Position numbers and translations under genes: made by a program. The notes beneath the pieces were generated by a model. The model did not search any database, had not been told where the DNA came from, and saw only the letters and a list, made by a program, of their open reading frames with translations. From NCBI RefSeq assembly GCF_000380165.1, contig NZ_KB904650.1, positions 86,842 to 145,371 of the forward strand: a stretch of 58,530 nucleotides of DNA, written 5' to 3'. This document shows, one piece after another, positions 1 through 58,530 of this stretch. Position 1 is the first letter of the stretch, and each line of letters starts with the position of its first letter. Source of the DNA: Wenjunlia vitaminophila DSM 41686. Lineage in GTDB: Bacteria; Actinomycetota; Actinomycetes; Streptomycetales; Streptomycetaceae.

Positions 1-380
1 CCCTCCCACTTGGCGCGCCGCAACTCCGGGTCGAGCGGGTGGGTCGGGGTGAGGAGCTGCACGTTCGGCCCGATCTGCGCGTCCGCACCGATGGTGATCC
101 TGGCGACGTCCAGCAGCACCGCCCCGCAGTTCAGGAACGACCGGGGGCCGATGCTGATCTGGTACCCGTAGTCCACCCGCAACGGTGGCCGCACCACGAC
201 GCCCTCGCCGAGCTCCCCCAACAACTCGGCGAGCAACGCCCGCCGGGCGTCCAGGTCGTCGATCGACGAGGCGTTGAACCGGTCGGTGAGGATTGTCGCC
301 CGCCGCACGTCCGCCTCGAGCTCCGGGTCGTCGGCGATGTACAGCTCACCGGCGAGCATCCGCTCCTTCTGCCCTGCCAC
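1..380 (-). CDS. Sugar (maltose/galactoside-type) O-acetyltransferase, C-terminus cut by window edge
   Basis: The protein would transfer an acetyl group from acetyl-CoA to a sugar hydroxyl in the cytoplasm. The visible N-terminal two thirds begin with the mac-type segment (ERMLAGELYIADDPELEAD), followed by a left-handed beta-helix hexapeptide section (YGYQISIGPRSFLNCGAVLLD, then ARITIGADAQIGPNVQLLTP) and the family motif THPLDPELR. I chose the GTG start because it gives the seven extra residues before the MLAGELY motif that the family normally carries; an ATG 21 nt downstream is the alternative. The gene reads leftward off the window, so the C-terminus and stop are not visible. It is separated from its upstream neighbour by a short spacer and seems to be a single gene. 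Confidence 0.9.
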   Translation of the reverse strand, partial: MAGQKERMLAGELYIADDPELEADVRRATILTDRFNASSIDDLDARRALLAELLGELGEGVVVRPPLRVDYGYQISIGPRSFLNCGAVLLDVARITIGADAQIGPNVQLLTPTHPLDPELRRAKWE

Positions 381-494
381 CACTCGCCTCCCGGTCGTCC
401 GCCGTGGGTCCGCGGGCCAGTCTGGCAAACACCCCGCCCACCCCAGGCACGCCCCCACGCGAACGAGCGGGCCGAGCCGGCGCCGCGCGGGGCG

Positions 495-1508
495 TCACGT
501 CGCGCTCTGCGCCTTCGCCCCGGGGGCCTCCCCGGCGGCCAGCGGCACAACCCCCTCGACGCCCGCCCCGCCGTCCTGGTCCGCCCCGCCGTCCGGGCCC
601 GCCCCGTCCCCGGGGAGCCCGGCTTCCACCGCGGGCACGCCGACGACCTCCACCTGCGTGAACGGCGGTGTCCTCCACCACAGCCGCCGGCCGACGGCCA
701 GCCACGTCACCCAGCACAGCACGAGCAGCCCGGTGAGCCCCAGGAGGGTGTTGGAGGCGAACTCCAGCGCCGACGGGTGGTCCACCGTCGCCTTGTCCAC
801 CCAGTAGGGGCCGCCCCAGGTCCAGTCCATCGGCGCGTCCTCGGAGGTCTGCGCCCAGATGGTCCAGGCGAAGATCCGGCAGGCGCCGTACAGGAAGTAC
901 GCGTGGTACAGGGCCACCAGGAACCGGTCGGACATCCGCAGCCGACGCCGCATCCACCCCCAGGCCGGGTCGGCGGGATAGACCTTGTCGAAGAAGTACG
1001 ACGGGCGCAGCGTCCGCCAGTTGAGCAGCAGCATCGCCAGCCAGAACAGGTCCCAGGCCAGACCGAGGCTGCCGTAGTACGCCGCCGCGTCACCGTACCG
1101 GCCCTCCTGGGCGGCGTAGGCCCACATGCCGGTCGAGTAGTGCTGGGTGGTGAACGGGAAGAAGAGCATCACCCCGACGCTGTCGAAGCAGTCGGTGAGG
1201 GCGTGCGCCCACTGCCCGATCAGCAGCCCGAGCGCCCACTCGCGGCTCTTGAACAACCACAGCACCAGCAGCGCCAGCACCACGCCCCACATCGGGGTGT
1301 GGGTGAACCCGACACCGGGCCACCCCCGGTGGTAGTCCCAGGCGTGCTCCGGCTTGAAGGAGTACCCGAAGATCGAGAACCCGTAGACCGTGCCCTTGGT
1401 GCCCATGTCGGGCAGGAAGCAGCCCAGCAGGATCGCCAGGTAGGAGACCTTGGTCTTGGTGTGCCCGTGGAGGATGTAGCTCTCCAGCTCGTGGGCCGCC
1501 CAACTCAC
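495..1508 (-). CDS. YdjM-like membrane-bound metal-dependent hydrolase family protein
   Basis: This 337-residue integral membrane protein resembles the YdjM/DUF457 family of predicted membrane-bound metal-dependent hydrolases. The N-terminus has the family pattern of conserved polar residues before and between helices (HELESYILHGH, LGCFLPDMGTKG, FTHTPMWG, GQWAHALTDCFDS). His and Asp residues at the membrane face could hold a metal. Several further hydrophobic helices follow, and the last 60 residues are Gly/Ala/Pro-rich and probably disordered. The GTG start overlaps the stop codon of the small membrane protein upstream by four bases (GTGA), so the two are translationally coupled. The substrate is unknown and the hydrolase name rests on family resemblance only. 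Confidence 0.72.
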   Translation of the reverse strand: MSWAAHELESYILHGHTKTKVSYLAILLGCFLPDMGTKGTVYGFSIFGYSFKPEHAWDYHRGWPGVGFTHTPMWGVVLALLVLWLFKSREWALGLLIGQWAHALTDCFDSVGVMLFFPFTTQHYSTGMWAYAAQEGRYGDAAAYYGSLGLAWDLFWLAMLLLNWRTLRPSYFFDKVYPADPAWGWMRRRLRMSDRFLVALYHAYFLYGACRIFAWTIWAQTSEDAPMDWTWGGPYWVDKATVDHPSALEFASNTLLGLTGLLVLCWVTWLAVGRRLWWRTPPFTQVEVVGVPAVEAGLPGDGAGPDGGADQDGGAGVEGVVPLAAGEAPGAKAQSAT

Positions 1509-1753
1509 GTGTCCTGGCCTTCCCGGCCGTCAAGGCCCGCCCTGTCCTCTTCGTCCCGCCCCGTGCGGCGCCCCCACACCCGGTCCACGACCCACCCCGT
1601 CAGCACGATCGCGGCCACGGCCACCGCCGGCCCCCGGTTGAAGGTCAGGATGTTCCGGGTGAAGACCGCGCCCCCGGCGACGAGGATCACCACGGCGACG
1701 AGATAGCCCGCCACGTCACCCGCACGCGTGCGGGTCGCGGATCGTGACTTCAT
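1505..1753 (-). CDS. Small two-helix membrane protein coupled to YdjM-like gene
   Basis: This 82-residue protein has two predicted transmembrane helices (around GYLVAVVILVAGGAVF and GPAVAVAAIVLTGWVVD) and a charged C-terminal tail. I recognise no family. The ATG was chosen because the upstream part of the reading frame lacks coding character. Its last codons overlap the start of the YdjM-like gene, so the two probably form a two-gene operon and may act together in the membrane. Confidence 0.6.
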   Translation of the reverse strand: MKSRSATRTRAGDVAGYLVAVVILVAGGAVFTRNILTFNRGPAVAVAAIVLTGWVVDRVWGRRTGRDEEDRAGLDGREGQDT

Positions 1754-2026
1754 CAGATCCAGCCATCTCCCCCGTGTCGCCCCCGACCTCCCGTTGCGGT
1801 CGGATCCTACCGACCTCCACGCACCCGAACGCCCCAGGAGCCGGTTCGGCCAGCTCGCGGGGGCACTTCCCGGGTGCGGGAGGGCACCGCCCGTCGGGGG
1901 TGACGCGTCGAGGGCCGCTTCTGGCCCGGACGCGGGCCGGTGGGGCACGACTGAGGTCTTCCTCGACGACGCGACCCTCCGCGCCTAGCATGTGCCACCC
2001 CAGGAGTCCCATCAGGAGGACTGGCC

Positions 2027-3031
2027 GTGCTGGTGACCGAGTTCAGCACCGGGGACGTGGCACCACGGGACCGGTTCGCCTCGTTCGAGGCGTTCGCCAC
2101 CCAGTCGCACATACGCACCGTGCTGCGCAGCAACCAGCAGGACGACTTCCGGGCCCGGATGCGCGTACTGGAACTCGGGGAGCTCCAGGTGTCCGCACTC
2201 ACCTATCCGCACCTGGAAGTCGTGCGGACACCCAAACTGATCCGCCAGGGCGATCCCGAGGTCTACGAGATCAACTCCGTCCTCGCGGTCAGCGGCCGCA
2301 TGTCCCAGGACGGGCACGAGGCGACGTTCCGCAGCGGGGACCTGGTGTTGCTGGACAGTTCCCGGCCGTTCCGGGTGTGGCTCGACGCCGCCCCGGACCG
2401 CGTCGCCACGGTGGTCGCCCGGATTCCCCGCGCCCTGCTGCCCCTGCCCTGGACGGCCGTACGGCGACTGGTCGCCACTCCCATCCCCGCCACCCACGGC
2501 ATGAGCGGGGTGTTCCACCGCTGGTTGGCCGACCTCGCCGCCAACGCCGGCGGGTTCACCCCGGCCAACGTCCCGACCCTGGCCTCGATCACCACCGACC
2601 TGCTCACCAGTCTGCTCGGCCGTCACCTCGACACCGGGGAGACGATGACCCCGCAGTCCCGCAGACGCACCCTGCGGGTGCAGGTCCACGACTTCGTCCG
2701 CCAGCACCTCGGCGACCCCTCCCTGTCCCCCGTCACCCTCGCCGAGGCACACCGGGTGTCGGTCCGCTCCCTCCAGCAACTGTTCGCCGACGAGGGCACC
2801 ACGCCCGCGGCCTGGATACGCCACCTCCGCCTGGAACGCTGCCGCCACGACCTGGCCGACCCCCGCCTGAGCCTGCGCCCCGTCCACGCCGTCGCCGCCC
2901 GCTGGGGCTTCACCGACGCCGGCCACTTCAGCCGTGCCTTCCGCGCCGCCTACGGGGTCCCACCGCGGGACTACCGGCACCAGGCGCTCCGGGACGCCGA
3001 ACAGGAAACGGCCGGCACCTGGTGGCCGTGA
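2027..3031 (+). CDS. AraC-family transcriptional regulator (AraC-binding-like domain plus HTH)
   Basis: This 334-residue regulator has an N-terminal cupin-like sensing domain of the AraC_binding_2 type (about residues 10-190, with FEAFATQSH near the start) and a C-terminal double helix-turn-helix (about 225-325). Typical AraC features are LAEAHRVSVRSLQQLFADEG, WIRHLRLERCRHDL and the signature AARWGFTDAGHFSRAFRAAYG. The GTG start follows a strong ribosome-binding site (AGGAGGA) by six bases. The gene faces the NIPSNAP gene tail-to-tail, so its target is not obvious from position; the divergent small membrane/YdjM operon to the left is the most natural candidate. Confidence 0.9.
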   Translation: MLVTEFSTGDVAPRDRFASFEAFATQSHIRTVLRSNQQDDFRARMRVLELGELQVSALTYPHLEVVRTPKLIRQGDPEVYEINSVLAVSGRMSQDGHEATFRSGDLVLLDSSRPFRVWLDAAPDRVATVVARIPRALLPLPWTAVRRLVATPIPATHGMSGVFHRWLADLAANAGGFTPANVPTLASITTDLLTSLLGRHLDTGETMTPQSRRRTLRVQVHDFVRQHLGDPSLSPVTLAEAHRVSVRSLQQLFADEGTTPAAWIRHLRLERCRHDLADPRLSLRPVHAVAARWGFTDAGHFSRAFRAAYGVPPRDYRHQALRDAEQETAGTWWP

Positions 3032-3056
3032 CGGCGGCCCGTCGGCACGGCACCGC

Positions 3057-3812
3057 TCAGCGCAACAGCGAACGGGCCGTCGGCGCCAGCAGCAGCCGCT
3101 CCACCGGGGCGGCGAGGCGTTCCCGCAGCGCCGGCAGCACCTGCGCGTTCCACCGTCCGCACCGCGCCAACCGCTCCTCGGCGGACCGCCGCCGTTCCGC
3201 GTCGGGGAACGCCGCGAACCAGACGAAGACGTGCTCCCCCTCCCGCACCGGCAGCCGGGGGAAGGTGTTCTCGGCCGGCTCCGTCTCGAACCAGGCCACC
3301 GGGACGATGCCGGCCTCGGCCAACACCGGCCGGACCCGTTCCAGGAAGAAGGCGACGAAGTCGTCGTCCACCGGCCGGTCACAGCGGCAGATCGTCGCGG
3401 TGAGGCGGGAGGCGGGCACCCGCGCCGTCCCCACCGGCGGCCGGGTCTCCGGCAGGGGGAACCCGGAGCCCCGGGACACCGGCCGCAGCAGCAGCACGTC
3501 GGAGGAGTCCACCATGGTGGCGTTGGCCGCCGCGCGGTGCGCCGCCCAGGCGGCACCCCGCAGGTAGAAGGCGGTCAACGCCGCCGCCCGGGCCTCCATG
3601 CCCGCGAAGGCGCGCACCCACACGAACCTGTCCGGGTCCTCCTCGTCCCGGAACTGGCCCACGACCCGCATGCCGACGTCCTCCTGCGTCTCCACGAACT
3701 CGCGGTCGAAGAGATCGACCAGCGTCTCCCGGGCACCGGGGTGGAGCGTGTACTGCCTCAGCTCGACCACGGGCCAGTGCTCCCTGGTCGTTCGCCGCGC
3801 CGTGTCACTCAT
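3057..3812 (-). CDS. NIPSNAP-family protein
   Basis: This 251-residue soluble protein has two tandem ferredoxin-like NIPSNAP/dimeric alpha-beta barrel halves. The first begins at VELRQYTLHPGARETLVDLF and the second around ATICRCDRPVDDDFVAFFLE, each with the typical Gln-Tyr-Thr or equivalent strand followed by a helix. The ATG start has a GGAG ribosome-binding site 10 bases upstream. NIPSNAP proteins often accompany oxidoreductases or regulators but have no fixed reaction, so no enzymatic role is assigned. The gene is divergent from the GlxA-type regulator, which makes it a plausible target of that regulator. Confidence 0.85.
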   Translation of the reverse strand: MSDTARRTTREHWPVVELRQYTLHPGARETLVDLFDREFVETQEDVGMRVVGQFRDEEDPDRFVWVRAFAGMEARAAALTAFYLRGAAWAAHRAAANATMVDSSDVLLLRPVSRGSGFPLPETRPPVGTARVPASRLTATICRCDRPVDDDFVAFFLERVRPVLAEAGIVPVAWFETEPAENTFPRLPVREGEHVFVWFAAFPDAERRRSAEERLARCGRWNAQVLPALRERLAAPVERLLLAPTARSLLR

Positions 3813-4006
3813 CGTGGTGCTCCTGCCGTTCTCGCCGTGGGTCGTTCCGGAGACGTCCCCGCCGGGCACGGCATCCCGGTCCGGCGGCGCCCGGCGAGCG
3901 CGCTGCGCGTCGAACGGGCCACGGTGAGCCTGGCAGCCCCGTCCCCCGGCCACGAGTGGCGGGACTGCCGATCCCCGCACGGTTCCTGCCACCTACCCTG
4001 GGGCCC

Positions 4007-4984
4007 ATGACGACCGGCTCCGTGGCCGTCGCGCTGATCGACGGCATGCCCCTGTACGAACTGGGCATCGTCTGCGAGGTCTTCGGCCCCAGCCGCACCG
4101 ACCTCGCCGACCCCTGGTACGAGCTGCGCCTGTGCGCCGACCGGGCGGGCGACGGCGCCCGCTCGGAGTTCGGCTTCACGATCGGCACCCGGCACGGCCT
4201 CGACGAGCTGGTGCGCGCCGACACCGTCATCGTTCCGGCGCTGCCGTACGTCCACGTGGAGACCGAACAGCCGGTCCCCCAGGCGCTGGTCGAAGCGCTG
4301 GTCGAGGCCGGCCGGGCCGGCGCCCGGATGGTGTCGCTGTGCAGCGGGGCCTTCGCCCTGGCCGCCGCGGGCCTGCTCGACGGCCGACGCGCCGCCACCC
4401 ACTGGATGTACGCCGACGCCCTGGCCCGGCGGCACCCCCGGGTACGGGTGGACGCCTCCGTGCTGTACGTCGACGAGGGCACGGTGCTCACCAGCGCCGG
4501 CCGCAGCGCGGCGCTCGACCTGTGCCTGCACCTGGTCCGCGGCGACCTCGGCGCGGACGTCGCCAACCAGGTGGCCCGCCGCATGGTCATCCCGTCCCAC
4601 CGCCCCGGTGGCCAGGCCCAGTTCGTGGACCTCGCCGTCCCGCGCACCGACGACGCCGGCCTCGGACCCGTCCTGCACTGGGCGACCACCCACCTGGACC
4701 GCCCCCTGACCGTCGCCGACCTGGCCCGGCGGGCCCGGATGAGCCCCCGCACCTTCGCCCGGCGCTTCCTCGCCACCACCGGCACCACCCCGCTGCGGTG
4801 GCTGCTGGGCCAACGCGTCAGCCACGCCCGTCACCTGCTGGAGTCCACCGACCTGACCATCGACCAGGTCGGCGTCCGCAGCGGACTCGGCTCGGCCGCC
4901 AACCTCCGCCGCCACTTCGCCGCCCAGGTCGGCGCGACCCCCACCGAGTACCGCCGAGCCTTCCGCACGGGGTCGGGCGCCTGA
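4007..4984 (+). CDS. GlxA-family transcriptional regulator (DJ-1/PfpI domain plus AraC HTH)
   Basis: This 325-residue protein combines a DJ-1/PfpI-like glutamine-amidotransferase fold (about 5-175) with an AraC-type DNA-binding domain (about 220-320). The nucleophile-elbow equivalent is VSLCSGAFALAAAGLLDGRRAATHW, a GlxA-family hallmark. The HTH part is well preserved (LARRARMSPRTFARRFLATTG, VGVRSGLGSAANLRRHFA). The chosen ATG has no ribosome-binding site; instead a TACCCT hexamer ends seven bases before it, so the mRNA is probably leaderless. An imperfect dyad (TGGC, six bases, GCCG at 3957-3970) lies just upstream and could be an autoregulatory site. It is divergent from the NIPSNAP gene. 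Confidence 0.9.
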   Translation: MTTGSVAVALIDGMPLYELGIVCEVFGPSRTDLADPWYELRLCADRAGDGARSEFGFTIGTRHGLDELVRADTVIVPALPYVHVETEQPVPQALVEALVEAGRAGARMVSLCSGAFALAAAGLLDGRRAATHWMYADALARRHPRVRVDASVLYVDEGTVLTSAGRSAALDLCLHLVRGDLGADVANQVARRMVIPSHRPGGQAQFVDLAVPRTDDAGLGPVLHWATTHLDRPLTVADLARRARMSPRTFARRFLATTGTTPLRWLLGQRVSHARHLLESTDLTIDQVGVRSGLGSAANLRRHFAAQVGATPTEYRRAFRTGSGA

Positions 4985-5061
4985 CCTCCCGTTCGGGTCC
5001 GCGTCCGTCGCGGCGGGGCCGGCGGGGGCGCGCACAGGGGTTGGGCGGCAGGGGCGCACCG

Positions 5062-5469
5062 TCACGCCGTTCGTCCACCCCCGTCCAGCGTGAAGACCAG
5101 GCTCTTGCCGGACACGGTGCGCTCGGTGCGCCACCCGGGGGCCAACCGGTCGAGCAGCACCAGCCCCCGGCCCCCCTCGGCCAGCTCCGCGACGGGCGGC
5201 CGGCACGGCAGCGCGGGCCCTCGGTCGTGCACCTCCACCTGGACGCTCCCGTCCAGCGGTGAAGGCGAGTGGCACAGCAGGTAGAAGCCGCTGCCGTCCG
5301 CGTGCCGCACCGCGTTGGTCGCCACCTCGGAGACCAGCAGCTCCACCACGTCGCCGTCGATCCACGGGTAGGCGGCGTACGCCAGGGCCGCCCCACGCCT
5401 GGCCCGGGCGACCGCCTCGGCCCTGCGGGGATACCTCCCGACCAACAGGACGTGCCTGCGCTCATCCAT
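5062..5469 (-). CDS. Anti-sigma-factor-type ATP-binding protein (HATPase_c_2)
   Basis: This 135-residue protein belongs to the large actinomycete group of single-domain GHKL ATPases related to SpoIIAB/RsbW. It has the N box (LLVSEVATNAVRHAD), a degenerate G1 box (VHDRGPALP) and the G2-like ELAEGGRGLVLLDRL. Such proteins bind sigma factors or anti-anti-sigma factors as switches. I preferred the ATG with the GGAGGGG ribosome-binding site six bases upstream; a GTG 21 bases earlier lacks one. The neighbouring divergent XRE/DUF397 pair is the usual company of these ATPases in Streptomyces, which supports a shared regulatory module. Confidence 0.88.
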   Translation of the reverse strand: MDERRHVLLVGRYPRRAEAVARARRGAALAYAAYPWIDGDVVELLVSEVATNAVRHADGSGFYLLCHSPSPLDGSVQVEVHDRGPALPCRPPVAELAEGGRGLVLLDRLAPGWRTERTVSGKSLVFTLDGGGRTA

Positions 5470-5577
5470 CAACAGCCCCTCCAGCCGCACGGACGGACCT
5501 CGGGGTCCGACCGGACACGATCAGGAATACACCCACAGCAATCACTCAGCGACACTGTGTGTACAATCCACAGCATG

Positions 5578-5589
5578 GGTCACGTGACC
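5578..5589. promoter_or_regulatory. Perfect 12-bp palindrome in the ATPase/XRE divergent intergenic region
   Basis: GGTCACGTGACC is a perfect palindrome 118 bases before the XRE start codon. A TACAAT hexamer (5562-5567) that could serve as a plus-strand -10 element lies just before it. The 240-base region between the two divergent genes holds no gene. The palindrome is a candidate operator for the XRE regulator itself, but no consensus is available to test this here. Confidence 0.35.
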
Positions 5590-5707
5590 AGTCACGCGCA
5601 AGCACAGATGAAGAAGCCCCCCTGAAGGTGGTAATCCTCCGGGTAGTTGGGCACAGGAGGGCTACCCTGACCGCGTACCGCAGCGCGTCAACCAGGGAGG
5701 GAGGGTT

Positions 5708-6580
5708 GTGTCCGTCAATATCAACACGAACACGATCTTCACCATGCGCGACGTAGGAGACGAACTTCAACGCATGCGAACGCGCGCCGGTCTGCGACAG
5801 GAAGACGCGGCCGCAATGTTGAATGTGTCGCGATACACCGTCAGCAAGATCGAACGGGGCAGGGCATTCCCCACAGAACAGCAACTCACCAGGCTGCTCT
5901 CCCTGTACGAAGCGAGCGTCGAGGAACGTGCTGCTGTTCAAGCGAAGATCGACCAAGGTAAGTCGTACGGCCGAGCCTGGTGGGAACAAGCGAGTTTCCG
6001 TAGGCACTTCCATGGCGACACCTACCGGTACTTCTACATCGAAGATGCAGCCGAGCGATTGTTCGTCCACTCAGGCACCTATGTTCCCGGGCTGCTCCAG
6101 ACGCGCGAGTACGTGGAGGCCATCACCGCCTTCGCGCAGAAACAAGAGAGTGCCGAGCGCCGTGAGGTGTTCACCGAGTCTCGAATGCGGAGGAAGGCGA
6201 TCCTGACCAGACGCCGTCCCGTCCTGTTGGACGCCCTGTGTCTGGAGTCGGCGCTGCGTGCACTCGTTGGTGGACTGCAGGTGATGCGTAACCAGCTCGA
6301 GTACTTGCTCAGCTTGGCGGCGAGCCCCAACGTCACCCTGCGAGTCATCCCTTACTCAGCCGGAGCCGCCAGCACCTCCGGCTCCCCCTTCACCATCGTG
6401 GACTTTCCCGGACCAGAGAACAACAGCGTCGTCTCACAGGAGAAGGTTACGGGCGAAGTGCTTAGCGATGCTCCTGCCGAGGTCCGGCAGGCAAGGCGCA
6501 AGTTCGCAGACCTCGCGGAACACGCGTTGAGCCCACAGGAGAGCGTCCGCCGCATCGAAGAAATCAAGAGGGAGTTGTGA
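5708..6580 (+). CDS. XRE-family regulator with DUF5753 domain
   Basis: This 290-residue protein has an N-terminal helix-turn-helix (about 15-70, ELQRMRTRAGLRQEDAAAMLNVSRYTVSKIERGR) and a C-terminal DUF5753 domain (about 90-280) with the hallmark VPGLLQTREYVEA and a late RVIPYSAG / FTIVDFPG region. The family is abundant in Streptomyces and usually sits directly before a DUF397 gene, as here. The GTG start is preceded by a purine-rich AGGGAGGGAGG ribosome-binding site. Codon use is less GC-biased than in the surrounding genes. The stop codon overlaps the start of the DUF397 gene (TGATG), so the pair is co-translated. Confidence 0.93.
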   Translation: MSVNINTNTIFTMRDVGDELQRMRTRAGLRQEDAAAMLNVSRYTVSKIERGRAFPTEQQLTRLLSLYEASVEERAAVQAKIDQGKSYGRAWWEQASFRRHFHGDTYRYFYIEDAAERLFVHSGTYVPGLLQTREYVEAITAFAQKQESAERREVFTESRMRRKAILTRRRPVLLDALCLESALRALVGGLQVMRNQLEYLLSLAASPNVTLRVIPYSAGAASTSGSPFTIVDFPGPENNSVVSQEKVTGEVLSDAPAEVRQARRKFADLAEHALSPQESVRRIEEIKREL

Positions 6581-6813
6581 TGAAGCACGAGAAGGAAGAG
6601 CTCTATCTCGCGCCACTGAACGGCCAGTGGATCAAATCTGCCCACAGCGCGGGCAACGGGGGTGACTGTGTCCAACTGATGGCGATAGACGGCGGCGTGG
6701 CCCTCGGCGACTCCAAGAGCCCCGAACGCGAGCCGCTCCGCTACACCCACGCCGAACTCGCCGCGTTCCTGCACGCCGCGAAGGCCGGGGAGTTCGACCA
6801 CCTCGTCGGCTGA
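6580..6813 (+). CDS. DUF397 domain-containing protein
   Basis: This 77-residue protein shows the DUF397 pattern W-x-K-S-x-x-S-x-x-x-x-x-x-C-V (here WIKSAHSAGNGGDCVQL) and the later ALGDSKSPE and F-x-x-F segments. These small proteins pair genetically with XRE/DUF5753 regulators, probably as partner or antagonist. Its ATG shares a base with the upstream stop codon. A GTG three bases earlier is an equally legal start. Confidence 0.92.
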   Translation: MKHEKEELYLAPLNGQWIKSAHSAGNGGDCVQLMAIDGGVALGDSKSPEREPLRYTHAELAAFLHAAKAGEFDHLVG

Positions 6814-6901
6814 GTACTCCAGCCGCGGTCACGGGGTCGATGGCCACGGCGGCGGTAGCGGCCGAACCGGGCTCGGTGCCGAACGGGCCCGGTATTCCGG
6901 A

Positions 6902-7054
6902 AGGCCGAACGGTGGACCGGCCCTGTTCGACGCCCATGCCGGACTGGGAATCCCGATGGCGCCCGCCTCTTCAACGGAGATCATGCTGCCGAGCGGCCTG
7001 GCTCCGCACTTCAACGAGGTACCGGAACCGAAGGCGGGCAAGAACCGGCTCCAC
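6902..7054 (+). pseudogene. Remnant of a glyoxalase/VOC-domain protein
   Basis: In one frame the otherwise gene-free stretch encodes PHFNEVPEPKAGKNRLH, preceded by LFDAHAGLGIP. This closely resembles the conserved strand-turn (F-x-x-V-P-E-P-K-x-x-K-N-R-x-H-x-D) of Glyoxalase_6/VOC proteins, but the following LDL strand is replaced by unrelated residues and there is no plausible start. I read it as a fragment of a decayed VOC gene. The remainder of 6814-7134 shows nothing else I can support. Confidence 0.4.
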
Positions 7055-7134
7055 AGGCGTGGCACCCGGCATCGGGAGGTCTGGCGGGCCCCGACGCCAT
7101 GTCATGGCTCGGCCCCGGGGGCGCCAGCGGGTCG

Positions 7135-8721
7135 TCAGGGGACGGCTCCCGGTCCGGGGCTCGCCGTCGCGGCCACGAGCGAGACGCTGGACGGGTGCCT
7201 CGGCTCGGTCAGGACCTGGTGGGTGGGCCCCTGCTCGACGAGTTCTCCGGCGTCCAGGACGGCCACGCGGTGGGCCAGGCGCGCCGTGTCCATGTCGTGG
7301 GTGATCAGGACCAGGGACAGCCCGTCGCGGTCGCCGAGCAGTCCCCTGAGGGTGGCGAGGACGCCGCGACGGGCGACCGTGTCGAGGCCGGAGGTGATCT
7401 CGTCGCAGATGAGGACACGGGGGCGGGCGAGCAGGGCGCGGGCGAGCGCGGCACGTTGGAGTTCGCCGCCGGAGAGCTGCCGGACGCCCCTGTGTGCCAG
7501 GTCCTCCGGCAGTCCGAGGCGGGCCAGGGTCGCCAGGGCCTCCTGCCGGGCCGTTTCCGGGGCGGCGCCGCGCAGGCGTGTCGCGGTGCGGGCGACCTGG
7601 TCGAGGACCGGGCGGTGTTCGTCGAAGGCGGCACGCGCGTCCTGGAAGACGTACTGCACGGCCGCGAGCTCCGCACGGCTGCGGCCGCGCAGACTGCGGG
7701 GCAGTGCGCTGCCGTCGAGGAGGACCTCTCCGTCGTGGTCGCGGTGGAGCCCGGCCAGGCAACGGGCGAGGGTGGTCTTGCCGCTGCCCGAGCGGCCCAC
7801 GACGGCGAGGCATTCGCCCGTGCGCAGGTCGAGTGCGGGGACGCGCAGCGCCACCGCCGTGCCGCGCGTGCCGTCGCGGTGTCGGGCGGTGAGGTTCCTG
7901 ACCCGCAGGACGGGCAGTCCGGTGCCGTCCGGGACGCCGGGCCGCGGGACCTCCGGCGGTTCGCGGAGCAGTTCCCGCGTCCACTGCTGCTGGGGTGCCA
8001 GCCACAGGCGTGGGGCCGGGCCGGACTCCACGACGCGGCCCGCGCGCATGACGTGGACCTCGTCGGCGAGTGCTCGGACGACGTCGAGGTCGTGGCTCAG
8101 GAGGACGACGGAGATCCCGCGTTCCGCGACGTCCGCCAGTTGGTTGACGACGCGGTTCTTGGTCAGGGCGTCCTGGCCGGTGGTGGGTTCGTCGGCGACG
8201 ATGACGCGGGCGCCGAGCAGGAGGGCCTGGGCGAGCACGACGCGTTGCTGCTGACCGCCGGAGAGCTGGTGCGGGTAGCGCCGCAACAGGGCTTCGCCGT
8301 CGGGGATCTGTGCCTCGGCGAGGGCCCGCAGGACGCGTTGGCGGGCCGCCGTCCCGCGCCGGGCGCGCGGCAGGTCCCGCACCTGGGCGCGGGCGATGTC
8401 GGTCAGGAGGGCGGAGATCCGGCGGGCGGGGTTGAGCACGGTCGCCGGGTGCTGGGGGACGTAGCCGGCCGGGCCGCCGGCGCCCACGCGCACGTCGCCG
8501 GTGACCCGGGCGCCGGGCGGGTACTCGCCGAGCAGGGCGAGGCCGGTGGTGGTCTTGCCGCTTCCGGAGGCGCCCACCAGGGCCGTGACCCTGCCGGGCA
8601 GGGCCCGGAGGCTCACTCCGTCAACGATCGCCCTGCCGCCGATCTCGACGCGCAGTTCGCGGACCTCGGCCACGGGGGCCGCGGCGCCGTTCCGTTCCGT
8701 GGGGTCGTCGTCTGTGCTCAC
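7135..8721 (-). CDS. Fused double ATP-binding subunit of Dpp/Opp-like ABC importer
   Basis: This 528-residue cytoplasmic protein contains two complete ABC ATPase domains in tandem, equivalent to DppD+DppF or CntD+CntF. The first has Walker A GASGSGKTT, signature LSGGQQQRV and Walker B VIVADEPT. The second has GRSGSGKTT, LSGGELQRA and VLICDEITSGLD. It powers import of the solute captured by the binding protein encoded upstream. The GTG start overlaps the stop of the second permease by four bases. As last gene of the operon it ends near 7135 without an obvious hairpin. The fusion itself is common in actinomycetes. Confidence 0.93.
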   Translation of the reverse strand: MSTDDDPTERNGAAAPVAEVRELRVEIGGRAIVDGVSLRALPGRVTALVGASGSGKTTTGLALLGEYPPGARVTGDVRVGAGGPAGYVPQHPATVLNPARRISALLTDIARAQVRDLPRARRGTAARQRVLRALAEAQIPDGEALLRRYPHQLSGGQQQRVVLAQALLLGARVIVADEPTTGQDALTKNRVVNQLADVAERGISVVLLSHDLDVVRALADEVHVMRAGRVVESGPAPRLWLAPQQQWTRELLREPPEVPRPGVPDGTGLPVLRVRNLTARHRDGTRGTAVALRVPALDLRTGECLAVVGRSGSGKTTLARCLAGLHRDHDGEVLLDGSALPRSLRGRSRAELAAVQYVFQDARAAFDEHRPVLDQVARTATRLRGAAPETARQEALATLARLGLPEDLAHRGVRQLSGGELQRAALARALLARPRVLICDEITSGLDTVARRGVLATLRGLLGDRDGLSLVLITHDMDTARLAHRVAVLDAGELVEQGPTHQVLTEPRHPSSVSLVAATASPGPGAVP

Positions 8722-9608
8722 GGGTGTGCGCCACCTTCCGCGCGGCGTCGAGCGGTCCTGGTCGTCGTGTTCCGGAGCCTCCAGGCGCGGGTCCCGGTGC
8801 TTCGGCGGCCGTCGTCCAGAGCGGCGTCGAACAGGAGGTTGGTGCCCATCGTCAGGGCCACGATCAGCAGCGCGGGGACGACCACGGCCCACGGCTGGAC
8901 GAGGAGACCGGCGCGGTTGCGGTCCACCATGACCGCCCAGTCCGCGGCGTCCGGCGCGACCCCGACGCCGAGGAACGCGGCCGTGGAGACCAGGTACAGC
9001 GCACCGGTCAGTCGGGTGCCGGCGTCGGCGGCCAGGGTGCGCAGCAGGCAACGGCCGACGTAGCCGACGGCGACGCGCCACCAGGTCTCGCCCTGCATGC
9101 GCAGCGCCTCGACCGCGGGACGGGCCGCGGTCTCCGCGGCGGCGGCGCGCACGATGCGGGCCGCGTCCGGCACGTTGACCAGGGCGATCAGCAGGGCGAG
9201 GCCGACGCCGCCGGGTGAGAGCACCGAGGCGACCATGAGGATCAGCAGCAGGGACGGGACGGCGAGCAGCACGTCCTGGGGCCGCATGAGCAGTTCCTCC
9301 AGCCAGCGGCGGTGGGTGAGCGCGCTGGCCAGGCCGGCGGGGAGGGCGACGAGGTAGGCCAGGGCGGTGGCGGCGAGCGCGGTCAGGACCACCGGGCGAC
9401 CTCCGTGCAGCACCTGGTGCCACACGTCGCGGCCCACGAAGTCGGTGCCGAGCCAGTGCCCGTCGCCGGGGGTGAACGACGCGGCTCGCGGTCCCGAGTC
9501 GCCCGCGAACACCGGGCCCAGCAGGGCGAGGGCCAGGGGCAGGGCGATGACGGCCAGCCCGAGGGCGAAGCGGCCCGGGCGTCGCCCGGTGCCGGGCTCG
9601 GTCCTCAC
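8718..9608 (-). CDS. ABC importer permease 2 (DppC-like)
   Basis: This 296-residue inner-membrane permease has the N-terminal DppC-type segment (HWLGTDFVGRDVWHQVLHG), about six transmembrane helices and the EAA loop region (AARIVRAAAAETAARPAVEALRMQG). It forms the heteromeric channel with the neighbouring permease. Start and stop both overlap neighbours by four bases (GTGA), which fixes the GTG start and shows tight translational coupling. The C-terminal tail after the last helix is Arg-rich. Confidence 0.92.
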   Translation of the reverse strand: MRTEPGTGRRPGRFALGLAVIALPLALALLGPVFAGDSGPRAASFTPGDGHWLGTDFVGRDVWHQVLHGGRPVVLTALAATALAYLVALPAGLASALTHRRWLEELLMRPQDVLLAVPSLLLILMVASVLSPGGVGLALLIALVNVPDAARIVRAAAAETAARPAVEALRMQGETWWRVAVGYVGRCLLRTLAADAGTRLTGALYLVSTAAFLGVGVAPDAADWAVMVDRNRAGLLVQPWAVVVPALLIVALTMGTNLLFDAALDDGRRSTGTRAWRLRNTTTRTARRRAEGGAHP

Positions 9609-10555
9609 GCGGCCACCCCCGCCCGGGGGGCCAGTCGGTGGACGACGAGGTCCGCGCAGAGGTTGAGGACGACGGTCAGCACGCCGAACACGACGGCGAG
9701 GCCCTGGACGACGGGCACGTCGCGTTCGGCGACGGCGTTCAGCAGCACGGTGCCGAGGCCGGGGATCACGAAGAGGGCCTCCACCACGATCACTCCGCAC
9801 AGCAGCCAGTCGATGGTGCGGGCGAGTTGCTGGGTGGCGGGGGCGAGGGCGTTGGGCAGGGCGTGGGCGTAGCGGATGCGGGCGCCCGCCACCCCGTAGC
9901 GGCGGGCCTGCGCCACGTACGGGGAGGCCAGCGCCTCGACCATGCCGGCGCGGACCAGCCGGGCCAGCGAGCACGCCGGCCGGGCCAGCAGCACCAGCAC
10001 GGGCAGGACCAGCGCCGTGGGGTGGGCGAGTAGGTCGGGGCCGTAGCCGATGGCGGTCGGTGGCAGCCAGCGCAGTTCGAGCGCGAAGACGGTGATCAGC
10101 AGCACACCGAGGGCGAACTCGGGGACCGCGTACACGGCGAGCGTCGCGGAGCTCACCAGGCGGTCCACGAGCCGCCCCTGGTGGCGGGCGGCCAGCACGC
10201 CGAGGCCGAAGCCGACCGGTACGAGCAGCGCCAGGGTGAGCGCGGCCAGCAGCAGGGTGGGGCCGACGCCGTCGGCGAGGTAGGTGCTGACGGGGCGGCC
10301 GGAGGCCAGGGAGGTGCCGAGGTCGCCGTGGGAGAGCCCGGCCACCCAGTGCGCCAGTCGTTGGTGTGCGGGCTGGTCGAGGCGGAGGGACTCGCGGATG
10401 GCCTCGATCCGGGCGGGGTCGGGCTGGTCGCCGGCCAGGGCCACCGCCGCGTCGCCCGGCAGGGCCTCGGTGAGCGCGAAGACCAGCAGCACCACGGCTG
10501 CGACCTGCGCGACGCCGAGCAGCAGCCGCCGGGCGACGAAGGACAGTTGGCTCAC
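9605..10555 (-). CDS. ABC importer permease 1 (DppB-like)
   Basis: This 316-residue permease has the DppB/OppB plan: a first helix followed by the periplasmic ALPGDAAVALAGDQPDPARIEAIRE segment, five further helices and a C-terminal EAA-type loop with RTIDWLLCGVIVVEALFVIPGLG. It pairs with the DppC-like subunit. The GTG start overlaps the stop of the binding-protein gene. Nothing in the sequence distinguishes peptide from nickel or metallophore specificity; the operon context is the only hint. Confidence 0.92.
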   Translation of the reverse strand: MSQLSFVARRLLLGVAQVAAVVLLVFALTEALPGDAAVALAGDQPDPARIEAIRESLRLDQPAHQRLAHWVAGLSHGDLGTSLASGRPVSTYLADGVGPTLLLAALTLALLVPVGFGLGVLAARHQGRLVDRLVSSATLAVYAVPEFALGVLLITVFALELRWLPPTAIGYGPDLLAHPTALVLPVLVLLARPACSLARLVRAGMVEALASPYVAQARRYGVAGARIRYAHALPNALAPATQQLARTIDWLLCGVIVVEALFVIPGLGTVLLNAVAERDVPVVQGLAVVFGVLTVVLNLCADLVVHRLAPRAGVAA

Positions 10556-12159
10556 GCCAGCCACACCTTGTCGAAGCGGGCCCAGTTGAGGGTGTTGGCG
10601 GGTGCCTTGCGGTCGACTCCCCTGACGCGGCGCGCGGTACCGATGATCCAGTCCGCGAAGCCCCACACCAGGAAGCCGCCCTCGGTGTGCAGGCGGCGCT
10701 GCATGCGGTCGTACACGGCGGCGCGCCCGCTGGTGTCCCTGGTGGACTGGGCCTGCTGGTAGAGGGCGTCGAAGTCCGCGTGGTGCCACTTGGTGGCGTT
10801 GGTGGTCGATCCGGTGAGCAGGCGCTGGGAGATGTGTGCCTCGATGGGCATGGCTCCGGAGCGGTAGCAGCACAGGGTGCCGTGGTCGAGGATGTCGCTC
10901 CAGTACGAGTCCTTGCTGCCCATCGTGATGTCGATGGTGACTCCCGCCTCCTTCGCCTGGTCGCGGAAGATGCTGGCGGCCTCGGTGAACCCGGCAGCGA
11001 CGGCCGAGGTGTTCAGAGTGACCCTGAGCCCCTCCGCGCCGGCCTGCCTCAGCAGGGAACGTGCACGGGCGAGGTCCTGCCCGCGCTGCGGGATGCCGTC
11101 GGCGTAGTACTCGTACCCCTTGCCGAACAGGTCGTTGCCGATCTCGCCCGCGCCGGAGAGCGCACCGTCAACGAGTTCCTGGCGGTCGGCGATGAGGAAG
11201 AACGCCTGCCGCACCCGCGGGTCGTCGAAGGGGGGCCGGTCGGTCTTCATGGCGAACGCCTGCATGGCGCTGCGACGCAGCCGCACGATCTCGATCTGTC
11301 CCCCGCCCTCGTGGGCGCGGGCGGTGGTGGGGTTGAGTTCGTGGGCGTACTCGACCTGGCCGCCGAGGAGCGCGTTGACGCGGGCGGACTCCTCGTTGGC
11401 GACGACGATCTCCAACTCGTCGAGGTGCGGGGCGCCGTCCCAGTGGTCGTCGTGGCGGCGCAGGACGGTGGAGCGACCGGGCGCGAAGGAGACGAGGCGG
11501 AACGGGCCGGAGCCGACGGGTTCCTTGTCGTAGGCGGCCGGGTCGCCGTCGCCGAAGTCCTCGGGGACGATGTAGGCGCCGAACGCCGCCAGGACGTTGG
11601 GGAACTCGGCGGTGGGGCGTTTGAGGACGAACTCGATGGTCCGGTTGCCGGTGGCGCGGCTGGCGTCGAGGTCGATCGGCTCGAGGGACGCCTTGGCGCG
11701 GAACGTCTGCTTCGGGTCGGCGATGCGCCGGTAGCTGTACAGCACGTCCCGCGCGGTCACCGGCCCGCCGTTGTGGAACGTGGCCTCGCGCAGGGTGACC
11801 TGCCAGCGGTCCAACGTCCGGTTCGCCTCCCACGTCGAGGCGAGGCGGGGCTGGGCGGACAGGTCGGCGCCGTGGTCGGCGAGCTTGTCGAAGAGCGCCT
11901 TGGCGCGTGCGGCGTCGGCGAAGAGGTTGGTCCGGTGGGGGTCGAGGGTCTCGCTGGCGCCACCGCCCGCGAACGCGGCGCGCAGCCGCCCGCCGCGTCT
12001 GGGCGTGCCGTCGCCCTTGCCTGGAGCGTCGGGAGACGGGGAACCGCAGCCGCTCAGTGCCAGGGCGCCGAACGCGGCGGCGCCCGTGACAGCGCCCGTG
12101 ACGGCGAGGAATCCGCGGCGGTCCGGGCGGGAGAAGGGACGGGAGGGGTCGTCGTGCAT
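10552..12159 (-). CDS. Extracellular solute-binding lipoprotein, SBP_bac_5 family
   Basis: This 535-residue protein captures the substrate outside the membrane and delivers it to the two permeases. The N-terminus carries a twin-arginine signal (R14-R15, DRRGFLAV) and a lipobox (LSGC, Cys38), so it is exported folded by Tat and lipid-anchored. The body follows the SBP_5 plan (LADHGADLSAQPRLASTWE, PVTARDVLYSYRRIADP, ALLGGQVEYA, RVRQAFFLIADRQELVDGALSG). I preferred the ATG that gives a normal signal peptide over one 66 bases upstream. The family binds peptides, nickel, opines and metallophores. Linkage to an MFS exporter under a metal-type box favours a metallophore ligand, by inference only. 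Confidence 0.93.
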   Translation of the reverse strand: MHDDPSRPFSRPDRRGFLAVTGAVTGAAAFGALALSGCGSPSPDAPGKGDGTPRRGGRLRAAFAGGGASETLDPHRTNLFADAARAKALFDKLADHGADLSAQPRLASTWEANRTLDRWQVTLREATFHNGGPVTARDVLYSYRRIADPKQTFRAKASLEPIDLDASRATGNRTIEFVLKRPTAEFPNVLAAFGAYIVPEDFGDGDPAAYDKEPVGSGPFRLVSFAPGRSTVLRRHDDHWDGAPHLDELEIVVANEESARVNALLGGQVEYAHELNPTTARAHEGGGQIEIVRLRRSAMQAFAMKTDRPPFDDPRVRQAFFLIADRQELVDGALSGAGEIGNDLFGKGYEYYADGIPQRGQDLARARSLLRQAGAEGLRVTLNTSAVAAGFTEAASIFRDQAKEAGVTIDITMGSKDSYWSDILDHGTLCCYRSGAMPIEAHISQRLLTGSTTNATKWHHADFDALYQQAQSTRDTSGRAAVYDRMQRRLHTEGGFLVWGFADWIIGTARRVRGVDRKAPANTLNWARFDKVWLA

Positions 12160-12287
12160 GGGGTGTTCCCTTGAGGTCGTGGTGGTGCGTGGGGTGTCGG
12201 GGGGTGTCAGGGGTGGGGGAGGCATCGGGGAACTCCGGGCCGGGGCAGTCCACCGCCTGGTTCCGCGTGCCTGCGGTCATCGCGGGG

Positions 12288-13565
12288 TCATGTCGCGCCC
12301 TTCCCTCGGGCCGCTGCCACCGGGGTGGGCCCCGGTGTCGCCGGCAGCGAGCCCCGTCGGCGCAGCCGGGCCACCGCGGCGGCGGAGAGCAGGCCGAACA
12401 GCGCGCAGCACCCCCAGGGCAGCCAGCCGGCGCCGTTGCGCTCCCCGGTGTCCATGGCCCAGCCGACGGCGGTGTTGCCGACGGCAGCGGCGACGCCCGA
12501 GACCATGTAGAAGATCCCGAAGTGTGTACCGGTCAGCTCGGGGCGGCCGAACGCGGGGATGAGTTCCATCACGAACGGCTGGGCGACCATCACCCCGAGG
12601 TGGAGCAGCAGGGCCCCGGCCAGCACGGGCAGGAGGCGCAGTGCCGCGTCGGCCGTCCCGCGGGGTGCGTCGAAGGAGGTCGTCACCAGTGGCGGCAGGA
12701 ACGCCAGCGCCATCAGGCCGAGTCCGGTGGAGATCCAGCGTGCCCTGTCGCCGTGTTCCCTCAGGGCGCGGGTGATCCGCACCTGGAGGGCGAGGTTGGT
12801 GAGGGTGCCCACGAGGAAGACGAGTCCGGTCGCGCCGTCCCACGCGGTGGCCCGCCGCGCTCCGTCGGGCAGCAGCAGGTAGAGCTGGTTCTCCAGGGTG
12901 AACATGCCGACCATGGCGAGCGCGAACGCCAGGAAGGCCCGGTTGCCGAGGACCTCCCGCCAGTCCCCGAGCACCGTGCCCACGCTCGGCTCCGTCTTCC
13001 GCGCGGGCAGGACCAGGGCCTGCGCGACGGTGAGGGCCGCGAAGATCCCCGCGGCGGTCAGCGCGGACGTGCGGAAGTCAACCAGGAGCAGTGCGCTGCC
13101 GAGCAACGGGCCGATCAGCGCGCCGGCGGTGGCGAACACGTTGAACAGGGCGAACGCCTCGGCCTTGCGCTCGCCGGCCTCCTGGGCGACGTAGGCGCGT
13201 ACGGCGGGGTTGAACAGCGCTCCGGCGAAGCCGCTGAGGACGGACGCCGCGACGAGGACGGCCAGGTTGTCACCGAGCGCGAACAGCGCGAACCCGATGG
13301 TGCGCAGGCCGCAACCGGCGATGATGACGCCGCGCGCCCCGAGCCGGTCGGACGCGGAGCCGCCGATGACGAACAGCCCCTGCTGGCTCAGGTTGCGCAC
13401 GCCCAGGACGACGCCGACGACGACGGCTGACATGCCCAGGTTCTCGCCGAGGTGGGTGGCGAGATAGGGGACGAGGAGGTAGAAGCCGGTGTTGACGCCG
13501 AGCTGGTTGACCAGCAGGAGTTGGACCGCGACGGGGAAACGGCGCATCTCGTGCCAGGGCCTCAC
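12288..13565 (-). CDS. MFS efflux transporter, first gene of the metal-box operon
   Basis: This 425-residue, 12-helix Major Facilitator carries the loop 2-3 motif in the form GGSASDRLGARGVIIAG. It is followed by NVFATAGALIGPLLGSAL, and the second half starts near AFLAFALAMVGMF. The GTG start has a very good ribosome-binding site (GGAGGTGA, four bases before). It is transcribed ahead of the ABC importer genes with about 128 bases between its stop and the binding-protein start, so one operon is likely. An exporter next to a Dpp-like importer is the layout of staphylopine-type systems (CntE with CntABCDF), but no metallophore synthase is present nearby. Drug efflux is the alternative. Confidence 0.88.
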   Translation of the reverse strand: MRPWHEMRRFPVAVQLLLVNQLGVNTGFYLLVPYLATHLGENLGMSAVVVGVVLGVRNLSQQGLFVIGGSASDRLGARGVIIAGCGLRTIGFALFALGDNLAVLVAASVLSGFAGALFNPAVRAYVAQEAGERKAEAFALFNVFATAGALIGPLLGSALLLVDFRTSALTAAGIFAALTVAQALVLPARKTEPSVGTVLGDWREVLGNRAFLAFALAMVGMFTLENQLYLLLPDGARRATAWDGATGLVFLVGTLTNLALQVRITRALREHGDRARWISTGLGLMALAFLPPLVTTSFDAPRGTADAALRLLPVLAGALLLHLGVMVAQPFVMELIPAFGRPELTGTHFGIFYMVSGVAAAVGNTAVGWAMDTGERNGAGWLPWGCCALFGLLSAAAVARLRRRGSLPATPGPTPVAAARGKGAT

Positions 13566-13747
13566 GGTTCACCTCCCCCCGGCTGGACTCCTGGCCCGGG
13601 CAGGGCACTGGGGAACGCGGAACCGCTCTGGCTCCCGGCCACCGACAGGTGAGGCACGGCTTCCCTTCCCGGGCTTGGGATCGACGACTCCAGGGCTGCC
13701 CGACAACGCCTCCTCACCTGGGAAGCAGCCGGCGCGAGCCCTGCGAC

Positions 13748-13775
13748 ATGCTAGCGATAATCATTTTCATTGCCA
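13748..13775 (-). promoter_or_regulatory. Promoter with embedded Zur/Fur-type metal box for the MFS-ABC operon
   Basis: Read on the minus strand, TGGCAA (-35) and TAGCAT (-10) flank a 16-base spacer that contains TGAAAATGATTATCG (13755-13769). This matches 13 of 15 bases of the actinobacterial Zur consensus TGAAAATGATTTTCA as I know it and also resembles a Fur box. It is unusually AT-rich for the surroundings and lies about 190 bases before the MFS start codon. A repressor there would block RNA polymerase directly. The rest of 13566-14044 holds no gene I can support. Confidence 0.6.
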
Positions 13776-14044
13776 TGTGATGGTCCTCTCCCCCGGTTCC
13801 CTCGCACCGTCCGCCACCTCGTCAGCCAGCGGGAAGAGGGGGAGGACGTCCCAGGGTCTCCGCGGCGGCCCGCGCACGGGCTCGGACCGCCGCAGCGCAT
13901 GACGGAAGAGGGCGACGCCGTCCGACGTCGCCCTCAGCGCCTTCCGATCACGGGAAGGAGTGCGGGGTGCTCACGAATGCCACGTCAGGAACCCAGTGGT
14001 TCCGACGAAACCCCTCATGCCCCGCGGGAGTTCGGAGACACGCC

Positions 14045-14509
14045 TCAGAGCACGCCGGGAAGCCGGTCGTGCAGGCTCTGCGCGAAACACGTCCGGTAGA
14101 CACCCTGGACGATGGCTCCCGGAGACTGGTAGCCCCTGTGCTCCGGGTTCGAGACGCCCGTGTCCCACGGTGTCACCTCTACCGAGAACGGCGACACCCG
14201 ACCCAGATACGCCTGCGCGACCTCTGCCAAGTCCCGCTGCCCCGCCACCGTCGGGTGCCAGAAGCCACGGCCCTGGCCGACCACCCAGGCGCACAGGTCC
14301 TCGGTGTCGTCCTCGGACCAGACCACGCCATCGACCCTCACTCCCTGCGAGAAGTCGGCCAGGGAACACATCGCGGCGCCGTACGCGAGGGCGTAGGCCT
14401 CAAGGACCTCCCGTGGCTGCGACTCCAGCCAGGACGCAAGGGCCGACAAACGCGGTCGTGTCGCGTCCAGGACCTCCCAGAACCACTCGGGAATTTCCTC
14501 GAGTTCCAC
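14045..14509 (-). CDS. DUF4240-like protein
   Basis: This 154-residue soluble protein resembles DUF4240: an N-terminal helical part (PEWFWEVLDATRPRL) and the central pattern DTEDLCAWVVGQGRGFWHPTVAG, close to the W-x-V/I-G-Q-G-R segment of that family. Function is unknown. Its codon use is somewhat less biased than that of neighbouring operons. It stands alone between two unrelated genes. Confidence 0.6.
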   Translation of the reverse strand: MELEEIPEWFWEVLDATRPRLSALASWLESQPREVLEAYALAYGAAMCSLADFSQGVRVDGVVWSEDDTEDLCAWVVGQGRGFWHPTVAGQRDLAEVAQAYLGRVSPFSVEVTPWDTGVSNPEHRGYQSPGAIVQGVYRTCFAQSLHDRLPGVL

Positions 14510-14688
14510 GAGAGCGCTCCTGGTGACGCCGAACAGTGTCCGTACGACCGTACAAAGAGGAGGCAGGCACCACCGCGGATAGGCGGGAACCCGTACGGAA
14601 CGGCCGGGGCCTCAGCCCGGCGGAAGGTCCGACACCGCCTGACTGGTCCGCCCACCATTCGCTGTGGCCGTCTTCCCTCAGGCCCGGC

Positions 14689-15453
14689 TCACCTGGCCCA
14701 CGTCGGGCAGAACTCCACGTGGAACTGTTCCCGCCCGTGGTCAAGGTCCTCCCAGGCGTGGAGCAACCGGCACACGTGGTAGTTGCAGCTCCCGGGGATG
14801 TAGAGCCTGGTGGCGGCTGCGGGGGGACCCTCCCTGGTGACGTCGAGGAGGTCCCGGGCCGCCTCCCGGAACGCGCCCGTGCCACCGGTGAGGAACAGCG
14901 TCCGGGCGTGGACGTGCTGCCGCAGCGGGTCCCTGCGCCAGTGGTCGTCCACCGGCGTTCCCGAGGACTCCTCCCCGGCCGGCACATCGCCGAGCGGCAC
15001 CCGCGCGGTGCGGAGTTCACGCGGTGCGTTACCGGCGTTCAGGCGCTCGCGCAACCGCTTCCAGCGGGTGACCGGGAACTGCGTCGCCCGGTGGGCCAGG
15101 ACCAAGTCAAGCGGCTGCTCGCCCAGCCAGCCGACGTCGGGAGCGGTCGGCGCGGCACGCGTGGGCAGGTGGACCAGGGACCGCGGGGACCGTGCCGCCA
15201 GCAGGAACAGGGTGGCGATGCGGCGACCATCAGCCCGGTCCACGTACATGTCGTAGAAGGAATGGGACCGGTACAGGGCACCGTTCCGCAGTGGGCGCGC
15301 CGGGCGGATCACCCGGTGCTCCACGCCCCCCAGGCGCACGTGCTGCACGGATATCCTCACTCGCAGGTCGTCCCGGGTCAGTGCGGCCCTCGACGCGGTC
15401 AATCCCTTGCCCCCCTCTGTCGGCTCCTTCAGCCGGTGAGGGCATGATGGCAC
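14689..15453 (-). CDS. Hypothetical protein, no recognised family
   Basis: This 254-residue protein has no signal peptide or membrane helix that I can see and no motif I recognise. The middle is Arg-rich (HRATQFPVTRWKRLRERLNAG) and the C-terminus contains three Cys residues (IPGSCNYHVCRLLH, VEFCPTWAR). The GTG start lacks a good ribosome-binding site. A TTG 51 bases downstream, eight bases after a GGGGGG run, is an attractive alternative that would give 237 residues. Third-position GC bias supports a real gene. Confidence 0.6.
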   Translation of the reverse strand: MPSCPHRLKEPTEGGKGLTASRAALTRDDLRVRISVQHVRLGGVEHRVIRPARPLRNGALYRSHSFYDMYVDRADGRRIATLFLLAARSPRSLVHLPTRAAPTAPDVGWLGEQPLDLVLAHRATQFPVTRWKRLRERLNAGNAPRELRTARVPLGDVPAGEESSGTPVDDHWRRDPLRQHVHARTLFLTGGTGAFREAARDLLDVTREGPPAAATRLYIPGSCNYHVCRLLHAWEDLDHGREQFHVEFCPTWAR

Positions 15454-15576
15454 TCAACACTTCGACGGGCGAGGGGGTTTCCTAGGACGGGAGACCAGCG
15501 GAATCACAGAGCCGATTAGTCCCGTTCATTACGAATTCCAGCGAAGCAGGGCCTTCGGCCAGATAGGGTCGGTGCC

Positions 15577-16389
15577 ATGACGAGTGCCATCGTTGACACG
15601 GCCGACGAGGTCCAGGTGGGGACCCTGATACGCCACTGGCGCAGGCAGCGGCGTATCAGCCAGCTCGACCTGGCATTGAAGGCGGACAGTTCCGCCCGCC
15701 ACATCAGCTTCATCGAAACCGGCCGCTCCCGGCCGAGCCAGGAGATGGTGCTCCGGCTCGCCGAGCACCTCGAGGTGCCGGTGCGCGACCGCAACGCCCT
15801 GCTGGTGGCGGCCGGATACGCCCCCACCTACCGGGAGACGCCGCTGCGGGACCCGTCCATGGCCGCCCTGAGCGCCGTGCTCGACCGACTGCTCGAGGCC
15901 CACGAGCCCAACCCGGCGCTGGTGCTGGACGGCCTGTACGACATCGTCGCGGCCAACCGCGGGGCCCTGGCGCTGCTCGACGGCGTGCCCGACCACCTGC
16001 TGCGCCCGCCGATGAACGCCATCCGTCTCACCCTGCACCCGCAGGGCCTCGCCGGCCGCATCCGCAACCTCGCCGAGTGGCGGGCGCACCTGCTGGAGCG
16101 GATCGAGCACCAGGCCAGCCTGCGCTCGTCGGTGGCGTTGCGCGCGCTGTACGACGAGGTCTCCGCCTACCCCGCGCCCGACCGGCAGGGCGAGGGCGAG
16201 CACCGGTCACCCGGCGCCCATCCCTACGCGCTGCCGATGCGGATCGAGGTGGGCGGTGCGGTGCTGTCGTTCCTCTCCACCGTCACCACGTTCAACACAC
16301 CCATGGACGTCACCGTCTCCGAGCTGGCGGTGGAGACCTTCCTGCCCGCCGACCCGGAGACGGCCGCCGCCCTCAGGGCCCGTGGCTGA
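15577..16389 (+). CDS. MmyB/MltR-type XRE transcriptional regulator
   Basis: This 270-residue regulator has an N-terminal Cro/CI helix-turn-helix (about 15-75, LIRHWRRQRRISQLDLALKAD, RHISFIETGRSRPSQEMVLRLAEHLEVP) and a C-terminal MmyB-type PAS-like ligand-binding domain (about 100-265, PALVLDGLYDIVAANRGALALL, RIEVGGAVLSFLSTVTTFNTPMDVTVSELAVETFLPAD). The family controls short-chain dehydrogenases, SnoaL-like proteins and similar genes in response to small lipophilic ligands. No ribosome-binding site precedes the ATG. TAGGGT seven bases upstream suggests a leaderless transcript. The convergent SnoaL-like gene is its likely target. Confidence 0.92.
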   Translation: MTSAIVDTADEVQVGTLIRHWRRQRRISQLDLALKADSSARHISFIETGRSRPSQEMVLRLAEHLEVPVRDRNALLVAAGYAPTYRETPLRDPSMAALSAVLDRLLEAHEPNPALVLDGLYDIVAANRGALALLDGVPDHLLRPPMNAIRLTLHPQGLAGRIRNLAEWRAHLLERIEHQASLRSSVALRALYDEVSAYPAPDRQGEGEHRSPGAHPYALPMRIEVGGAVLSFLSTVTTFNTPMDVTVSELAVETFLPADPETAAALRARG

Positions 16390-16397
16390 GGGCGGCC

Positions 16398-16763
16398 TCA
16401 CGCGCCGGGCAGCCGGTCCAGGAAGCCGCTGACGGAGCGGATGCGCCCGTCGTCGGCCAGGGTGACCACGTCGAACCCCGCGGCGGGGGCCGAGCCGTCG
16501 GCCCTGGAGACCAGGTCCCAGGTGAACCGGGCCAGGTCGTGGTGCGCGTCAGGGGTGCCGGTCAGCGTGAACGCGAACCCGGGGAACTGCTGCTGGGCCC
16601 CGGCGATCGCGGCGGCGATCTGGTCGTGCCCGCTGACCTCGATCAACGGGTCGGTGTAGGTGGCGTCCTCGGTGAACGCGGCGGCCACCGCCTCGTTCAG
16701 CTCCTCCGGCGTGGCGTTCCAGGCGGCGAAGTAGCGCTGGACGGCGTCCTGGTGCGCGGACAT
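16398..16763 (-). CDS. SnoaL-like (NTF2-fold) protein
   Basis: This 121-residue protein has the NTF2/SnoaL layout: an N-terminal helix (HQDAVQRYFAAWNATPEELNEAVAAAFTEDATYTDPLIEVSGHDQI-type beginning), then four strands ending in VVTLADDGRIRSVSGFLDRLPG. Such proteins act as small cyclases, isomerases or ligand-binding units, and the exact reaction cannot be read from sequence. It converges on the MmyB-type regulator with eight bases between stops and has a perfect dyad upstream. Confidence 0.88.
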   Translation of the reverse strand: MSAHQDAVQRYFAAWNATPEELNEAVAAAFTEDATYTDPLIEVSGHDQIAAAIAGAQQQFPGFAFTLTGTPDAHHDLARFTWDLVSRADGSAPAAGFDVVTLADDGRIRSVSGFLDRLPGA

Positions 16764-16846
16764 GGCGTTCCCCTTCCCATCGGTTCGGCCTGGTCACCCG
16801 GGCCGCTTCGGATGTCCTCCAGCATGTCCGCGTCGTCCCGCGGAGG

Positions 16847-16867
16847 CGATTACCAGCCAGGTAATCG
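16847..16867. promoter_or_regulatory. Perfect 8-bp inverted repeat operator upstream of SnoaL-like gene
   Basis: CGATTACC, five bases (AGCCA), then GGTAATCG form a perfect dyad 84 bases before the SnoaL-like start codon. It is a likely operator for the adjacent MmyB-type regulator. The rest of 16764-17152 holds no gene I can support. Confidence 0.55.
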
Positions 16868-17152
16868 TCGGCGTCCTTCCCAGGTCACGCTCGCGGGCGC
16901 AGCGGGGGGCCGCGGGGGCCCATCAAACGGAGTCCGTTCCGCTGAGCCACACTGCGCACCCCGAGATGTCGGGGGCGAAGTCCAGCATGCTGCTGATCAG
17001 CGTCCCGAGCGTGTCATCGGCGTGGCCCTTTTGGTGAGCTGCCGGAGATACGACTCGGTCAGGTGGCCGGGGACGGACACCATCCGGCCGTAGACCTCGT
17101 CGAGCGACGCCGTCAGGCCCCGGTGGTCCAGGTCCAACTGGTCACGAGCATC

Positions 17153-17561
17153 CGGGCGACGATCCGGGCGCTGGATGCGGCCATCGCCGACGCGGTCGCC
17201 TCGCACCCCTACGCACCGCTGCTCGCGACCACGCCCCGGATCGGCACGATCAACCTCGGGCAGCTCACCGGCGAGATCGGACCGATCCTGGAACGCTCCC
17301 GCACCAGCGAGCAGTTCACCGCCGGAACCGGCGTCGTCCCCGTGACCCGGGCCTCGGGCAAGTCCCGCGTGGTGAGCTACCGCCACGCGGCCAACCACCG
17401 CGCCCGGCTGGCCATCGTCGGCTACGCCGCCCGCATCCTCGCCCGCGCCTGGCTGCGTGTGATGTGGGCCTGCTGGCGCGACGGAACCTGCTACGACCCC
17501 CGACACCCACCGAGCCAACAACAAGATCAAACCCGATCCCGAGGCGGCTCTGGAGGCATAG
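17153..17561 (+). mobile_element. IS110-family transposase remnant (C-terminal domain, frameshifted)
   Basis: The encoded protein matches the C-terminal Transposase_20 part of IS110 elements: TTPRIGTINLGQLTGEIGPI, then GTGVVPVTRASGKSRVVSYR, RARLAIVGYAARILARAW and WRDGTCYDP. The N-terminal DEDD catalytic half is missing, so it cannot be active. After CYDP the frame shifts: dropping one C from the run 17497-17501 restores a natural ending (DTHRANNKIKPDPEAALEA, stop at 17559). No terminal repeats were seen. It lies directly before a lower-GC gene and may mark the edge of transferred DNA. Confidence 0.7.
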
Positions 17562-18221
17562 AGGTTGATTCAGGGCGCTCACAGGTACTCGACGCCAAAG
17601 CCTTCCTGACCTATGGTCTACACCACTGTAAGGAGCAGGGCCCGCGATCTCCCCCCGAGGAGGAAGTGCGCACGTAGCGACATATGGCACGCAAGCACTG
17701 ATCGGACCGTACCGGCCAAGGGCAGGCCACCGAGCTCAGCGAGCGGAGTGCGTAGCTGGCGACCGGCAGTGAACAGCTATCTGCGGACGTGGGGGATCGC
17801 GCACCCCCAGGTTCAGCTATTCGCCATGGCGTGTGGAGCTTCGCTCCATCAGCTCCGAGCCTCCACGTAGGTTCAGCGAGAGTTACGTCTTTAGACCGGG
17901 ATCCTCTCGGCGCCGTTCCACCTACACGCCAGCCGGCGGCTACCGAGGCGGAGCCCACGGAAGGTGCCCCAAGACGGTGTTCCTACGATCTTCCGAGTCC
18001 ACTGCCGGCCACCGCTTCAATGAGGACGGACGTCCTGCCCCACTGACTGAGTCCGTAGGGCTCGCCCCGAAACGCAAGTCCAGCGAGCACGTTGCGACCG
18101 GAGCGTCTGGGACCACGGCTGGGTCGTCATCTTGTTCATTGGTTTGAAGGCTTCACCGGCCAGCTCAGATTCGCCAAGAAGACCCTAAATATTGGCTCAA
18201 ACAGCAGACGGGAGAGGCGAA
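17562..18221. other. Gene-free stretch between IS remnant and GH84 gene, with two hairpins
   Basis: I find no credible gene here. Two inverted repeats stand out: TGGGGG/CCCCCA with an eight-base loop (17790-17809) and TGGAGC/GCTCCA with a three-base loop (17834-17848). GC content falls toward the right, where the GH84 gene begins. The stretch may contain the promoter of that gene and debris from the insertion. Confidence 0.4.
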
Positions 18222-21200
18222 ATGCGAATCAACGCAAGACGCAGAACAAGCTTGGGAACCTTGCTGGCCTCCTTTTTGATACTACCTATGCTACCGGCGA
18301 ACGTGGCGTCTGCCGAGCAGCACCAAACGACTACTTCCGATTCTGCAACGAACGGAGAGGCCGAATGCGGGTACGCCCTGTACCCGGCGGTTCACAGTTG
18401 CGTCGCAGGACACCGGGTGATGAAACTCGCGGGGAGAACAATCAATCTGGTGCTGGAAGACAGCATAGGCGAGAATACCGCCGCCAAGGCGCAGAAACTG
18501 TTCGAGGAACGCGGCTTCACCGTTACGAAGGCTCCGCAGGACACGTCAGGGGACGATATCGACGTCCTGATCGGCACCGATAACAATAGAGGTGCCGATC
18601 ACGAGTACCTGAACGGAAAGTTCGAGCCGTCGATTTCGGTGAAGAAAGATGACGGCTATGCCCTCAGGATCTCCGCAGCGGACAGGGTCATCGCCATCAT
18701 GGGCACTGACAACAGCGGCGCGTTCTACGGGGTCACTACGCTGGATCAGATCTTGGAGCAGGCGGACGGTGGTTTGACCGACACGCTGATCGAAGACTAC
18801 GCAGACGTGAAATTCCGCGGCTTCATCGAAGGTTTTTACGGCACACCCTGGTCGCACGAGAACCGCAAGGACTTGATGTCGTTCGGCGGCGACTACAAGA
18901 TGAATTCCTATCTGTATGGACCCAAGAATGACCCCTATCATGCGTCGCGCTGGCGCGAGCCCTATCCCGCCGAGAAGCTCGCCGAGCTGAAGGAGCTGGT
19001 CGGTAAGGGTCTGGAAACCAACGTCGAGTTCGTCTGGGCCGCCCACGTCGGTGGCAAGATCGACCTGGGCTCCGAAGCCGATGTTCAGGCCCTCAAGAAC
19101 AAGTTCGACCAGATGTACGGAATCGGCGTCAGACAATTTGCAATCTTTTTTGACGACTCCGCAACGAACAACGACCAGCTTGTGAACTTCATCACGCGGA
19201 TGGACAGTGAGTACATAAAACCCAAGGGCGACGTCAAGCCGATCATCTTCTGCCCACAGTATTACCGCAAGGACAGTGGAAGTCAGGCAACGATCAACTA
19301 CCTGAAGAATATCAGCAGGTTCCCGAAGGACGTACAAATCATGTGGACGGGCGATAACGTCGTTTCGCCGGTCAATCAGAGCGTCATCGACTGGGTCACC
19401 CAGTATATCGACAGGCCAGTCTATGTGTGGTGGAACTACCCGGTAAATGACCTGGGGCGTGCAAACTATGTCCATATGGGTCCGTCCCGGGGGCTCCAGG
19501 CAGGCGTGAAGAACGTGTCGGGTTTTGCCTCGAACCCGATGAACCAGGCACAGGCATCCAAGGTGTCACTGTTCAGTGTCGCGGATTACACATGGAACAC
19601 CGACAAGTATGATTACGAGCAGAGCTGGCGCGACTCTTTTGGCCACGTCATCCGGGATGATCCCCAGGCGGCAAAGGCGTTGGGTACCTTCTCTGCGAAC
19701 GCGTCGCACGGCCTGAACCCGTTTGACGCGGGTGAATCCCTCTACCTGCTGCCTCAGCTGGAAACCTTCAAACAGCAGTTCGCAGCCGGCGAAGACGTTT
19801 CCGACTCTGGCGCGTCCCTGACTCGATCATTCGAGGACATCGTCAAGGCCGTGGACACGCTCAAGGCATACCAGGGCACGAATGGTATCTCGAGAGAGCT
19901 CACGCCTTGGTTGGACGAGATGAAGAAGATTGCGCAGGCGAGCAGGAACACTGTGCAAGGCATATTGGGATTGGGAGAAATTTCCGCCGATGATCTGGCA
20001 TCAGTTCAGGCGGCCATGAACCTGGTCTCTGAGCGCAGAGCAGAGCTCAAGGTTGCAGTGTCGTCCTCGAGTAGGGTCGTTGCACAGAAGGAGATTGTTC
20101 CCTTCACCGAGGAGATCCTGTCCCTGGTTGAGATACGGCTGATGGAAAGGCTCTCTCTGCCACCCAAGATGCGCGGTTTCGGCAGTACCACGCTCGACTA
20201 CACGAGGATGCTGGATGGCGATATGGCGACGGCGACCGACTCGGGCGCGGTGGTGTCGCGTGGCGCGTACTTCGGCGTGAATCTGGGCAGGAAGACGCAT
20301 ATCAACAACCTGCTCATCGCGATGGATGACACAAAGTACTATAAGAGTGGCGTGCTGGAAGCATCGGTCGATAATCGCACCTGGACAAAGGTTGCGGAAT
20401 TCGAAACGAGCACGATCACTGCGCAGGAACTTAATATTGACGCACAGTTCTTGCGTTACCGTGCCACTGACGAGTTCACCGACGAGAACACGGGCTCGCC
20501 GAATCGCGGTCTGTCGGTCAAAGAGTTTCAGGTCAATGTGGAAAAACCCGCAGAGGTCTACACCAACGTATCCACGCTGAAGACTCATACGCTGACGTTC
20601 GAAGGCGCTTCCGCTGCACTTCGGAACGTCGCTGAGATCACCTTGGAACCTGGCGACTATTTCGGGTTCCAATTCAATAGACTGAAGAACGCGCGCGCTC
20701 TGAGAATTGACGATGGCCTCAAGTTCCTGATCCCCGAGTTCTCGGCAGACGGGAGAAACTGGAGCGCGATGTCCTGGTCGGACCAAAAGGTCAATGAGGC
20801 TAAGTACGTTCGCGTTCGAAATGCCTCTCAGGAAGCGAAGGAATTCGCACTTGCGGAGCTTTCTGTAAGCTTCGGCGGTGCAACTTCCCCGTCGGCAACT
20901 GTTCACAATGCCAGCGTCTACTCGGGGAGTGTGCGCAATATCGTGGACGGCGATTCCTCCACATATCTCTGGCTCAAGGGATCGAGTGGGAATAGGCATT
21001 TCATATTCGATCTGGGAAGTGAGATCCCCGTTTATGACGTGCTCATAAACTCCGACAAGGACGTCCTGTCCTCCGGTGAGATCGAGTTGAGTTCGGACGG
21101 GGTGAGCTGGCGCGACCCAATCACGTTCGCTGGGGCGAGGAACATCAATGTTGTGGATGTCGGCGGTAAATCAGCTCGCTATGTGAAACTGACCGACCGC

Positions 21201-21896
21201 GTGCAGAGCAACTGGCTCAAGATCCACGAGGTGAAGGTCAACACTACGGTCAAGGAAGACGCTTCCGTTCTCTCGGGCGACCTGGACGGCCTGGAGAAGT
21301 TGCTCGACCTCGATATCTTCAGCGGTGTCGACGTTGGAAATACCGGCGGCGAGCTGACCTACAACAACATCAACACTCCGGATGCGACCAATCTGATCCT
21401 GATGAAGAATAGCGGGTCGCAAGTTGGACTGAAGGTCAGGAAGTCCGTGCAGGCCGACGCGACGGGGACCGGGGATTCGGCGTGGATCGACGCTGGCACA
21501 TTCACGGGCGCATATCACAACATTGATCTCCGCAAGTATGCACCGGTCGCCGAGATCAAACTGGAATGGGGAGTCAACTCCGACCTCCAGGTGAATGAGC
21601 TTTACGTCGGGAATAGTGACCAGCGCATCGTCGACGTGACCTCCCTGAAGGAACTCATCGGACGTTACGACAGCGAGGGAGAATTCGGAAACTACGGCAG
21701 CGCTCGCTCCCTGGAGGCGATACTGACAGTAGCCGGCGGTTTCGAAAAGCAGGGAGAACTGCAGAAAGCCGTCGAGCAGATGAGGCTCTTCAAACGTCTG
21801 CTTGACCAGCGGAGGCAGAGTGAAATGGTTTCCGAAAAAGCGTATCGTGTTCTCGCGTCCAGCGCCGACTACCTGATTGAGAAGTGGCAGGTGTGA
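18222..21896 (+). CDS. Secreted GH84 beta-N-acetylglucosaminidase (hyaluronidase/NagH-like)
   Basis: This 1224-residue enzyme should hydrolyse terminal beta-linked GlcNAc outside the cell by substrate-assisted catalysis. It has a signal peptide (about 1-33), an N-terminal GH20b-like domain, and a GH84 catalytic barrel beginning at FRGFIEGFYGTPWSHE (about 197) with the catalytic Asp pair D311-D312 in FFDDSATNN. VMWTGDNVV-type and NYPVND active-site loops follow, then a helical region. Two discoidin/F5-8C-like modules (about 640-770 and 890-1010) and a helical C-terminus complete it. The ATG follows a GGGAGAGG site. Codons such as AAT, TTT, ATA and GTT are far commoner than in the flanking genes, and an IS110 remnant lies upstream; both suggest horizontal transfer. 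Confidence 0.92.
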   Translation: MRINARRRTSLGTLLASFLILPMLPANVASAEQHQTTTSDSATNGEAECGYALYPAVHSCVAGHRVMKLAGRTINLVLEDSIGENTAAKAQKLFEERGFTVTKAPQDTSGDDIDVLIGTDNNRGADHEYLNGKFEPSISVKKDDGYALRISAADRVIAIMGTDNSGAFYGVTTLDQILEQADGGLTDTLIEDYADVKFRGFIEGFYGTPWSHENRKDLMSFGGDYKMNSYLYGPKNDPYHASRWREPYPAEKLAELKELVGKGLETNVEFVWAAHVGGKIDLGSEADVQALKNKFDQMYGIGVRQFAIFFDDSATNNDQLVNFITRMDSEYIKPKGDVKPIIFCPQYYRKDSGSQATINYLKNISRFPKDVQIMWTGDNVVSPVNQSVIDWVTQYIDRPVYVWWNYPVNDLGRANYVHMGPSRGLQAGVKNVSGFASNPMNQAQASKVSLFSVADYTWNTDKYDYEQSWRDSFGHVIRDDPQAAKALGTFSANASHGLNPFDAGESLYLLPQLETFKQQFAAGEDVSDSGASLTRSFEDIVKAVDTLKAYQGTNGISRELTPWLDEMKKIAQASRNTVQGILGLGEISADDLASVQAAMNLVSERRAELKVAVSSSSRVVAQKEIVPFTEEILSLVEIRLMERLSLPPKMRGFGSTTLDYTRMLDGDMATATDSGAVVSRGAYFGVNLGRKTHINNLLIAMDDTKYYKSGVLEASVDNRTWTKVAEFETSTITAQELNIDAQFLRYRATDEFTDENTGSPNRGLSVKEFQVNVEKPAEVYTNVSTLKTHTLTFEGASAALRNVAEITLEPGDYFGFQFNRLKNARALRIDDGLKFLIPEFSADGRNWSAMSWSDQKVNEAKYVRVRNASQEAKEFALAELSVSFGGATSPSATVHNASVYSGSVRNIVDGDSSTYLWLKGSSGNRHFIFDLGSEIPVYDVLINSDKDVLSSGEIELSSDGVSWRDPITFAGARNINVVDVGGKSARYVKLTDRVQSNWLKIHEVKVNTTVKEDASVLSGDLDGLEKLLDLDIFSGVDVGNTGGELTYNNINTPDATNLILMKNSGSQVGLKVRKSVQADATGTGDSAWIDAGTFTGAYHNIDLRKYAPVAEIKLEWGVNSDLQVNELYVGNSDQRIVDVTSLKELIGRYDSEGEFGNYGSARSLEAILTVAGGFEKQGELQKAVEQMRLFKRLLDQRRQSEMVSEKAYRVLASSADYLIEKWQV

Positions 21897-21902
21897 CGTT
21901 CA

Positions 21903-21942
21903 GGTCCCCCTGTGACAGCCTGGGGCCCGTCACGGGGGGACC
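21903..21942. terminator. Strong hairpin after the GH84 gene
   Basis: A 14-base stem (21903-21916 with 21929-21942, one G-T wobble) with a 12-base loop starts seven bases after the GH84 stop codon. There is no T tract, as is usual in actinomycetes. The following bases up to 22171 contain no supported gene. Confidence 0.7.
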
Positions 21943-22171
21943 CATGTCCGGCGGCGATGTGGACCGTGAGGCCGGCTCATCGGGAGGCCGGGTGACATCG
22001 TCCGCCGCGAGCCGGACAGGCCCTCGCTGGTGTCCACGACTTGGCCGTCGTCGGCGGCGATGAGAGGGCATCCAGCCTGGCGATGGTCTGCCCCTCGACC
22101 ACCGAGGAACCGTCGCGCGGATCGGTGGGCACGACCATCGGAATGCCGAGTCGCCGTTGCTCGGGACTTTC

Positions 22172-22216
22172 GTCAACCTCCGGTTGACAGTCCCGGAGCG
22201 TCAACCTACGGTTGAC
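22172..22216 (+). promoter_or_regulatory. Leaderless promoter overlapped by two palindromic operators
   Basis: Two near-identical palindromes, GTCAACCTCCGGTTGAC (22172-22188) and GTCAACCTACGGTTGAC (22200-22216), are 28 bases apart centre to centre. The first supplies a consensus -35 (TTGACA, 22184-22189) and the second a -10 (TACGGT, 22207-22212), with 17 bases between. Transcription would start at about the A of the ATG at 22219. A dimer bound at either site would block the promoter. The downstream protein carries its own helix-turn-helix and is the natural candidate autorepressor. Confidence 0.75.
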
Positions 22217-22218
22217 GC

Positions 22219-22965
22219 ATGGTTGAACCCATCCAGATGTCCCACCACGTCCGGCTCGACGACCTGATCGACGCCATCAAGAAGGCGCGCCCGGACGCCC
22301 TCGACCAGCTCGCCGACGCGGTGATCGCCGCGGAGCACCTCGGCGAGGTCGCCGACCACCTGATCGGCCACTTCGTGGACCAGGCCCGGCGCTCCGGCGC
22401 TTCCTGGACGGAGATCGGCAAGAGCATGGGGGTCACCAGGCAGGCGGCGCAGAAGCGGTTCGTCACCAAGGAGTCCAGCGCGGCGCCTGACCTGGACCCC
22501 AGCCAGGGGTTCGGTCGATTCACCCATCGGGCGCGGAACGTCGTGATGGCGTCGCAGAACGAGGCCCGGGCCGCGGGGAACGACAGGATCGGCCCGGAAC
22601 ACCTGGTGCTGGGGCTGCTCAGCGAGCCGGAGGCGCTCGCCGCCAGGGCCCTGGTCGTCCAGGGCGTCTCGCTGGACCAGGTGCGGCAGGCCGCCGCCGC
22701 GACGCTGCCGCCGGCGGCCGGGGAGGTCCCCGAGCTGATCCCGTATGACCCAAGGGGCAAGAAGGCACTGGAGCTCACCTTCAGGGAGGCCCTGCGGCTG
22801 GGCCACAACTACGTCGGGACCGAGCACGTCCTGCTCGCGCTGCTGGAACTCGAGGACGGCGAGGGGGTGCTCACAGGTCTGGGAATCGACAAGGCGAGCA
22901 CCGAGTCCCAGCTCACCTCGTGGTTGGCCGCCGCGGCTGCCACCGCGCCGGAGTCGCAGTCCTGA
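22219..22965 (+). CDS. Clp N-terminal-domain protein with HTH, putative autoregulator
   Basis: This 248-residue protein joins an N-terminal helical/HTH section (about 10-95, with ASWTEIGKSMGVTRQAAQKRFV) to a double Clp-N repeat (about 105-240). The repeats read FTHRARNVVMASQNEARAAG / IGPEHLVLGLLSEPEALA and LTFREALRLGHNYVGTEHVLLALLE. Clp-N repeats normally sit on ClpA/ClpC unfoldases and bind adaptors, but no AAA+ module is present, so this is a stand-alone sensor-like regulator. No ribosome-binding site precedes the ATG; the operator ends two bases before it, consistent with a leaderless mRNA. Confidence 0.9.
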   Translation: MVEPIQMSHHVRLDDLIDAIKKARPDALDQLADAVIAAEHLGEVADHLIGHFVDQARRSGASWTEIGKSMGVTRQAAQKRFVTKESSAAPDLDPSQGFGRFTHRARNVVMASQNEARAAGNDRIGPEHLVLGLLSEPEALAARALVVQGVSLDQVRQAAAATLPPAAGEVPELIPYDPRGKKALELTFREALRLGHNYVGTEHVLLALLELEDGEGVLTGLGIDKASTESQLTSWLAAAAATAPESQS

Positions 22966-23035
22966 GCGGACGGGGCAGCGAGCGGGCCGGCGGGCGCCCG
23001 CCGTCCGGCACGGCGGGACGGCTACACTGGGCGGC

Positions 23036-23146
23036 GAGCGAAGGGGAGTAGTCCCGAAACACCGGTCGGTCGACATGCTGGACGTCCTCGGACGTCCCGG
23101 CCGCCGGGCCGTCGCCCTCGAGTGACGGTGGACGAGACCTTCGGCC
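23036..23146 (+). ncRNA. yybP-ykoY (Mn2+-sensing) riboswitch
   Basis: The 5' leader of the GDT1-type gene contains the two conserved strands of the yybP-ykoY aptamer: AAGGGGAGTAG at 23041-23051 and GACGAGACC at 23131-23139. The closing P1 helix is perfect (CGAAGG 23039-23044 with CCTTCG 23138-23143). The class binds Mn2+ and turns on Mn exporters. The 130 bases between aptamer and start codon are GC-rich and could form the expression platform. The stretch 22966-23035 shows nothing further. Confidence 0.8.
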
Positions 23147-23278
23147 ATGGCATGAGCGGTGCCCGTTCCAGCGGGTGCCGTCCGTCGTGCCGGGCCGAAC
23201 GGTCCTCCCGTCGCCCGTCGCCCGTCGCGGGTGCTGAGCGCAGGGCCCCAGGCCCGGCCTCAGACAGAAAGCACCGGA

Positions 23279-23863
23279 ATGCCTCTCGACCCCCTGGCAG
23301 TGGCCACCGCCTTCGGGCTGATCTTCCTCGCCGAACTGCCGGACAAGACCATGTTCGCGTCGCTGGCCATGGGCACCCGCATGCGTCCGCTGTACGTGTG
23401 GTTCGGCACCTCGACCGCGTTCGTGCTGCACGTGGGCATCGCCGTGGGCGCGGGCAGCCTGATCGGCCTGCTGCCGCACATGGCCGTCCGGCTGGTCTCC
23501 GCCGCCCTGTTCGCCCTCGGCGCCGTGATGCTGCTGCGGAACGGGGACGGCGAGAAGGGCGCGGAGGCGGGGGCCAGGGCGGCGAGGGGGTTCTGGCCGG
23601 TCTACACCACCGCCTTCATGGCCGTCTTCATCAGCGAGTGGGGCGACCTGACCCAGATCACCACCGCCAACCTCGCCGCCACCAACGGCCTGGCGTCCAC
23701 GGCCGTCGGCGCCGCCGCGGCGCTGATGAGCGTCTCGGCACTGGCCCTGCTGGTGGGCCGGTTCATCGCCAGGCGGGTGCCGTTGAGGACGGTGCAGCGC
23801 TTCGGCGGCCTGTGCATGGCGGGCCTGGCCGTCTGGTCGGTGGTGGAGGCGTTCACCGGGTGA
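23279..23863 (+). CDS. TMEM165/GDT1-family cation transporter (probable Mn2+ exporter)
   Basis: This 194-residue, six-helix membrane protein has the two family motifs related to E-x-G-D-K/R-T/S: ELPDKT (from E19) and EWGDLT (from E120). These acidic motifs form the cation path in the two inverted halves, which are linked by a short charged loop (RNGDGEKGAEAGAR). In the first motif Gly is replaced by Pro, as in many actinobacterial members. The chosen ATG (MPLDPLAV) is the normal family start. The upstream riboswitch indicates Mn2+-responsive expression and so a role in Mn2+ efflux. Confidence 0.92.
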   Translation: MPLDPLAVATAFGLIFLAELPDKTMFASLAMGTRMRPLYVWFGTSTAFVLHVGIAVGAGSLIGLLPHMAVRLVSAALFALGAVMLLRNGDGEKGAEAGARAARGFWPVYTTAFMAVFISEWGDLTQITTANLAATNGLASTAVGAAAALMSVSALALLVGRFIARRVPLRTVQRFGGLCMAGLAVWSVVEAFTG

Positions 23864-23905
23864 CGTGGGACGGGTGGGACGGGAACGGGCCACCCGTCCC
23901 GGGTC

Positions 23906-24379
23906 TCAGCGGTCGCCGTCGCCGTCGCCGTTGAGGACGAGCAGCAGGTGGTCGTCCTCACCGTGCCGGAGGGTGCCGGAGCGCTGGAAGCCGAGCTTCT
24001 CCAGCAGCCGGACCGAGCCGGTGTTCCCGACGAAGGGGTCGGCGTACAGGGGGCGGGTCCGCTCCTCCCGGAGGAACAAGGTGAGCGCCTCGGTGCCTAT
24101 CCCCCGCCCCCAGTGGCTCCGACCGAGCCAGTAACCGATGAACCGCTGGTCCCCGGCCCACCAGGCCACGACGTTCCCCGCCGGCTCGCCGTCCACCGTC
24201 ACCGCGCGCACCAGGACGGTGGGGTCGCCGAGGACGCGGGTGGTCCAGTGGGTCATGAAGGCCTCGCGGCCCCGGGGCGTGAACCGCGAGCGCCGGGCCG
24301 CCTCCTCGTCCTGCTCCTGCTCGAAGAACAGCTCCAGGTCCGACTCGACCACGGCTCGCAGTGCCACGCTCATTCCCAT
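23906..24379 (-). CDS. GNAT-family N-acetyltransferase (RimJ/RimL-like)
   Basis: This 157-residue protein has the RimJ/RimL-like GNAT fold with acetyl-CoA loop HWGRGIGTEALTLFL and the later NTGSVRLLEKLGFQRSGTLRHG motif, which is characteristic of Acetyltransf_3 members. It ends in a Gly-Asp repeat (NGDGDGDR). The substrate cannot be predicted. Start could be the first ATG or the one two codons later. It converges on the GDT1-type gene and is not in an operon with it. Confidence 0.9.
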   Translation of the reverse strand: MGMSVALRAVVESDLELFFEQEQDEEAARRSRFTPRGREAFMTHWTTRVLGDPTVLVRAVTVDGEPAGNVVAWWAGDQRFIGYWLGRSHWGRGIGTEALTLFLREERTRPLYADPFVGNTGSVRLLEKLGFQRSGTLRHGEDDHLLLVLNGDGDGDR

Positions 24380-24479
24380 GGGGCGAGTCTGCCACCGGGC
24401 ACTGACACTCCCCCGGTCGCGGGCCGGCGGCCCCGGGTCGGCCGGTGGTGCGGCGGGTGGCCCGGTGCCCCTGCCGGGG

Positions 24480-24815
24480 TCAGTGCCCGCGCGGCGCGTA
24501 CATGATGACGGCCATCCCGACGAGGCAGACCAGTGCCCCGGCGATGTCGAACCGGTCGGGACGGTAGCCGTCGGCGACCGCGGCCCAGGCGAGCGAGCCG
24601 GCGACGAAGACCCCGCCGTAGGCGGCGAGGATACGTCCGAAGTCGCCCTGCGGCTGGAGGGTGGCGACGAACCCGTACAGCCCGAGCGCGACGGCTCCCG
24701 CACCGACCAAGATCCAGCCGCGGTTTTCCCGAACGCCCTGCCAGACCAGCCAGGCCCCGCCGATCTCGAACAGGGCGGCGAGGACGAACAGGGTGACGGA
24801 GCGGGCGACGAGCAC
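24480..24815 (-). CDS. YnfA-family membrane protein
   Basis: This 111-residue protein matches the UPF0060/YnfA family in length and sequence: four helices, with [19 protein letters not shown] in the first loop and the signature [19 protein letters not shown] and [23 protein letters not shown] near the end. YnfA proteins are related to small multidrug transporters. The GTG start follows GAAGGAC by ten bases and removes a proline-rich upstream extension with no family counterpart. Confidence 0.92.
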
Positions 24816-25176
24816 GGCAGCGGGTCCTTCTGGCGGGTCAGCGGGGACGGGAACGGCGACCCGGGAACCGGGAGCGTCCGTCGTTCCCCAGAGGGTCCCA
24901 CGGAGCGGTTCCCGCTGGCCTTCGGGTGGGCGTGGAATTCGCTGTGGGCCCAGATGTGCGGCGGTGACCACGGTACGGGAGAGGCGCGAATGCTTTCCTG
25001 TTACCTCGGTGGGTCCGTGGGACGCGCGACGGCGATGACACGGATCACTTCTGTTTTTCTCCGGACAGCGGATGGCCAGGGGCGGGACCGTTCGGGGTTC
25101 AGATTGTTTCATGCTCCCGCTACCCTGTACGAACCGCTCGTGGGGTCAGGGGAAGGAAAATCAGACGGGGGGTTTG
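24816..25176. other. Intergenic region between YnfA-type gene and T7SS-like operon
   Basis: No gene is supported in these 361 bases. GC content dips between about 24985 and 25140, where the promoter of the T7SS-like operon is expected. TTCAGA and TACCCT separated by 17 bases (ending near 25127) are a possible but weak match. A G-run just before 25177 acts as ribosome-binding site. Confidence 0.35.
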
Positions 25177-25497
25177 ATGGGAGATCCCAACCTCAAGGCG
25201 GACACCGCACGCATCAGACGGTGCGCCGACGACCTGAAACGCGTCCACGACGAGTTCAAGAACAACGCGGAGCCCACTCGCGGTTATGGCGTCGCGGAAC
25301 TCGGTTCCACACTGATCACCTCCGCGTTCGAGGAGTTCGCCGACAACTGGAAGGCGCACCGCGAACGGCTCCAGGAGGAGTTGGCGAAACTCTCGGACAT
25401 CACCGCGAAGGCAGCCGAGACCTACGACAAGGTCGACTCTGACCTGGCCCGCGCGTTACGCGGGAACGACGCCGGCGCCAAGGGAGGACGAACGTGA
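25177..25497 (+). CDS. WXG100-like small T7SS protein
   Basis: This 106-residue, almost entirely helical protein has the size and hairpin layout of WXG100/EsxA-like secretion partners: helix about 5-30, a turn with GYGVAELGS, helix about 48-95. The turn lacks a Trp-x-Gly motif; a Trp appears later (FADNWKAHRERL). It probably pairs with the product of the overlapping downstream gene. The leucine in LARALRGND is encoded by the rare codon TTA (25456-25458), so translation may depend on the bldA tRNA. Confidence 0.7.
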   Translation: MGDPNLKADTARIRRCADDLKRVHDEFKNNAEPTRGYGVAELGSTLITSAFEEFADNWKAHRERLQEELAKLSDITAKAAETYDKVDSDLARALRGNDAGAKGGRT

Positions 25498-26951
25498 CAC
25501 GTCCGACCGGTTGGGAGGTCGTCGGCGAGTCGTCGGACCCGGTGCCCGGCGACCCGATGCAGGTCGCGGCCCTCGGCGCGAAGCTGCGCAGGACGGCCGA
25601 CGCGATCGTCAGGCAGGCGGACGAACTCAGGGCCATGGCGTCCGTCGAGTCCTGGAAGGGCAAGGCCGCCGACGAGTTCCGTGATCAGGCCGAGAAGGCC
25701 TCGGACAAGTTACGCAAGGCCTTCCACCGTTACGACGCGGCGGCCAAGGCACTCGGCACCAGGGTCGAGGAGGCCTACGCCGGAGAAATCCACGAGGCCC
25801 AGCGACTGGCCGACAAGGCGTTGCAGGACGCGAAGGACCACCACGCCGAGTACCTGTCGATGGTCAAGGCGCTCGATCACCTGCCGGAGGGCTCCTCCGA
25901 CGACCCGGCGTACCGCAGGATCACCACCAAACGGGACAACGCGCAGGAAGTCCTCTCGGAAGCCCGCGACCGGGTGCTCGCCGCAAAGCAGCACCACGAG
26001 GAGGCCGCGAAGGCCGCCGCCGACGCCATTCGAAAGGCGATCTCGCACGACGGCCTGAAGGACGGCGGTTGGTACAAGTTCAAGAAATGGGTCCACGACA
26101 ACGCCGATCTCATCAAGAAGATCGCCGATATCGCCGGGTGGGTCGCCACCGTCTGCGGAATCCTGTCCCTGTGTGTGGGCTGGATACCGTTGGTCGGGCA
26201 GGCGCTCGCCGGCATCCTGGGAACGATCGCGCTGATCGCGACGCTGGTGGCTCTCGGCGCTCATCTCCTGCTCGCCCTCGCGGGCGAGGGCAGTTGGCTC
26301 GACGTCGGGTTGGACGTCGTGGCGCTGGCCACGTTCGGCATAGGCCGGGGGGCGCTGGGAGGGGTTCGCGCGGCAAGCGCCGCCACCAGGGCGAGCGCGA
26401 GGAGCGCAGCGTTCGGGCGGGGCATGTCGCGTGTCACCGGTCAGGCGGCGCGGCGGGGCACCGCGGCCAACCGCCGGGCGGTGGAGGCGTCGTGGCGGGC
26501 CGCCAACCGGCAGGTGCCCGGCGCTCCCAGGGGGGTGCACGCGGCCGAGGCACTGGCGAGGTCCCCCAGGGGTTTCTTCCCCGGCTGGTCGAGCATCCGG
26601 TCAGGCCTCAGCCCCGTGGAGGTCACCAAGGAGAGCTGGCAGTCGGTCAGGGGCCTGTCTGACCTGAAGAACGTGCCCGCGCTGTTCAAGGGTGAGACGT
26701 GGCGCGGTGCCTCCGTCCTCGTCGGGGACTCCGGGTTGTTGAAGGAGGCCGACGACCTCGCGAGGATCAACCCGTCCCTGTTCGCGGACGACGCGGTCAG
26801 GACGCACATGGACGCCATCCGGCGCCAGACCGTGGTGTGGGGCGGCAACACCCTGGCGGCCACCGCGGTGGACATCGGTGACAAGGCGAAGGTGTTCGAC
26901 GACCTGCTGGGCGTCAAGCAGCCTCTCACCAGGGAGGTCGGGGCACCATGA
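25494..26951 (+). CDS. Putative T7SS-secreted protein with WXG100-like N-terminus
   Basis: This 485-residue protein begins with a helical hairpin carrying WxG (W54-K-G56 in VESWKGKAADEFRDQAEK). A long coiled-coil-like helical region (about 60-200), a hydrophobic section with several helices (about 205-290, WVATVCGILSLCVGWIPLVG) and an Arg/Ala-rich C-terminal part follow. This is the build of LXG/T7SS-exported polymorphic-toxin-like proteins, but I recognise no toxin domain at the C-terminus. It overlaps both neighbours by four bases. A TTA codon (25710-25712, in SDKLRKAF) suggests bldA control. Confidence 0.75.
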   Translation: MTRPTGWEVVGESSDPVPGDPMQVAALGAKLRRTADAIVRQADELRAMASVESWKGKAADEFRDQAEKASDKLRKAFHRYDAAAKALGTRVEEAYAGEIHEAQRLADKALQDAKDHHAEYLSMVKALDHLPEGSSDDPAYRRITTKRDNAQEVLSEARDRVLAAKQHHEEAAKAAADAIRKAISHDGLKDGGWYKFKKWVHDNADLIKKIADIAGWVATVCGILSLCVGWIPLVGQALAGILGTIALIATLVALGAHLLLALAGEGSWLDVGLDVVALATFGIGRGALGGVRAASAATRASARSAAFGRGMSRVTGQAARRGTAANRRAVEASWRAANRQVPGAPRGVHAAEALARSPRGFFPGWSSIRSGLSPVEVTKESWQSVRGLSDLKNVPALFKGETWRGASVLVGDSGLLKEADDLARINPSLFADDAVRTHMDAIRRQTVVWGGNTLAATAVDIGDKAKVFDDLLGVKQPLTREVGAP

Positions 26952-27562
26952 CGGACGGCGCGGTCCAGGGCCCGCCCACCGACTACCGGCTGCTGCTCCC
27001 CGAGGACTGGTTCAGGATCGACCTGGAGCCCGGCCGCCGGGACCGGTCGGTGCGGGCACTGGTCGATCGGCAGTTCCGCGGGCTGGACGACGCGCCCCTG
27101 GTCAAGCAGCGGGTGCGGGAGGAGATGCTCGCCCACGCCGAGAAGGCCTACCGCGGCGGGGGCATCGAGCTGTACCTGGGCCTGCAGTCCGCCGGCCCCA
27201 TGCCGCTCCCGGCGTCCCTGGTGGTCACGCTCGCGGCACCGGACCCCGGCGGGGCCGCCGTGCCGGTGGACGCGTTCGCCGAGTACCTGAAGCGGCAGGG
27301 CCCTTCGGAACGCGAGGTGACCGTCGAGGACCTGCCCGCGGGTCCTTCGGTGCGCGCCCGGCTGCGGACCGTGCCCACCGAGGACGCCGGGGACGCCGTG
27401 CTGGGCAACACGCTTCCGGTCACGAGCCTCGACTACCACGTTCCCGTGCCGAGGAGCACCGCGTTCCTGCTCCTGTCGTTCTCCACGCCCCTGGACGCGC
27501 TCGCCGACGCCATGGTTGACCTGTTCGACGCCGTTGCCGGGTCGTTGCGCTGGAAGGAGTGA
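26948..27562 (+). CDS. T7SS-operon protein A, unknown function
   Basis: This 204-residue soluble protein of unknown function begins DYRLLLPEDWFRIDLEPGRRD and ends with a helix (PLDALADAMVDLFDAVAGSLRW). The next gene encodes a protein of the same length and plan: DW near residue 20, a central strand pair (IELYLGLQSAGPMPLPASLVVTL here, IHAFALYRDALPDALAVLEV there) and a terminal amphipathic helix. They look like diverged tandem duplicates. Overlap by ATGA with the secreted-protein gene suggests a chaperone, immunity or EspG-like role, without direct evidence. Confidence 0.7.
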   Translation: MTDGAVQGPPTDYRLLLPEDWFRIDLEPGRRDRSVRALVDRQFRGLDDAPLVKQRVREEMLAHAEKAYRGGGIELYLGLQSAGPMPLPASLVVTLAAPDPGGAAVPVDAFAEYLKRQGPSEREVTVEDLPAGPSVRARLRTVPTEDAGDAVLGNTLPVTSLDYHVPVPRSTAFLLLSFSTPLDALADAMVDLFDAVAGSLRWKE

Positions 27563-28173
27563 GACCTGTCGTGGCCGGCTCGTGGAACTGCGGTGTCTCC
27601 TGCCCCCGGGACTGGGTCCCCCTGCCGCTGGCGGAGGACGTCGATCCGTGGGTCTGGGCGCGGCACGAGGCGCCCGCCGTCGCGGCGCTCGCCGGTCACG
27701 CCGCTCCGGAGCCCGAGTTCCTCCGCGCGCTCGAGAACGACCTGGCGAGCCGGGCTGAGGACAGCCGTTCCCGGGCGCCGATCCACGCCTTCGCGCTGTA
27801 CCGGGACGCCCTGCCCGACGCCCTGGCGGTCCTGGAGGTGACGAGCGTCGAGCCCGACGACACGGTTCCCGAGATCACCCTGCGGTGGCTCGAGGAGGCC
27901 TTCACCGCGCCCGAGTTCGGGACGGCGCAGAGCCTCAGCGCCAGGCTCCCGGCCGGGCCCGCGGTGCGCCTGCGCCAACGGTTCGCGGGGGCGGAGGCGT
28001 ACCCCGGCGGCGGACGGCCCGTGGTGGAGACCCTCACGTACGGGGTCCTGCCCCGCGGCTTCGACCTGGCCGTGCTCGTCCTCGTGTCGTGGACCGCCCT
28101 GGCCGCGGGTGACGCCCTGGTGGAGACCGCGGACCGGATCGCCGAGACGCTGCGGGTGACGCCGGCGGGCTGA
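27559..28173 (+). CDS. T7SS-operon protein B, diverged paralogue of protein A
   Basis: This 204-residue protein resembles the product of the preceding gene in length, in its DW motif near the start (SCPRDWVPLPLAED) and in its last helix (ALVETADRIAETLRV). No known domain is recognised. The GTG start overlaps the upstream stop (GTGA); a second GTG four codons later is possible. It is the last gene of the four-gene operon and is followed by a strong hairpin. Confidence 0.68.
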   Translation: MRPVVAGSWNCGVSCPRDWVPLPLAEDVDPWVWARHEAPAVAALAGHAAPEPEFLRALENDLASRAEDSRSRAPIHAFALYRDALPDALAVLEVTSVEPDDTVPEITLRWLEEAFTAPEFGTAQSLSARLPAGPAVRLRQRFAGAEAYPGGGRPVVETLTYGVLPRGFDLAVLVLVSWTALAAGDALVETADRIAETLRVTPAG

Positions 28174-28179
28174 GGAGCG

Positions 28180-28213
28180 CCGGCCGCCCGTGCCACCGGC
28201 CACGGGCGGCCGG
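28180..28213. terminator. Convergent terminator between T7SS operon and SDR gene
   Basis: A perfect 13-base stem (28180-28192 with 28201-28213) with an eight-base loop begins seven bases after the upstream stop codon. It can serve both converging transcripts. Confidence 0.75.
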
Positions 28214-28230
28214 TGGCACGGGCCGGCCAC

Positions 28231-28998
28231 TCACAGGTGCGAGCCGCCCGTGGCGTCGATGACCTGCCCGGTCACCCAGCGGGCGGCGTCGGAGGCGAGG
28301 AAGGCGACGATGTCGGCGACGTCGTCGGGCAGGCCCACCCGTCCGAGCGCCGAGAACCCGGACGCGTACTGCTGGGCGTCCGGGTTCCCGCGCAGCCAGG
28401 GCGCGTTGAGGTCGGTGTCGATGATGCCGGGCGCGACCGCGTTGACGGTGACGCCCCGCTCGCCGAGGGTCTTGGCCAGGGTGCGGGTGAAGGTGTCCAC
28501 GGCGCCCTTGGTCATGCTGTACGCGATGATGTCGGGCAGTGCTATGCGCGAGGTCGCGGAGGAGACGTTGACGATGCGCCCTCCGTCCCGCAGCCGCTTC
28601 AGTCCCTGCTGGGTCACGAAGAACAGGGCACGGACGTTGACCTCGAAGAGTTCGTCGAAGGCCTCGCGGGTGGTCTCCTCGACCTCGGCCCGGGGGCTGA
28701 TGCCCGCGTTGTTGACCAGGATGTCGAGCCCGGCTCCGGGACCGTGCTCCAGCACCAGGCGGTCGAACTCCGCCCACAGCGTCTCCACGTCGCCCGCGGT
28801 CCCCAGTTCGGCCCGCAGGGAGAACGCCGAGCCGCCGGCGGCCCGGATGGCGTTGACCGTCTCCTCCGCGGCCCCGGTGTTGCGGCCGTGGTGCACGGCC
28901 ACCAGTGCGCCCTCGCTGGCGAGCCGCTCGGCGGTGGCCCGTCCGATGCCGCGGCTGCCGCCGGTGACCAGTGCGACCTTGCCCGTCAGTGCGCCCAT
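28231..28998 (-). CDS. Short-chain dehydrogenase/reductase
   Basis: This 255-residue SDR has the classical coenzyme motif TGGSRGIG (about 12-19), NNAG (96-99) and the catalytic Ser146/147, Tyr160 and Lys164 (YSMTK). Residues HHGRN after the second strand suggest NADP(H) use. It most resembles bacterial 3-oxoacyl-ACP-reductase-like SDRs that are controlled by a divergent TetR gene. It is divergent from the TetR gene with an 80-base promoter region between them. Confidence 0.92.
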   Translation of the reverse strand: MGALTGKVALVTGGSRGIGRATAERLASEGALVAVHHGRNTGAAEETVNAIRAAGGSAFSLRAELGTAGDVETLWAEFDRLVLEHGPGAGLDILVNNAGISPRAEVEETTREAFDELFEVNVRALFFVTQQGLKRLRDGGRIVNVSSATSRIALPDIIAYSMTKGAVDTFTRTLAKTLGERGVTVNAVAPGIIDTDLNAPWLRGNPDAQQYASGFSALGRVGLPDDVADIVAFLASDAARWVTGQVIDATGGSHL

Positions 28999-29016
28999 TG
29001 CACCTTTTCCCTTCCA

Positions 29017-29066
29017 TAGTGATCGCTACAGAACGGTGAGCATACCGGTTTCTGTAGTGACCGCTG
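29017..29066. promoter_or_regulatory. Paired TetR operator candidates between SDR and tetR genes
   Basis: Two copies of a near-palindromic 12-mer, TAGTGATCGCTA (29017-29028) and TAGTGACCGCTG (29055-29066), lie 38 bases apart. Together with the flanking ACAGAA and TTCTGT they form a large dyad. TAAATT (29067-29072) six bases before the TetR ATG is a likely -10 for a leaderless tetR message. The divergent TetR regulator is the expected ligand-responsive repressor. Confidence 0.65.
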
Positions 29067-29078
29067 TAAATTTGGTCC

Positions 29079-29696
29079 ATGACGACCAGGAAGGGCAGGC
29101 CGAGGAGCTTCGACCGGGCCACCGCGCTGTCGCGCGCCACCGAGCTGTTCTGGCGGCACGGGTACGAGGGCACCTCCATCGCCGACCTGACCGGAGCCAT
29201 GGGGATCTCCCCGCCGAGCCTGTACGCGGCGTTCGGGGACAAGCGCACGCTCTTCACCGAGGTGGTGGACGCGTACACCCGCACCCACGGCGCCTTCCTG
29301 TGGGAGTCGCTCGAGGAGGACGACGTCCGGGCGGCGTTCGCCGGGATACTGCGCACGGCGGCGGAGACCTACACCGCTCCCGGGCACCCCACGGGGTGCC
29401 TGGTCATCACCGCGGCCACCAACTGCTCGCCCCACTCCTGCGAGGTCGAGCAGGACCTGCGGGAACGGCGGGTGGCGACCGTCAACGCGTTCCAGGCACG
29501 CCTGTCCAGGGCCGAGGCGCGGGGACAGCTACCGGCCGGCACCGAGCCCCGGGCCCTGGCCGTCTACTTCGGTTCCGTGATCGAGGGCATGTCCCAGCAG
29601 GCTCGGGACGGGGCCACCCGCGAGGAGCTGGAACAGGTGGCCGACCTGGCGATGGCGGTGTGGCCGCAGGCTCCCCCGGCCCCGGACGGGACCTGA
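29079..29696 (+). CDS. TetR-family transcriptional regulator
   Basis: This 205-residue regulator has a standard TetR N-terminal HTH (about 10-57, ALSRATELFWRHGYEGTSIADLTGAMGISPPSLYAAFGDKRTLF). The C-terminal ligand domain contains GCLVITAATNCSPHSCEVEQDLRERR, as in TetR_C_33/AcrR-like members that control SDRs. It probably represses itself and the divergent SDR gene through the repeated operator between them. No ribosome-binding site is present. Confidence 0.93.
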   Translation: MTTRKGRPRSFDRATALSRATELFWRHGYEGTSIADLTGAMGISPPSLYAAFGDKRTLFTEVVDAYTRTHGAFLWESLEEDDVRAAFAGILRTAAETYTAPGHPTGCLVITAATNCSPHSCEVEQDLRERRVATVNAFQARLSRAEARGQLPAGTEPRALAVYFGSVIEGMSQQARDGATREELEQVADLAMAVWPQAPPAPDGT

Positions 29697-29833
29697 CCCC
29701 GGGGCCGCCGTGCCGGGAGTGACCGGTGGTCCCCTTGGTTCGCCCGGGGACGGCCGCGGGGGAGAATGCGGAGTCGTGGTCGCAGCGGGGACGGTGCCCC
29801 GGCGGCCGTCACGGGCACGTGCGGAGGGGGACC

Positions 29834-31612
29834 ATGCCTTGCCTGGAGGACTACCTGCTCGCCGTTCGGGTGACCGGCGCGCCGCCGGCGCCGCCCGGCC
29901 TGGAAACGGTCAGCCTCTCCTGGCGACCCGGGACGGACCGCCGCGGTCAGCCGGTTGACGCGGTCCGCGACGCCGTGGCCGCCCTCGACGCCGTCGCCGA
30001 CAGCGGCCTGACCACGGCCGACAGCTACACGCGCATCGTCTTCCTGGCCCCGCCGGGCCCGACGGGGCTGGTGCCGTACGCCGCGCTGCACGGGTTCCTC
30101 AACCGGTGGATCGACGTCCACGCCGACGGGGCGGTCCTGGAGATGCCCGGTGCGGGCGGGCCGGCCGGGGAGTTCGTTGCGCCGCGGCGTCCCGAGCCGC
30201 ACCTGATGTGGGCGCAGCTCGGCGGTCCGCGCAGGACCGACCTGCCGTGGGTCTTCTACCCGGAGGACTGCGACGGGGAGCTGGACCCGCGGGCCATGGG
30301 GGTCGTCCACCGCGCCGCGCGGCTGCGGATGGTTCCGCCGGGGTCCGCGACCGCGGCGTTCGCCATGCTGGCCGAGGTCGCGAGGTTACGGCGCCGGGGC
30401 GACGCGTTGCGGTTCCCCTACGTCTCCACCGGCCTGGAGCCCCTCCCCGTCAGCAAGACCGATCCCCACCAGGGCATCGACCTGGAGGCGATCAGGAGGG
30501 CCGCGGCGGAGTACCGCAGGATGCTCAGGAACGCCCTGCCCAGGGCGGAGCCGGTGCCCGCCCAGCCGGTCGGTCCGCTCAACCAGCGGATCACGGAAGC
30601 CAACACGGTGGACGCCCGGGAGGTGCTGCCCCGTCTGGGTTCGCGCCCCGGCGACGGCTCCGGCTGGTCCTGCCCGCGTGCCCCGCTCGGCCACAGCGAG
30701 GACTGGACACTGAGGTTGCACCCGGACAACCGGCTGCGCTGCCACTACTGCGAAGCGGAGAAGATCACACTGGTCCGGCTGGTGGCCGAGACGCTCGACC
30801 TGACGCCGGACCAGGCGGCGGCGTTCCTCCTGGACCCTCCGGGTGCGGCGGCGCCGCCCCGCGGGACCGCGGTGGTGGCCCACATCGTCGGCCGGGGTCC
30901 GGCGGGTTACCGGTGCCTGATCCCCAACCCGACCGGGCCCCGGCAGTCCGCCGGGGTGCTGCCGTTCGCCGAGGTGGGACGGATTCGGAACTGGGCCGGG
31001 GGCCGGCCCCCGACGGTGGGCGACACCGTCGTCGCGCTGGTCGTCGGCTCCGTCCCCGGTCCGGGGGGCGGCGCCACGGCACGGCTCTCGCTGACGGACG
31101 GGGAGCTGGTGGAACGGGTCCTGGCCGGTTTCGTACCGTCGCTGGCCAGTGGGCAGGTCGTGGTCCAGGGCGTCGCCCGGTGCGCCGGAGCCCAGACCAA
31201 GGTCGCCGTGGCCCCCGCGGACCTCGGCATCGACGCCCGGGGCACCTGCGTGGGCAAGGGGGGAGCGAACCGTCCCCGCCGGGCGGCCCGGTTCCTGACC
31301 CGCGGCCTGACCAGTGAGCGCATAGAGATCATCAACTACGCCAGTGACCCGGCCACGTACCTGGCCAACGCCCTGGCCCCGGCGAAGGTGGAGGTCTCCG
31401 ACGTCCGCATCGAGGGTCGTCAGGCACGGGTCACCGTCCCGCGCAGCCAATGCAACACGGCGATCGGGCGCGGCGGCCTCAACGCGCAGCTCGCGGGGCA
31501 ACTGACGGGCCTGCGGGTGTACGTGGTCGAGGCCGGCACCACGCCAGCGACGCCCACCCGCGGTCCTGACGGGGTGCCGCCACCGGCCGGGCGGGCGCCC
31601 GGTCAGCGCTGA
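29834..31612 (+). CDS. NusA-related protein with CHC2-like zinc finger, S1 and two KH domains
   Basis: This 592-residue protein has an unusual domain order. Residues 1-270 match nothing I know. Residues 280-325 look like a primase CHC2 zinc finger: C280, H287, C303 and C306 as ligands, then the helix ITLVRLVAETLDLTPDQAA that matches the end of that domain. An S1-like barrel (about 345-435) and two KH domains (about 443-575) follow. KH1 reads VQGVARCAGAQTKVAVAP and CVGKGGANR, then DPATYLANALAPAKV; KH2 has AIGRGGLNAQLAGQLTG. These closely follow NusA. It is too different to be the housekeeping nusA, lacks the NusA N-terminal RNA-polymerase domain and may bind RNA or nascent transcripts. GGAGGGGG precedes the ATG. 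One TTA codon (30386-30388) suggests bldA control. Confidence 0.8.
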   Translation: MPCLEDYLLAVRVTGAPPAPPGLETVSLSWRPGTDRRGQPVDAVRDAVAALDAVADSGLTTADSYTRIVFLAPPGPTGLVPYAALHGFLNRWIDVHADGAVLEMPGAGGPAGEFVAPRRPEPHLMWAQLGGPRRTDLPWVFYPEDCDGELDPRAMGVVHRAARLRMVPPGSATAAFAMLAEVARLRRRGDALRFPYVSTGLEPLPVSKTDPHQGIDLEAIRRAAAEYRRMLRNALPRAEPVPAQPVGPLNQRITEANTVDAREVLPRLGSRPGDGSGWSCPRAPLGHSEDWTLRLHPDNRLRCHYCEAEKITLVRLVAETLDLTPDQAAAFLLDPPGAAAPPRGTAVVAHIVGRGPAGYRCLIPNPTGPRQSAGVLPFAEVGRIRNWAGGRPPTVGDTVVALVVGSVPGPGGGATARLSLTDGELVERVLAGFVPSLASGQVVVQGVARCAGAQTKVAVAPADLGIDARGTCVGKGGANRPRRAARFLTRGLTSERIEIINYASDPATYLANALAPAKVEVSDVRIEGRQARVTVPRSQCNTAIGRGGLNAQLAGQLTGLRVYVVEAGTTPATPTRGPDGVPPPAGRAPGQR

Positions 31613-32526
31613 GACGTGCCCGGGCCGCGGCGCGCCACCCCCGCCGCGGTGCCGGGGCGCGGCGCGGGCACCGACGCCTGTGGGGTGTCCTCGCCGGACG
31701 GCCTCCCCCGCGACGCGCCCTGCTGGGCCCGGAACACCGTGGGGGGCACCCCGACGCGCCGGGAGAACAGGCGGCTGAAGTACGCCGGGTCGTGGTACCC
31801 CACGGCGCGCGCCACCGCGGCCACGGTCAGGTCGGTGGTGCTCAGCAGGCCCTTGGCGTAGGTGAGGCGGCGCCGCAGCAGGTAGTCGGTGGGTGTGGAG
31901 CCGGTGAGCCCGCGGACCTTGGCGGTGAGGGTGTCCGGGGACACCCCGAGGCGGCGGGAGAGCTCCCGGAGGTTGGGGCGCTCGTCGAGGTGGTCGTCGA
32001 GGACGCTGACCGCCCGTTGGGCCAGGGACAGGCCCGGGGCGTCCTGGCGCGCGGTGGTGGCGATCAGACGGTGCAGCAGGGCGCTCGCCTCCAGGTCACG
32101 CAGGAGGGAGTCGGGGCGGTGGGCGGTCTCGACGACGGCGGTGAAGGCCCGTTGGAGGTCCGCGGAGTCCCCGGTGCCGACGACGGGCGACTCGACGCCG
32201 AGCAGGCCGAGCCCCTCGTAGGCCGCGGCCGCCGGGCCCTGGAACAACAGCCACTGTTCCGACCAGGTGGCGCCGACGGTGGGGCCGTAACTGTGCGGGA
32301 CCCCCGCCCGCAACCACAGCAGCGTTCCGGGGGTGACCCGGTGGGTCTGGCCCGAGCCGATGCGCAGCCATCCCTCGCCGCGGGTGACCAGCACCGCGCA
32401 GTAGCTGGAGATGACCCGTGCGATGTGCCGCCGGTACTGGTCCTCCACCCATCCGACCCCGGTCAGTGCCAGACCGAGCTGCTCCACACCGGGGGCGGGG
32501 GTCAGGAACCGGGAGCCGGTGCGCAT
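31603..32526 (-). CDS. AraC-family regulator (AraC-type cupin sensing domain)
   Basis: This 307-residue regulator has an N-terminal cupin (about 10-165, GEGWLRIGSGQTHRVTPGTLLWLRAGVPHSYGP) typical of AraC proteins that sense sugars, and a C-terminal HTH pair (about 185-280, LRELSRRLGVSPDTLTAKVRGLTG and ARAVGYHDPAYFSRLFSRRVG). A Pro/Gly-rich tail follows. The ATG has an AAGGAAGG ribosome-binding site. It is divergent from the GH20 gene and is its probable regulator. Its end overlaps the end of the NusA-related gene by ten bases. Confidence 0.92.
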   Translation of the reverse strand: MRTGSRFLTPAPGVEQLGLALTGVGWVEDQYRRHIARVISSYCAVLVTRGEGWLRIGSGQTHRVTPGTLLWLRAGVPHSYGPTVGATWSEQWLLFQGPAAAAYEGLGLLGVESPVVGTGDSADLQRAFTAVVETAHRPDSLLRDLEASALLHRLIATTARQDAPGLSLAQRAVSVLDDHLDERPNLRELSRRLGVSPDTLTAKVRGLTGSTPTDYLLRRRLTYAKGLLSTTDLTVAAVARAVGYHDPAYFSRLFSRRVGVPPTVFRAQQGASRGRPSGEDTPQASVPAPRPGTAAGVARRGPGTSQR

Positions 32527-32540
32527 GCGGCCTTCCTTTC

Positions 32541-32572
32541 GGACTGAGTCCAACCACCGCCGGGACGAGTCC
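32541..32572. promoter_or_regulatory. Repeated GGAC-nn(n)-GTCC motif between AraC and GH20 genes
   Basis: GGACTGAGTCC (32541-32551) and GGACGAGTCC (32563-32572) are related small palindromes whose starts are 22 bases apart, about two helical turns. AraC-type dimers often bind direct repeats with this phasing. They lie 15-46 bases upstream of the AraC start codon. Confidence 0.4.
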
Positions 32573-32735
32573 ATGGATGCGGTGCCGGGGTCCCCCCGAG
32601 CATGGTCCACAGGCACCACGCTGTCCACGCCCGCTTTTCCCCGCCGAACCCGACCCGCGTGGCGCTGGACCGGGCTGTGGCCCCGCCCCCACGAGGCGGC
32701 GCGGAGGTCCCGCGCCGCCGCCCGCGAGGAGAGAC

Positions 32736-35480
32736 ATGCACAGATCCAGACACCATCGGCCCAGACACCATCGGCGGCGCCGCGCCCTCGCGCGGACCTG
32801 GTTGGTCACCGCCGTCGCGGCGGTGACCGCCCTGACGTCGCTGGGCGGCGCCCCGGCGCGGGCAACGACGGGTGGGGCCGCCCCGGCCGCGTCCGCGCCG
32901 GTCACGGTCCCCGCGCTGTCCCAGTGGCAGGCACGGGACGGCGCGTTCGAGTTCACCTCCCACAGCAGGGTGCTGGTGGAACCCGGGCAGAAGTCGGTCC
33001 ACGACGACGCGGCGACCTTCACGGACGACCTGGTGCGGGAGACCGGCGAACGCGTCCCCGTGGTGCACTCCACCGCGGCGGCGAAGGCCGGTGACATCGT
33101 GCTGCGCCTCGACGGCTCCCGTTCGGAACTCGGCGCGCAGGGGTACGCCCTCGAGGTCGGCGACACCATCGACGTCGTCGCCGCGACGGACACCGGCGCG
33201 TTCTACGGCACCCGCACCGTGCTGCAACTGCTGCGCAACGGGACCCGGGTGCCGGCCGGGCGGACCGTGGACGTCCCGCAGTACGCCGAGCGCGGGGTGG
33301 GGGTGTGCGCCTGCATCATCAACGTCTCCACCGCCTGGTTCGAACGTCTGCTGAAGGACGCCGCGTACCTCAAGCTCAACCAGCTCTGGATCGAACTGAA
33401 GGTCAAGAGCCGGGCCCACCCCGAGGCCAACGAGTGGGGCTACTACACCCCGGCGCAGGTGGCCGCGTTGCAGCGGCTCGCCGACAAGTACCACATCACG
33501 CTGGTCCCCGAGGTCAACTCCCCCGGCCACATCGAGCCCTGGATACGCAACCGGCCGGACCTCCAGCTCACCGACACCAGCGGCAACAAGCAGGTCAGCC
33601 GGCTGGACATCACCAAGCCCGAGGCGTTCACCTTCCTGACCGGCGTCATCGACGAGTACCTCGAGGTCTTCCGCACCCCCTACTGGCACATGGGGGCCGA
33701 CGAGTACATGCTCGGTTCGGACTACTCGAGGTACCCGCAGCTCGCCGCCTACGCCAAGGAGAAGTTCGGTCCCGACGCCGTCCCGCAGGACGCGTTCGTC
33801 GACTTCGTCAACCGGGTCAACGCCTACGTCAAGGCGAAGGGCAAGACGCTGCGGATCTGGAACGACGGCATCACCTCCGCCGCGACCCAGGAACTGGACG
33901 CCGACATCGTGGTGGAGCACTGGACCGGCACCGACGTCAGGCCCGGTCAGTTGCTGGCCCGCGGGCACCGGCTGATGAACGCCAGCAACGACCTGTACCA
34001 CGTGCGCGGCGCCTACGGGGTGAACAGCAAGCGGCTGTACGACCGGGGTTGGAACCCGCGCGTCTTCCTCGGCGAGACGCTGCCCTCGAGCGACGGCGTC
34101 ACGGGCGCGAAGGTCACCATGTGGCCGGACAACGGCTCGGGCGCCACCGAGAACGAGGTGGAGTCCGACATGTTCGTGCCGCTGCGGCTCCTCGCCCAGG
34201 CGACCTGGGGCCAGCCGAGGCCGGACGCGGACTTCGCGGCGTTCACTGACCGGGTGGACGCGGTCGGGCGCGCCCCGGGGTTCGACAACGTGGACCGGAC
34301 GCCGGTGGCCCCGGGCACCTACGCCCTCGGCCGCGCCGACCGGTACCTGGCGGCGGGCGACGGGGCGGAGGGCGCCCCGCTCGCCCTGGCCGGGACCACC
34401 TCGGCCTGGGACCTCGGCGCGACCCGGGACGGCTACTACACGCTGCGGGACACGGCGTCCGGGCGGTGCGCGGAGGCCCGGGTCGGCACGCGCTACCTCA
34501 ACACCCCGTTGCAGCCCGGCACCCCGATCACCGCGCAGAGCTGTGACCCCGCCAACCGGCTCCAGCGCTGGCAGCTCGACGTGACGGACGAGGGCACGAC
34601 CCTCACCAACGCGGTCACCCGCATGGTGGCCGTGGTCAACGCCGACGGCGGTCTGGTCCAGCAGGTGCCGGACGGTCACCCGGCGACCCCGTTCGCCCTG
34701 GTCCCCGCGGTGCGGGTGACGGCGGGGACCGACGTGACGACGGTGGTGGACGGCGGGAGCGCCACGTTCACCGTGGAGGTGGAGAACACCACGTCGCTGC
34801 CGGTGAGCGGGGTGTCCGTGCGGCCAGCGGGCGCCGGGGGCTGGACGGTCCTGCCCGACCAGCGGACCGCCGAGACCCTGGCCCCCGGCGAGTCCTGGAC
34901 GGCCACGTTCACCGCGACGCCGCCGAAGGACGCGCCCGCCGGCACCGCGGCGCTCGACGCGACCGTCGGCTACACCCTGGACGGGGCCGCGCACACCGTG
35001 CGGACCGCCGCGGCCGTCCGGCTGAGCTGCGCGGCCGGTCCCACCCGGCCGACCGCCGTGGCCCACGTGGACAGCGAGGAGACCGCGGCGGAGAACGGGC
35101 GGGCCACGAACGTCATCGACGGCGACCCGGCGACCTTCTGGACCACGGAGTGGTCGGCGAAGGAGCCGCTTCCCCCGCACGAGATCCAACTCGACCTGGG
35201 GCGAACGGCCTCCGTGTGCGCGGTGACCTACCTGCCGCGCCAGGGCACCTCGGGCGGCTCGGCCAACGGCCGGTTCGCGGACTACGAGGTGTACCTGAGC
35301 ACCGACGGGACGTCCTGGGGGTCCCCGGTGGCCACCGGGACGTTCCCCAACACCACGGCGGCCCAGTGGGTGCCGTTCCCCACGACCACCGCCCGGTACG
35401 TCCGCCTCGTGCAGTTGAGCGAGGTCAACGGCAAGCCGTGGGGCAGCGCCGCGGAGATCACGGTGGACGCCGTGTCCTGA
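32736..35480 (+). CDS. Secreted GH20 beta-N-acetylhexosaminidase, multidomain
   Basis: This 914-residue exoenzyme removes terminal beta-GlcNAc/GalNAc. After a basic signal peptide (about 1-50) come a GH20b domain (about 60-165), the GH20 barrel (about 170-500) with the catalytic pair D322-E323 in WHMGADEYM, and a ricin-like stretch (about 560-650, YTLRDTASGRCAEA). A NEW3-type beta-sandwich (about 655-750) and a C-terminal F5/8C discoidin domain (about 765-914, NVIDGDPATFWTTEW) complete it. The ATG has a GAGGAGAG site. It is divergent from the AraC regulator, stands alone and ends in a 16-base hairpin. Its codon use is typical for the window, unlike the GH84 gene. Confidence 0.93.
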   Translation: MHRSRHHRPRHHRRRRALARTWLVTAVAAVTALTSLGGAPARATTGGAAPAASAPVTVPALSQWQARDGAFEFTSHSRVLVEPGQKSVHDDAATFTDDLVRETGERVPVVHSTAAAKAGDIVLRLDGSRSELGAQGYALEVGDTIDVVAATDTGAFYGTRTVLQLLRNGTRVPAGRTVDVPQYAERGVGVCACIINVSTAWFERLLKDAAYLKLNQLWIELKVKSRAHPEANEWGYYTPAQVAALQRLADKYHITLVPEVNSPGHIEPWIRNRPDLQLTDTSGNKQVSRLDITKPEAFTFLTGVIDEYLEVFRTPYWHMGADEYMLGSDYSRYPQLAAYAKEKFGPDAVPQDAFVDFVNRVNAYVKAKGKTLRIWNDGITSAATQELDADIVVEHWTGTDVRPGQLLARGHRLMNASNDLYHVRGAYGVNSKRLYDRGWNPRVFLGETLPSSDGVTGAKVTMWPDNGSGATENEVESDMFVPLRLLAQATWGQPRPDADFAAFTDRVDAVGRAPGFDNVDRTPVAPGTYALGRADRYLAAGDGAEGAPLALAGTTSAWDLGATRDGYYTLRDTASGRCAEARVGTRYLNTPLQPGTPITAQSCDPANRLQRWQLDVTDEGTTLTNAVTRMVAVVNADGGLVQQVPDGHPATPFALVPAVRVTAGTDVTTVVDGGSATFTVEVENTTSLPVSGVSVRPAGAGGWTVLPDQRTAETLAPGESWTATFTATPPKDAPAGTAALDATVGYTLDGAAHTVRTAAAVRLSCAAGPTRPTAVAHVDSEETAAENGRATNVIDGDPATFWTTEWSAKEPLPPHEIQLDLGRTASVCAVTYLPRQGTSGGSANGRFADYEVYLSTDGTSWGSPVATGTFPNTTAAQWVPFPTTTARYVRLVQLSEVNGKPWGSAAEITVDAVS

Positions 35481-35486
35481 CGCCCG

Positions 35487-35529
35487 CCCCGGCGCACCGG
35501 CCGGTGCACGCGTGGCCGGTGCGCCGGGG
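35487..35529. terminator. Perfect 16-bp stem terminator
   Basis: 35487-35502 pairs perfectly with 35514-35529 around an 11-base loop. It lies between the converging GH20 and response-regulator genes and probably ends both transcripts. Confidence 0.85.
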
Positions 35530-35536
35530 CCGGCCC

Positions 35537-36229
35537 CTACCGGCCGGTGCGCGGCACCACCAGGCCCGACTCGTAGGCGCTGACCACCGCCTGGGTGCGG
35601 TCGCGCAGGCCGAGCTTGGCCAGGACCCGGCTCACATGGGTCTTGACGGTCTCCTCGCTGACGACCAGGCGCGCGGCGATCTCGGCGTTGGAGAGCCCCT
35701 CGGCGACCAGCCGCAGGACGTCGGTCTCCCGCGGCGTCAGCACGGACCGCGGGTCGGCCGTGCCGGTGGGCCTGGCACGGGGGCGCAGCCGGGCGAACTC
35801 GTCGATCAGGCGGCGGGTGACGGCGGGCGCCAGCAGGGCCTGCCCGGCGGCGACCACCCGGACCGCGTCGAAGAGCTGCTCGGCGGCGGCGTCCTTGAGC
35901 AGGAAGCCGCTGGCGCCGGCGCTGAGCGCGTCGTAGACGTGTTCGTCCAGGTCGAAGGTGGTGAGCATCAGCACCCGCGGCCGGTCCCGGTCGCCCGCGG
36001 CGGCGGTGATCCTCGCCGTGGCCTCGATGCCGTCCACGGTGGGCATGCGGACGTCCATGAGGACGACGTCGGGGTCGCACCGGGCGCAGATCCGGACGGC
36101 TTCCGCGCCGTCGGCCGCGGTCCCCACCACGGTGAGGTCGGGCTGGGTGTCCAGCAGCGCGGCGAACCCGGCCCGGACGACCTGCTGGTCGTCGGCCACC
36201 ACGATCCGCACCGGCCGTCGGTCGTTCAC
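35537..36229 (-). CDS. NarL/LuxR-family response regulator
   Basis: This 230-residue response regulator has an N-terminal receiver domain (D13-D14 acidic pocket, phosphoacceptor D59 in [11 protein letters not shown], Thr in LMLTTF, Lys in FLLKDA). The C-terminal LuxR HTH (about 160-220) reads [22 protein letters not shown] and [17 protein letters not shown]. The GTG start overlaps the kinase stop by four bases. It is expected to act on the divergent ABC transporter promoter. Confidence 0.95.
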
Positions 36230-37305
36230 CGGACCACCACCGGTTGGTGGCTCCGGGCCGTGGGCAGCCTGACCTCCACCAGGAAGCCGCTGACCGGTGC
36301 GGGCCCGGTCCACAGGTCGCCGTCCACGGTCGCCACGCGTTCGCGCATGCCGAGCAGCCCGTGGCCCCGGGTCCGGGTCGGCGCGCCGGGGGTGCCCGTC
36401 GGGTCCGCCGGCCCGGGCCCGTTGTCCCGGACGCGAACCCACAGCGCGTCCTCGGCGTAGTGGAGTTCCACGTCCACCGCGGTGCCGGGGGCGTGCCGCC
36501 GGGCGTTGCTCAGGGCCTCCTGGACGATGCGGTAGGCGACGAGTTCCACTCCGGGGTCGAGGGCGCCGACACGGCCGTGGACGATGAGGCGCACCGGGGC
36601 TCCCGAGGCGTCCCTGGCCTCGTCCACCAGCTCGTTGAGCTCTCCCAGGCCGGGCTGGGGGTGCCGCGCGGGTGCGGTGTCGGCGTCCTCACGGAGCACC
36701 CCGAGCAGCCGGCGCATCTCGGTCAGCGCCGCCCGGGCGGTGTCCCCGATGGCGAGCAGGCGCCGCTCCCCCTCGGGAGGCAGTCCCGGGGTGGTGAACC
36801 GTGCCGTCTCCGCCTGGACGGCGATCAGCGAGATGTGGTGGGCGACCACGTCGTGGAGTTCCCTGGCGATCCGGGCCCGCTCCCCCCTGGCGACGTGCTC
36901 GAGCAGCGTGCTCTCCAGGGTCTCCCTGGAGGTGTGGCGTTCCTCGGCGGCGCCCCGGAGCCGGCGGGACTGCCGCAGCCCGAGCAGGAAGCAGACCGCG
37001 AGCTGCGCCGTGAGGCCGGCGCCGGTGGGCGGCCGGGGCGTGGCGAAGGTCAGCGCGGTGGCCGCGGTGACCACCGTCGCCGCCGCCAGCAGGTGGCCGC
37101 GCACCACGGCCAACGGCACGGTGGCGGCCAGCGCGAGCAGCAGGGCGACCGGGGGTGTCGCGGACCCGTCGTCCCCCCGCAGGACCACCTCGAGCACCGC
37201 GAGCAGCCCGAGGGCCCCGGCGGACACCGCGGGGAACACCGGTGCGCGCGATATCCGCTGACTTGCCGTCAACGCGCTCCTGATCAGTGCGTTCCCCTGC
37301 CTCAT
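36226..37305 (-). CDS. Two-component sensor histidine kinase (HisKA_3)
   Basis: This 359-residue membrane kinase has four predicted helices (about 25-110), a HisKA_3 dimerisation domain with phosphoacceptor H151 in [18 protein letters not shown], and a C-terminal HATPase domain with the N box [14 protein letters not shown] and G box [10 protein letters not shown]. There is no large extracellular domain, so the signal is probably membrane-associated. It is first in an operon with the response regulator and divergent from an ABC exporter, the arrangement of antibiotic- or envelope-stress modules. Confidence 0.94.
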
Positions 37306-37360
37306 GGGTCCATTGTCACCGAGCGCGACGGCGGGGGCGTCACCGTGGCCAGGAGTTCCG

Positions 37361-37382
37361 GTGTCCCTCCTGGGAGGGACAC
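37361..37382. promoter_or_regulatory. Perfect 10-bp inverted repeat between kinase and ABC genes
   Basis: GTGTCCCTCC and GGAGGGACAC are separated by two bases and form a perfect dyad. A further half-site-like GGTCCCTCC occurs at about 37395-37403. The position, 88 bases before the ABC ATPase ATG and 55 bases upstream of the kinase start, suits a response-regulator operator for both directions. Confidence 0.6.
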
Positions 37383-37470
37383 GGCGGTGGGCCGGTCCCT
37401 CCGGTCGGGGGCCGGCGGTCGGTCCCGTGCGGTGATGCCGTGCGCCCACCCGGCTTCCTAGCCTCGAGGC

Positions 37471-38397
37471 ATGGAAGCCACGATCGAGGTGCGCGACTTG
37501 CGCAAACGCTACGGGGCGACGCTGGCCGTGGACGGCCTGTCGTTCGTCGTCCCCCCGGGACGGGTCACGGGGTTCGTCGGTCCCAACGGCTCGGGGAAGT
37601 CCACCACGATGCGCGCCCTGCTCGGCCTGGACGTGCCGGACTCCGGCAGCGCGCTGATCGGTGGGCGCCCCTACCGCTCGCTGCGGCACCCGCTGAACCA
37701 CGTCGGGGCCCTGCTGGACGCCGCGGCGGTCCACCCGGCCCGCACCGCCCGCGACCACCTGCTGTGGCTGACCCATTCGCACGGCCTGCCACGGCGGAGG
37801 GTGGACGAGGTCATCGAGCTGGTGGGGCTGCCCTCCGCGGCCCGGCGGCCGGCCGGGGGGTTCTCCCTGGGGATGCGGCAGCGGCTGGGCATCGCCGCCG
37901 CCCTCCTCGGCGACCCACCCGTGGTGGTGTTCGACGAACCAGTCAACGGCCTGGACCCGGAGGGAATCCGGTGGATACGCGGCTTCCTGCGGTCCCTGGC
38001 CGCCGAGGGCCGGGCGGTGCTGGTCTCCAGTCACCTGATGAGCGAACTCGAGGACACCGCCGACCACCTGCTGGTCATCGGCCGGGGCCGGCTCCTCGCG
38101 GACATCGGCGTGCGGGAACTCCTGGACACCGCGTCCGGGGGGTGGATCACCGTGCGGACCTCACGGCGCACCGAGGCGATGACCCTGCTCGCCGGGGAGG
38201 GCGCGCGGGTGGCGGCCGTGGACCGGGACACGCTCACCGTCGCCGGGCTGCCCGCGGAACGGGTCGCCGCGACGCTCGCCGCCCATGACGTTCCCGTGCG
38301 GGAACTCGCCGCGCACCGCGCCTCGCTCGAGGAGGCGTACATGGAACTCACGCGGAAGTCCACGGAGTTCACCTCGCTCACCGGCCGGGAGGCGTGA
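37471..38397 (+). CDS. ABC transporter ATP-binding protein
   Basis: This 308-residue ATPase of the CcmA/DrrA-like exporter group has Walker A GPNGSGKST (37-45), signature FSLGMRQRL, Walker B VVVFDEPVNGLD and switch His (VSSHLMSELE). A C-terminal extension (about 215-308) is typical of DrrA-type drug exporters. It works with the two membrane proteins encoded immediately downstream. The stop shares a base with the next ATG (TGATG). Regulation by the divergent two-component system is likely. Confidence 0.94.
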   Translation: MEATIEVRDLRKRYGATLAVDGLSFVVPPGRVTGFVGPNGSGKSTTMRALLGLDVPDSGSALIGGRPYRSLRHPLNHVGALLDAAAVHPARTARDHLLWLTHSHGLPRRRVDEVIELVGLPSAARRPAGGFSLGMRQRLGIAAALLGDPPVVVFDEPVNGLDPEGIRWIRGFLRSLAAEGRAVLVSSHLMSELEDTADHLLVIGRGRLLADIGVRELLDTASGGWITVRTSRRTEAMTLLAGEGARVAAVDRDTLTVAGLPAERVAATLAAHDVPVRELAAHRASLEEAYMELTRKSTEFTSLTGREA

Positions 38398-39851
38398 TGC
38401 CCGCCGTGACCCCGTACCGCAGCGCGGTGCCGCGGGGCAGGGACGGGTTCGACCGGCTGCTGCTGGCCGAGTGGACCAAGCTGCGGACCGTGCCCCGCTG
38501 GATGCTCGCCCTCGTGGCCGCCGTGGTGCTCACCGTCTTCGCCGGAGTGCTCGTCGCCGCTGGGGCGGGCACCGAGACGGCCGGGGGCGGCGGCGGCGAA
38601 CGCCCCGCCCCGGACCTGGGGGTGCAGTACCAGGACGGGGGTCGGTTCCTGCACCGCCCGCTGGCGGAGGACGGCAGCCTGGTCGCCCGGGTGGCAGACC
38701 AGGAGAACAGCCACGCGTGGGCCAAGGCCGGGCTGATGATCAGGACGAGCACCCGGCAGGGCGCCCCCTACGCGGCGGTGGTGGTCACCCCCGAGCACGG
38801 CGTCCGGTTCCAGTCCCACCTCTCCATCGTCGGTAGCGCCGACGACGGACCGCGCTGGCTGCGCCTGGACCGCTCCGGGGCGTCGGTCACCGCGTCGGTG
38901 TCGGCCGACGGCACCGACTGGCGGCGGCTGGGCACGGTGCGGCTCCGCGGGTTGCCGCCGCGGGCGGAGGCCGGCCTGTTCGTGGGCTCGCCCGAGGCGG
39001 TGCGGGCGCAACGGCAGTTCGGCGGCGAGAACGTCACCTCGGTGCCCACCGTGGGGAAGGCGTCCTTCGACGGCGTCCGCATGGACCCCGACCCGCGGGA
39101 GCCTTGGCGGGGGCACGGCCCCTCGGCACTGACCGGTCCCGGTGCGCGGGACCACGACCAGGACCGCTCCCGGGCTGGGGAGGCGGGGCCCGACGGGGTG
39201 TTCACCGTGACCGGAGCCGGCGACATCGGCCGGTACCAGTACGGGCACGACACCAGCGAGATGGTCCTCAGCGGCGTCCTGGTCGGGATGATGGCGATCG
39301 TCGCGCTCGCCGTGCTGTTCGTCACCTCCGAGTACCGGCAGGGCGTGATCCGCACGACGTTCACCGCCAGCCCGCGGCGGGGCCGGGTCCTGGCCGCCAA
39401 GGCCGTGGTGATCGGCGCCGTCACCTTCGTCGCCGGACTCGTCGCCGCCTTCGGCACGTTCCTGCTCGCCGACGCGGTCTCCGGGGCGGGCCTGGTGCTG
39501 CCGGCACTCAGCGAGGGGCCGGTGCTGCGGGCGGTGGTGGGCACCGCCGCCGTGCTGGCCGTGGTGGCCGTGTTCAGCCTGGGTGTGGCCGCCCTGCTGC
39601 GCCGCGCCGCCGCGGCGATCACCGTGGTCCTGCTGGTGGTACTGGTGCCGCAGGTCGTGGCGTCGGGGATGCCGCTTTCGGCGGCCCGCTGGTTGGAACG
39701 GCTCACCCCGGCCGCGGGCCTGGCGATCCAGCAGACCGTGGTGCGCTACGACACCGCGATCGGTCCCTGGGCGGGGTTCGGGGTGCTGTGCGGGTACGCC
39801 GCGGTCACCCTGGTCGCCGCGGGCTGGCGGCTCCGGCGGGGGGACGCGTGA
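38397..39851 (+). CDS. ABC permease with inserted extracytoplasmic DUF1349-like domain
   Basis: This 484-residue permease starts with the ABC-2-type LLLAEWTKLRTVPRWMLALVAAVVLTVF helix. It then contains a large soluble insertion (about 70-225) before five C-terminal helices (from about 280). The insertion resembles DUF1349/concanavalin-like modules (WAKAGLMIRTSTRQGAPYAAVVV, GVRFQSHLS, WLRLDRSGASVTASVSADGTDWRRLG, AGLFVGSPE). Such modules usually bind carbohydrate, so the permease may carry its own ligand-sensing domain outside the cell. It is coupled to both neighbours by overlapping start/stop codons. Confidence 0.85.
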   Translation: MPAVTPYRSAVPRGRDGFDRLLLAEWTKLRTVPRWMLALVAAVVLTVFAGVLVAAGAGTETAGGGGGERPAPDLGVQYQDGGRFLHRPLAEDGSLVARVADQENSHAWAKAGLMIRTSTRQGAPYAAVVVTPEHGVRFQSHLSIVGSADDGPRWLRLDRSGASVTASVSADGTDWRRLGTVRLRGLPPRAEAGLFVGSPEAVRAQRQFGGENVTSVPTVGKASFDGVRMDPDPREPWRGHGPSALTGPGARDHDQDRSRAGEAGPDGVFTVTGAGDIGRYQYGHDTSEMVLSGVLVGMMAIVALAVLFVTSEYRQGVIRTTFTASPRRGRVLAAKAVVIGAVTFVAGLVAAFGTFLLADAVSGAGLVLPALSEGPVLRAVVGTAAVLAVVAVFSLGVAALLRRAAAAITVVLLVVLVPQVVASGMPLSAARWLERLTPAAGLAIQQTVVRYDTAIGPWAGFGVLCGYAAVTLVAAGWRLRRGDA

Positions 39852-40636
39852 GGTACGCCGTGCACGCGGAGTGGACCAAGCTCCGCACCACCCGGGGGCC
39901 AGCCTGGCTGTTGGCGGCCACGGTCGCCGCCGTCGTCGCCGTGGGCGCCGCGTCCGTGGCGTCGGTGGACGTCTCCCAGTGCCCGGCACCGACCGAGTGC
40001 CACGAGGACACCACCCGGTTGAGCCTGCTGGGGGCCCGGCTCGGGCAGGCCACGGTGGTGGTGCTCGCGGTGCTGGCGATCACCAACGAGCACGCCACCG
40101 GGATGATCCGCACCACCCTGGCGGCGGTCCCCCGCCGGCACCGGGTCCTGTGGGCCAAGGCCGTCGTGGTCACCGTCGCGGTGCTGGCGGCGGGGGTCCT
40201 CGGGGTGCTGGGGGCGCTGGCGACCGGGCGGGCGGTCCTCCCCGGCAACGGTTTCACCGCGGCCAACGGCTACCCCCCGCCCTCGCTCACCGACGGCCCC
40301 ACGCTGCGGGCGGCGGTGGGAACCGTGCTCTACCTGGTGCTGGTCGCCCTGTTGGCGCTGGGCGTGGGCACCGTCGTCCGGGACACCGCCGGGGCGGTCA
40401 CGACCACGCTGGGCCTGCTGTACGTCGTCCCGCTGCTCGTCGAACTCGTCGCCGACCCCCAGTGGCACGACCGGCTCGAGAGGCTGGCACCGATGACCGC
40501 CGGACTGTCCGTGCAGGCCACGAGGGACCTGGATCGGCTGCCGATCGGGCCGTGGGCCGGCCTCGGCGTCCTCGCCGCCTACTCCGCGACCGCCCTGCTG
40601 CTGGGTGCGGTGCTGTTGGAGACCCGCGACCCGTGA
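39848..40636 (+). CDS. ABC-2-type permease
   Basis: This 262-residue membrane protein has the same AEWTKLRTTRGPAWLLAA beginning as the preceding permease but lacks the insertion, and has six helices with TNEHATGMIRTTLAAVPRRHRVLWAKA in the first cytoplasmic loop. The two probably form a heterodimer driven by the upstream ATPase. The GTG start overlaps the previous stop (GTGA). The operon ends here. Confidence 0.9.
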   Translation: MRYAVHAEWTKLRTTRGPAWLLAATVAAVVAVGAASVASVDVSQCPAPTECHEDTTRLSLLGARLGQATVVVLAVLAITNEHATGMIRTTLAAVPRRHRVLWAKAVVVTVAVLAAGVLGVLGALATGRAVLPGNGFTAANGYPPPSLTDGPTLRAAVGTVLYLVLVALLALGVGTVVRDTAGAVTTTLGLLYVVPLLVELVADPQWHDRLERLAPMTAGLSVQATRDLDRLPIGPWAGLGVLAAYSATALLLGAVLLETRDP

Positions 40637-40800
40637 CGCCCGGGTGAGCGTGGCGGCCGGGCTGACCGGCCCCCGGGCACATCCTCCGGTCGTCGGGCGG
40701 CTGATGCGGGGGCACGGGGCGCCGGACACCCGGCGGCCACCTCACACGGATCACGTCGCACCACTGACACCTCCTCCCCGGGGCTCACCCCTTGCAGGAG

Positions 40801-41226
40801 CTACATCACCCGCACGAAAGCGCGTCCGCCGTTGTGGAAGTGCGCTGTCACGCCTGCGTGCCCGCCGTGCGCCCCCTCGCGCACCGACCAGCGCTCGACC
40901 CGTTGCACCTCCGGCGAGCGTGCCGCGGCCAGCACCGCTGCCAGCCACCCCTCGGCTTCGCCGGGGCCCACCGGGCCGGCCGGAACGACGGGGTCGCCCA
41001 TGGTCGGCGCCGGCTCCCCCTCCACGGGCTCCTCGGGCTGCTCGTACCGCTCACCCGGGGCGGACTGGGCCGTGATCTGGTAGCGCACCTCCCGGTCTCC
41101 CAGCGTGACGGCGATGCCGTAGGGGTGTGTGGTGTCGCCGGCATCCCTGAGCGTGGACACCTGGCGGGCTCCTTCCCCCGTCTTCGCCAGGGAGATCAGA
41201 AACGATTCGAAGCGGTCCGGACGCAT
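40801..41226 (-). CDS. Conserved Streptomyces-type hypothetical protein
   Basis: This 141-residue soluble protein (MRPDRFESFLISLAKTGEGA; later VTLGDREVRYQITAQSAPGERYEQPEEPV) resembles small proteins of unknown function widespread in Streptomyces that often follow a small regulator gene. No motif predicts a function. The frame stays open and coding-like upstream of the ATG (REELTREEQRVEQ), leading into a damaged gene region, so the true protein may once have been longer or this gene may overlap its neighbour. Confidence 0.6.
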   Translation of the reverse strand: MRPDRFESFLISLAKTGEGARQVSTLRDAGDTTHPYGIAVTLGDREVRYQITAQSAPGERYEQPEEPVEGEPAPTMGDPVVPAGPVGPGEAEGWLAAVLAAARSPEVQRVERWSVREGAHGGHAGVTAHFHNGGRAFVRVM

Positions 41227-41993
41227 GTGCTGTTCAACTCTCTGTTCTTCTCGGGTCAGTTCCTCCCGGACCCGGAGCAGCCGTGCCTCGGTTCCCCCAG
41301 CCTCCTGTTCCGGTCCGGTCGTGCCTTCAGGGGGCCACCGCCCGCTCCTCGGGATCGGTGATCTCCCGCGAGCGCGTCGATGGCGTCGAACACCCGTTGC
41401 GCCTCCTCGGTCGCGGTCCCTCTCGTTGGGTTGGGCCGCTCTCCAGGCTGTAGGGGGTTCCCCACAGACAGGGAAGGCGGCCCACGCTGCTCACGCGCGA
41501 CGGCCCCGGCCGGAGGCGCACCTCCGTGTGGCCGGGGCCAGTCATCCACCTGCGGACACAGGAGGCGACCAGGTCGCAGCGTACCGAGACGCCGCCGCCC
41601 ACCGGCATCCCCACGCCGCGGCCCGCCGCTGCGCTCTCCCACGGGGACCGCGCCACCAGGAACCCCGTCTCCCGCCGGCTGCGGGGAACCAACACGACCG
41701 GCGAGACCAGGACGCGGGCCGAGTGCACGGCACCGGTGTGGCCGGGGACGGCCCGTGGGAAGGGCGTCTTTGCGCCACCGGCCACGGCGCGGCGGGGCAG
41801 CGCCGAGGGGATCGCCCGCTCCCGTTCCGCCCCGGGCGGCGGCTGCGTCGCCGGGTCGGTCGCCCGCGGCGCGGCCGTTGACCACGTCGACAAAGCGACT
41901 GCCGCGGGGGAGGCTCGACGCGGCTGCGAGCGGCACCGTTGCGGGCTCCGAGACTCCGTTGAGCTGACGAACCAACAGGTAAAGAGATAGCAA
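41227..41993 (-). pseudogene. Decayed or mis-assembled minus-strand coding region
   Basis: Coding-like sequence switches between minus-strand frames. One frame carries MLSLYLLVRQLNGVSEPA at the upstream end and EEAQRVFDAIDALA further down. A second carries RRETGFLVARSPWE, CVRRWMTGPGHTEVRLRPG and DPEERAVAP followed by a stop. A third continues as EARLLRVREELTREEQRVEQ into the next gene. Removing one base from the G run at 41330-41334 (plus strand) joins the second and third frames. The late part resembles the small Streptomyces regulators with a DAID...DPEERA pattern. It is either a multiply broken gene or consensus error. 41994-42147 holds only the promoter region of the next cluster. Confidence 0.45.
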
Positions 41994-42147
41994 ATAGTCG
42001 TGTCATGACCCTGCTGAAACTTGATCGTTCGGTGCTTTCCTCATGGCGAGCCCACCTGACTTGATCTGACACCTCCAGGGCTCTCGCACGGCCATGTCGG
42101 CACGAGGGACGGCGCTGGCCCGTTCCCCTTCCCGGATTGGGGATGTC

Positions 42148-43467
42148 ATGGCTACTGGCCACGGGTCATCGGGCACCACCGGCAGACAGGGCGGCGGCGA
42201 GGCGGGGTACGACATCGGGGCGGTCCGCAAGGACTTCCCCGCCCTGTCCAGGACCGTCCGCGACGGACGGCCACTGGTCTACCTGGACAGCGCCGCCACC
42301 GCCCACAAGCCGTGGGCCGTGCTCGACGCCGAGCGCGACTTCTACGCCTTCCACAACTCGAACGTCCACCGCGGGGTGCACGCCCTGGCCGAGGAGGCCA
42401 CCGAGCTCTACGAGCAGGCCCGCGCCCGGGTCGCCGGATTCGTCGGGGCGGTGGACACCGCGGAGATCGTCTTCACCAAGAACGCCTCCGAGGCGCTGAA
42501 CCTCGTCGCCTACGCCCTCGGCAACGCCAACCAGCTCGGCTGCGGCGACCGTTTCCGGATCGGCCCCGGCGACGAGGTCGTCATCACCGAGATGGAACAC
42601 CACTCCAACCTGATCCCCTGGCAGGTGCTGTGCCAGCGCACCGGGGCCACCCTGAGGTGGTTAACCATCACCCCCGAGGGACGGCTGGACCTCGATGACC
42701 TCGACCGTGTGATCACCGAACGCACCAGGGTGGTCGCCTTCACCCACCAGTCCAACATCTACGGCACGGTCAACCCGGTGGAGCTCCTGACCGCGCGCGC
42801 CCGGCGGGTCGGGGCCCTCACCGTGCTCGACGCCTGCCAGTCGGTCCCGCACATGCCGGTGGACGTCGAACGGCTCGGCGTGGACTTCATGGCCTTCTCC
42901 GGGCACAAGATGTGCGGCCCCACCGGCATCGGCGTGCTGTGGGGCAGGTACGACCTGCTCGCCGCGCTACCGCCGTTCCTCACCGGCGGAGAGATGAACG
43001 AGGTGGTCACCATGGCCTCCTCCACCTACGCCCAGCCGCCCTACCGCTTCGAGGCCGGTACCCCGGTCATCGCCCAGGCCATCGGTCTCGGCGCCGCCGT
43101 CGGCTACCTGGAGACGCTGGGCATGGAGGCCGTCGCCGACCACGGGCGCGACCTGACGGCCTACGCCCTCGAAGCCCTCGCCGAGGTGGACCACCTGCGC
43201 GTCCTCGGCCCCACCAGCCCCCGCGACCGGGGCGGCGCCATCTCCTTCGCGCTCGGCGACGCCGACACCGAGGACATCGGACGGGGACTCGACGCCCTCG
43301 GGATCGCGGTCCGCGTCGGCCACCTGTGCGCCCGCCCCGCGTGCGTGCGGTTCAAACTGCCGGCCACCACGCGGGCGTCCTTCCACCTCTACACCACCAG
43401 GGACGAGATCGACGCGTTCGTCCACGGGCTGCGCGAGGTCTCCCACGCCCTCGGCGTCGGCGCCTAG
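42148..43467 (+). CDS. SufS-like cysteine desulfurase, first gene of a putative biosynthetic cluster
   Basis: This 439-residue PLP enzyme of aminotransferase class V should release sulfur from cysteine as a persulfide. It has the SufS start (DFPALSRTVRDGRPLVYLDSAAT), TEMEHHSNLIPWQ, the PLP lysine K254 in FSGHKMCGPTGIG, and the persulfide-forming C394 in RVGHLCARP. A housekeeping SufS would sit with sufBCD/sufU; none is here, so it is a pathway-specific paralogue. I chose the ATG closest to the family start. The rare TTA codon at 42661-42663 (LRWLTITPEG) points to bldA-dependent expression, common for secondary metabolism. Confidence 0.9.
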   Translation: MATGHGSSGTTGRQGGGEAGYDIGAVRKDFPALSRTVRDGRPLVYLDSAATAHKPWAVLDAERDFYAFHNSNVHRGVHALAEEATELYEQARARVAGFVGAVDTAEIVFTKNASEALNLVAYALGNANQLGCGDRFRIGPGDEVVITEMEHHSNLIPWQVLCQRTGATLRWLTITPEGRLDLDDLDRVITERTRVVAFTHQSNIYGTVNPVELLTARARRVGALTVLDACQSVPHMPVDVERLGVDFMAFSGHKMCGPTGIGVLWGRYDLLAALPPFLTGGEMNEVVTMASSTYAQPPYRFEAGTPVIAQAIGLGAAVGYLETLGMEAVADHGRDLTAYALEALAEVDHLRVLGPTSPRDRGGAISFALGDADTEDIGRGLDALGIAVRVGHLCARPACVRFKLPATTRASFHLYTTRDEIDAFVHGLREVSHALGVGA

Positions 43468-43553
43468 CCCACACGCGGAGTTCCCGGGCGGCCGGAGGCG
43501 CCGCCGTCTCCCCCTCCCCTGCCCCGTCCGCCTGCGAAGGTGAGCGATGAGTG

Positions 43554-44339
43554 ATGAGCGACGAACCCGACGGCACCAGACCCGCTCCCACCAGACCCGG
43601 CGCGGCCGTGGTGCTGCTCCACGGCTTCGGCACCGGGCCCGGGATCTGGCGTCACGTCGAGCCACGACTCCGTGAGCAGGGCTACCGCACGTTCACCCCG
43701 CGCCTGCCCGGACACGGCACTGTGCCACCGGCGTTGGCCGAGGTCCACTGGTCGGACTGGGCCTCGGCCACCGAACGGGCGCTGGCGCGGGCCCGCGACG
43801 AGTGCCCCACGGTCTTCGTGGTCGGCCACTCGCTCGGCGCCACCCTCGCCCTCCACGCCGCGGCCTCGGAGCGTCCCCCCGACGCCGCCGTCCTGATGGC
43901 CCCGTCGATCAGGATCTCCGTCAGGGACCGCCTGACCCTCGCCGGCTACGCCCTGGCCCGCCGGGACACCGTGCCCTGGCGACGGATCGGACTCAACGGG
44001 CCCCCGTCCGGCGCCCGCGGGAACAGCCCCGCGGCGCGGGGCATGCCCGTGTCCGCCCTGTGCACCAACCTCCGGCTCAAGGCCGCCGTCGCCGCCGCGG
44101 CACGCCGCGTGCACTGCCCGGTGGCCATCATCGGCGGCGCCGAGGACCCCCTGGTCCCCGCGGCCGAACTGCGTCGCGTCGAGGCCCGGCTGCGCTCCGC
44201 CGCCACCAGCCTCCACGTCCTGCCCCGCTCCGGCCACGCCGTCCCCCTCGCCGCCGACCGGGAGGAGGCGTGCCGCCTCACCCTCGCCTTCCTGGCCGCC
44301 GTCCCCCGACGTGCGCCCGCCGCACCCACACGCCCCTGA
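43554..44339 (+). CDS. Alpha/beta hydrolase (carboxylesterase/thioesterase-like)
   Basis: This 261-residue hydrolase has the oxyanion segment LLHGFGTGPGIWRHV, nucleophile S93 in VVGHSLGATLALHAA, a probable acid in GGAEDPLVPAAE and catalytic His in RSGHAVPLAADRE. It resembles EstD/YvaK-type carboxylesterases and stand-alone thioesterases. In this cluster it could cleave a thioester or ester of the pathway product. ATG at the chosen position follows GAAGGTGA; a GTG three bases before is equivalent. Confidence 0.88.
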   Translation: MSDEPDGTRPAPTRPGAAVVLLHGFGTGPGIWRHVEPRLREQGYRTFTPRLPGHGTVPPALAEVHWSDWASATERALARARDECPTVFVVGHSLGATLALHAAASERPPDAAVLMAPSIRISVRDRLTLAGYALARRDTVPWRRIGLNGPPSGARGNSPAARGMPVSALCTNLRLKAAVAAAARRVHCPVAIIGGAEDPLVPAAELRRVEARLRSAATSLHVLPRSGHAVPLAADREEACRLTLAFLAAVPRRAPAAPTRP

Positions 44340-44387
44340 TCCCCCGCCGGCGGGTTCCCTCCCGTCCCCACCCCCAGGAGAAGCACC

Positions 44388-45218
44388 GTGACCCAACTGA
44401 CCTACGACTCCCTCACCGACCGCTCCGTCGGGGTCGTCTCCCCGGACGAGCAGCGCATCCTGCGTGAGACCTCCGTCGCCGTGGCCGGGCTCGGCGCCGG
44501 TGGCGGCACCGCCGCCATGCTGCTGGCCCGCAGCGGCGTGGGCGCCATCCGCGGCTCGGACCCCGACGTGTTCGACGCCACCAACGTCAACCGGCAGGTC
44601 TTCGCCTCCGCCGCCACCCTCGGGCAGAGCAAGGCCGACGTCACCCGGACCGCCCTCCAGGAGATCAACCCGGAGATCAAGGCGGACATCCAGGACCTGC
44701 GGCTGACCACGGTCGAGGAGGGCAGACAGTTCCTCGACGGCATGGACCACGCGATCATCGCCGTGGACAACCGGGCGGCCATCCTGCCGTTCGTCCAGGC
44801 CGCAACCGAACTCGACGTCCCGGTGACCGTGATGAGCGCGGTCGGCTTCCGCGGCTTCGTCACCACCCTGCACGGCCCGCAGGCGCTGCCCACGCTGCGG
44901 TGGTTCCTCGGCATCGGTGAGGACGACGGCCCCGAGGAGATCGCCGCGGCCACCGACCGCGAGAAGCGCCGCTTCATGGCGGCCAGCGGCGGCTTCACCG
45001 ACGAGTTCAGCGCCGACTTCCCGGCCGGGCGCACGACGATGAAGGTGCTGGCCCCCGTCGCCTTCCTGGTCTCCTCGTACGCGACGGCGGAGACCATCAA
45101 GTGGCGGATCGGCCGCGGCCACCGCTTCGTCGCCCCCGACGTGCTGTCCTTCGACACCCTCACCGGCCAGCCCTGGGACGTCGTGGGCGTCGTCGGGGCC
45201 CGGAAGGACCAGGGCTGA
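44388..45218 (+). CDS. E1-like (ThiF/MoeB/HesA-type) adenylyltransferase
   Basis: This 276-residue protein has the ThiF Rossmann core: GLGAGGGTAAMLLARSG, the acidic pair in GSDPDVFDATNVNRQ with the Asn-Arg-Gln motif, Lys82 in GQSKADV and Asp in IIAVDNRAAILP. Such enzymes adenylate a C-terminal carboxylate of a carrier protein or peptide before sulfur or amine transfer. I see no CxxC zinc motif and no rhodanese domain, and no ThiS/MoaD-like carrier is encoded nearby. The C-terminal 90 residues are specific to this subgroup. The GTG has a GGAGAAG site. It is coupled (TGATG) to the ligase gene. Confidence 0.88.
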   Translation: MTQLTYDSLTDRSVGVVSPDEQRILRETSVAVAGLGAGGGTAAMLLARSGVGAIRGSDPDVFDATNVNRQVFASAATLGQSKADVTRTALQEINPEIKADIQDLRLTTVEEGRQFLDGMDHAIIAVDNRAAILPFVQAATELDVPVTVMSAVGFRGFVTTLHGPQALPTLRWFLGIGEDDGPEEIAAATDREKRRFMAASGGFTDEFSADFPAGRTTMKVLAPVAFLVSSYATAETIKWRIGRGHRFVAPDVLSFDTLTGQPWDVVGVVGARKDQG

Positions 45219-46483
45219 TGGACTCCGTGGCGATCAACCGACGGGTGCCCGCCGAGGAGTTGGAGGCGCTGGTCGGCCGGTTGGCCAGGGACGTCCCGTT
45301 CTGGTCCGGCCGGCTGGCGCCACCGACCCCGGCCTTCGCGGACCTCCCCCTGCTCACCCGCGCCGACGTGCGGGGGCACTCGCCCTACGACTTCGTCCCG
45401 CAGCAGATGCTGGGCGGCTACCTGCTGTACTGCGAGAGCACGGGAACCACCGGCGAACCGCTCAGCTCCTTCCACCGCATGGAGGACATCGTCGGCATCG
45501 GCAGCGAGGTCCGGCTGCCCACCGCGCTGACCAAGCTCCTCCAGCCGGGCGTGCCGGTCGCCAACGCGCTCCCCTACGAGATGGGGTTCGTCGGCCAGGC
45601 CACCTCCATGCTGCTGCGGGCCGCGCGGGCGGTCGAGATCCCGGTCAGCACCCGGACCACGGTGTGCCCGCCGGAGCGCGCCGTGGCCATCATCCGCAAG
45701 CTCCGCCCCAGGGGCCTGCTCTGCCTGCCCGTCGACGCGGAGTGCTACGCGCAGATCCTGGCCGACGAGGGGGTCGATCCCGCCAGCCTGGGCATCGAGG
45801 TGATCATGGTCAGCTCCGAACCGTCGTCACCGGCCCGCAGGGCCCACCTGGAACGGCTCTACGGGGCGCAGGTCGTCAACTTCTTCGGCGCCAGCGAGCT
45901 GGGGGCGGTGGCCATCCCCTGTGACCACGGCCGGGCGCACTTCCGTGAGGGCTCGCTCTACGGGGAACTGCTCGTGCCCGACGGGTCAGCGGCGGCGGGT
46001 GGCGCCCGGGAGCCGGTCACCGGCGAGTTGGTGATCACCACACTGGCGCCGCGCGCCATGCCGGTGCTGCGGTACGCCATCCGGGACGTCGTCACCGTCG
46101 CGTGGGACCCCTGCCCCTGCGGGCAGTCCAGTCCCACCCTGGACTACCGCTGCCGCGCCGGCGGCCAGATCCGCGTCGGCGACCGCACCTGGACCCCCAT
46201 CGACCTCGAGGACCTCGTCTACCAGGTCGAGGCGGGACCCTGGTACCGGATCGAGGTCCACCCGGGACCACGCGTGCTGATCCAGGTGGAGACCCGCGCC
46301 GGGGCGGCCGACGACGTGGGCCGGACCCTGGCCGGCACGGCGGCCGAACGACTGGGCGTCCCCGTGGACGTCGAGACGTTCCGCCCCGGGGAGCTCTACG
46401 ACTACCGGGGCATCCGCGGACGCAAACCGATGTCGCGGATCGTCGAGCACGACGGCGGGGGCGACATCACATGGGCGAGCTGA
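45218..46483 (+). CDS. PaaK-like AMP-dependent acid ligase
   Basis: This 421-residue adenylate-forming enzyme resembles phenylacetate-CoA ligase. It has the P-loop ESTGTTGEPLSS, the SSEPSSPARRAHLERLYGAQVVNFFGASELG region, GELVITTLAPRAMPVLRYAIRDVV and a Cys pair in WDPCPCGQSSP typical of the PaaK C-domain. It would activate a small carboxylic acid as acyl-adenylate for transfer to CoA, a thiol or sulfide. Overlap with the E1-like gene suggests that they act on linked steps. Confidence 0.88.
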   Translation: MDSVAINRRVPAEELEALVGRLARDVPFWSGRLAPPTPAFADLPLLTRADVRGHSPYDFVPQQMLGGYLLYCESTGTTGEPLSSFHRMEDIVGIGSEVRLPTALTKLLQPGVPVANALPYEMGFVGQATSMLLRAARAVEIPVSTRTTVCPPERAVAIIRKLRPRGLLCLPVDAECYAQILADEGVDPASLGIEVIMVSSEPSSPARRAHLERLYGAQVVNFFGASELGAVAIPCDHGRAHFREGSLYGELLVPDGSAAAGGAREPVTGELVITTLAPRAMPVLRYAIRDVVTVAWDPCPCGQSSPTLDYRCRAGGQIRVGDRTWTPIDLEDLVYQVEAGPWYRIEVHPGPRVLIQVETRAGAADDVGRTLAGTAAERLGVPVDVETFRPGELYDYRGIRGRKPMSRIVEHDGGGDITWAS

Positions 46484-46559
46484 AGGGCGCGGCGACGGAC
46501 ACCCCGGCCGACCGCGGACCCACCGGCCGGCCGGGGCACGGCAGCGAAGGAGCGAGCGC

Positions 46560-47711
46560 ATGAGGGCCGAGGCCTGGGTGCTGTACCGGGCGGGCACGGA
46601 CGGCCGGTCGCCCGAGTCACCGGGGGAACTGCGCCTGGAGGAGGTGGAGCTGCCCGAACTGGGTCCGCTCGACGTCCTCACCGAGCCGCTCTACGGGTGC
46701 TGGGAAGCGAACATGACCCACGCCCTGGAGCGCAAACCCATCGACATCGTCGCCGCCCGCGGGGAGCAGCGCGTGGTGCTCGGCAACTGCGGCCTGCTGC
46801 GGGTGCTGCGCACCGGGCGGGACGTGACCGGGCTGCGGGAGGGCGACGTCTGTTTCCTGGTCTGCGGCAACGTGCTGGACCGCTGGGGTTACGTCAAGCT
46901 CGTCCACGGCTACGACGGCCCCGGCTCCATGGGGGTGCTCGCCAAGCGCACCGTGGTGCCGGCCCGGCTGCTGCTCCCGGTGCCGCGGGGCAGCCGCCAC
47001 TCGCTGGTCCAGTGGGCCACCTACGCCCGGTACTGGACGGCCTGGTCGAACTGGCGCCTGGCGTACGGGACGTGGCGGCTACAGGTGCCCGGGGACGAGA
47101 CGCCGTACGTGGTGGCGTGGGGCGGGGGCGTGGGTCTGGCGCAGGCCGAACTGGCCCAGATCAAGGACGGGGCCCGCGCCGCCGTGATCGCCTCGTCCCC
47201 GAGCCGGCTCGCCCTCATCGCGTCCAAGGGGGTCCACCCCATCGACCGCTCCACCTTCCCCGGCCTCGCCTACGACGCGGCGCGTTTCGCCGAGGACCCC
47301 GGGTACCGGCGGGCGTACCGCGCCAGTGAACGGCGGTTCCTGGCCGAGGTGCGCGCGTTCACCGGGGGCCACGGCGCGTCCATCGTCGTCGACAACATCG
47401 GCGGCCCCGTGTACCGGGCCTCGCTGCGGGCCCTGGACCGGGAGGGCGTCATCGCGACCTGCGGCTGGAAGCACGGCATGGCGACGGAGTACCTGCGGGC
47501 CGTCGAGTGCATCGAGCGCCACCAGCACATCCACACCCACGCCGCGGCGCGTTGGGAGGTGGACGACGCCGTGGCCTTCCAGGAGGAGCACGGTTGGCTG
47601 CCCGAGGTGTCCTCGGTGACGCCCTGGGAGGACGTCGCCCGGCTGTCGCAGGCGTACGCCGACGGCAAGGTGGACGACTACTTCCCGGTGTTCGAGGTCA
47701 ACCCGGTCTGA
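46560..47711 (+). CDS. Medium-chain (MDR) zinc-binding-type dehydrogenase/reductase
   Basis: This 383-residue oxidoreductase has the MDR plan: an N-terminal GroES-like domain (about 1-150) and a Rossmann domain with AWGGGVGLAQAELAQ (nucleotide-binding Gly motif) and later GASIVVDNIGGPVYRASLRALDREGVIATCGWKHG. The usual catalytic zinc ligands of alcohol dehydrogenases are not conserved (GCWEANMTHALE in place of the Cys-x-x-Asp/His pattern), so it is closer to enoyl/crotonyl-type or quinone reductases. The long insert around RYWTAWSNWRLAYGTWRL is unusual. It is the last gene of the cluster. Confidence 0.85.
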   Translation: MRAEAWVLYRAGTDGRSPESPGELRLEEVELPELGPLDVLTEPLYGCWEANMTHALERKPIDIVAARGEQRVVLGNCGLLRVLRTGRDVTGLREGDVCFLVCGNVLDRWGYVKLVHGYDGPGSMGVLAKRTVVPARLLLPVPRGSRHSLVQWATYARYWTAWSNWRLAYGTWRLQVPGDETPYVVAWGGGVGLAQAELAQIKDGARAAVIASSPSRLALIASKGVHPIDRSTFPGLAYDAARFAEDPGYRRAYRASERRFLAEVRAFTGGHGASIVVDNIGGPVYRASLRALDREGVIATCGWKHGMATEYLRAVECIERHQHIHTHAAARWEVDDAVAFQEEHGWLPEVSSVTPWEDVARLSQAYADGKVDDYFPVFEVNPV

Positions 47712-47719
47712 GACCGCCG

Positions 47720-47753
47720 ACCCGCTGGCCCGTGCGCGTGCGGGCCAGCGGGT
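47720..47753 (+). terminator. Terminator of the SufS-MDR cluster
   Basis: A perfect 13-base stem (47720-47732 with 47741-47753) with an eight-base loop starts nine bases after the MDR stop codon and marks the right border of the cluster. The following 160 bases carry the promoter region of the next gene. Confidence 0.8.
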
Positions 47754-47913
47754 TCGGGTCGCTGCCGACCGGGTTCGCGAACAAGGCGCGACGGCCCCCG
47801 GCCGATTGTCCCGTCGAACGCGTCCCAGTTCGATAACGGCACGGCGGCGCACCGCCGCGGGTCCCTAGGCTGGCGGCTCCGCCGGGGCCGACCAGGGCTC
47901 CCGGCCCGATCCC

Positions 47914-48378
47914 GTGAGGTTCGCCTTGAGACCCACCCGCCCCTTAGCCGCCGCCGTCGCCATGGCCGCAGCCGCAGGCGTCGCCCTGCTTCCCTCGCAG
48001 GCCCAGGCCGCCGGTTCCGTCCACCTGTACAAGGTGTACTACGACAGCCCCGGCACCGACCGCGGCGGCAACACCTCGATCAACGGCGAGTACGTGCAGA
48101 TCCGCAACACCACCACCCGCGGCGTCAGCCTCAGGGGCTGGACCGTCAGGGACAACACCGGCTACACGTACACCTTCGGCACCTACACCCTCGGCGCCGG
48201 CAAGACGGTGACCGTCCGCACCGGCAGGGGCACCAACACCGCCACCACCCGGTACTGGGGGCGAAGCTGGTACGTCTGGAACAACACCAGCGACAAGGCC
48301 ACGCTGAAGCGGTCCACCGGCACCGTCGTGGACACCTGCGCCTACAACAGCTCGCGGTACGACTACAGGATGTGCTGA
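47914..48378 (+). CDS. Secreted lamin-tail-domain protein
   Basis: This 154-residue protein has a signal peptide (cleavage near SQAQAAGS, about residue 33) and a single lamin-tail (LTD) immunoglobulin-like domain: HLYKVYYDSPGTDRGGNTSINGEYVQIRNTT, then LRGWTVRDNTGYTYTFGTYTLGAGKTVTVRTG and a C-terminal Cys pair (DTCAYNSSRYDYRMC). Streptomyces secretes several of these; they are thought to bind surfaces or nucleic acid, but the role is unsettled. GTG is the chosen start; a TTG four codons later is possible. Confidence 0.88.
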   Translation: MRFALRPTRPLAAAVAMAAAAGVALLPSQAQAAGSVHLYKVYYDSPGTDRGGNTSINGEYVQIRNTTTRGVSLRGWTVRDNTGYTYTFGTYTLGAGKTVTVRTGRGTNTATTRYWGRSWYVWNNTSDKATLKRSTGTVVDTCAYNSSRYDYRMC

Positions 48379-48409
48379 CCGTCGCTGCCGAGCGGTGCCT
48401 CGCCCGGAC

Positions 48410-48446
48410 CCGGTGCGGGGCACGTCGGTCCGACGGCCCGCACCGG
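48410..48446. terminator. Compound hairpin between LTD and aldo/keto reductase genes
   Basis: A 10-base outer stem (48410-48419 with 48437-48446) encloses a six-base inner stem (48423-48428 with 48430-48435). It lies between two converging genes and probably terminates both. Confidence 0.65.
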
Positions 48447-48460
48447 CACGGCCCCCGGGT

Positions 48461-49426
48461 TCAGGAGTAGAAGTCCCGCTGCCACCGGTGCCGGGCCAGC
48501 ACGGCGAGCTGGTCGGCGGTGAGCCCACGCCCGTCGCTGACCGCCGCGTTGCGCTCGACGTTGCGCACGGTCCGCATCCCGGGGATGACCGTGGAGACCG
48601 CCGGGGAACTCAGCACGAACCGCAGCGCCGTCTCGGCCATCTCCTCGGTGGAGATCCCGAGGTCTGCGACGATCGCCGCCACCCGCCGCTCGACCTGCGC
48701 GGGGCGGTCCCCCCGGAAGTACTGGTTGCGCCAGTCGCCCTCGGGGAAGGTGGTGTCCGCGGTGATCCGGCCGGTGAGGCCGCCCTCGTCCAGCGCCACC
48801 CGCACGATCACCCCCACACCGTGCTCGGCGCAGGCCGGCAGCAGTTCGTCGGCGGGCGCCTGGTCGAAGACGTTGTAGATCACCTGCACGCTGTCCACGG
48901 CGCCGCTGCGCACCAGCGCCAGCGCGTTCTGGGGCTGGTGGTCGTTGACGGAGACGCCGAACAGGCGGATCTTCCCCTCGCGCTTGAGGTCGGCGATCGT
49001 CTCCAGCCAGTCGCCGCGGCCGACCCAGTCGTCGCTCCAGGTGTGGAACTGGAGCACGTCGAAGTGGTCCAGGCCGCTGGCGCGCAGACTGGTCTCCAGG
49101 CTCTCGCGGATGTGCGCGCCCGGGAACGTCTCGGCCGGGTCCAGGCCGTACGGCGCCGGCCAGACGCGGTTCTTCGGCGGCACCTTGGTCGCCACGTACA
49201 CCTCGTCACCGGACCGTTCGCGGACGACCCGGCCGACGATGCGTTCGCTCTCGCCGTAGCCGCGGGCGGTGTCGATGACGTTGACGCCGAGGTCGATGGC
49301 GCGGTGCAGGGCGCGCACCGACTCGTCCTCCGTGGCACCCACCCACCGGGACTCGCCGATCCCCCACGCCCCGTACCCGATCTCGGAGACGGACAGTCCA
49401 CTGTGTCCCAGTTCTCGGTACCGCAC
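48461..49426 (-). CDS. Aldo/keto reductase
   Basis: This 321-residue NADPH-dependent oxidoreductase shows the AKR barrel with the catalytic tetrad D52, Y57 ([11 protein letters not shown]), K81 (VATKVPP) and H128 (VLQFHTWSD). C-terminal coenzyme residues lie around [17 protein letters not shown]. It resembles the YccK/YajO-type AKR group acting on small aldehydes and sugars. The GTG start is supported by GGAGG seven bases upstream. Single gene between terminator hairpins and a GNAT gene on the same strand. Confidence 0.93.
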
Positions 49427-49550
49427 CCGTCGTCCTCCATGTCGTACGCCCGGTCCTGGCCGAGCCGGGGCCCGGGCAGGGATCACGCCGACGATAGGCG
49501 ACGGGCGCGGCGCCGTCAGGTGGGTTTTCGCGGGCCCGGCGCCACCCGGG

Positions 49551-50102
49551 TCAGGCGTCGGCGTCCCGCAGGCCCACGGCGTCGTGCCGCCAGAACGGCT
49601 CGGAGTACACCAGCGTCCCCGTCATCCACGCCTCGTACGCCGGAAGCCGGAACACCTGGAAGGCGGCGTCGGGGATGCGCAGGGACGGCCTGCGGAAGCC
49701 CAGTTCCCCGCCGGGCTGGAAACCGAGGCGCGCGTAGTAGCCCGGGTCGCCCTCGAGGAAGACGAGCGGAACGCCACGCTCGGCGGTCAGCGACAGCCCC
49801 TTCCGGACCAGGGCCGACCCCACCCCCCGTCGCTGGTGACCCGGCAACACGGCGAGCGGGCTGAGCACCTGCACGGGGACCAGGCGCCGTGGGGCGTCGA
49901 GCAGGCAACGGCTGAACATGACGTGCCCCACCACCCGTCCGTCCTCCTCGGCGACCAGGGACAGCCCGTGGTCGGGGGCGACCAGGGTGTCGCGCAGGGT
50001 CCCCGTCAACTCGGCCACCAGGGTTCCGTGGTCGCCGAAGGCCCGGCGGTGGAGTTCCCCCACGGCTTCCTCGTCACCGGGCAGCTCTGCTCGAATGTCC
50101 AT
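49551..50102 (-). CDS. GNAT N-acetyltransferase (YhbS-like)
   Basis: This 183-residue protein matches the YhbS-type GNAT group: [20 protein letters not shown] at the start, the acetyl-CoA loop [17 protein letters not shown], and [17 protein letters not shown] with the usual Glu-Gly-Asp-Pro. The ATG lacks a ribosome-binding site. A TATTAG hexamer 12 bases upstream and the adjacent dyad suggest a very short leader and regulator-dependent promoter. Confidence 0.9.
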
Positions 50103-50116
50103 GGTGCCGAAGACTA

Positions 50117-50154
50117 ATAGCTGGATTGTCCAGCCGGGCTCCATAGTGGACCCA
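50117..50154. promoter_or_regulatory. Inverted repeat and related half-site upstream of YhbS-like gene
   Basis: GCTGGA-TTG-TCCAGC (50120-50134) is a perfect dyad, followed by TAGTGGACCCA (50144-50154), which shares the TGGA/TGGAC core. The layout is reminiscent of MocR/PdxR-type operators, whose regulator gene often sits divergently next to such a GNAT, but no regulator is present. The remainder of 50103-50412 shows no gene. Confidence 0.35.
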
Positions 50155-50412
50155 GTTGCCGTTTTCGGCCCCTTTGTGACTTTACTTTCCGCAGCGCCCC
50201 ATTCCCCCTTTTTTCATCCGGTGGCCGGTGAACAAATCCTCATCCACCCAGGACTCTTGCGGGACTGGACGGACGAGGAGGGCTGCTGGTCCCCGAGGCG
50301 AGGTGCCGTCTGACGTCTCATCCGCACTGCCCTCATCGGGGCGCCGGGAGAAAGCGCGGCGGCCCGCCCGAAGAACCTGGCAGGGCGCCGCGCGAGTGAA
50401 CCGGTCACCGGG

Positions 50413-50985
50413 TCATTCCCAGGGATCGATCCCCTCGCCGAAGAGCCGCTCTTCTTCCTCCCTGCTCAGGAACTTGGCGCGCTGGTTCCGCCAGAGGGCG
50501 AGGTCACCAAGCGGGTTGCTGTCCAGCTCTCCTTGCAGCGTCCTGCGCAGGAATTCGACCATGCCGCACTCGTAGCGACGCCACTCGTGGGAGCCGCGAT
50601 TCCGCACCAGCACGGGCCATTCCTCCGGGACCGCACCCGACGCATCCCAGCAGAGGATGTCCGCGCTCGCGCTGACTCCCCAAGTGATGAGGGCCGGAGG
50701 GGAGTCCACCGATAAGTCCTTCGCGGGCTCCCGGTCCCAGGTGTTACGCGCATTCTCCGTCTCCGGAGACATTCCGTCGCCGATCCGCTGCGCCTCCCAC
50801 GGTTCTGGCTCGAGGATCACCAGGTAGCCCTCGATCGCGCCGGCACCGTAGCTTCCTATAAAGGCGCGGTAGTCGCTGGGGAAGGGAACTCCCCAAGACG
50901 CTTCGTGCTCCTCCCAGGAGACCGACGGACCACCGCCCTGCGACGACGGCGGCATCATCGCAGCGAGTTCGTCCAGAATTGACAT
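50413..50985 (-). CDS. SMI1/KNR4 (SUKH)-family protein
   Basis: This 190-residue protein has the SUKH-superfamily beginning: an acidic helix, WEEHEASWGVPFPSDYRAFIGSYGAGAIEGYLVILEPEP, and a central W-rich part (PALITWGVSASADILCWDASG, WPVLVRN). SUKH proteins are often immunity proteins of contact-dependent or polymorphic toxin systems, but many Streptomyces members have no cognate toxin nearby, as here. The internal ATG with GAGG nine bases upstream was preferred over an ATG three codons earlier that has no spacing. Codon bias is weaker than in the neighbours. Confidence 0.85.
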   Translation of the reverse strand: MSILDELAAMMPPSSQGGGPSVSWEEHEASWGVPFPSDYRAFIGSYGAGAIEGYLVILEPEPWEAQRIGDGMSPETENARNTWDREPAKDLSVDSPPALITWGVSASADILCWDASGAVPEEWPVLVRNRGSHEWRRYECGMVEFLRRTLQGELDSNPLGDLALWRNQRAKFLSREEEERLFGEGIDPWE

Positions 50986-51059
50986 TGAGCGCATCCTCTT
51001 GGGTTTTCAGGGACAGCAGGTCAACAGGAATCTACGTCGAGCCGGATGGGGGCGTCAAT

Positions 51060-51464
51060 TCATCCCGGCTTCCGGAACAGGTTGTCCGCGCCCTTGTACC
51101 TCGGGGCGACTTTGCAGTGGACGGTCTGCCTTTCCTCCTCGACGTGGATTCTGGTTCGGGAGTGGAGACCGTGGTACCGGGAGCGCCCAGCGTGAGCAGG
51201 AAGTCCAGCCACACCTCGACCGAGGAGCCGTCGTCCTCGACGCCCTGGCCCGCTACTGCTTCCAAGTTCGAAGCTCTCGATGCGGTTACCGAACAGGGCA
51301 AGGGCGAGTAAGACGCCGCCGAAGGCGAACAGAACCCCCGTGCCAGTCCCGTTCCGTGTCACGAATACTGTGAGCACCCCTGTCCCGAAAGAGGCTGCAC
51401 CCAGTAGGCCCGTGAGTGTGCGCAGGACTGGCGTGAATGGAGTCGATCCTAAAGGGCGTTCCAC
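51060..51464 (-). pseudogene. Membrane-protein gene with two compensating frame shifts
   Basis: The frame opening at the right end encodes two transmembrane helices (VLRTLTGLLGAASFGTGVLTVF and GTGVLFAFGGVLLALALFG) and reaches NRIESFEL. Coding quality then continues in another frame (LEAVAGQGVEDDGSSVEVWL, DFLLTLGAPG) and returns to the first frame for RIHVEEERQTVHCKVAPRYK and GADNLFRKPG, then stop. One base lost and one gained within about 150 bases would explain this. The original product of about 135 residues is an unknown membrane-anchored protein. It lies just upstream of the SUKH gene and may have been co-transcribed. Confidence 0.5.
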
Positions 51465-52243
51465 AAGCTTTCTCCTTTGCTTTGAGGCAGGACGCTATCA
51501 AGAGCAGCGTGCCGCAGACTGTGTAATATTGACATCGTTTTCGATGTCATGTATTCGAGGTGGATCGCCCTGTCGGGGACCCCAAGTCGGGCATGTCGAT
51601 GTCGTTGATGGCCAGTCCGACAGTCCCGTGGCGCGGACACCGCGGCCACACTCCACCGGTGCCGCACCGGTGCGCCGCTGACGTGCGGAGCCGCCGGCCT
51701 GCCCCGCCCCCGTCAGTCGGTTGGGCGCCGCCGTCCTCCGGGGCGGGGTCGGCCGGTGGGCCGGACGTGCGGCTCGACCAGGAGCACGAGCCCGGCGGCC
51801 TGCCTTGGGTCGCTGTTCGTGCGCGTAGGCCGGACGTGGCGGGCATAGTGCCGCCACCGGCCGTGTTCCGCGCCGGTCGGAGCCGTGGGGTGCTCGTGTT
51901 TTCGGGGTCGTTCAGTGGGAGAGGGATTCGGGCAGCGACGGTGGCTCCGGTGCGGGGCAGGGCGAAGCCGCTGTTCGGCGGGGTCGGGGGCGGGAGGGGG
52001 GCTGTGCGTCGGGAGAGTTCGCGTGTTCGCGCCTGGGCCGCGGTGCCGGGCTCGGGACGATCGTGCCCGGGCCGGCGATCGGGGACCCAGTGCCCGCCGG
52101 CCGCTGTCACGGAAACGCGACGGTTCCCGACGCTTCCGCGACACGTTCGGTGGGCCGCTTGGCCGTCGGGCACCGGCAGCGTCTGGCGCCGAACCCCGAG
52201 ACCCGTCGCCGTCGGTACACGACCTCACATTCCGCACTCGACC
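51465..52243. other. Long stretch without a supported gene
   Basis: No frame on either strand has a plausible start, family resemblance or consistent codon bias. The left end is AT-richer and may hold the promoter of the damaged membrane gene. Long open frames here are side effects of the high GC content. The stretch may contain an untranslated leader or an unrecognised decayed gene. Confidence 0.35.
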
Positions 52244-52273
52244 AGGGGTCGGGCCGCCGGCGGCCCGACCCCT
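52244..52273. terminator. Perfect 30-bp palindrome upstream of repeat-protein gene
   Basis: 52244-52258 and 52259-52273 are exact reverse complements, giving a 15-base stem (with a minimal loop if folded as RNA). It is 100 bases before the start codon of the repeat protein. It may terminate an upstream transcript or act as a leader attenuator. The bases up to 52372 must contain the promoter if the hairpin is a terminator. Confidence 0.55.
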
Positions 52274-52372
52274 CGGCCTCTCTACAAGAACGCCGGGCCC
52301 CCGTTCCCGAGGAAGCCCGCGTCGCATGTGTGTGCCCGTGTCACAGGATCACCGAAACAGGAAGGCTCGATC

Positions 52373-54088
52373 GTGTCCTTACTGAGCTACGACGTCGTGG
52401 CAGACCCCGCCCCGTTGGCGTCCCGGACCGGGACACCAGCCGTGGGAACGGTGCACGTGCTGGTCTCCAACCCCAACACGTACCACGTGAAGTGGCACTC
52501 CATCGAGGTGGAGGTGCCCTTCGGCTCCGGCACGGGTGCCCTGACATCCGACCACACGGTGATCACACCGAAGATCACCCCGGAGAAGCCGTTCGCCGGC
52601 GGAGCGAACCCGACGTTCGGCTGGGACCCGACCCGTGGCACCCCAGGCCTGTCTGGCCTCCCTGGCGCCTTCATCGCCAGGGACACCAAGGAGGTTGACA
52701 TGCCTCCCGGCAGTGCCATGGTCCTGAGCCTGGAGAACTTTCCCGTCTCCGACCAGGAGGGCCTGGTCCTGCTGCGGGTGAACGAGGACGCCGAGGGCAG
52801 CTCTCGCGGGCGCACGCCCCGCCCCGTCAGGCTCGCCGTGCTCAAGAAGGCCGCGCAGGTCCCGACCGACTTCCGCCCGGAGAAGTCCCAGGTGGACAAG
52901 GGACAGAACGTCGTCCTGCTGTGGGACGGACCCGACGACCTCACCTACACGATCGCCCTTCCGGACGGCACCGAGAAGTCCACGGAGAGGCTCGGACCGG
53001 GAAAGTACCGCTGGCGCCCGAACGACCCCGCCAGCGTCCCGAAACGAGACACCACCTACACCCTGATCGCCCGCAGCACCGGTCAGCCGCAGTCGGAGGG
53101 GTACTTCCTCACCACCACCGTCCACATAGAGATCCCAGAGTTCGAGCACGGGATGCGCGCCCTCTGGGTCGAGGGAACCACGGCGAAGGGCCGCGTCACC
53201 TTCACCACGACAGGCGTGAGCATCAAGAAGCAGAGCGGACGACAGCGGGGCGACATCACCGCTGGCAAGGCCGACGTGACCGAGGTGGTGACCGGACAGG
53301 CGAAGGTCAACGGTCCCCTCACCGCCGGCACAACCAACGTGAGCGAGCTAGTGACCGAGCAGGCCCGGGTCAACGGTCCCCTCACCGCCGGCACAACCAA
53401 CGTGAGCGAGCTAGTGGCCGGGGAGGCCCGGGTCAACGGAGCTCTCGCGGCCAACAACGCCGCCGTGAACGAGCTGGTCGCCGGTCGGGCGCAAGTCAAC
53501 GGTCCCCTGGCAGCCGGCCAAACCAACGTGAGCGAGCTGGACGCCGGTCAGGTACGGGTGTCGGGACAACTCACAACCGGCAAGGTCGAGGTGAACGAGT
53601 TGGTCGCCGGCCGAGCGCACGTGACGGGGCAGGCCGGCCAGAGCCTCTTCGACGGGCAGGTCATCTACAGTGGCGAATGCGTCGTGGAGGAGTTGAGCGT
53701 CGGCCAGATGGAAGTGGCGGGGCGCCTCACGACCCGTGGACCACTGCTGTTCCACAACCAGGCGGGAGACCCGCTGGTGGAGACCATCCACGAGCAGCCG
53801 TTCGGTCTGCGGGTCCGCGGCCGACTGGAGGTGGCGGAAGGCCTCACCACCCGTGGACCACTGCTGTTCCACGACCATCAGGGAAACCGATGGATGGAGA
53901 CCGTCCCCGAGGCGCCGTATGGCATGTGGGTCCGCGGCAAACTCAAGATCGACGGTCCCGACCTAGTGCTCAACGGCATCACGTACCTCTACAGCGAACT
54001 GCACGTCCGTGGCGATCTGTTCGTCAAGGGATCAGCGGACATCGGGGGAGACGCGAAGGTCGGCGGACACCTGACCAAGGGCTCCTGA
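52373..54088 (+). CDS. Unknown protein with six 21-residue beta-solenoid-like repeats
   Basis: This 571-residue protein has no signal peptide. Residues 1-165 form a domain of unknown type (SLLSYDVVADPAPLASRTGT, VLVSNPNTYHVKWHSIEVEVPFG). About 170-280 is immunoglobulin-like (KGQNVVLLWDGPDDLTYTIALP, DTTYTLIARSTG). Residues 295-420 are six tandem repeats, for example LTAGTTNVSELVTEQARVNG. Two RLTTRGPLLFH...GLRVRGRL-type units and a C-terminal strand-rich part (ELHVRGDLFVKGSADIGGDA) follow. The regular small/hydrophobic alternation suggests a beta-solenoid, as in bactofilins or tail-fibre shafts. GTG follows GGAAGG. No phage or injection-system genes are adjacent. Confidence 0.7.
   Translation: MSLLSYDVVADPAPLASRTGTPAVGTVHVLVSNPNTYHVKWHSIEVEVPFGSGTGALTSDHTVITPKITPEKPFAGGANPTFGWDPTRGTPGLSGLPGAFIARDTKEVDMPPGSAMVLSLENFPVSDQEGLVLLRVNEDAEGSSRGRTPRPVRLAVLKKAAQVPTDFRPEKSQVDKGQNVVLLWDGPDDLTYTIALPDGTEKSTERLGPGKYRWRPNDPASVPKRDTTYTLIARSTGQPQSEGYFLTTTVHIEIPEFEHGMRALWVEGTTAKGRVTFTTTGVSIKKQSGRQRGDITAGKADVTEVVTGQAKVNGPLTAGTTNVSELVTEQARVNGPLTAGTTNVSELVAGEARVNGALAANNAAVNELVAGRAQVNGPLAAGQTNVSELDAGQVRVSGQLTTGKVEVNELVAGRAHVTGQAGQSLFDGQVIYSGECVVEELSVGQMEVAGRLTTRGPLLFHNQAGDPLVETIHEQPFGLRVRGRLEVAEGLTTRGPLLFHDHQGNRWMETVPEAPYGMWVRGKLKIDGPDLVLNGITYLYSELHVRGDLFVKGSADIGGDAKVGGHLTKGS
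53255..53632 (+). repeat. Six tandem 63-bp coding repeats
   Basis: The 63-base period encodes six 21-residue units. The second and third units share an exact 48-base match (53306-53353 and 53369-53416), so part of the array expanded recently, while the others have diverged. The unit consensus is LxAGxxNVsELVAGxARVnGp. Confidence 0.85.
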
Positions 54089-54151
54089 CAACCTGGCCTG
54101 CCGGGCTGTAGAACCCAGGTCCACGCAGGTCGGCGAGGGGTGTACATCCCG

Positions 54152-54185
54152 CACCGGGCAGGCCCACGAGGCGGCCTGCCCGGTG
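54152..54185 (+). terminator. Terminator after the repeat-protein gene
   Basis: A perfect 13-base stem (54152-54164 with 54173-54185) with an eight-base loop lies 64 bases after the stop codon. Confidence 0.75.
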
Positions 54186-54290
54186 GTCCTGCCCACGGCT
54201 TGCCGAGAGAGCGGTCAAGGCTGGCTGGCCGGGCAGACCACCGGCAGGTCCCGGCAGAACCTACCTCCGCGTCGATCGCACGGTCGTTGC

Positions 54291-54581
54291 GTGTGTGCTG
54301 CTGGGCGATTTCGGATCTGCGCCGTTCCCTCTGCCCGCCTCCGGCCTGGGCTCGAGTTCCTGCATGACGCCGCGCGGGTCCACGCGATCAGCACCCTAGG
54401 GTCCGATCTTGCGCCCCACCTGACCCGAGCGTCCGCCCGGAAAGTGATCTTGGAGGTCATCGCCGACTACGGGGTCGATGCGGCACGCTCTGTGGTGCGG
54501 GAAGGCCTCGAGGAGGCCGCCAGGCGAGGCAAGCGGCGACCAACGGCAGCGATGCTCACTGCGCGGGGGCGCGTGCCGTGA
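54291..54581 (+). CDS. Hypothetical small protein, start uncertain
   Basis: The C-terminal part of this frame is coding-like and helical (LHDAARVHAISTLGSDLAPHL, ARKVILEVIADYGVDAARSVVREGLEEAARRGKRRP), but upstream of it codon bias is lost and no start has a ribosome-binding site. It may be a truncated gene. The stop overlaps the next start (GTGA), which supports expression as a pair. No family recognised. Confidence 0.35.
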   Translation: MCAAGRFRICAVPSARLRPGLEFLHDAARVHAISTLGSDLAPHLTRASARKVILEVIADYGVDAARSVVREGLEEAARRGKRRPTAAMLTARGRVP

Positions 54582-54847
54582 TCACTCCCTCTATCCCGAG
54601 CCAAGCAGCGGGGTCAGAAACTTCTGACCTTCCCGCTGGTTCTCACGGGGACCCCGCCGTGATCGGTCTGGAGCAGGCCGCGGACGTTCCGCGGGAGCGG
54701 GTCTACACCGCGCTGGCCCCAGCAACAGTGAGGGCCGCTTTGGCGGCGGACCCGGCCGCGAGCAGCACCCATCTGGAGCGCTTCGCCTCGGAGCTGGACC
54801 GGGCCGCGAAGCGGCTGGCCGCGGCACAACGGCAGGCGTCCTCGTAA
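54578..54847 (+). CDS. Hypothetical small protein
   Basis: This 89-residue protein has a GTG start overlapping the previous stop by four bases. The C-terminal half is a probable amphipathic helix (HLERFASELDRAAKRLAAAQRQ). No domain is recognised. The stretch from here to 55049 shows no further gene. Confidence 0.4.
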   Translation: MITPSIPSQAAGSETSDLPAGSHGDPAVIGLEQAADVPRERVYTALAPATVRAALAADPAASSTHLERFASELDRAAKRLAAAQRQASS

Positions 54848-55049
54848 CAGCGCAGCGTGATTCCTAGCCCGCGGCGGACGAAGCGGGCGCCGAAGAACCT
54901 GGAATACAAGAAGGCCCCCACCCGTAGGGTGCGGCGGTCCCTGTCGGCCTCGTCACCCAGGCAGCCAGCGACGCCCGTGCCCGCACCGGCCGCGAACCGC
55001 TGCCGCCCGCCGGGCGCGCGGCGGGTCGGCGGCAGTACGTTGGGGCGCC

Positions 55050-55646
55050 ATGCGCATCACGAAGTACACCCACGCATGTGTGCGGCTCGAACACGAGGGC
55101 CGCGTCCTGGTGATCGACCCCGGGACGTGGAGCGAGCCGGCCGCCCTGACCGGCGCGGACGCCGTGCTGGTGACCCACGAACACACCGACCACGTCGACG
55201 TCCTGCGCCTGGCCGGGCTGGGTGTGCCGGTCTACGCCCCCGCCGAGGCGGACATCCCACGGCTGGATGTGGTCCAGGTGTCCTCCGGCGAGGAGTTCAC
55301 CGCCGCCGGCTTCCACGTCCGGGCGGTCGGTGGGCGCCACGCGTTCATCTACGCCGGCCAACCGGACTGCGCGAACCTCGGCTACGTCATCGACGGGGCG
55401 GTCTACCACCCCGGTGACGCACTGCACGTGCCCGACCAGCCGATCGAGACGCTGTTGGTCCCCGCGCAGGGATCGTGGCTGAAGATGGCCGAGGCGATCG
55501 ACTTCGTCAAGGCGGTCAACCCCCGGAGGGCGTTCGCCATCCACGACGCCCAGATCAACCACCGCGGCCTGAGCAGCGTCAACGGCTGGCTCGCCGAGGA
55601 GACCGACCACGGCTACCGGTACCTGCGCCCCGGCGAGTCGCTGTGA
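55050..55646 (+). CDS. Metallo-beta-lactamase-fold hydrolase (UlaG-like)
   Basis: This 198-residue protein has the MBL-fold metal motif THEHTDHVD (H43, H45, D47, H48), a further Asp in YHPGDALH and a late His in FAIHDAQINHRG. These are the ligands of UlaG/RNase-Z-like metal-dependent hydrolases. The short form with N-terminus MRITKYTHACVRLEHEGRVLVIDPG is common in actinomycetes and its substrate is unknown. TACGTT ends eight bases before the ATG and there is no ribosome-binding site, so the mRNA is probably leaderless. Confidence 0.9.
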   Translation: MRITKYTHACVRLEHEGRVLVIDPGTWSEPAALTGADAVLVTHEHTDHVDVLRLAGLGVPVYAPAEADIPRLDVVQVSSGEEFTAAGFHVRAVGGRHAFIYAGQPDCANLGYVIDGAVYHPGDALHVPDQPIETLLVPAQGSWLKMAEAIDFVKAVNPRRAFAIHDAQINHRGLSSVNGWLAEETDHGYRYLRPGESL

Positions 55647-55721
55647 GGTCATCCTCATGGACGGGGGCGGGGGCCCCTGGGGGCTGCCGGACGGCGAGTC
55701 AGGCAGCCCCCGGGGCTGCGG

Positions 55722-56553
55722 TCAGCGACGTTCCCCCAGGAGCCCGCTGATCTGCTCGTGCAGGTCGTGTGGCAGGTGGATGGCCCAGCGGCCGGCTGCC
55801 TCGGCGGCCAGGTCCCGGGTCCACTGCCAACTGTTCCGTGCCGCGGCGCGCACCTCCGCTTCGCGTGCGGCGGCGGTGGTGGCGGTGTAGCGGTCGCGGT
55901 CGGCGGTGGGCAGGTCCTGCTCCAGTGCCCGACTGGGGGGTGAGCCAGTGCACGGTGCTGTCCCGCAGGAGCCGGCAGAGCTGTAGTTGCTGGGGGGCGA
56001 TGACGACGTGCAGCAGGGCGTGCGCGCGGGCGATCTCGCCACGTGCCAGGACGTGCGCGAGCATGAGGGTCCAGTTGGCCAGTTCGTCGGTGAGCTGCTG
56101 GGCGGTGGCGACGGGCTCGGGTGGGCGGAAGCGTGCCAGGTGCTGGGCGGCTTGGCCCAGACGGCCGGTGCGATCCAGCAGAACGGCGTCCTGGGGGCGG
56201 GGCAGGTACACCGTCCCTTCCCAGGTCGGGACCTCGTCGATGCCGGGGCCGGCGGCGACGATGTGGAACTCGCCGCGCATCAGGTCGTCGAAGACGACGG
56301 CGAGGACGCCGTACATGTTGGTGTAGGCGAGTTCGAGGGGTGCGAGGTTGGCCAGGAACGCGGGTCCGTCGAAGTCATCGACGTGCTGGTCCTGGACGTA
56401 GAGGTACGCCTCGATGTCGGAGTGCGCATCGGCCTCGCCCAGGGTCCAGGACCCGTAGAGGAGAACGCCTTCCAGGCGGGGTTCGGACTGGGCGAGCTGC
56501 CGCAACCGGGCGACGCGGTCATCCAGCGCGGGGCAAGCAGAGGGATAGGACAT
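55722..56553 (-). pseudogene. Lincosamide-type nucleotidyltransferase homologue, frameshifted
   Basis: The product resembles pol-beta-fold nucleotidyltransferases of the Lnu type: nucleotide motif GSWTLGEADAHSDIEAYL, then DDLMRGEFHIV and a helical C-domain (DELANWTLMLAHVLARGEIARAHALLHVVIAPQQLQLCRLL). After DSTVHWLTP the frame breaks. The proper continuation (SRALEQDLPTADRDRYTATT, ending GRWAIHLPHDLHEQISGLLG) is in the next frame. Removing one base from the six-G run at 55935-55940 restores an uninterrupted protein of about 276 residues. As written, the gene is broken. It may be a real pseudogene or a homopolymer error. Substrate (antibiotic or other) is not predictable. Confidence 0.75.
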
Positions 56554-56907
56554 GGGGAAGAAGCTGTCTCCTGAGTGAGCGTGCGGACACGCTGGCGGCA
56601 CCCGGCGCCTGCCGGGCAGATGGCCGGACGGTGCTCGTCAGCTCAGGAGAAGTTGCACACGCCGGGAATCCTACGTGGGCCGCGGCGGGAACGGACGGGC
56701 GGGATGCCGCGCGCCAGGGGTTCCGGTCCCTGGCCAACACGGGTGTTCGCGGCGGAGTTCCGCACCGACAGGGGAAGACCGGACCGCTCGGTGATCGGGC
56801 GGGTCTCCGAGCCGGTCGTGACGGGAGCGCCGGGGACTGCAACCGGAATCCGGGCTTTCCAGCAATCAGCAGGTAGATTGCATGATAAGCCGATAGTCTC
56901 CGCCTTT
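56554..56907. other. Divergent intergenic region, no gene
   Basis: These 354 bases separate the divergent nucleotidyltransferase and membrane-protein genes. The right end (56870-56907) is AT-richer and should hold the promoter of the membrane protein. No further feature is supported. Confidence 0.35.
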
Positions 56908-57669
56908 ATGACTGATCAGCAGGCGCTTGACCTGCGTTCCGAACCGTCCCGGCCGCCGTCGGCCGACGCCTCCCTGTTCGGGAACATCCCGCGGGTCCTG
57001 TGGCTCGCGGCGGCCGCCACCGGCGTTCTCCTCGTCGTGGACCTGGCCACGCAGGGCTACAACGAGTACGTCGCGTCGCTCCCGGCGGGAACGTGGCTGT
57101 TCAACGTCAACGCCGAGGGAAACCTGGCCACCTGGTGGAACAGCACCCTGCTGCTGTCGGTGGCCGGTGTGGCGCTGGTCGCTGCGGCGTTGACCGGCCG
57201 GGGACCCGGCCCGAGCCGACTGAGCTGGCTGGGCCTGAGCGCCATGGCCGCGCTGCTCAGCATCGACGAGTCCATCGAGGTCCACGAGCGGCTCGGTGAG
57301 GTCGGCAGCGAGTGGACGGACTCACTGGGAACGTCGGTTCCCACCTACGCCTGGGTCCTGCCCGGCGCGGTCGTCGCCGTGGCCGGAACGGTGTGCGCGG
57401 TGCTGTGGGCCCGGAGCCTCCCCCGCGACCTGCGCTACGGCCTGCTCGGCTCGTTGGCGACGTACCTGACCGGGGCGCTGTTGGTCGAGTCCTTCAACGG
57501 GTGGGCACTCCACCAGGGCCACAAGGCCGTCAACGCACTGGGAACCCGCGTGGAGGAGGGCCTGGAGATGGGGGCCTGCCTGCTGGCCCTCGCCGTCCTC
57601 GCCCGGTACGTGCTGCTGGAACGCGACCCGGAGTCCGGGCGCGCCACCGTGCGGCTGAGGGAACAGTAG
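56908..57669 (+). CDS. Multi-pass membrane protein, unknown function
   Basis: This 253-residue protein has about six transmembrane helices (VLWLAAAATGVLLVVDLA, LLLSVAGVALVAAALTG, WLGLSAMAALLSI, YAWVLPGAVVAVAGTVCAVLW, YGLLGSLATYLTGALLVESF, MGACLLALAVLARYVLL). Two conserved-looking acidic segments occur, DESIEVHERLGE after helix 3 and RVEEGLEMG before helix 6, and could line an active site or bind a metal. I do not recognise the family. ATG is chosen as the first start with coding bias; the upstream region lacks a ribosome-binding site. Confidence 0.7.
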   Translation: MTDQQALDLRSEPSRPPSADASLFGNIPRVLWLAAAATGVLLVVDLATQGYNEYVASLPAGTWLFNVNAEGNLATWWNSTLLLSVAGVALVAAALTGRGPGPSRLSWLGLSAMAALLSIDESIEVHERLGEVGSEWTDSLGTSVPTYAWVLPGAVVAVAGTVCAVLWARSLPRDLRYGLLGSLATYLTGALLVESFNGWALHQGHKAVNALGTRVEEGLEMGACLLALAVLARYVLLERDPESGRATVRLREQ

Positions 57670-57720
57670 GGAGGTGCCCCAGGCCGGTGGGGCACCCGTC
57701 GCCGCGTCCCCGCACGGAGT

Positions 57721-57957
57721 TCAGGTCAGGCGCTGCGCGATCTCCAGGGCGGCCGTGATCGCCCCGCCGGAGAAGAGCACGAGTAAGCAGCCGCCTCCCC
57801 CACCCCCGTTCCCGGAGCGTTTCTGCTCGGCCATCCTCTCGACCTCGGGCAACCCTCCCCTGTGGTAGGCCGCACCTATCTCCTGACCCGCGCAGTACCC
57901 GCATTTCCATGCACCGAACGCGTGCTCTTCGCGACCGCACGTCGGACACGTGGCCAT
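57721..57957 (-). CDS. Small zinc-ribbon protein with C-terminal hydrophobic segment
   Basis: This 78-residue protein has four cysteines as two CxxC knuckles (CPTCGREEHAFGAWKCGYC) forming a probable zinc ribbon, then a Gly-rich linker and a short hydrophobic stretch (GCLLVLFSGGAITAALEI) that may anchor it in the membrane. Function is unknown. An upstream extension of the frame is GC noise. Confidence 0.65.
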   Translation of the reverse strand: MATCPTCGREEHAFGAWKCGYCAGQEIGAAYHRGGLPEVERMAEQKRSGNGGGGGGCLLVLFSGGAITAALEIAQRLT

Positions 57958-58167
57958 GGTTCTTCTCCCCCCGTTGGCGCTCCGCTTCCACGCCGAGGCT
58001 GGAAGGTTAGCGAGGTCCCCGCTTCTCCGAGAAGGCGCGAACGAGAGCGCAGCGGTTCCCGGGGTGGTGAGGGGGATCGTTGCTCGGGTGCGGAGTTCCG
58101 CCGGCTCCGCCGTGGGCGCGAGGTGGGCGGACTCGTCCCCTCCCACTCGTCCCCTCCCACGGTGGCG

Positions 58168-58530
58168 TCACTCCGTGATGGTGGGCGGCGCGGTCAGGAA
58201 CGGGCGCACCTCCAGCCACTCGTGGATCGGCCTGCCACCCGCCCCGGGAGCGGCCGACAGCTCCCCGGCCAGCTCCACGGCGCGCTCGTAGCTGTCGACG
58301 TCGATCACCATCCAACCGGCGATCAGGTCCTTGGTCTCCGCGAACGGCCCGTCGGTCACCGGCGGGCGCCCCTCACCGTCATACCGGACCCACGCCCCCT
58401 CCGGAGCCAACGCCTGACCGTCCACGAACTCGCCCGTCTCCTCCAGCCGCGCCGCGAAGTCGTTCATGTACTGCACGTGCGCCGAGATCTCCTCCGGCGT
58501 CCACCGGTCCATCGGCACGTCGTTGACCGC
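58168..58530 (-). CDS. YCII-related protein, N-terminus cut by window edge
   Basis: At least 121 residues match the YCII-like/DGPF family: RWTPEEISAHVQYMNDFAARLEETGEFVDGQAL, the family motif VTDGPFAETKDLIAGWMVIDVDSYERAVELAGELSAAPG and the end IHEWLEVRPFL. The frame is open to the last base, and the missing start should encode the usual first beta-strand (about 15-20 residues). In Streptomyces this gene is often followed by an ECF-type sigma factor gene. Function unknown. Confidence 0.9.
   Translation of the reverse strand, partial: AVNDVPMDRWTPEEISAHVQYMNDFAARLEETGEFVDGQALAPEGAWVRYDGEGRPPVTDGPFAETKDLIAGWMVIDVDSYERAVELAGELSAAPGAGGRPIHEWLEVRPFLTAPPTITE

Follow-up and report, generated by a model that had tools for sequence, protein, structure and literature searches.

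The window, that is, the whole stretch of DNA analyzed (58,530 nucleotides from Wenjunlia vitaminophila DSM 41686), holds on its forward strand an open reading frame (29834..31612) that is stop-free in translation and encodes a protein of 592 amino acids. The ATG at 29834 aligns with the start of the closest homolog, the S. verrucosisporus copy (L041); farther upstream, position 29726 has a GTG in the same frame. The encoded parts are, in order, a predicted SAVED-like domain, a zinc-type motif, an S1 domain, KH1, and KH2, and this module is conserved in eight copies. The upstream neighbor is a TetR-family regulator (29079..29696, + strand; gap of 137 bp), and the downstream neighbor is a convergent AraC-family regulator (31603..32628, − strand; 3′ ends overlapping by 10 nt); both were named by Pfam, and nothing was found that ties either of them to the system discussed below. 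Among 10 neighbors in the window, Pfam found no protease, NTPase, or Trypco gene, and no vWA, MoxR, or VMAP gene beside the module. An Rfam scan of 24000-37000 gave 0 matches, and a promoter and terminator scan of 29600-31800 gave 0 and 0.

The reading frame has a single TTA codon, at residue 185 (30386..30388, + strand), from which an earlier reading of the sequence only had suggested developmental control. The codon is present; as TTA occurs in two of the eight module regions, and at differing positions, it is weak evidence for such control.

Elsewhere in the window, a type VII secretion-like cluster (25072-28173; EspC-like, T7SS_signal, and two genes without a family) lies upstream of an SDR/TetR pair. 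A GH84-type N-acetylglucosaminidase gene (18192-21896; 1234 aa) has a GC3 of 0.72, compared with 0.81-0.99 for two neighbors on each side, which suggests a foreign origin.

The NusA-Type S1-KH1-KH2 Head

A NusA-type S1-KH1-KH2 head occupies residues 339-570. Residues 451-520 match Pfam KH_5 (E 2.5e-12) and residues 395-564 match the NCBIfam NusA profile TIGR01953 (E 8.6e-36), which matches all eight module copies; the window protein misses the equivalog cut-off of this profile (123.6 vs. 253.4 bits). The best solved relative in a PDB sequence search is Mycobacterium tuberculosis NusA (E 5e-26). In a full-length AlphaFold2 model built from eight homologs (mean pLDDT 77.6), residues 339-570 superpose on M. 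tuberculosis NusA (2atw_A; Z 22.1, rmsd 2.3, 216 aligned, 35% identity), and Foldseek returns 2asb (E 5.8e-19) for the S1-KH1-KH2 part. The S1 (OB-fold) domain spans residues 339-422 (30848..31099, + strand) and the KH1-KH2 pair residues 423-566 (31100..31531, + strand); both assignments had been made by the sequence-only reading, and both are borne out.

Fold and domain order are therefore common to the module and bacterial NusA (2asb/2atw). The two differ in that the module has a predicted SAVED-like domain and a zinc motif where NusA has NusA_N, in that the KH1 GxxG is usually broken in the module, and in that the module copies form a clade separate from canonical NusA. NusA_N (PF08529) has no Pfam match in the window protein and, within its own genome, was found only on contig C47. 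The sequence-only reading was right to call the domain order unusual. A canonical nusA (329 aa, with NusA_N), preceded by a reading frame that we take to be rimP, sits on another contig of the same genome, so the window protein is a second, divergent NusA-type protein.

The GxxG motif of KH1 (GKGG; 31253..31264, + strand) is intact in the window copy and broken in the other seven, whereas that of KH2 (GRGG; 31466..31477, + strand) is intact in 8/8 copies; RNA binding, if conserved, would therefore lean on KH2.

Copies of the Module and Their Gene Contexts

Eight full-length copies were found, all in actinobacteria and with 95 invariant columns in their alignment: three are stand-alone, two are C-terminal on trypsin-STAND proteins, and three are C-terminal on a vWA protein. 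A conserved-peptide scan of 84,980 species genomes, with a four-row alignment as query, gave seven loci from 43 stretches; an earlier contig scan with a single protein as query found no copy. Because the scans need exact conserved peptides, there are at least eight copies. As judged by alignment, the whole module is homologous to the C-terminal parts of the vWA and trypsin-STAND proteins: the window protein is 43-45% identical to the five fused copies over its whole length, and the first position at which stand-alone and fused copies (the latter trimmed by hand) resemble each other lies no more than ~7 residues from the stand-alone start, which gives the module the look of an autonomous unit.

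In genome samples that overlap one another, the module occurs in 1/2 genomes of the genus, 2/394 of the family, and 4/293 of the order (own genome included), and in its own genome only among 394 class genomes and likewise among 396 phylum genomes. The order count leaves out G002:C134 (35%, residues 34-127), which on visual inspection was taken for a chance hit within the frame of an alpha/beta-hydrolase gene, and the class count leaves out G660 and G466, which are partial matches of 54-60 residues (E 6-8e-4). When the full protein was compared with 150 family genomes, 148 matched; apart from the window and the G002 fragment, they did so only from residue ~390 on, and these matches are taken to be canonical NusA.

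Sixty plasmid records match the query; none covers 80% of it, and the best 20 listed match in the S1-KH part only. Mycobacterium accounts for 9 of the 60, and a Mycobacterium lentiflavum plasmid (NZ_CP092424.2; L055 5974-6462) encodes a 162-aa "hypothetical protein" that matches the NusA KH part (38%, E 4e-9). The 19 matching phage records all match in the S1-KH part only, and 25 stretches from viral contigs contained 0 relatives.

The vWA fusions are found in Streptomyces sp. SA15 (L042), S. orinoci (L044), and Streptomyces sp. NTH33 (L047). They are proteins of 1108-1118 aa that are 67-72% identical to one another, are joined to the module by short, Pro/Ala-rich linkers (by eye), and are encoded in an operon of the order Trypco1/trypsin-VMAP/MoxR/vWA. 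Pfam supports this order in SA15 (Trypco1 1.9e-16; VMAP-C 1.9e-27 with Trypsin_2 1.4e-7; AAA_5 3.2e-9); S. orinoci and NTH33 share it by eye, Pfam having covered only the vWA protein in S. orinoci. The names "vWA" and "MoxR" rest partly on operon position, as bpMoxR (0.002) and VWA_CoxE (E 0.0088, 15.9 of 26.4 bits) are sub-cut-off in SA15 and VWA_CoxE is absent from S. orinoci.

The STAND fusions (L043 and L045) are Catenulisporales proteins of 1629 and 1866 aa with N-terminal Trypsin_2 (1.7e-13 and 1e-12), repeats (by eye), and the module at the C-terminus. The label "STAND" is based on sub-cut-off matches to nSTAND_NTPase5 (1.2e-4 and 9.2e-4). A Trypco2 gene precedes each (1.3e-25 and 4e-26), as in trypsin-STAND systems with Trypco2 (compare Avs1b), and the PADLOC Avs1b profile matches L045 (1.1e-6) over the protease part only. 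In Spongiactinospora rosea (L046) the module has a gene to itself; divergently from it run a Trypco2 gene (4.9e-27) and, next, one for a trypsin-STAND protein (Trypsin_2 5.4e-7; PADLOC STAND_TPR 5.4e-89). The other two stand-alone copies, in the window and in S. verrucosisporus, lie among unrelated genes; by eye, no protease, NTPase, or Trypco gene is beside the module in S. verrucosisporus. The association of this architecture with Trypco/trypsin conflict systems had escaped the sequence-only reading.

The Module Tree and the VMAP Loci of the Genome

The tree unites the five fused copies (100/100) and, nested among them, the two STAND copies (100/99), which implies a transfer of the module from one kind of scaffold, vWA or STAND, to the other. 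When four canonical NusAs serve as outgroup, the eight modules remain a single group (100/100), apart from canonical NusA. The stand-alone copies are deeper branches without supported mutual order (the first tree was midpoint-rooted, and L046 was flagged as a long branch).

Two VMAP loci are held by the genome itself: G000:C38 (L054 4991-11892) and G000:C31 (L053 1807-7368). The former encodes Trypco1 (3e-17), a trypsin-VMAP protein (VMAP-C 7.3e-40, Trypsin_2 2e-9), and an AAA_5 ATPase (1.4e-7), and the protein after the ATPase has no Pfam family at E 0.001. Over its residues 1-531 this last protein, taken for the vWA protein of C38, matches that of SA15 with 48.5% identity. The resemblance stops some ten residues short of the SA15 module; the C38 slot carries other cargo, and the NusA-like module is encoded separately in the same cell. 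Between the two loci the vWA cargo differs, being kinase-like by eye in C38 and NB-ARC/TPR in C31. The genome has no Trypco2, no SMODS cyclase, and, by profile, no SAVED domain.

The N-Terminal Domain

The sequence-only reading had left the first 270 residues unassigned. At the level of sequence profiles this stands, and structure prediction now points to a SAVED-like double-Rossmannoid fold over residues 1-234 (29834..30535, + strand; AlphaFold2, VIA-align, Foldseek). Residues 1-245, modeled alone, gave a best model of pLDDT 77.2 and pTM 0.81 (other four models 71 to 50). In a Foldseek search of the PDB, the top 12 rows were chains of four Cap4 SAVED entries, the best with E 2.5e-3 and prob 0.85; 0 of 259 matches fell below 0.001. 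In VIA-align, each of ranks 1-18 went to a SAVED protein (Cap5, Cap4, SAVED-CHAT, CalpL, a viral SAVED ring nuclease, 3TM-SAVED, or Cap14), with Z between 5.4 and 7.2 and an alignment of 155-187 residues, which is most of the domain; the first non-SAVED fold had Z 4.7. As VIA-align warns that Z <8 may reflect merely a common arrangement, the assignment rests on the run of rows and on no single score. The predicted fold resembles that of SAVED domains (Cap4, Cap5, SAVED-CHAT, CalpL, and Cap14) over module residues 5-219, and two beta-P-helix-beta halves (IVFLAPPG... and RLRMVPPG...) can be seen by eye.

Sequence comparison, in contrast, detected no similarity to SAVED domains. Pfam SAVED (PF18145) matches none of the eight members, in whose N-domains the weak Pfam families were DUF7552 (2/8, best E 0.031) and Macro (1/8, E 0.22). 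An N-domain profile search of the PDB gave no match at E up to 5, and the full protein matched nothing in PHROGs at E up to 10 or in PADLOC at E up to 0.1. With hhalign, the N-domain and five Streptomycetaceae SAVED domains gave a probability of 1.1%, a test of little power, because genuine SAVED domains from the same set, paired as controls, gave 28, 0.9, and 83%, and one pair thus scored equally low. A viral structure library gave 104 N-domain matches at E up to 10 and none at 0.001; among the best 50, some of them nameless, no row is named SAVED.

The domain may instead be an unrelated alpha/beta fold, with the SAVED rows reflecting a common arrangement only. The best Z (7.2), the best Foldseek E-value, the missing profile match, and the spread of the five AlphaFold2 models (mean pLDDT 77 to 50) all fit this alternative. 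We nevertheless consider it rather unlikely, as a chance arrangement sits poorly with 18 consecutive ranks drawn from several SAVED subfamilies before the next row, and as nearly the same secondary structure emerges in the full-length model as in the model of residues 1-245.

Discussion

VMAP and STAND conflict-system cargo is a kind already known, and protease-based fusion systems are thought to kill infected cells. We put at about even the chance that the gene described here encodes, as a protein of its own, a portable module of such protease-NTPase systems. Since the module occurs both fused and by itself, and since an operon of its own genome has other cargo in the slot, it has the appearance of a recognition or output part that can be exchanged between systems, here present as an orphan. 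The analysis shows homology, gene context, and a predicted fold; what the module binds, its ligand, its partner, and its phenotype we infer as follows. The SAVED-like half would bind a nucleotide-type signal, and the S1-KH half would engage RNA, the target probably being, as for NusA, the nascent transcript or the RNA polymerase in elongation. The module might thus signal an abnormal state of transcription (e.g., by a phage) along with a second messenger. Behind vWA or a STAND NTPase, the fused module would provide the recognition that activates the trypsin-like protease, the NTPase relaying its signal; the window copy would act in trans, with the Trypco1/trypsin-VMAP/MoxR/vWA system of C38 or alone. 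STAND proteins usually have their sensor at the C-terminus, and a recognition role is favored because the STAND fusions place the module there, with the protease as N-terminal effector. Against this reading, the window and S. verrucosisporus copies have no protease partners nearby, the genome has neither Trypco2 nor an SMODS cyclase, the labels "vWA" and "STAND" depend in part on sub-cut-off matches, the SAVED assignment finds no support from sequence profiles and has Z <8, the KH1 GxxG is broken in 7/8 copies, and eight copies are few.

Part of this architecture has been noticed before. One sentence in section 11 of Kaur et al. (2020; PMC7159879) places a NusA-related S1+KH pair among the effectors of VMAP systems, and the three vWA fusions (L042, L044, and L047) are probably that architecture; the section gives no accession and describes no SAVED-like/zinc part, STAND fusion, or stand-alone gene, and SAVED is named in the portions consulted as a separate nucleotide-binding cargo domain. 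For the module as a whole, the portions consulted of the literature searched (few subscription journals) describe neither the SAVED-like/zinc/NusA combination nor its occurrence in STAND fusions or as stand-alone genes. Within the same coverage, no work was found that joins a SAVED domain with NusA or with a KH domain. The parts consulted of a paper that mentions SAVED and VMAP (PMC10910872) contain no NusA-like protein; those of PMC8195603 treat S1 domains with OST-HTH and do not mention NusA. The characterized sensors of Avs proteins are, in the sections consulted of Doré et al. (2024; PMC10907252), repeats, to which L043 and L045 add a NusA-like RNA-binding head.

Published models disagree on the C-terminal domain of vWA proteins, which is taken as an effector in the relevant part of Kaur et al. 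(2020; PMC7159879) and argued to be a sensor in that of Doré et al. (2024; PMC10907252). The module, being found in the vWA slot, C-terminally on trypsin-STAND proteins, and as a gene by itself, offers a single domain on which the models can be compared in three settings. Should the SAVED-like prediction prove true, the module would link cyclic-nucleotide immune signaling with the RNA-binding machinery of NusA.

Applied to the module, the effector model is a possible, if less probable, account of it: the VMAP peptidase would cleave the vWA protein, as in the model of Kaur et al. (2020) summarized in the sections consulted of Doré et al. (2024; PMC10907252), and the freed NusA-like part would bind RNA polymerase or RNA and block transcription, the stand-alone genes encoding an already-free effector. 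The effector listing of Kaur et al. (2020), the Pro/Ala-rich linkers just ahead of the module, and its apparent autonomy all agree with this; a stand-alone start so close to the start of similarity equally fits an effector released by cleavage in other species. The two STAND fusions speak against it, as the module is there C-terminal and the protease is the N-terminal effector, and a constitutively free toxic effector without its own regulator would be hard to keep.

A bolder conjecture, which we hold to be doubtful, is that the module is a second-messenger-gated NusA, with a SAVED-type sensor in place of the polymerase-binding domain of NusA: an immune cyclic nucleotide would directly redirect elongation, or the protease-NTPase complex would test for phage takeover of transcription.

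Less likely still, the protein is a second NusA with a special task, namely antitermination or elongation within one regulon, and has no remaining link to immunity. The orphan position beside TetR and AraC genes, the two intact GxxG motifs of the window copy alone, and the additional presence of canonical nusA would suit such a factor; its absence from one of the two genus genomes and from nearly all family genomes would not, and neither would the lack of NusA_N or a score below the NusA equivalog cut-off.

The Zinc Motif

Between the N-terminal domain and S1 lies a zinc-binding-type motif, C280-x6-H287-x15-C303-x2-C306 (30671..30751, + strand), exactly as the sequence-only reading described it. 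C280, C303, and C306 are invariant in the eight copies; the histidine is in the same column in seven, and in all eight if a two-residue shift is allowed (L046 has C-x4-H). A helix pair with an invariant TPDxAA follows (residues 313-333; 30770..30832, + strand; model and alignment). The C..H..C..C ligands and following helices are common to the module and the zf-CHC2/DnaG zinc domain; the spacing differs.

The same reading expected both KH and CHC2 similarity, and profile searches recovered the KH part only. Pfam gave no DnaG/CHC2 match at a cut-off of E 10 and no TOPRIM or polymerase family in the window protein; its matches to the zinc region, Zn_ribbon_PriA (E 0.0031, 17.9 of 26 bits, over C-x2-C) and PyrI_C (E 0.35), are sub-cut-off. 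With hhalign, the zinc region and 15 DnaG zinc domains gave 0.2% (thin alignments, no positive control), below the 1.0% of the N-domain used as negative control. Despite its CHCC ligand set and helix pair, a CHC2-type primase-related or primer-binding protein is thus highly improbable, and with CHC2 homology unsupported the primer-binding idea is unsupported too.

Among DnaG sequences themselves, a dnaG at L085 265-3036 (G010:C203) has an in-frame insertion of ~280 aa directly ahead of the second pair of zinc ligands (...YH|CLAGETRV...NILTGN|CFGC...), which is presumably an intein in the primase zinc site.
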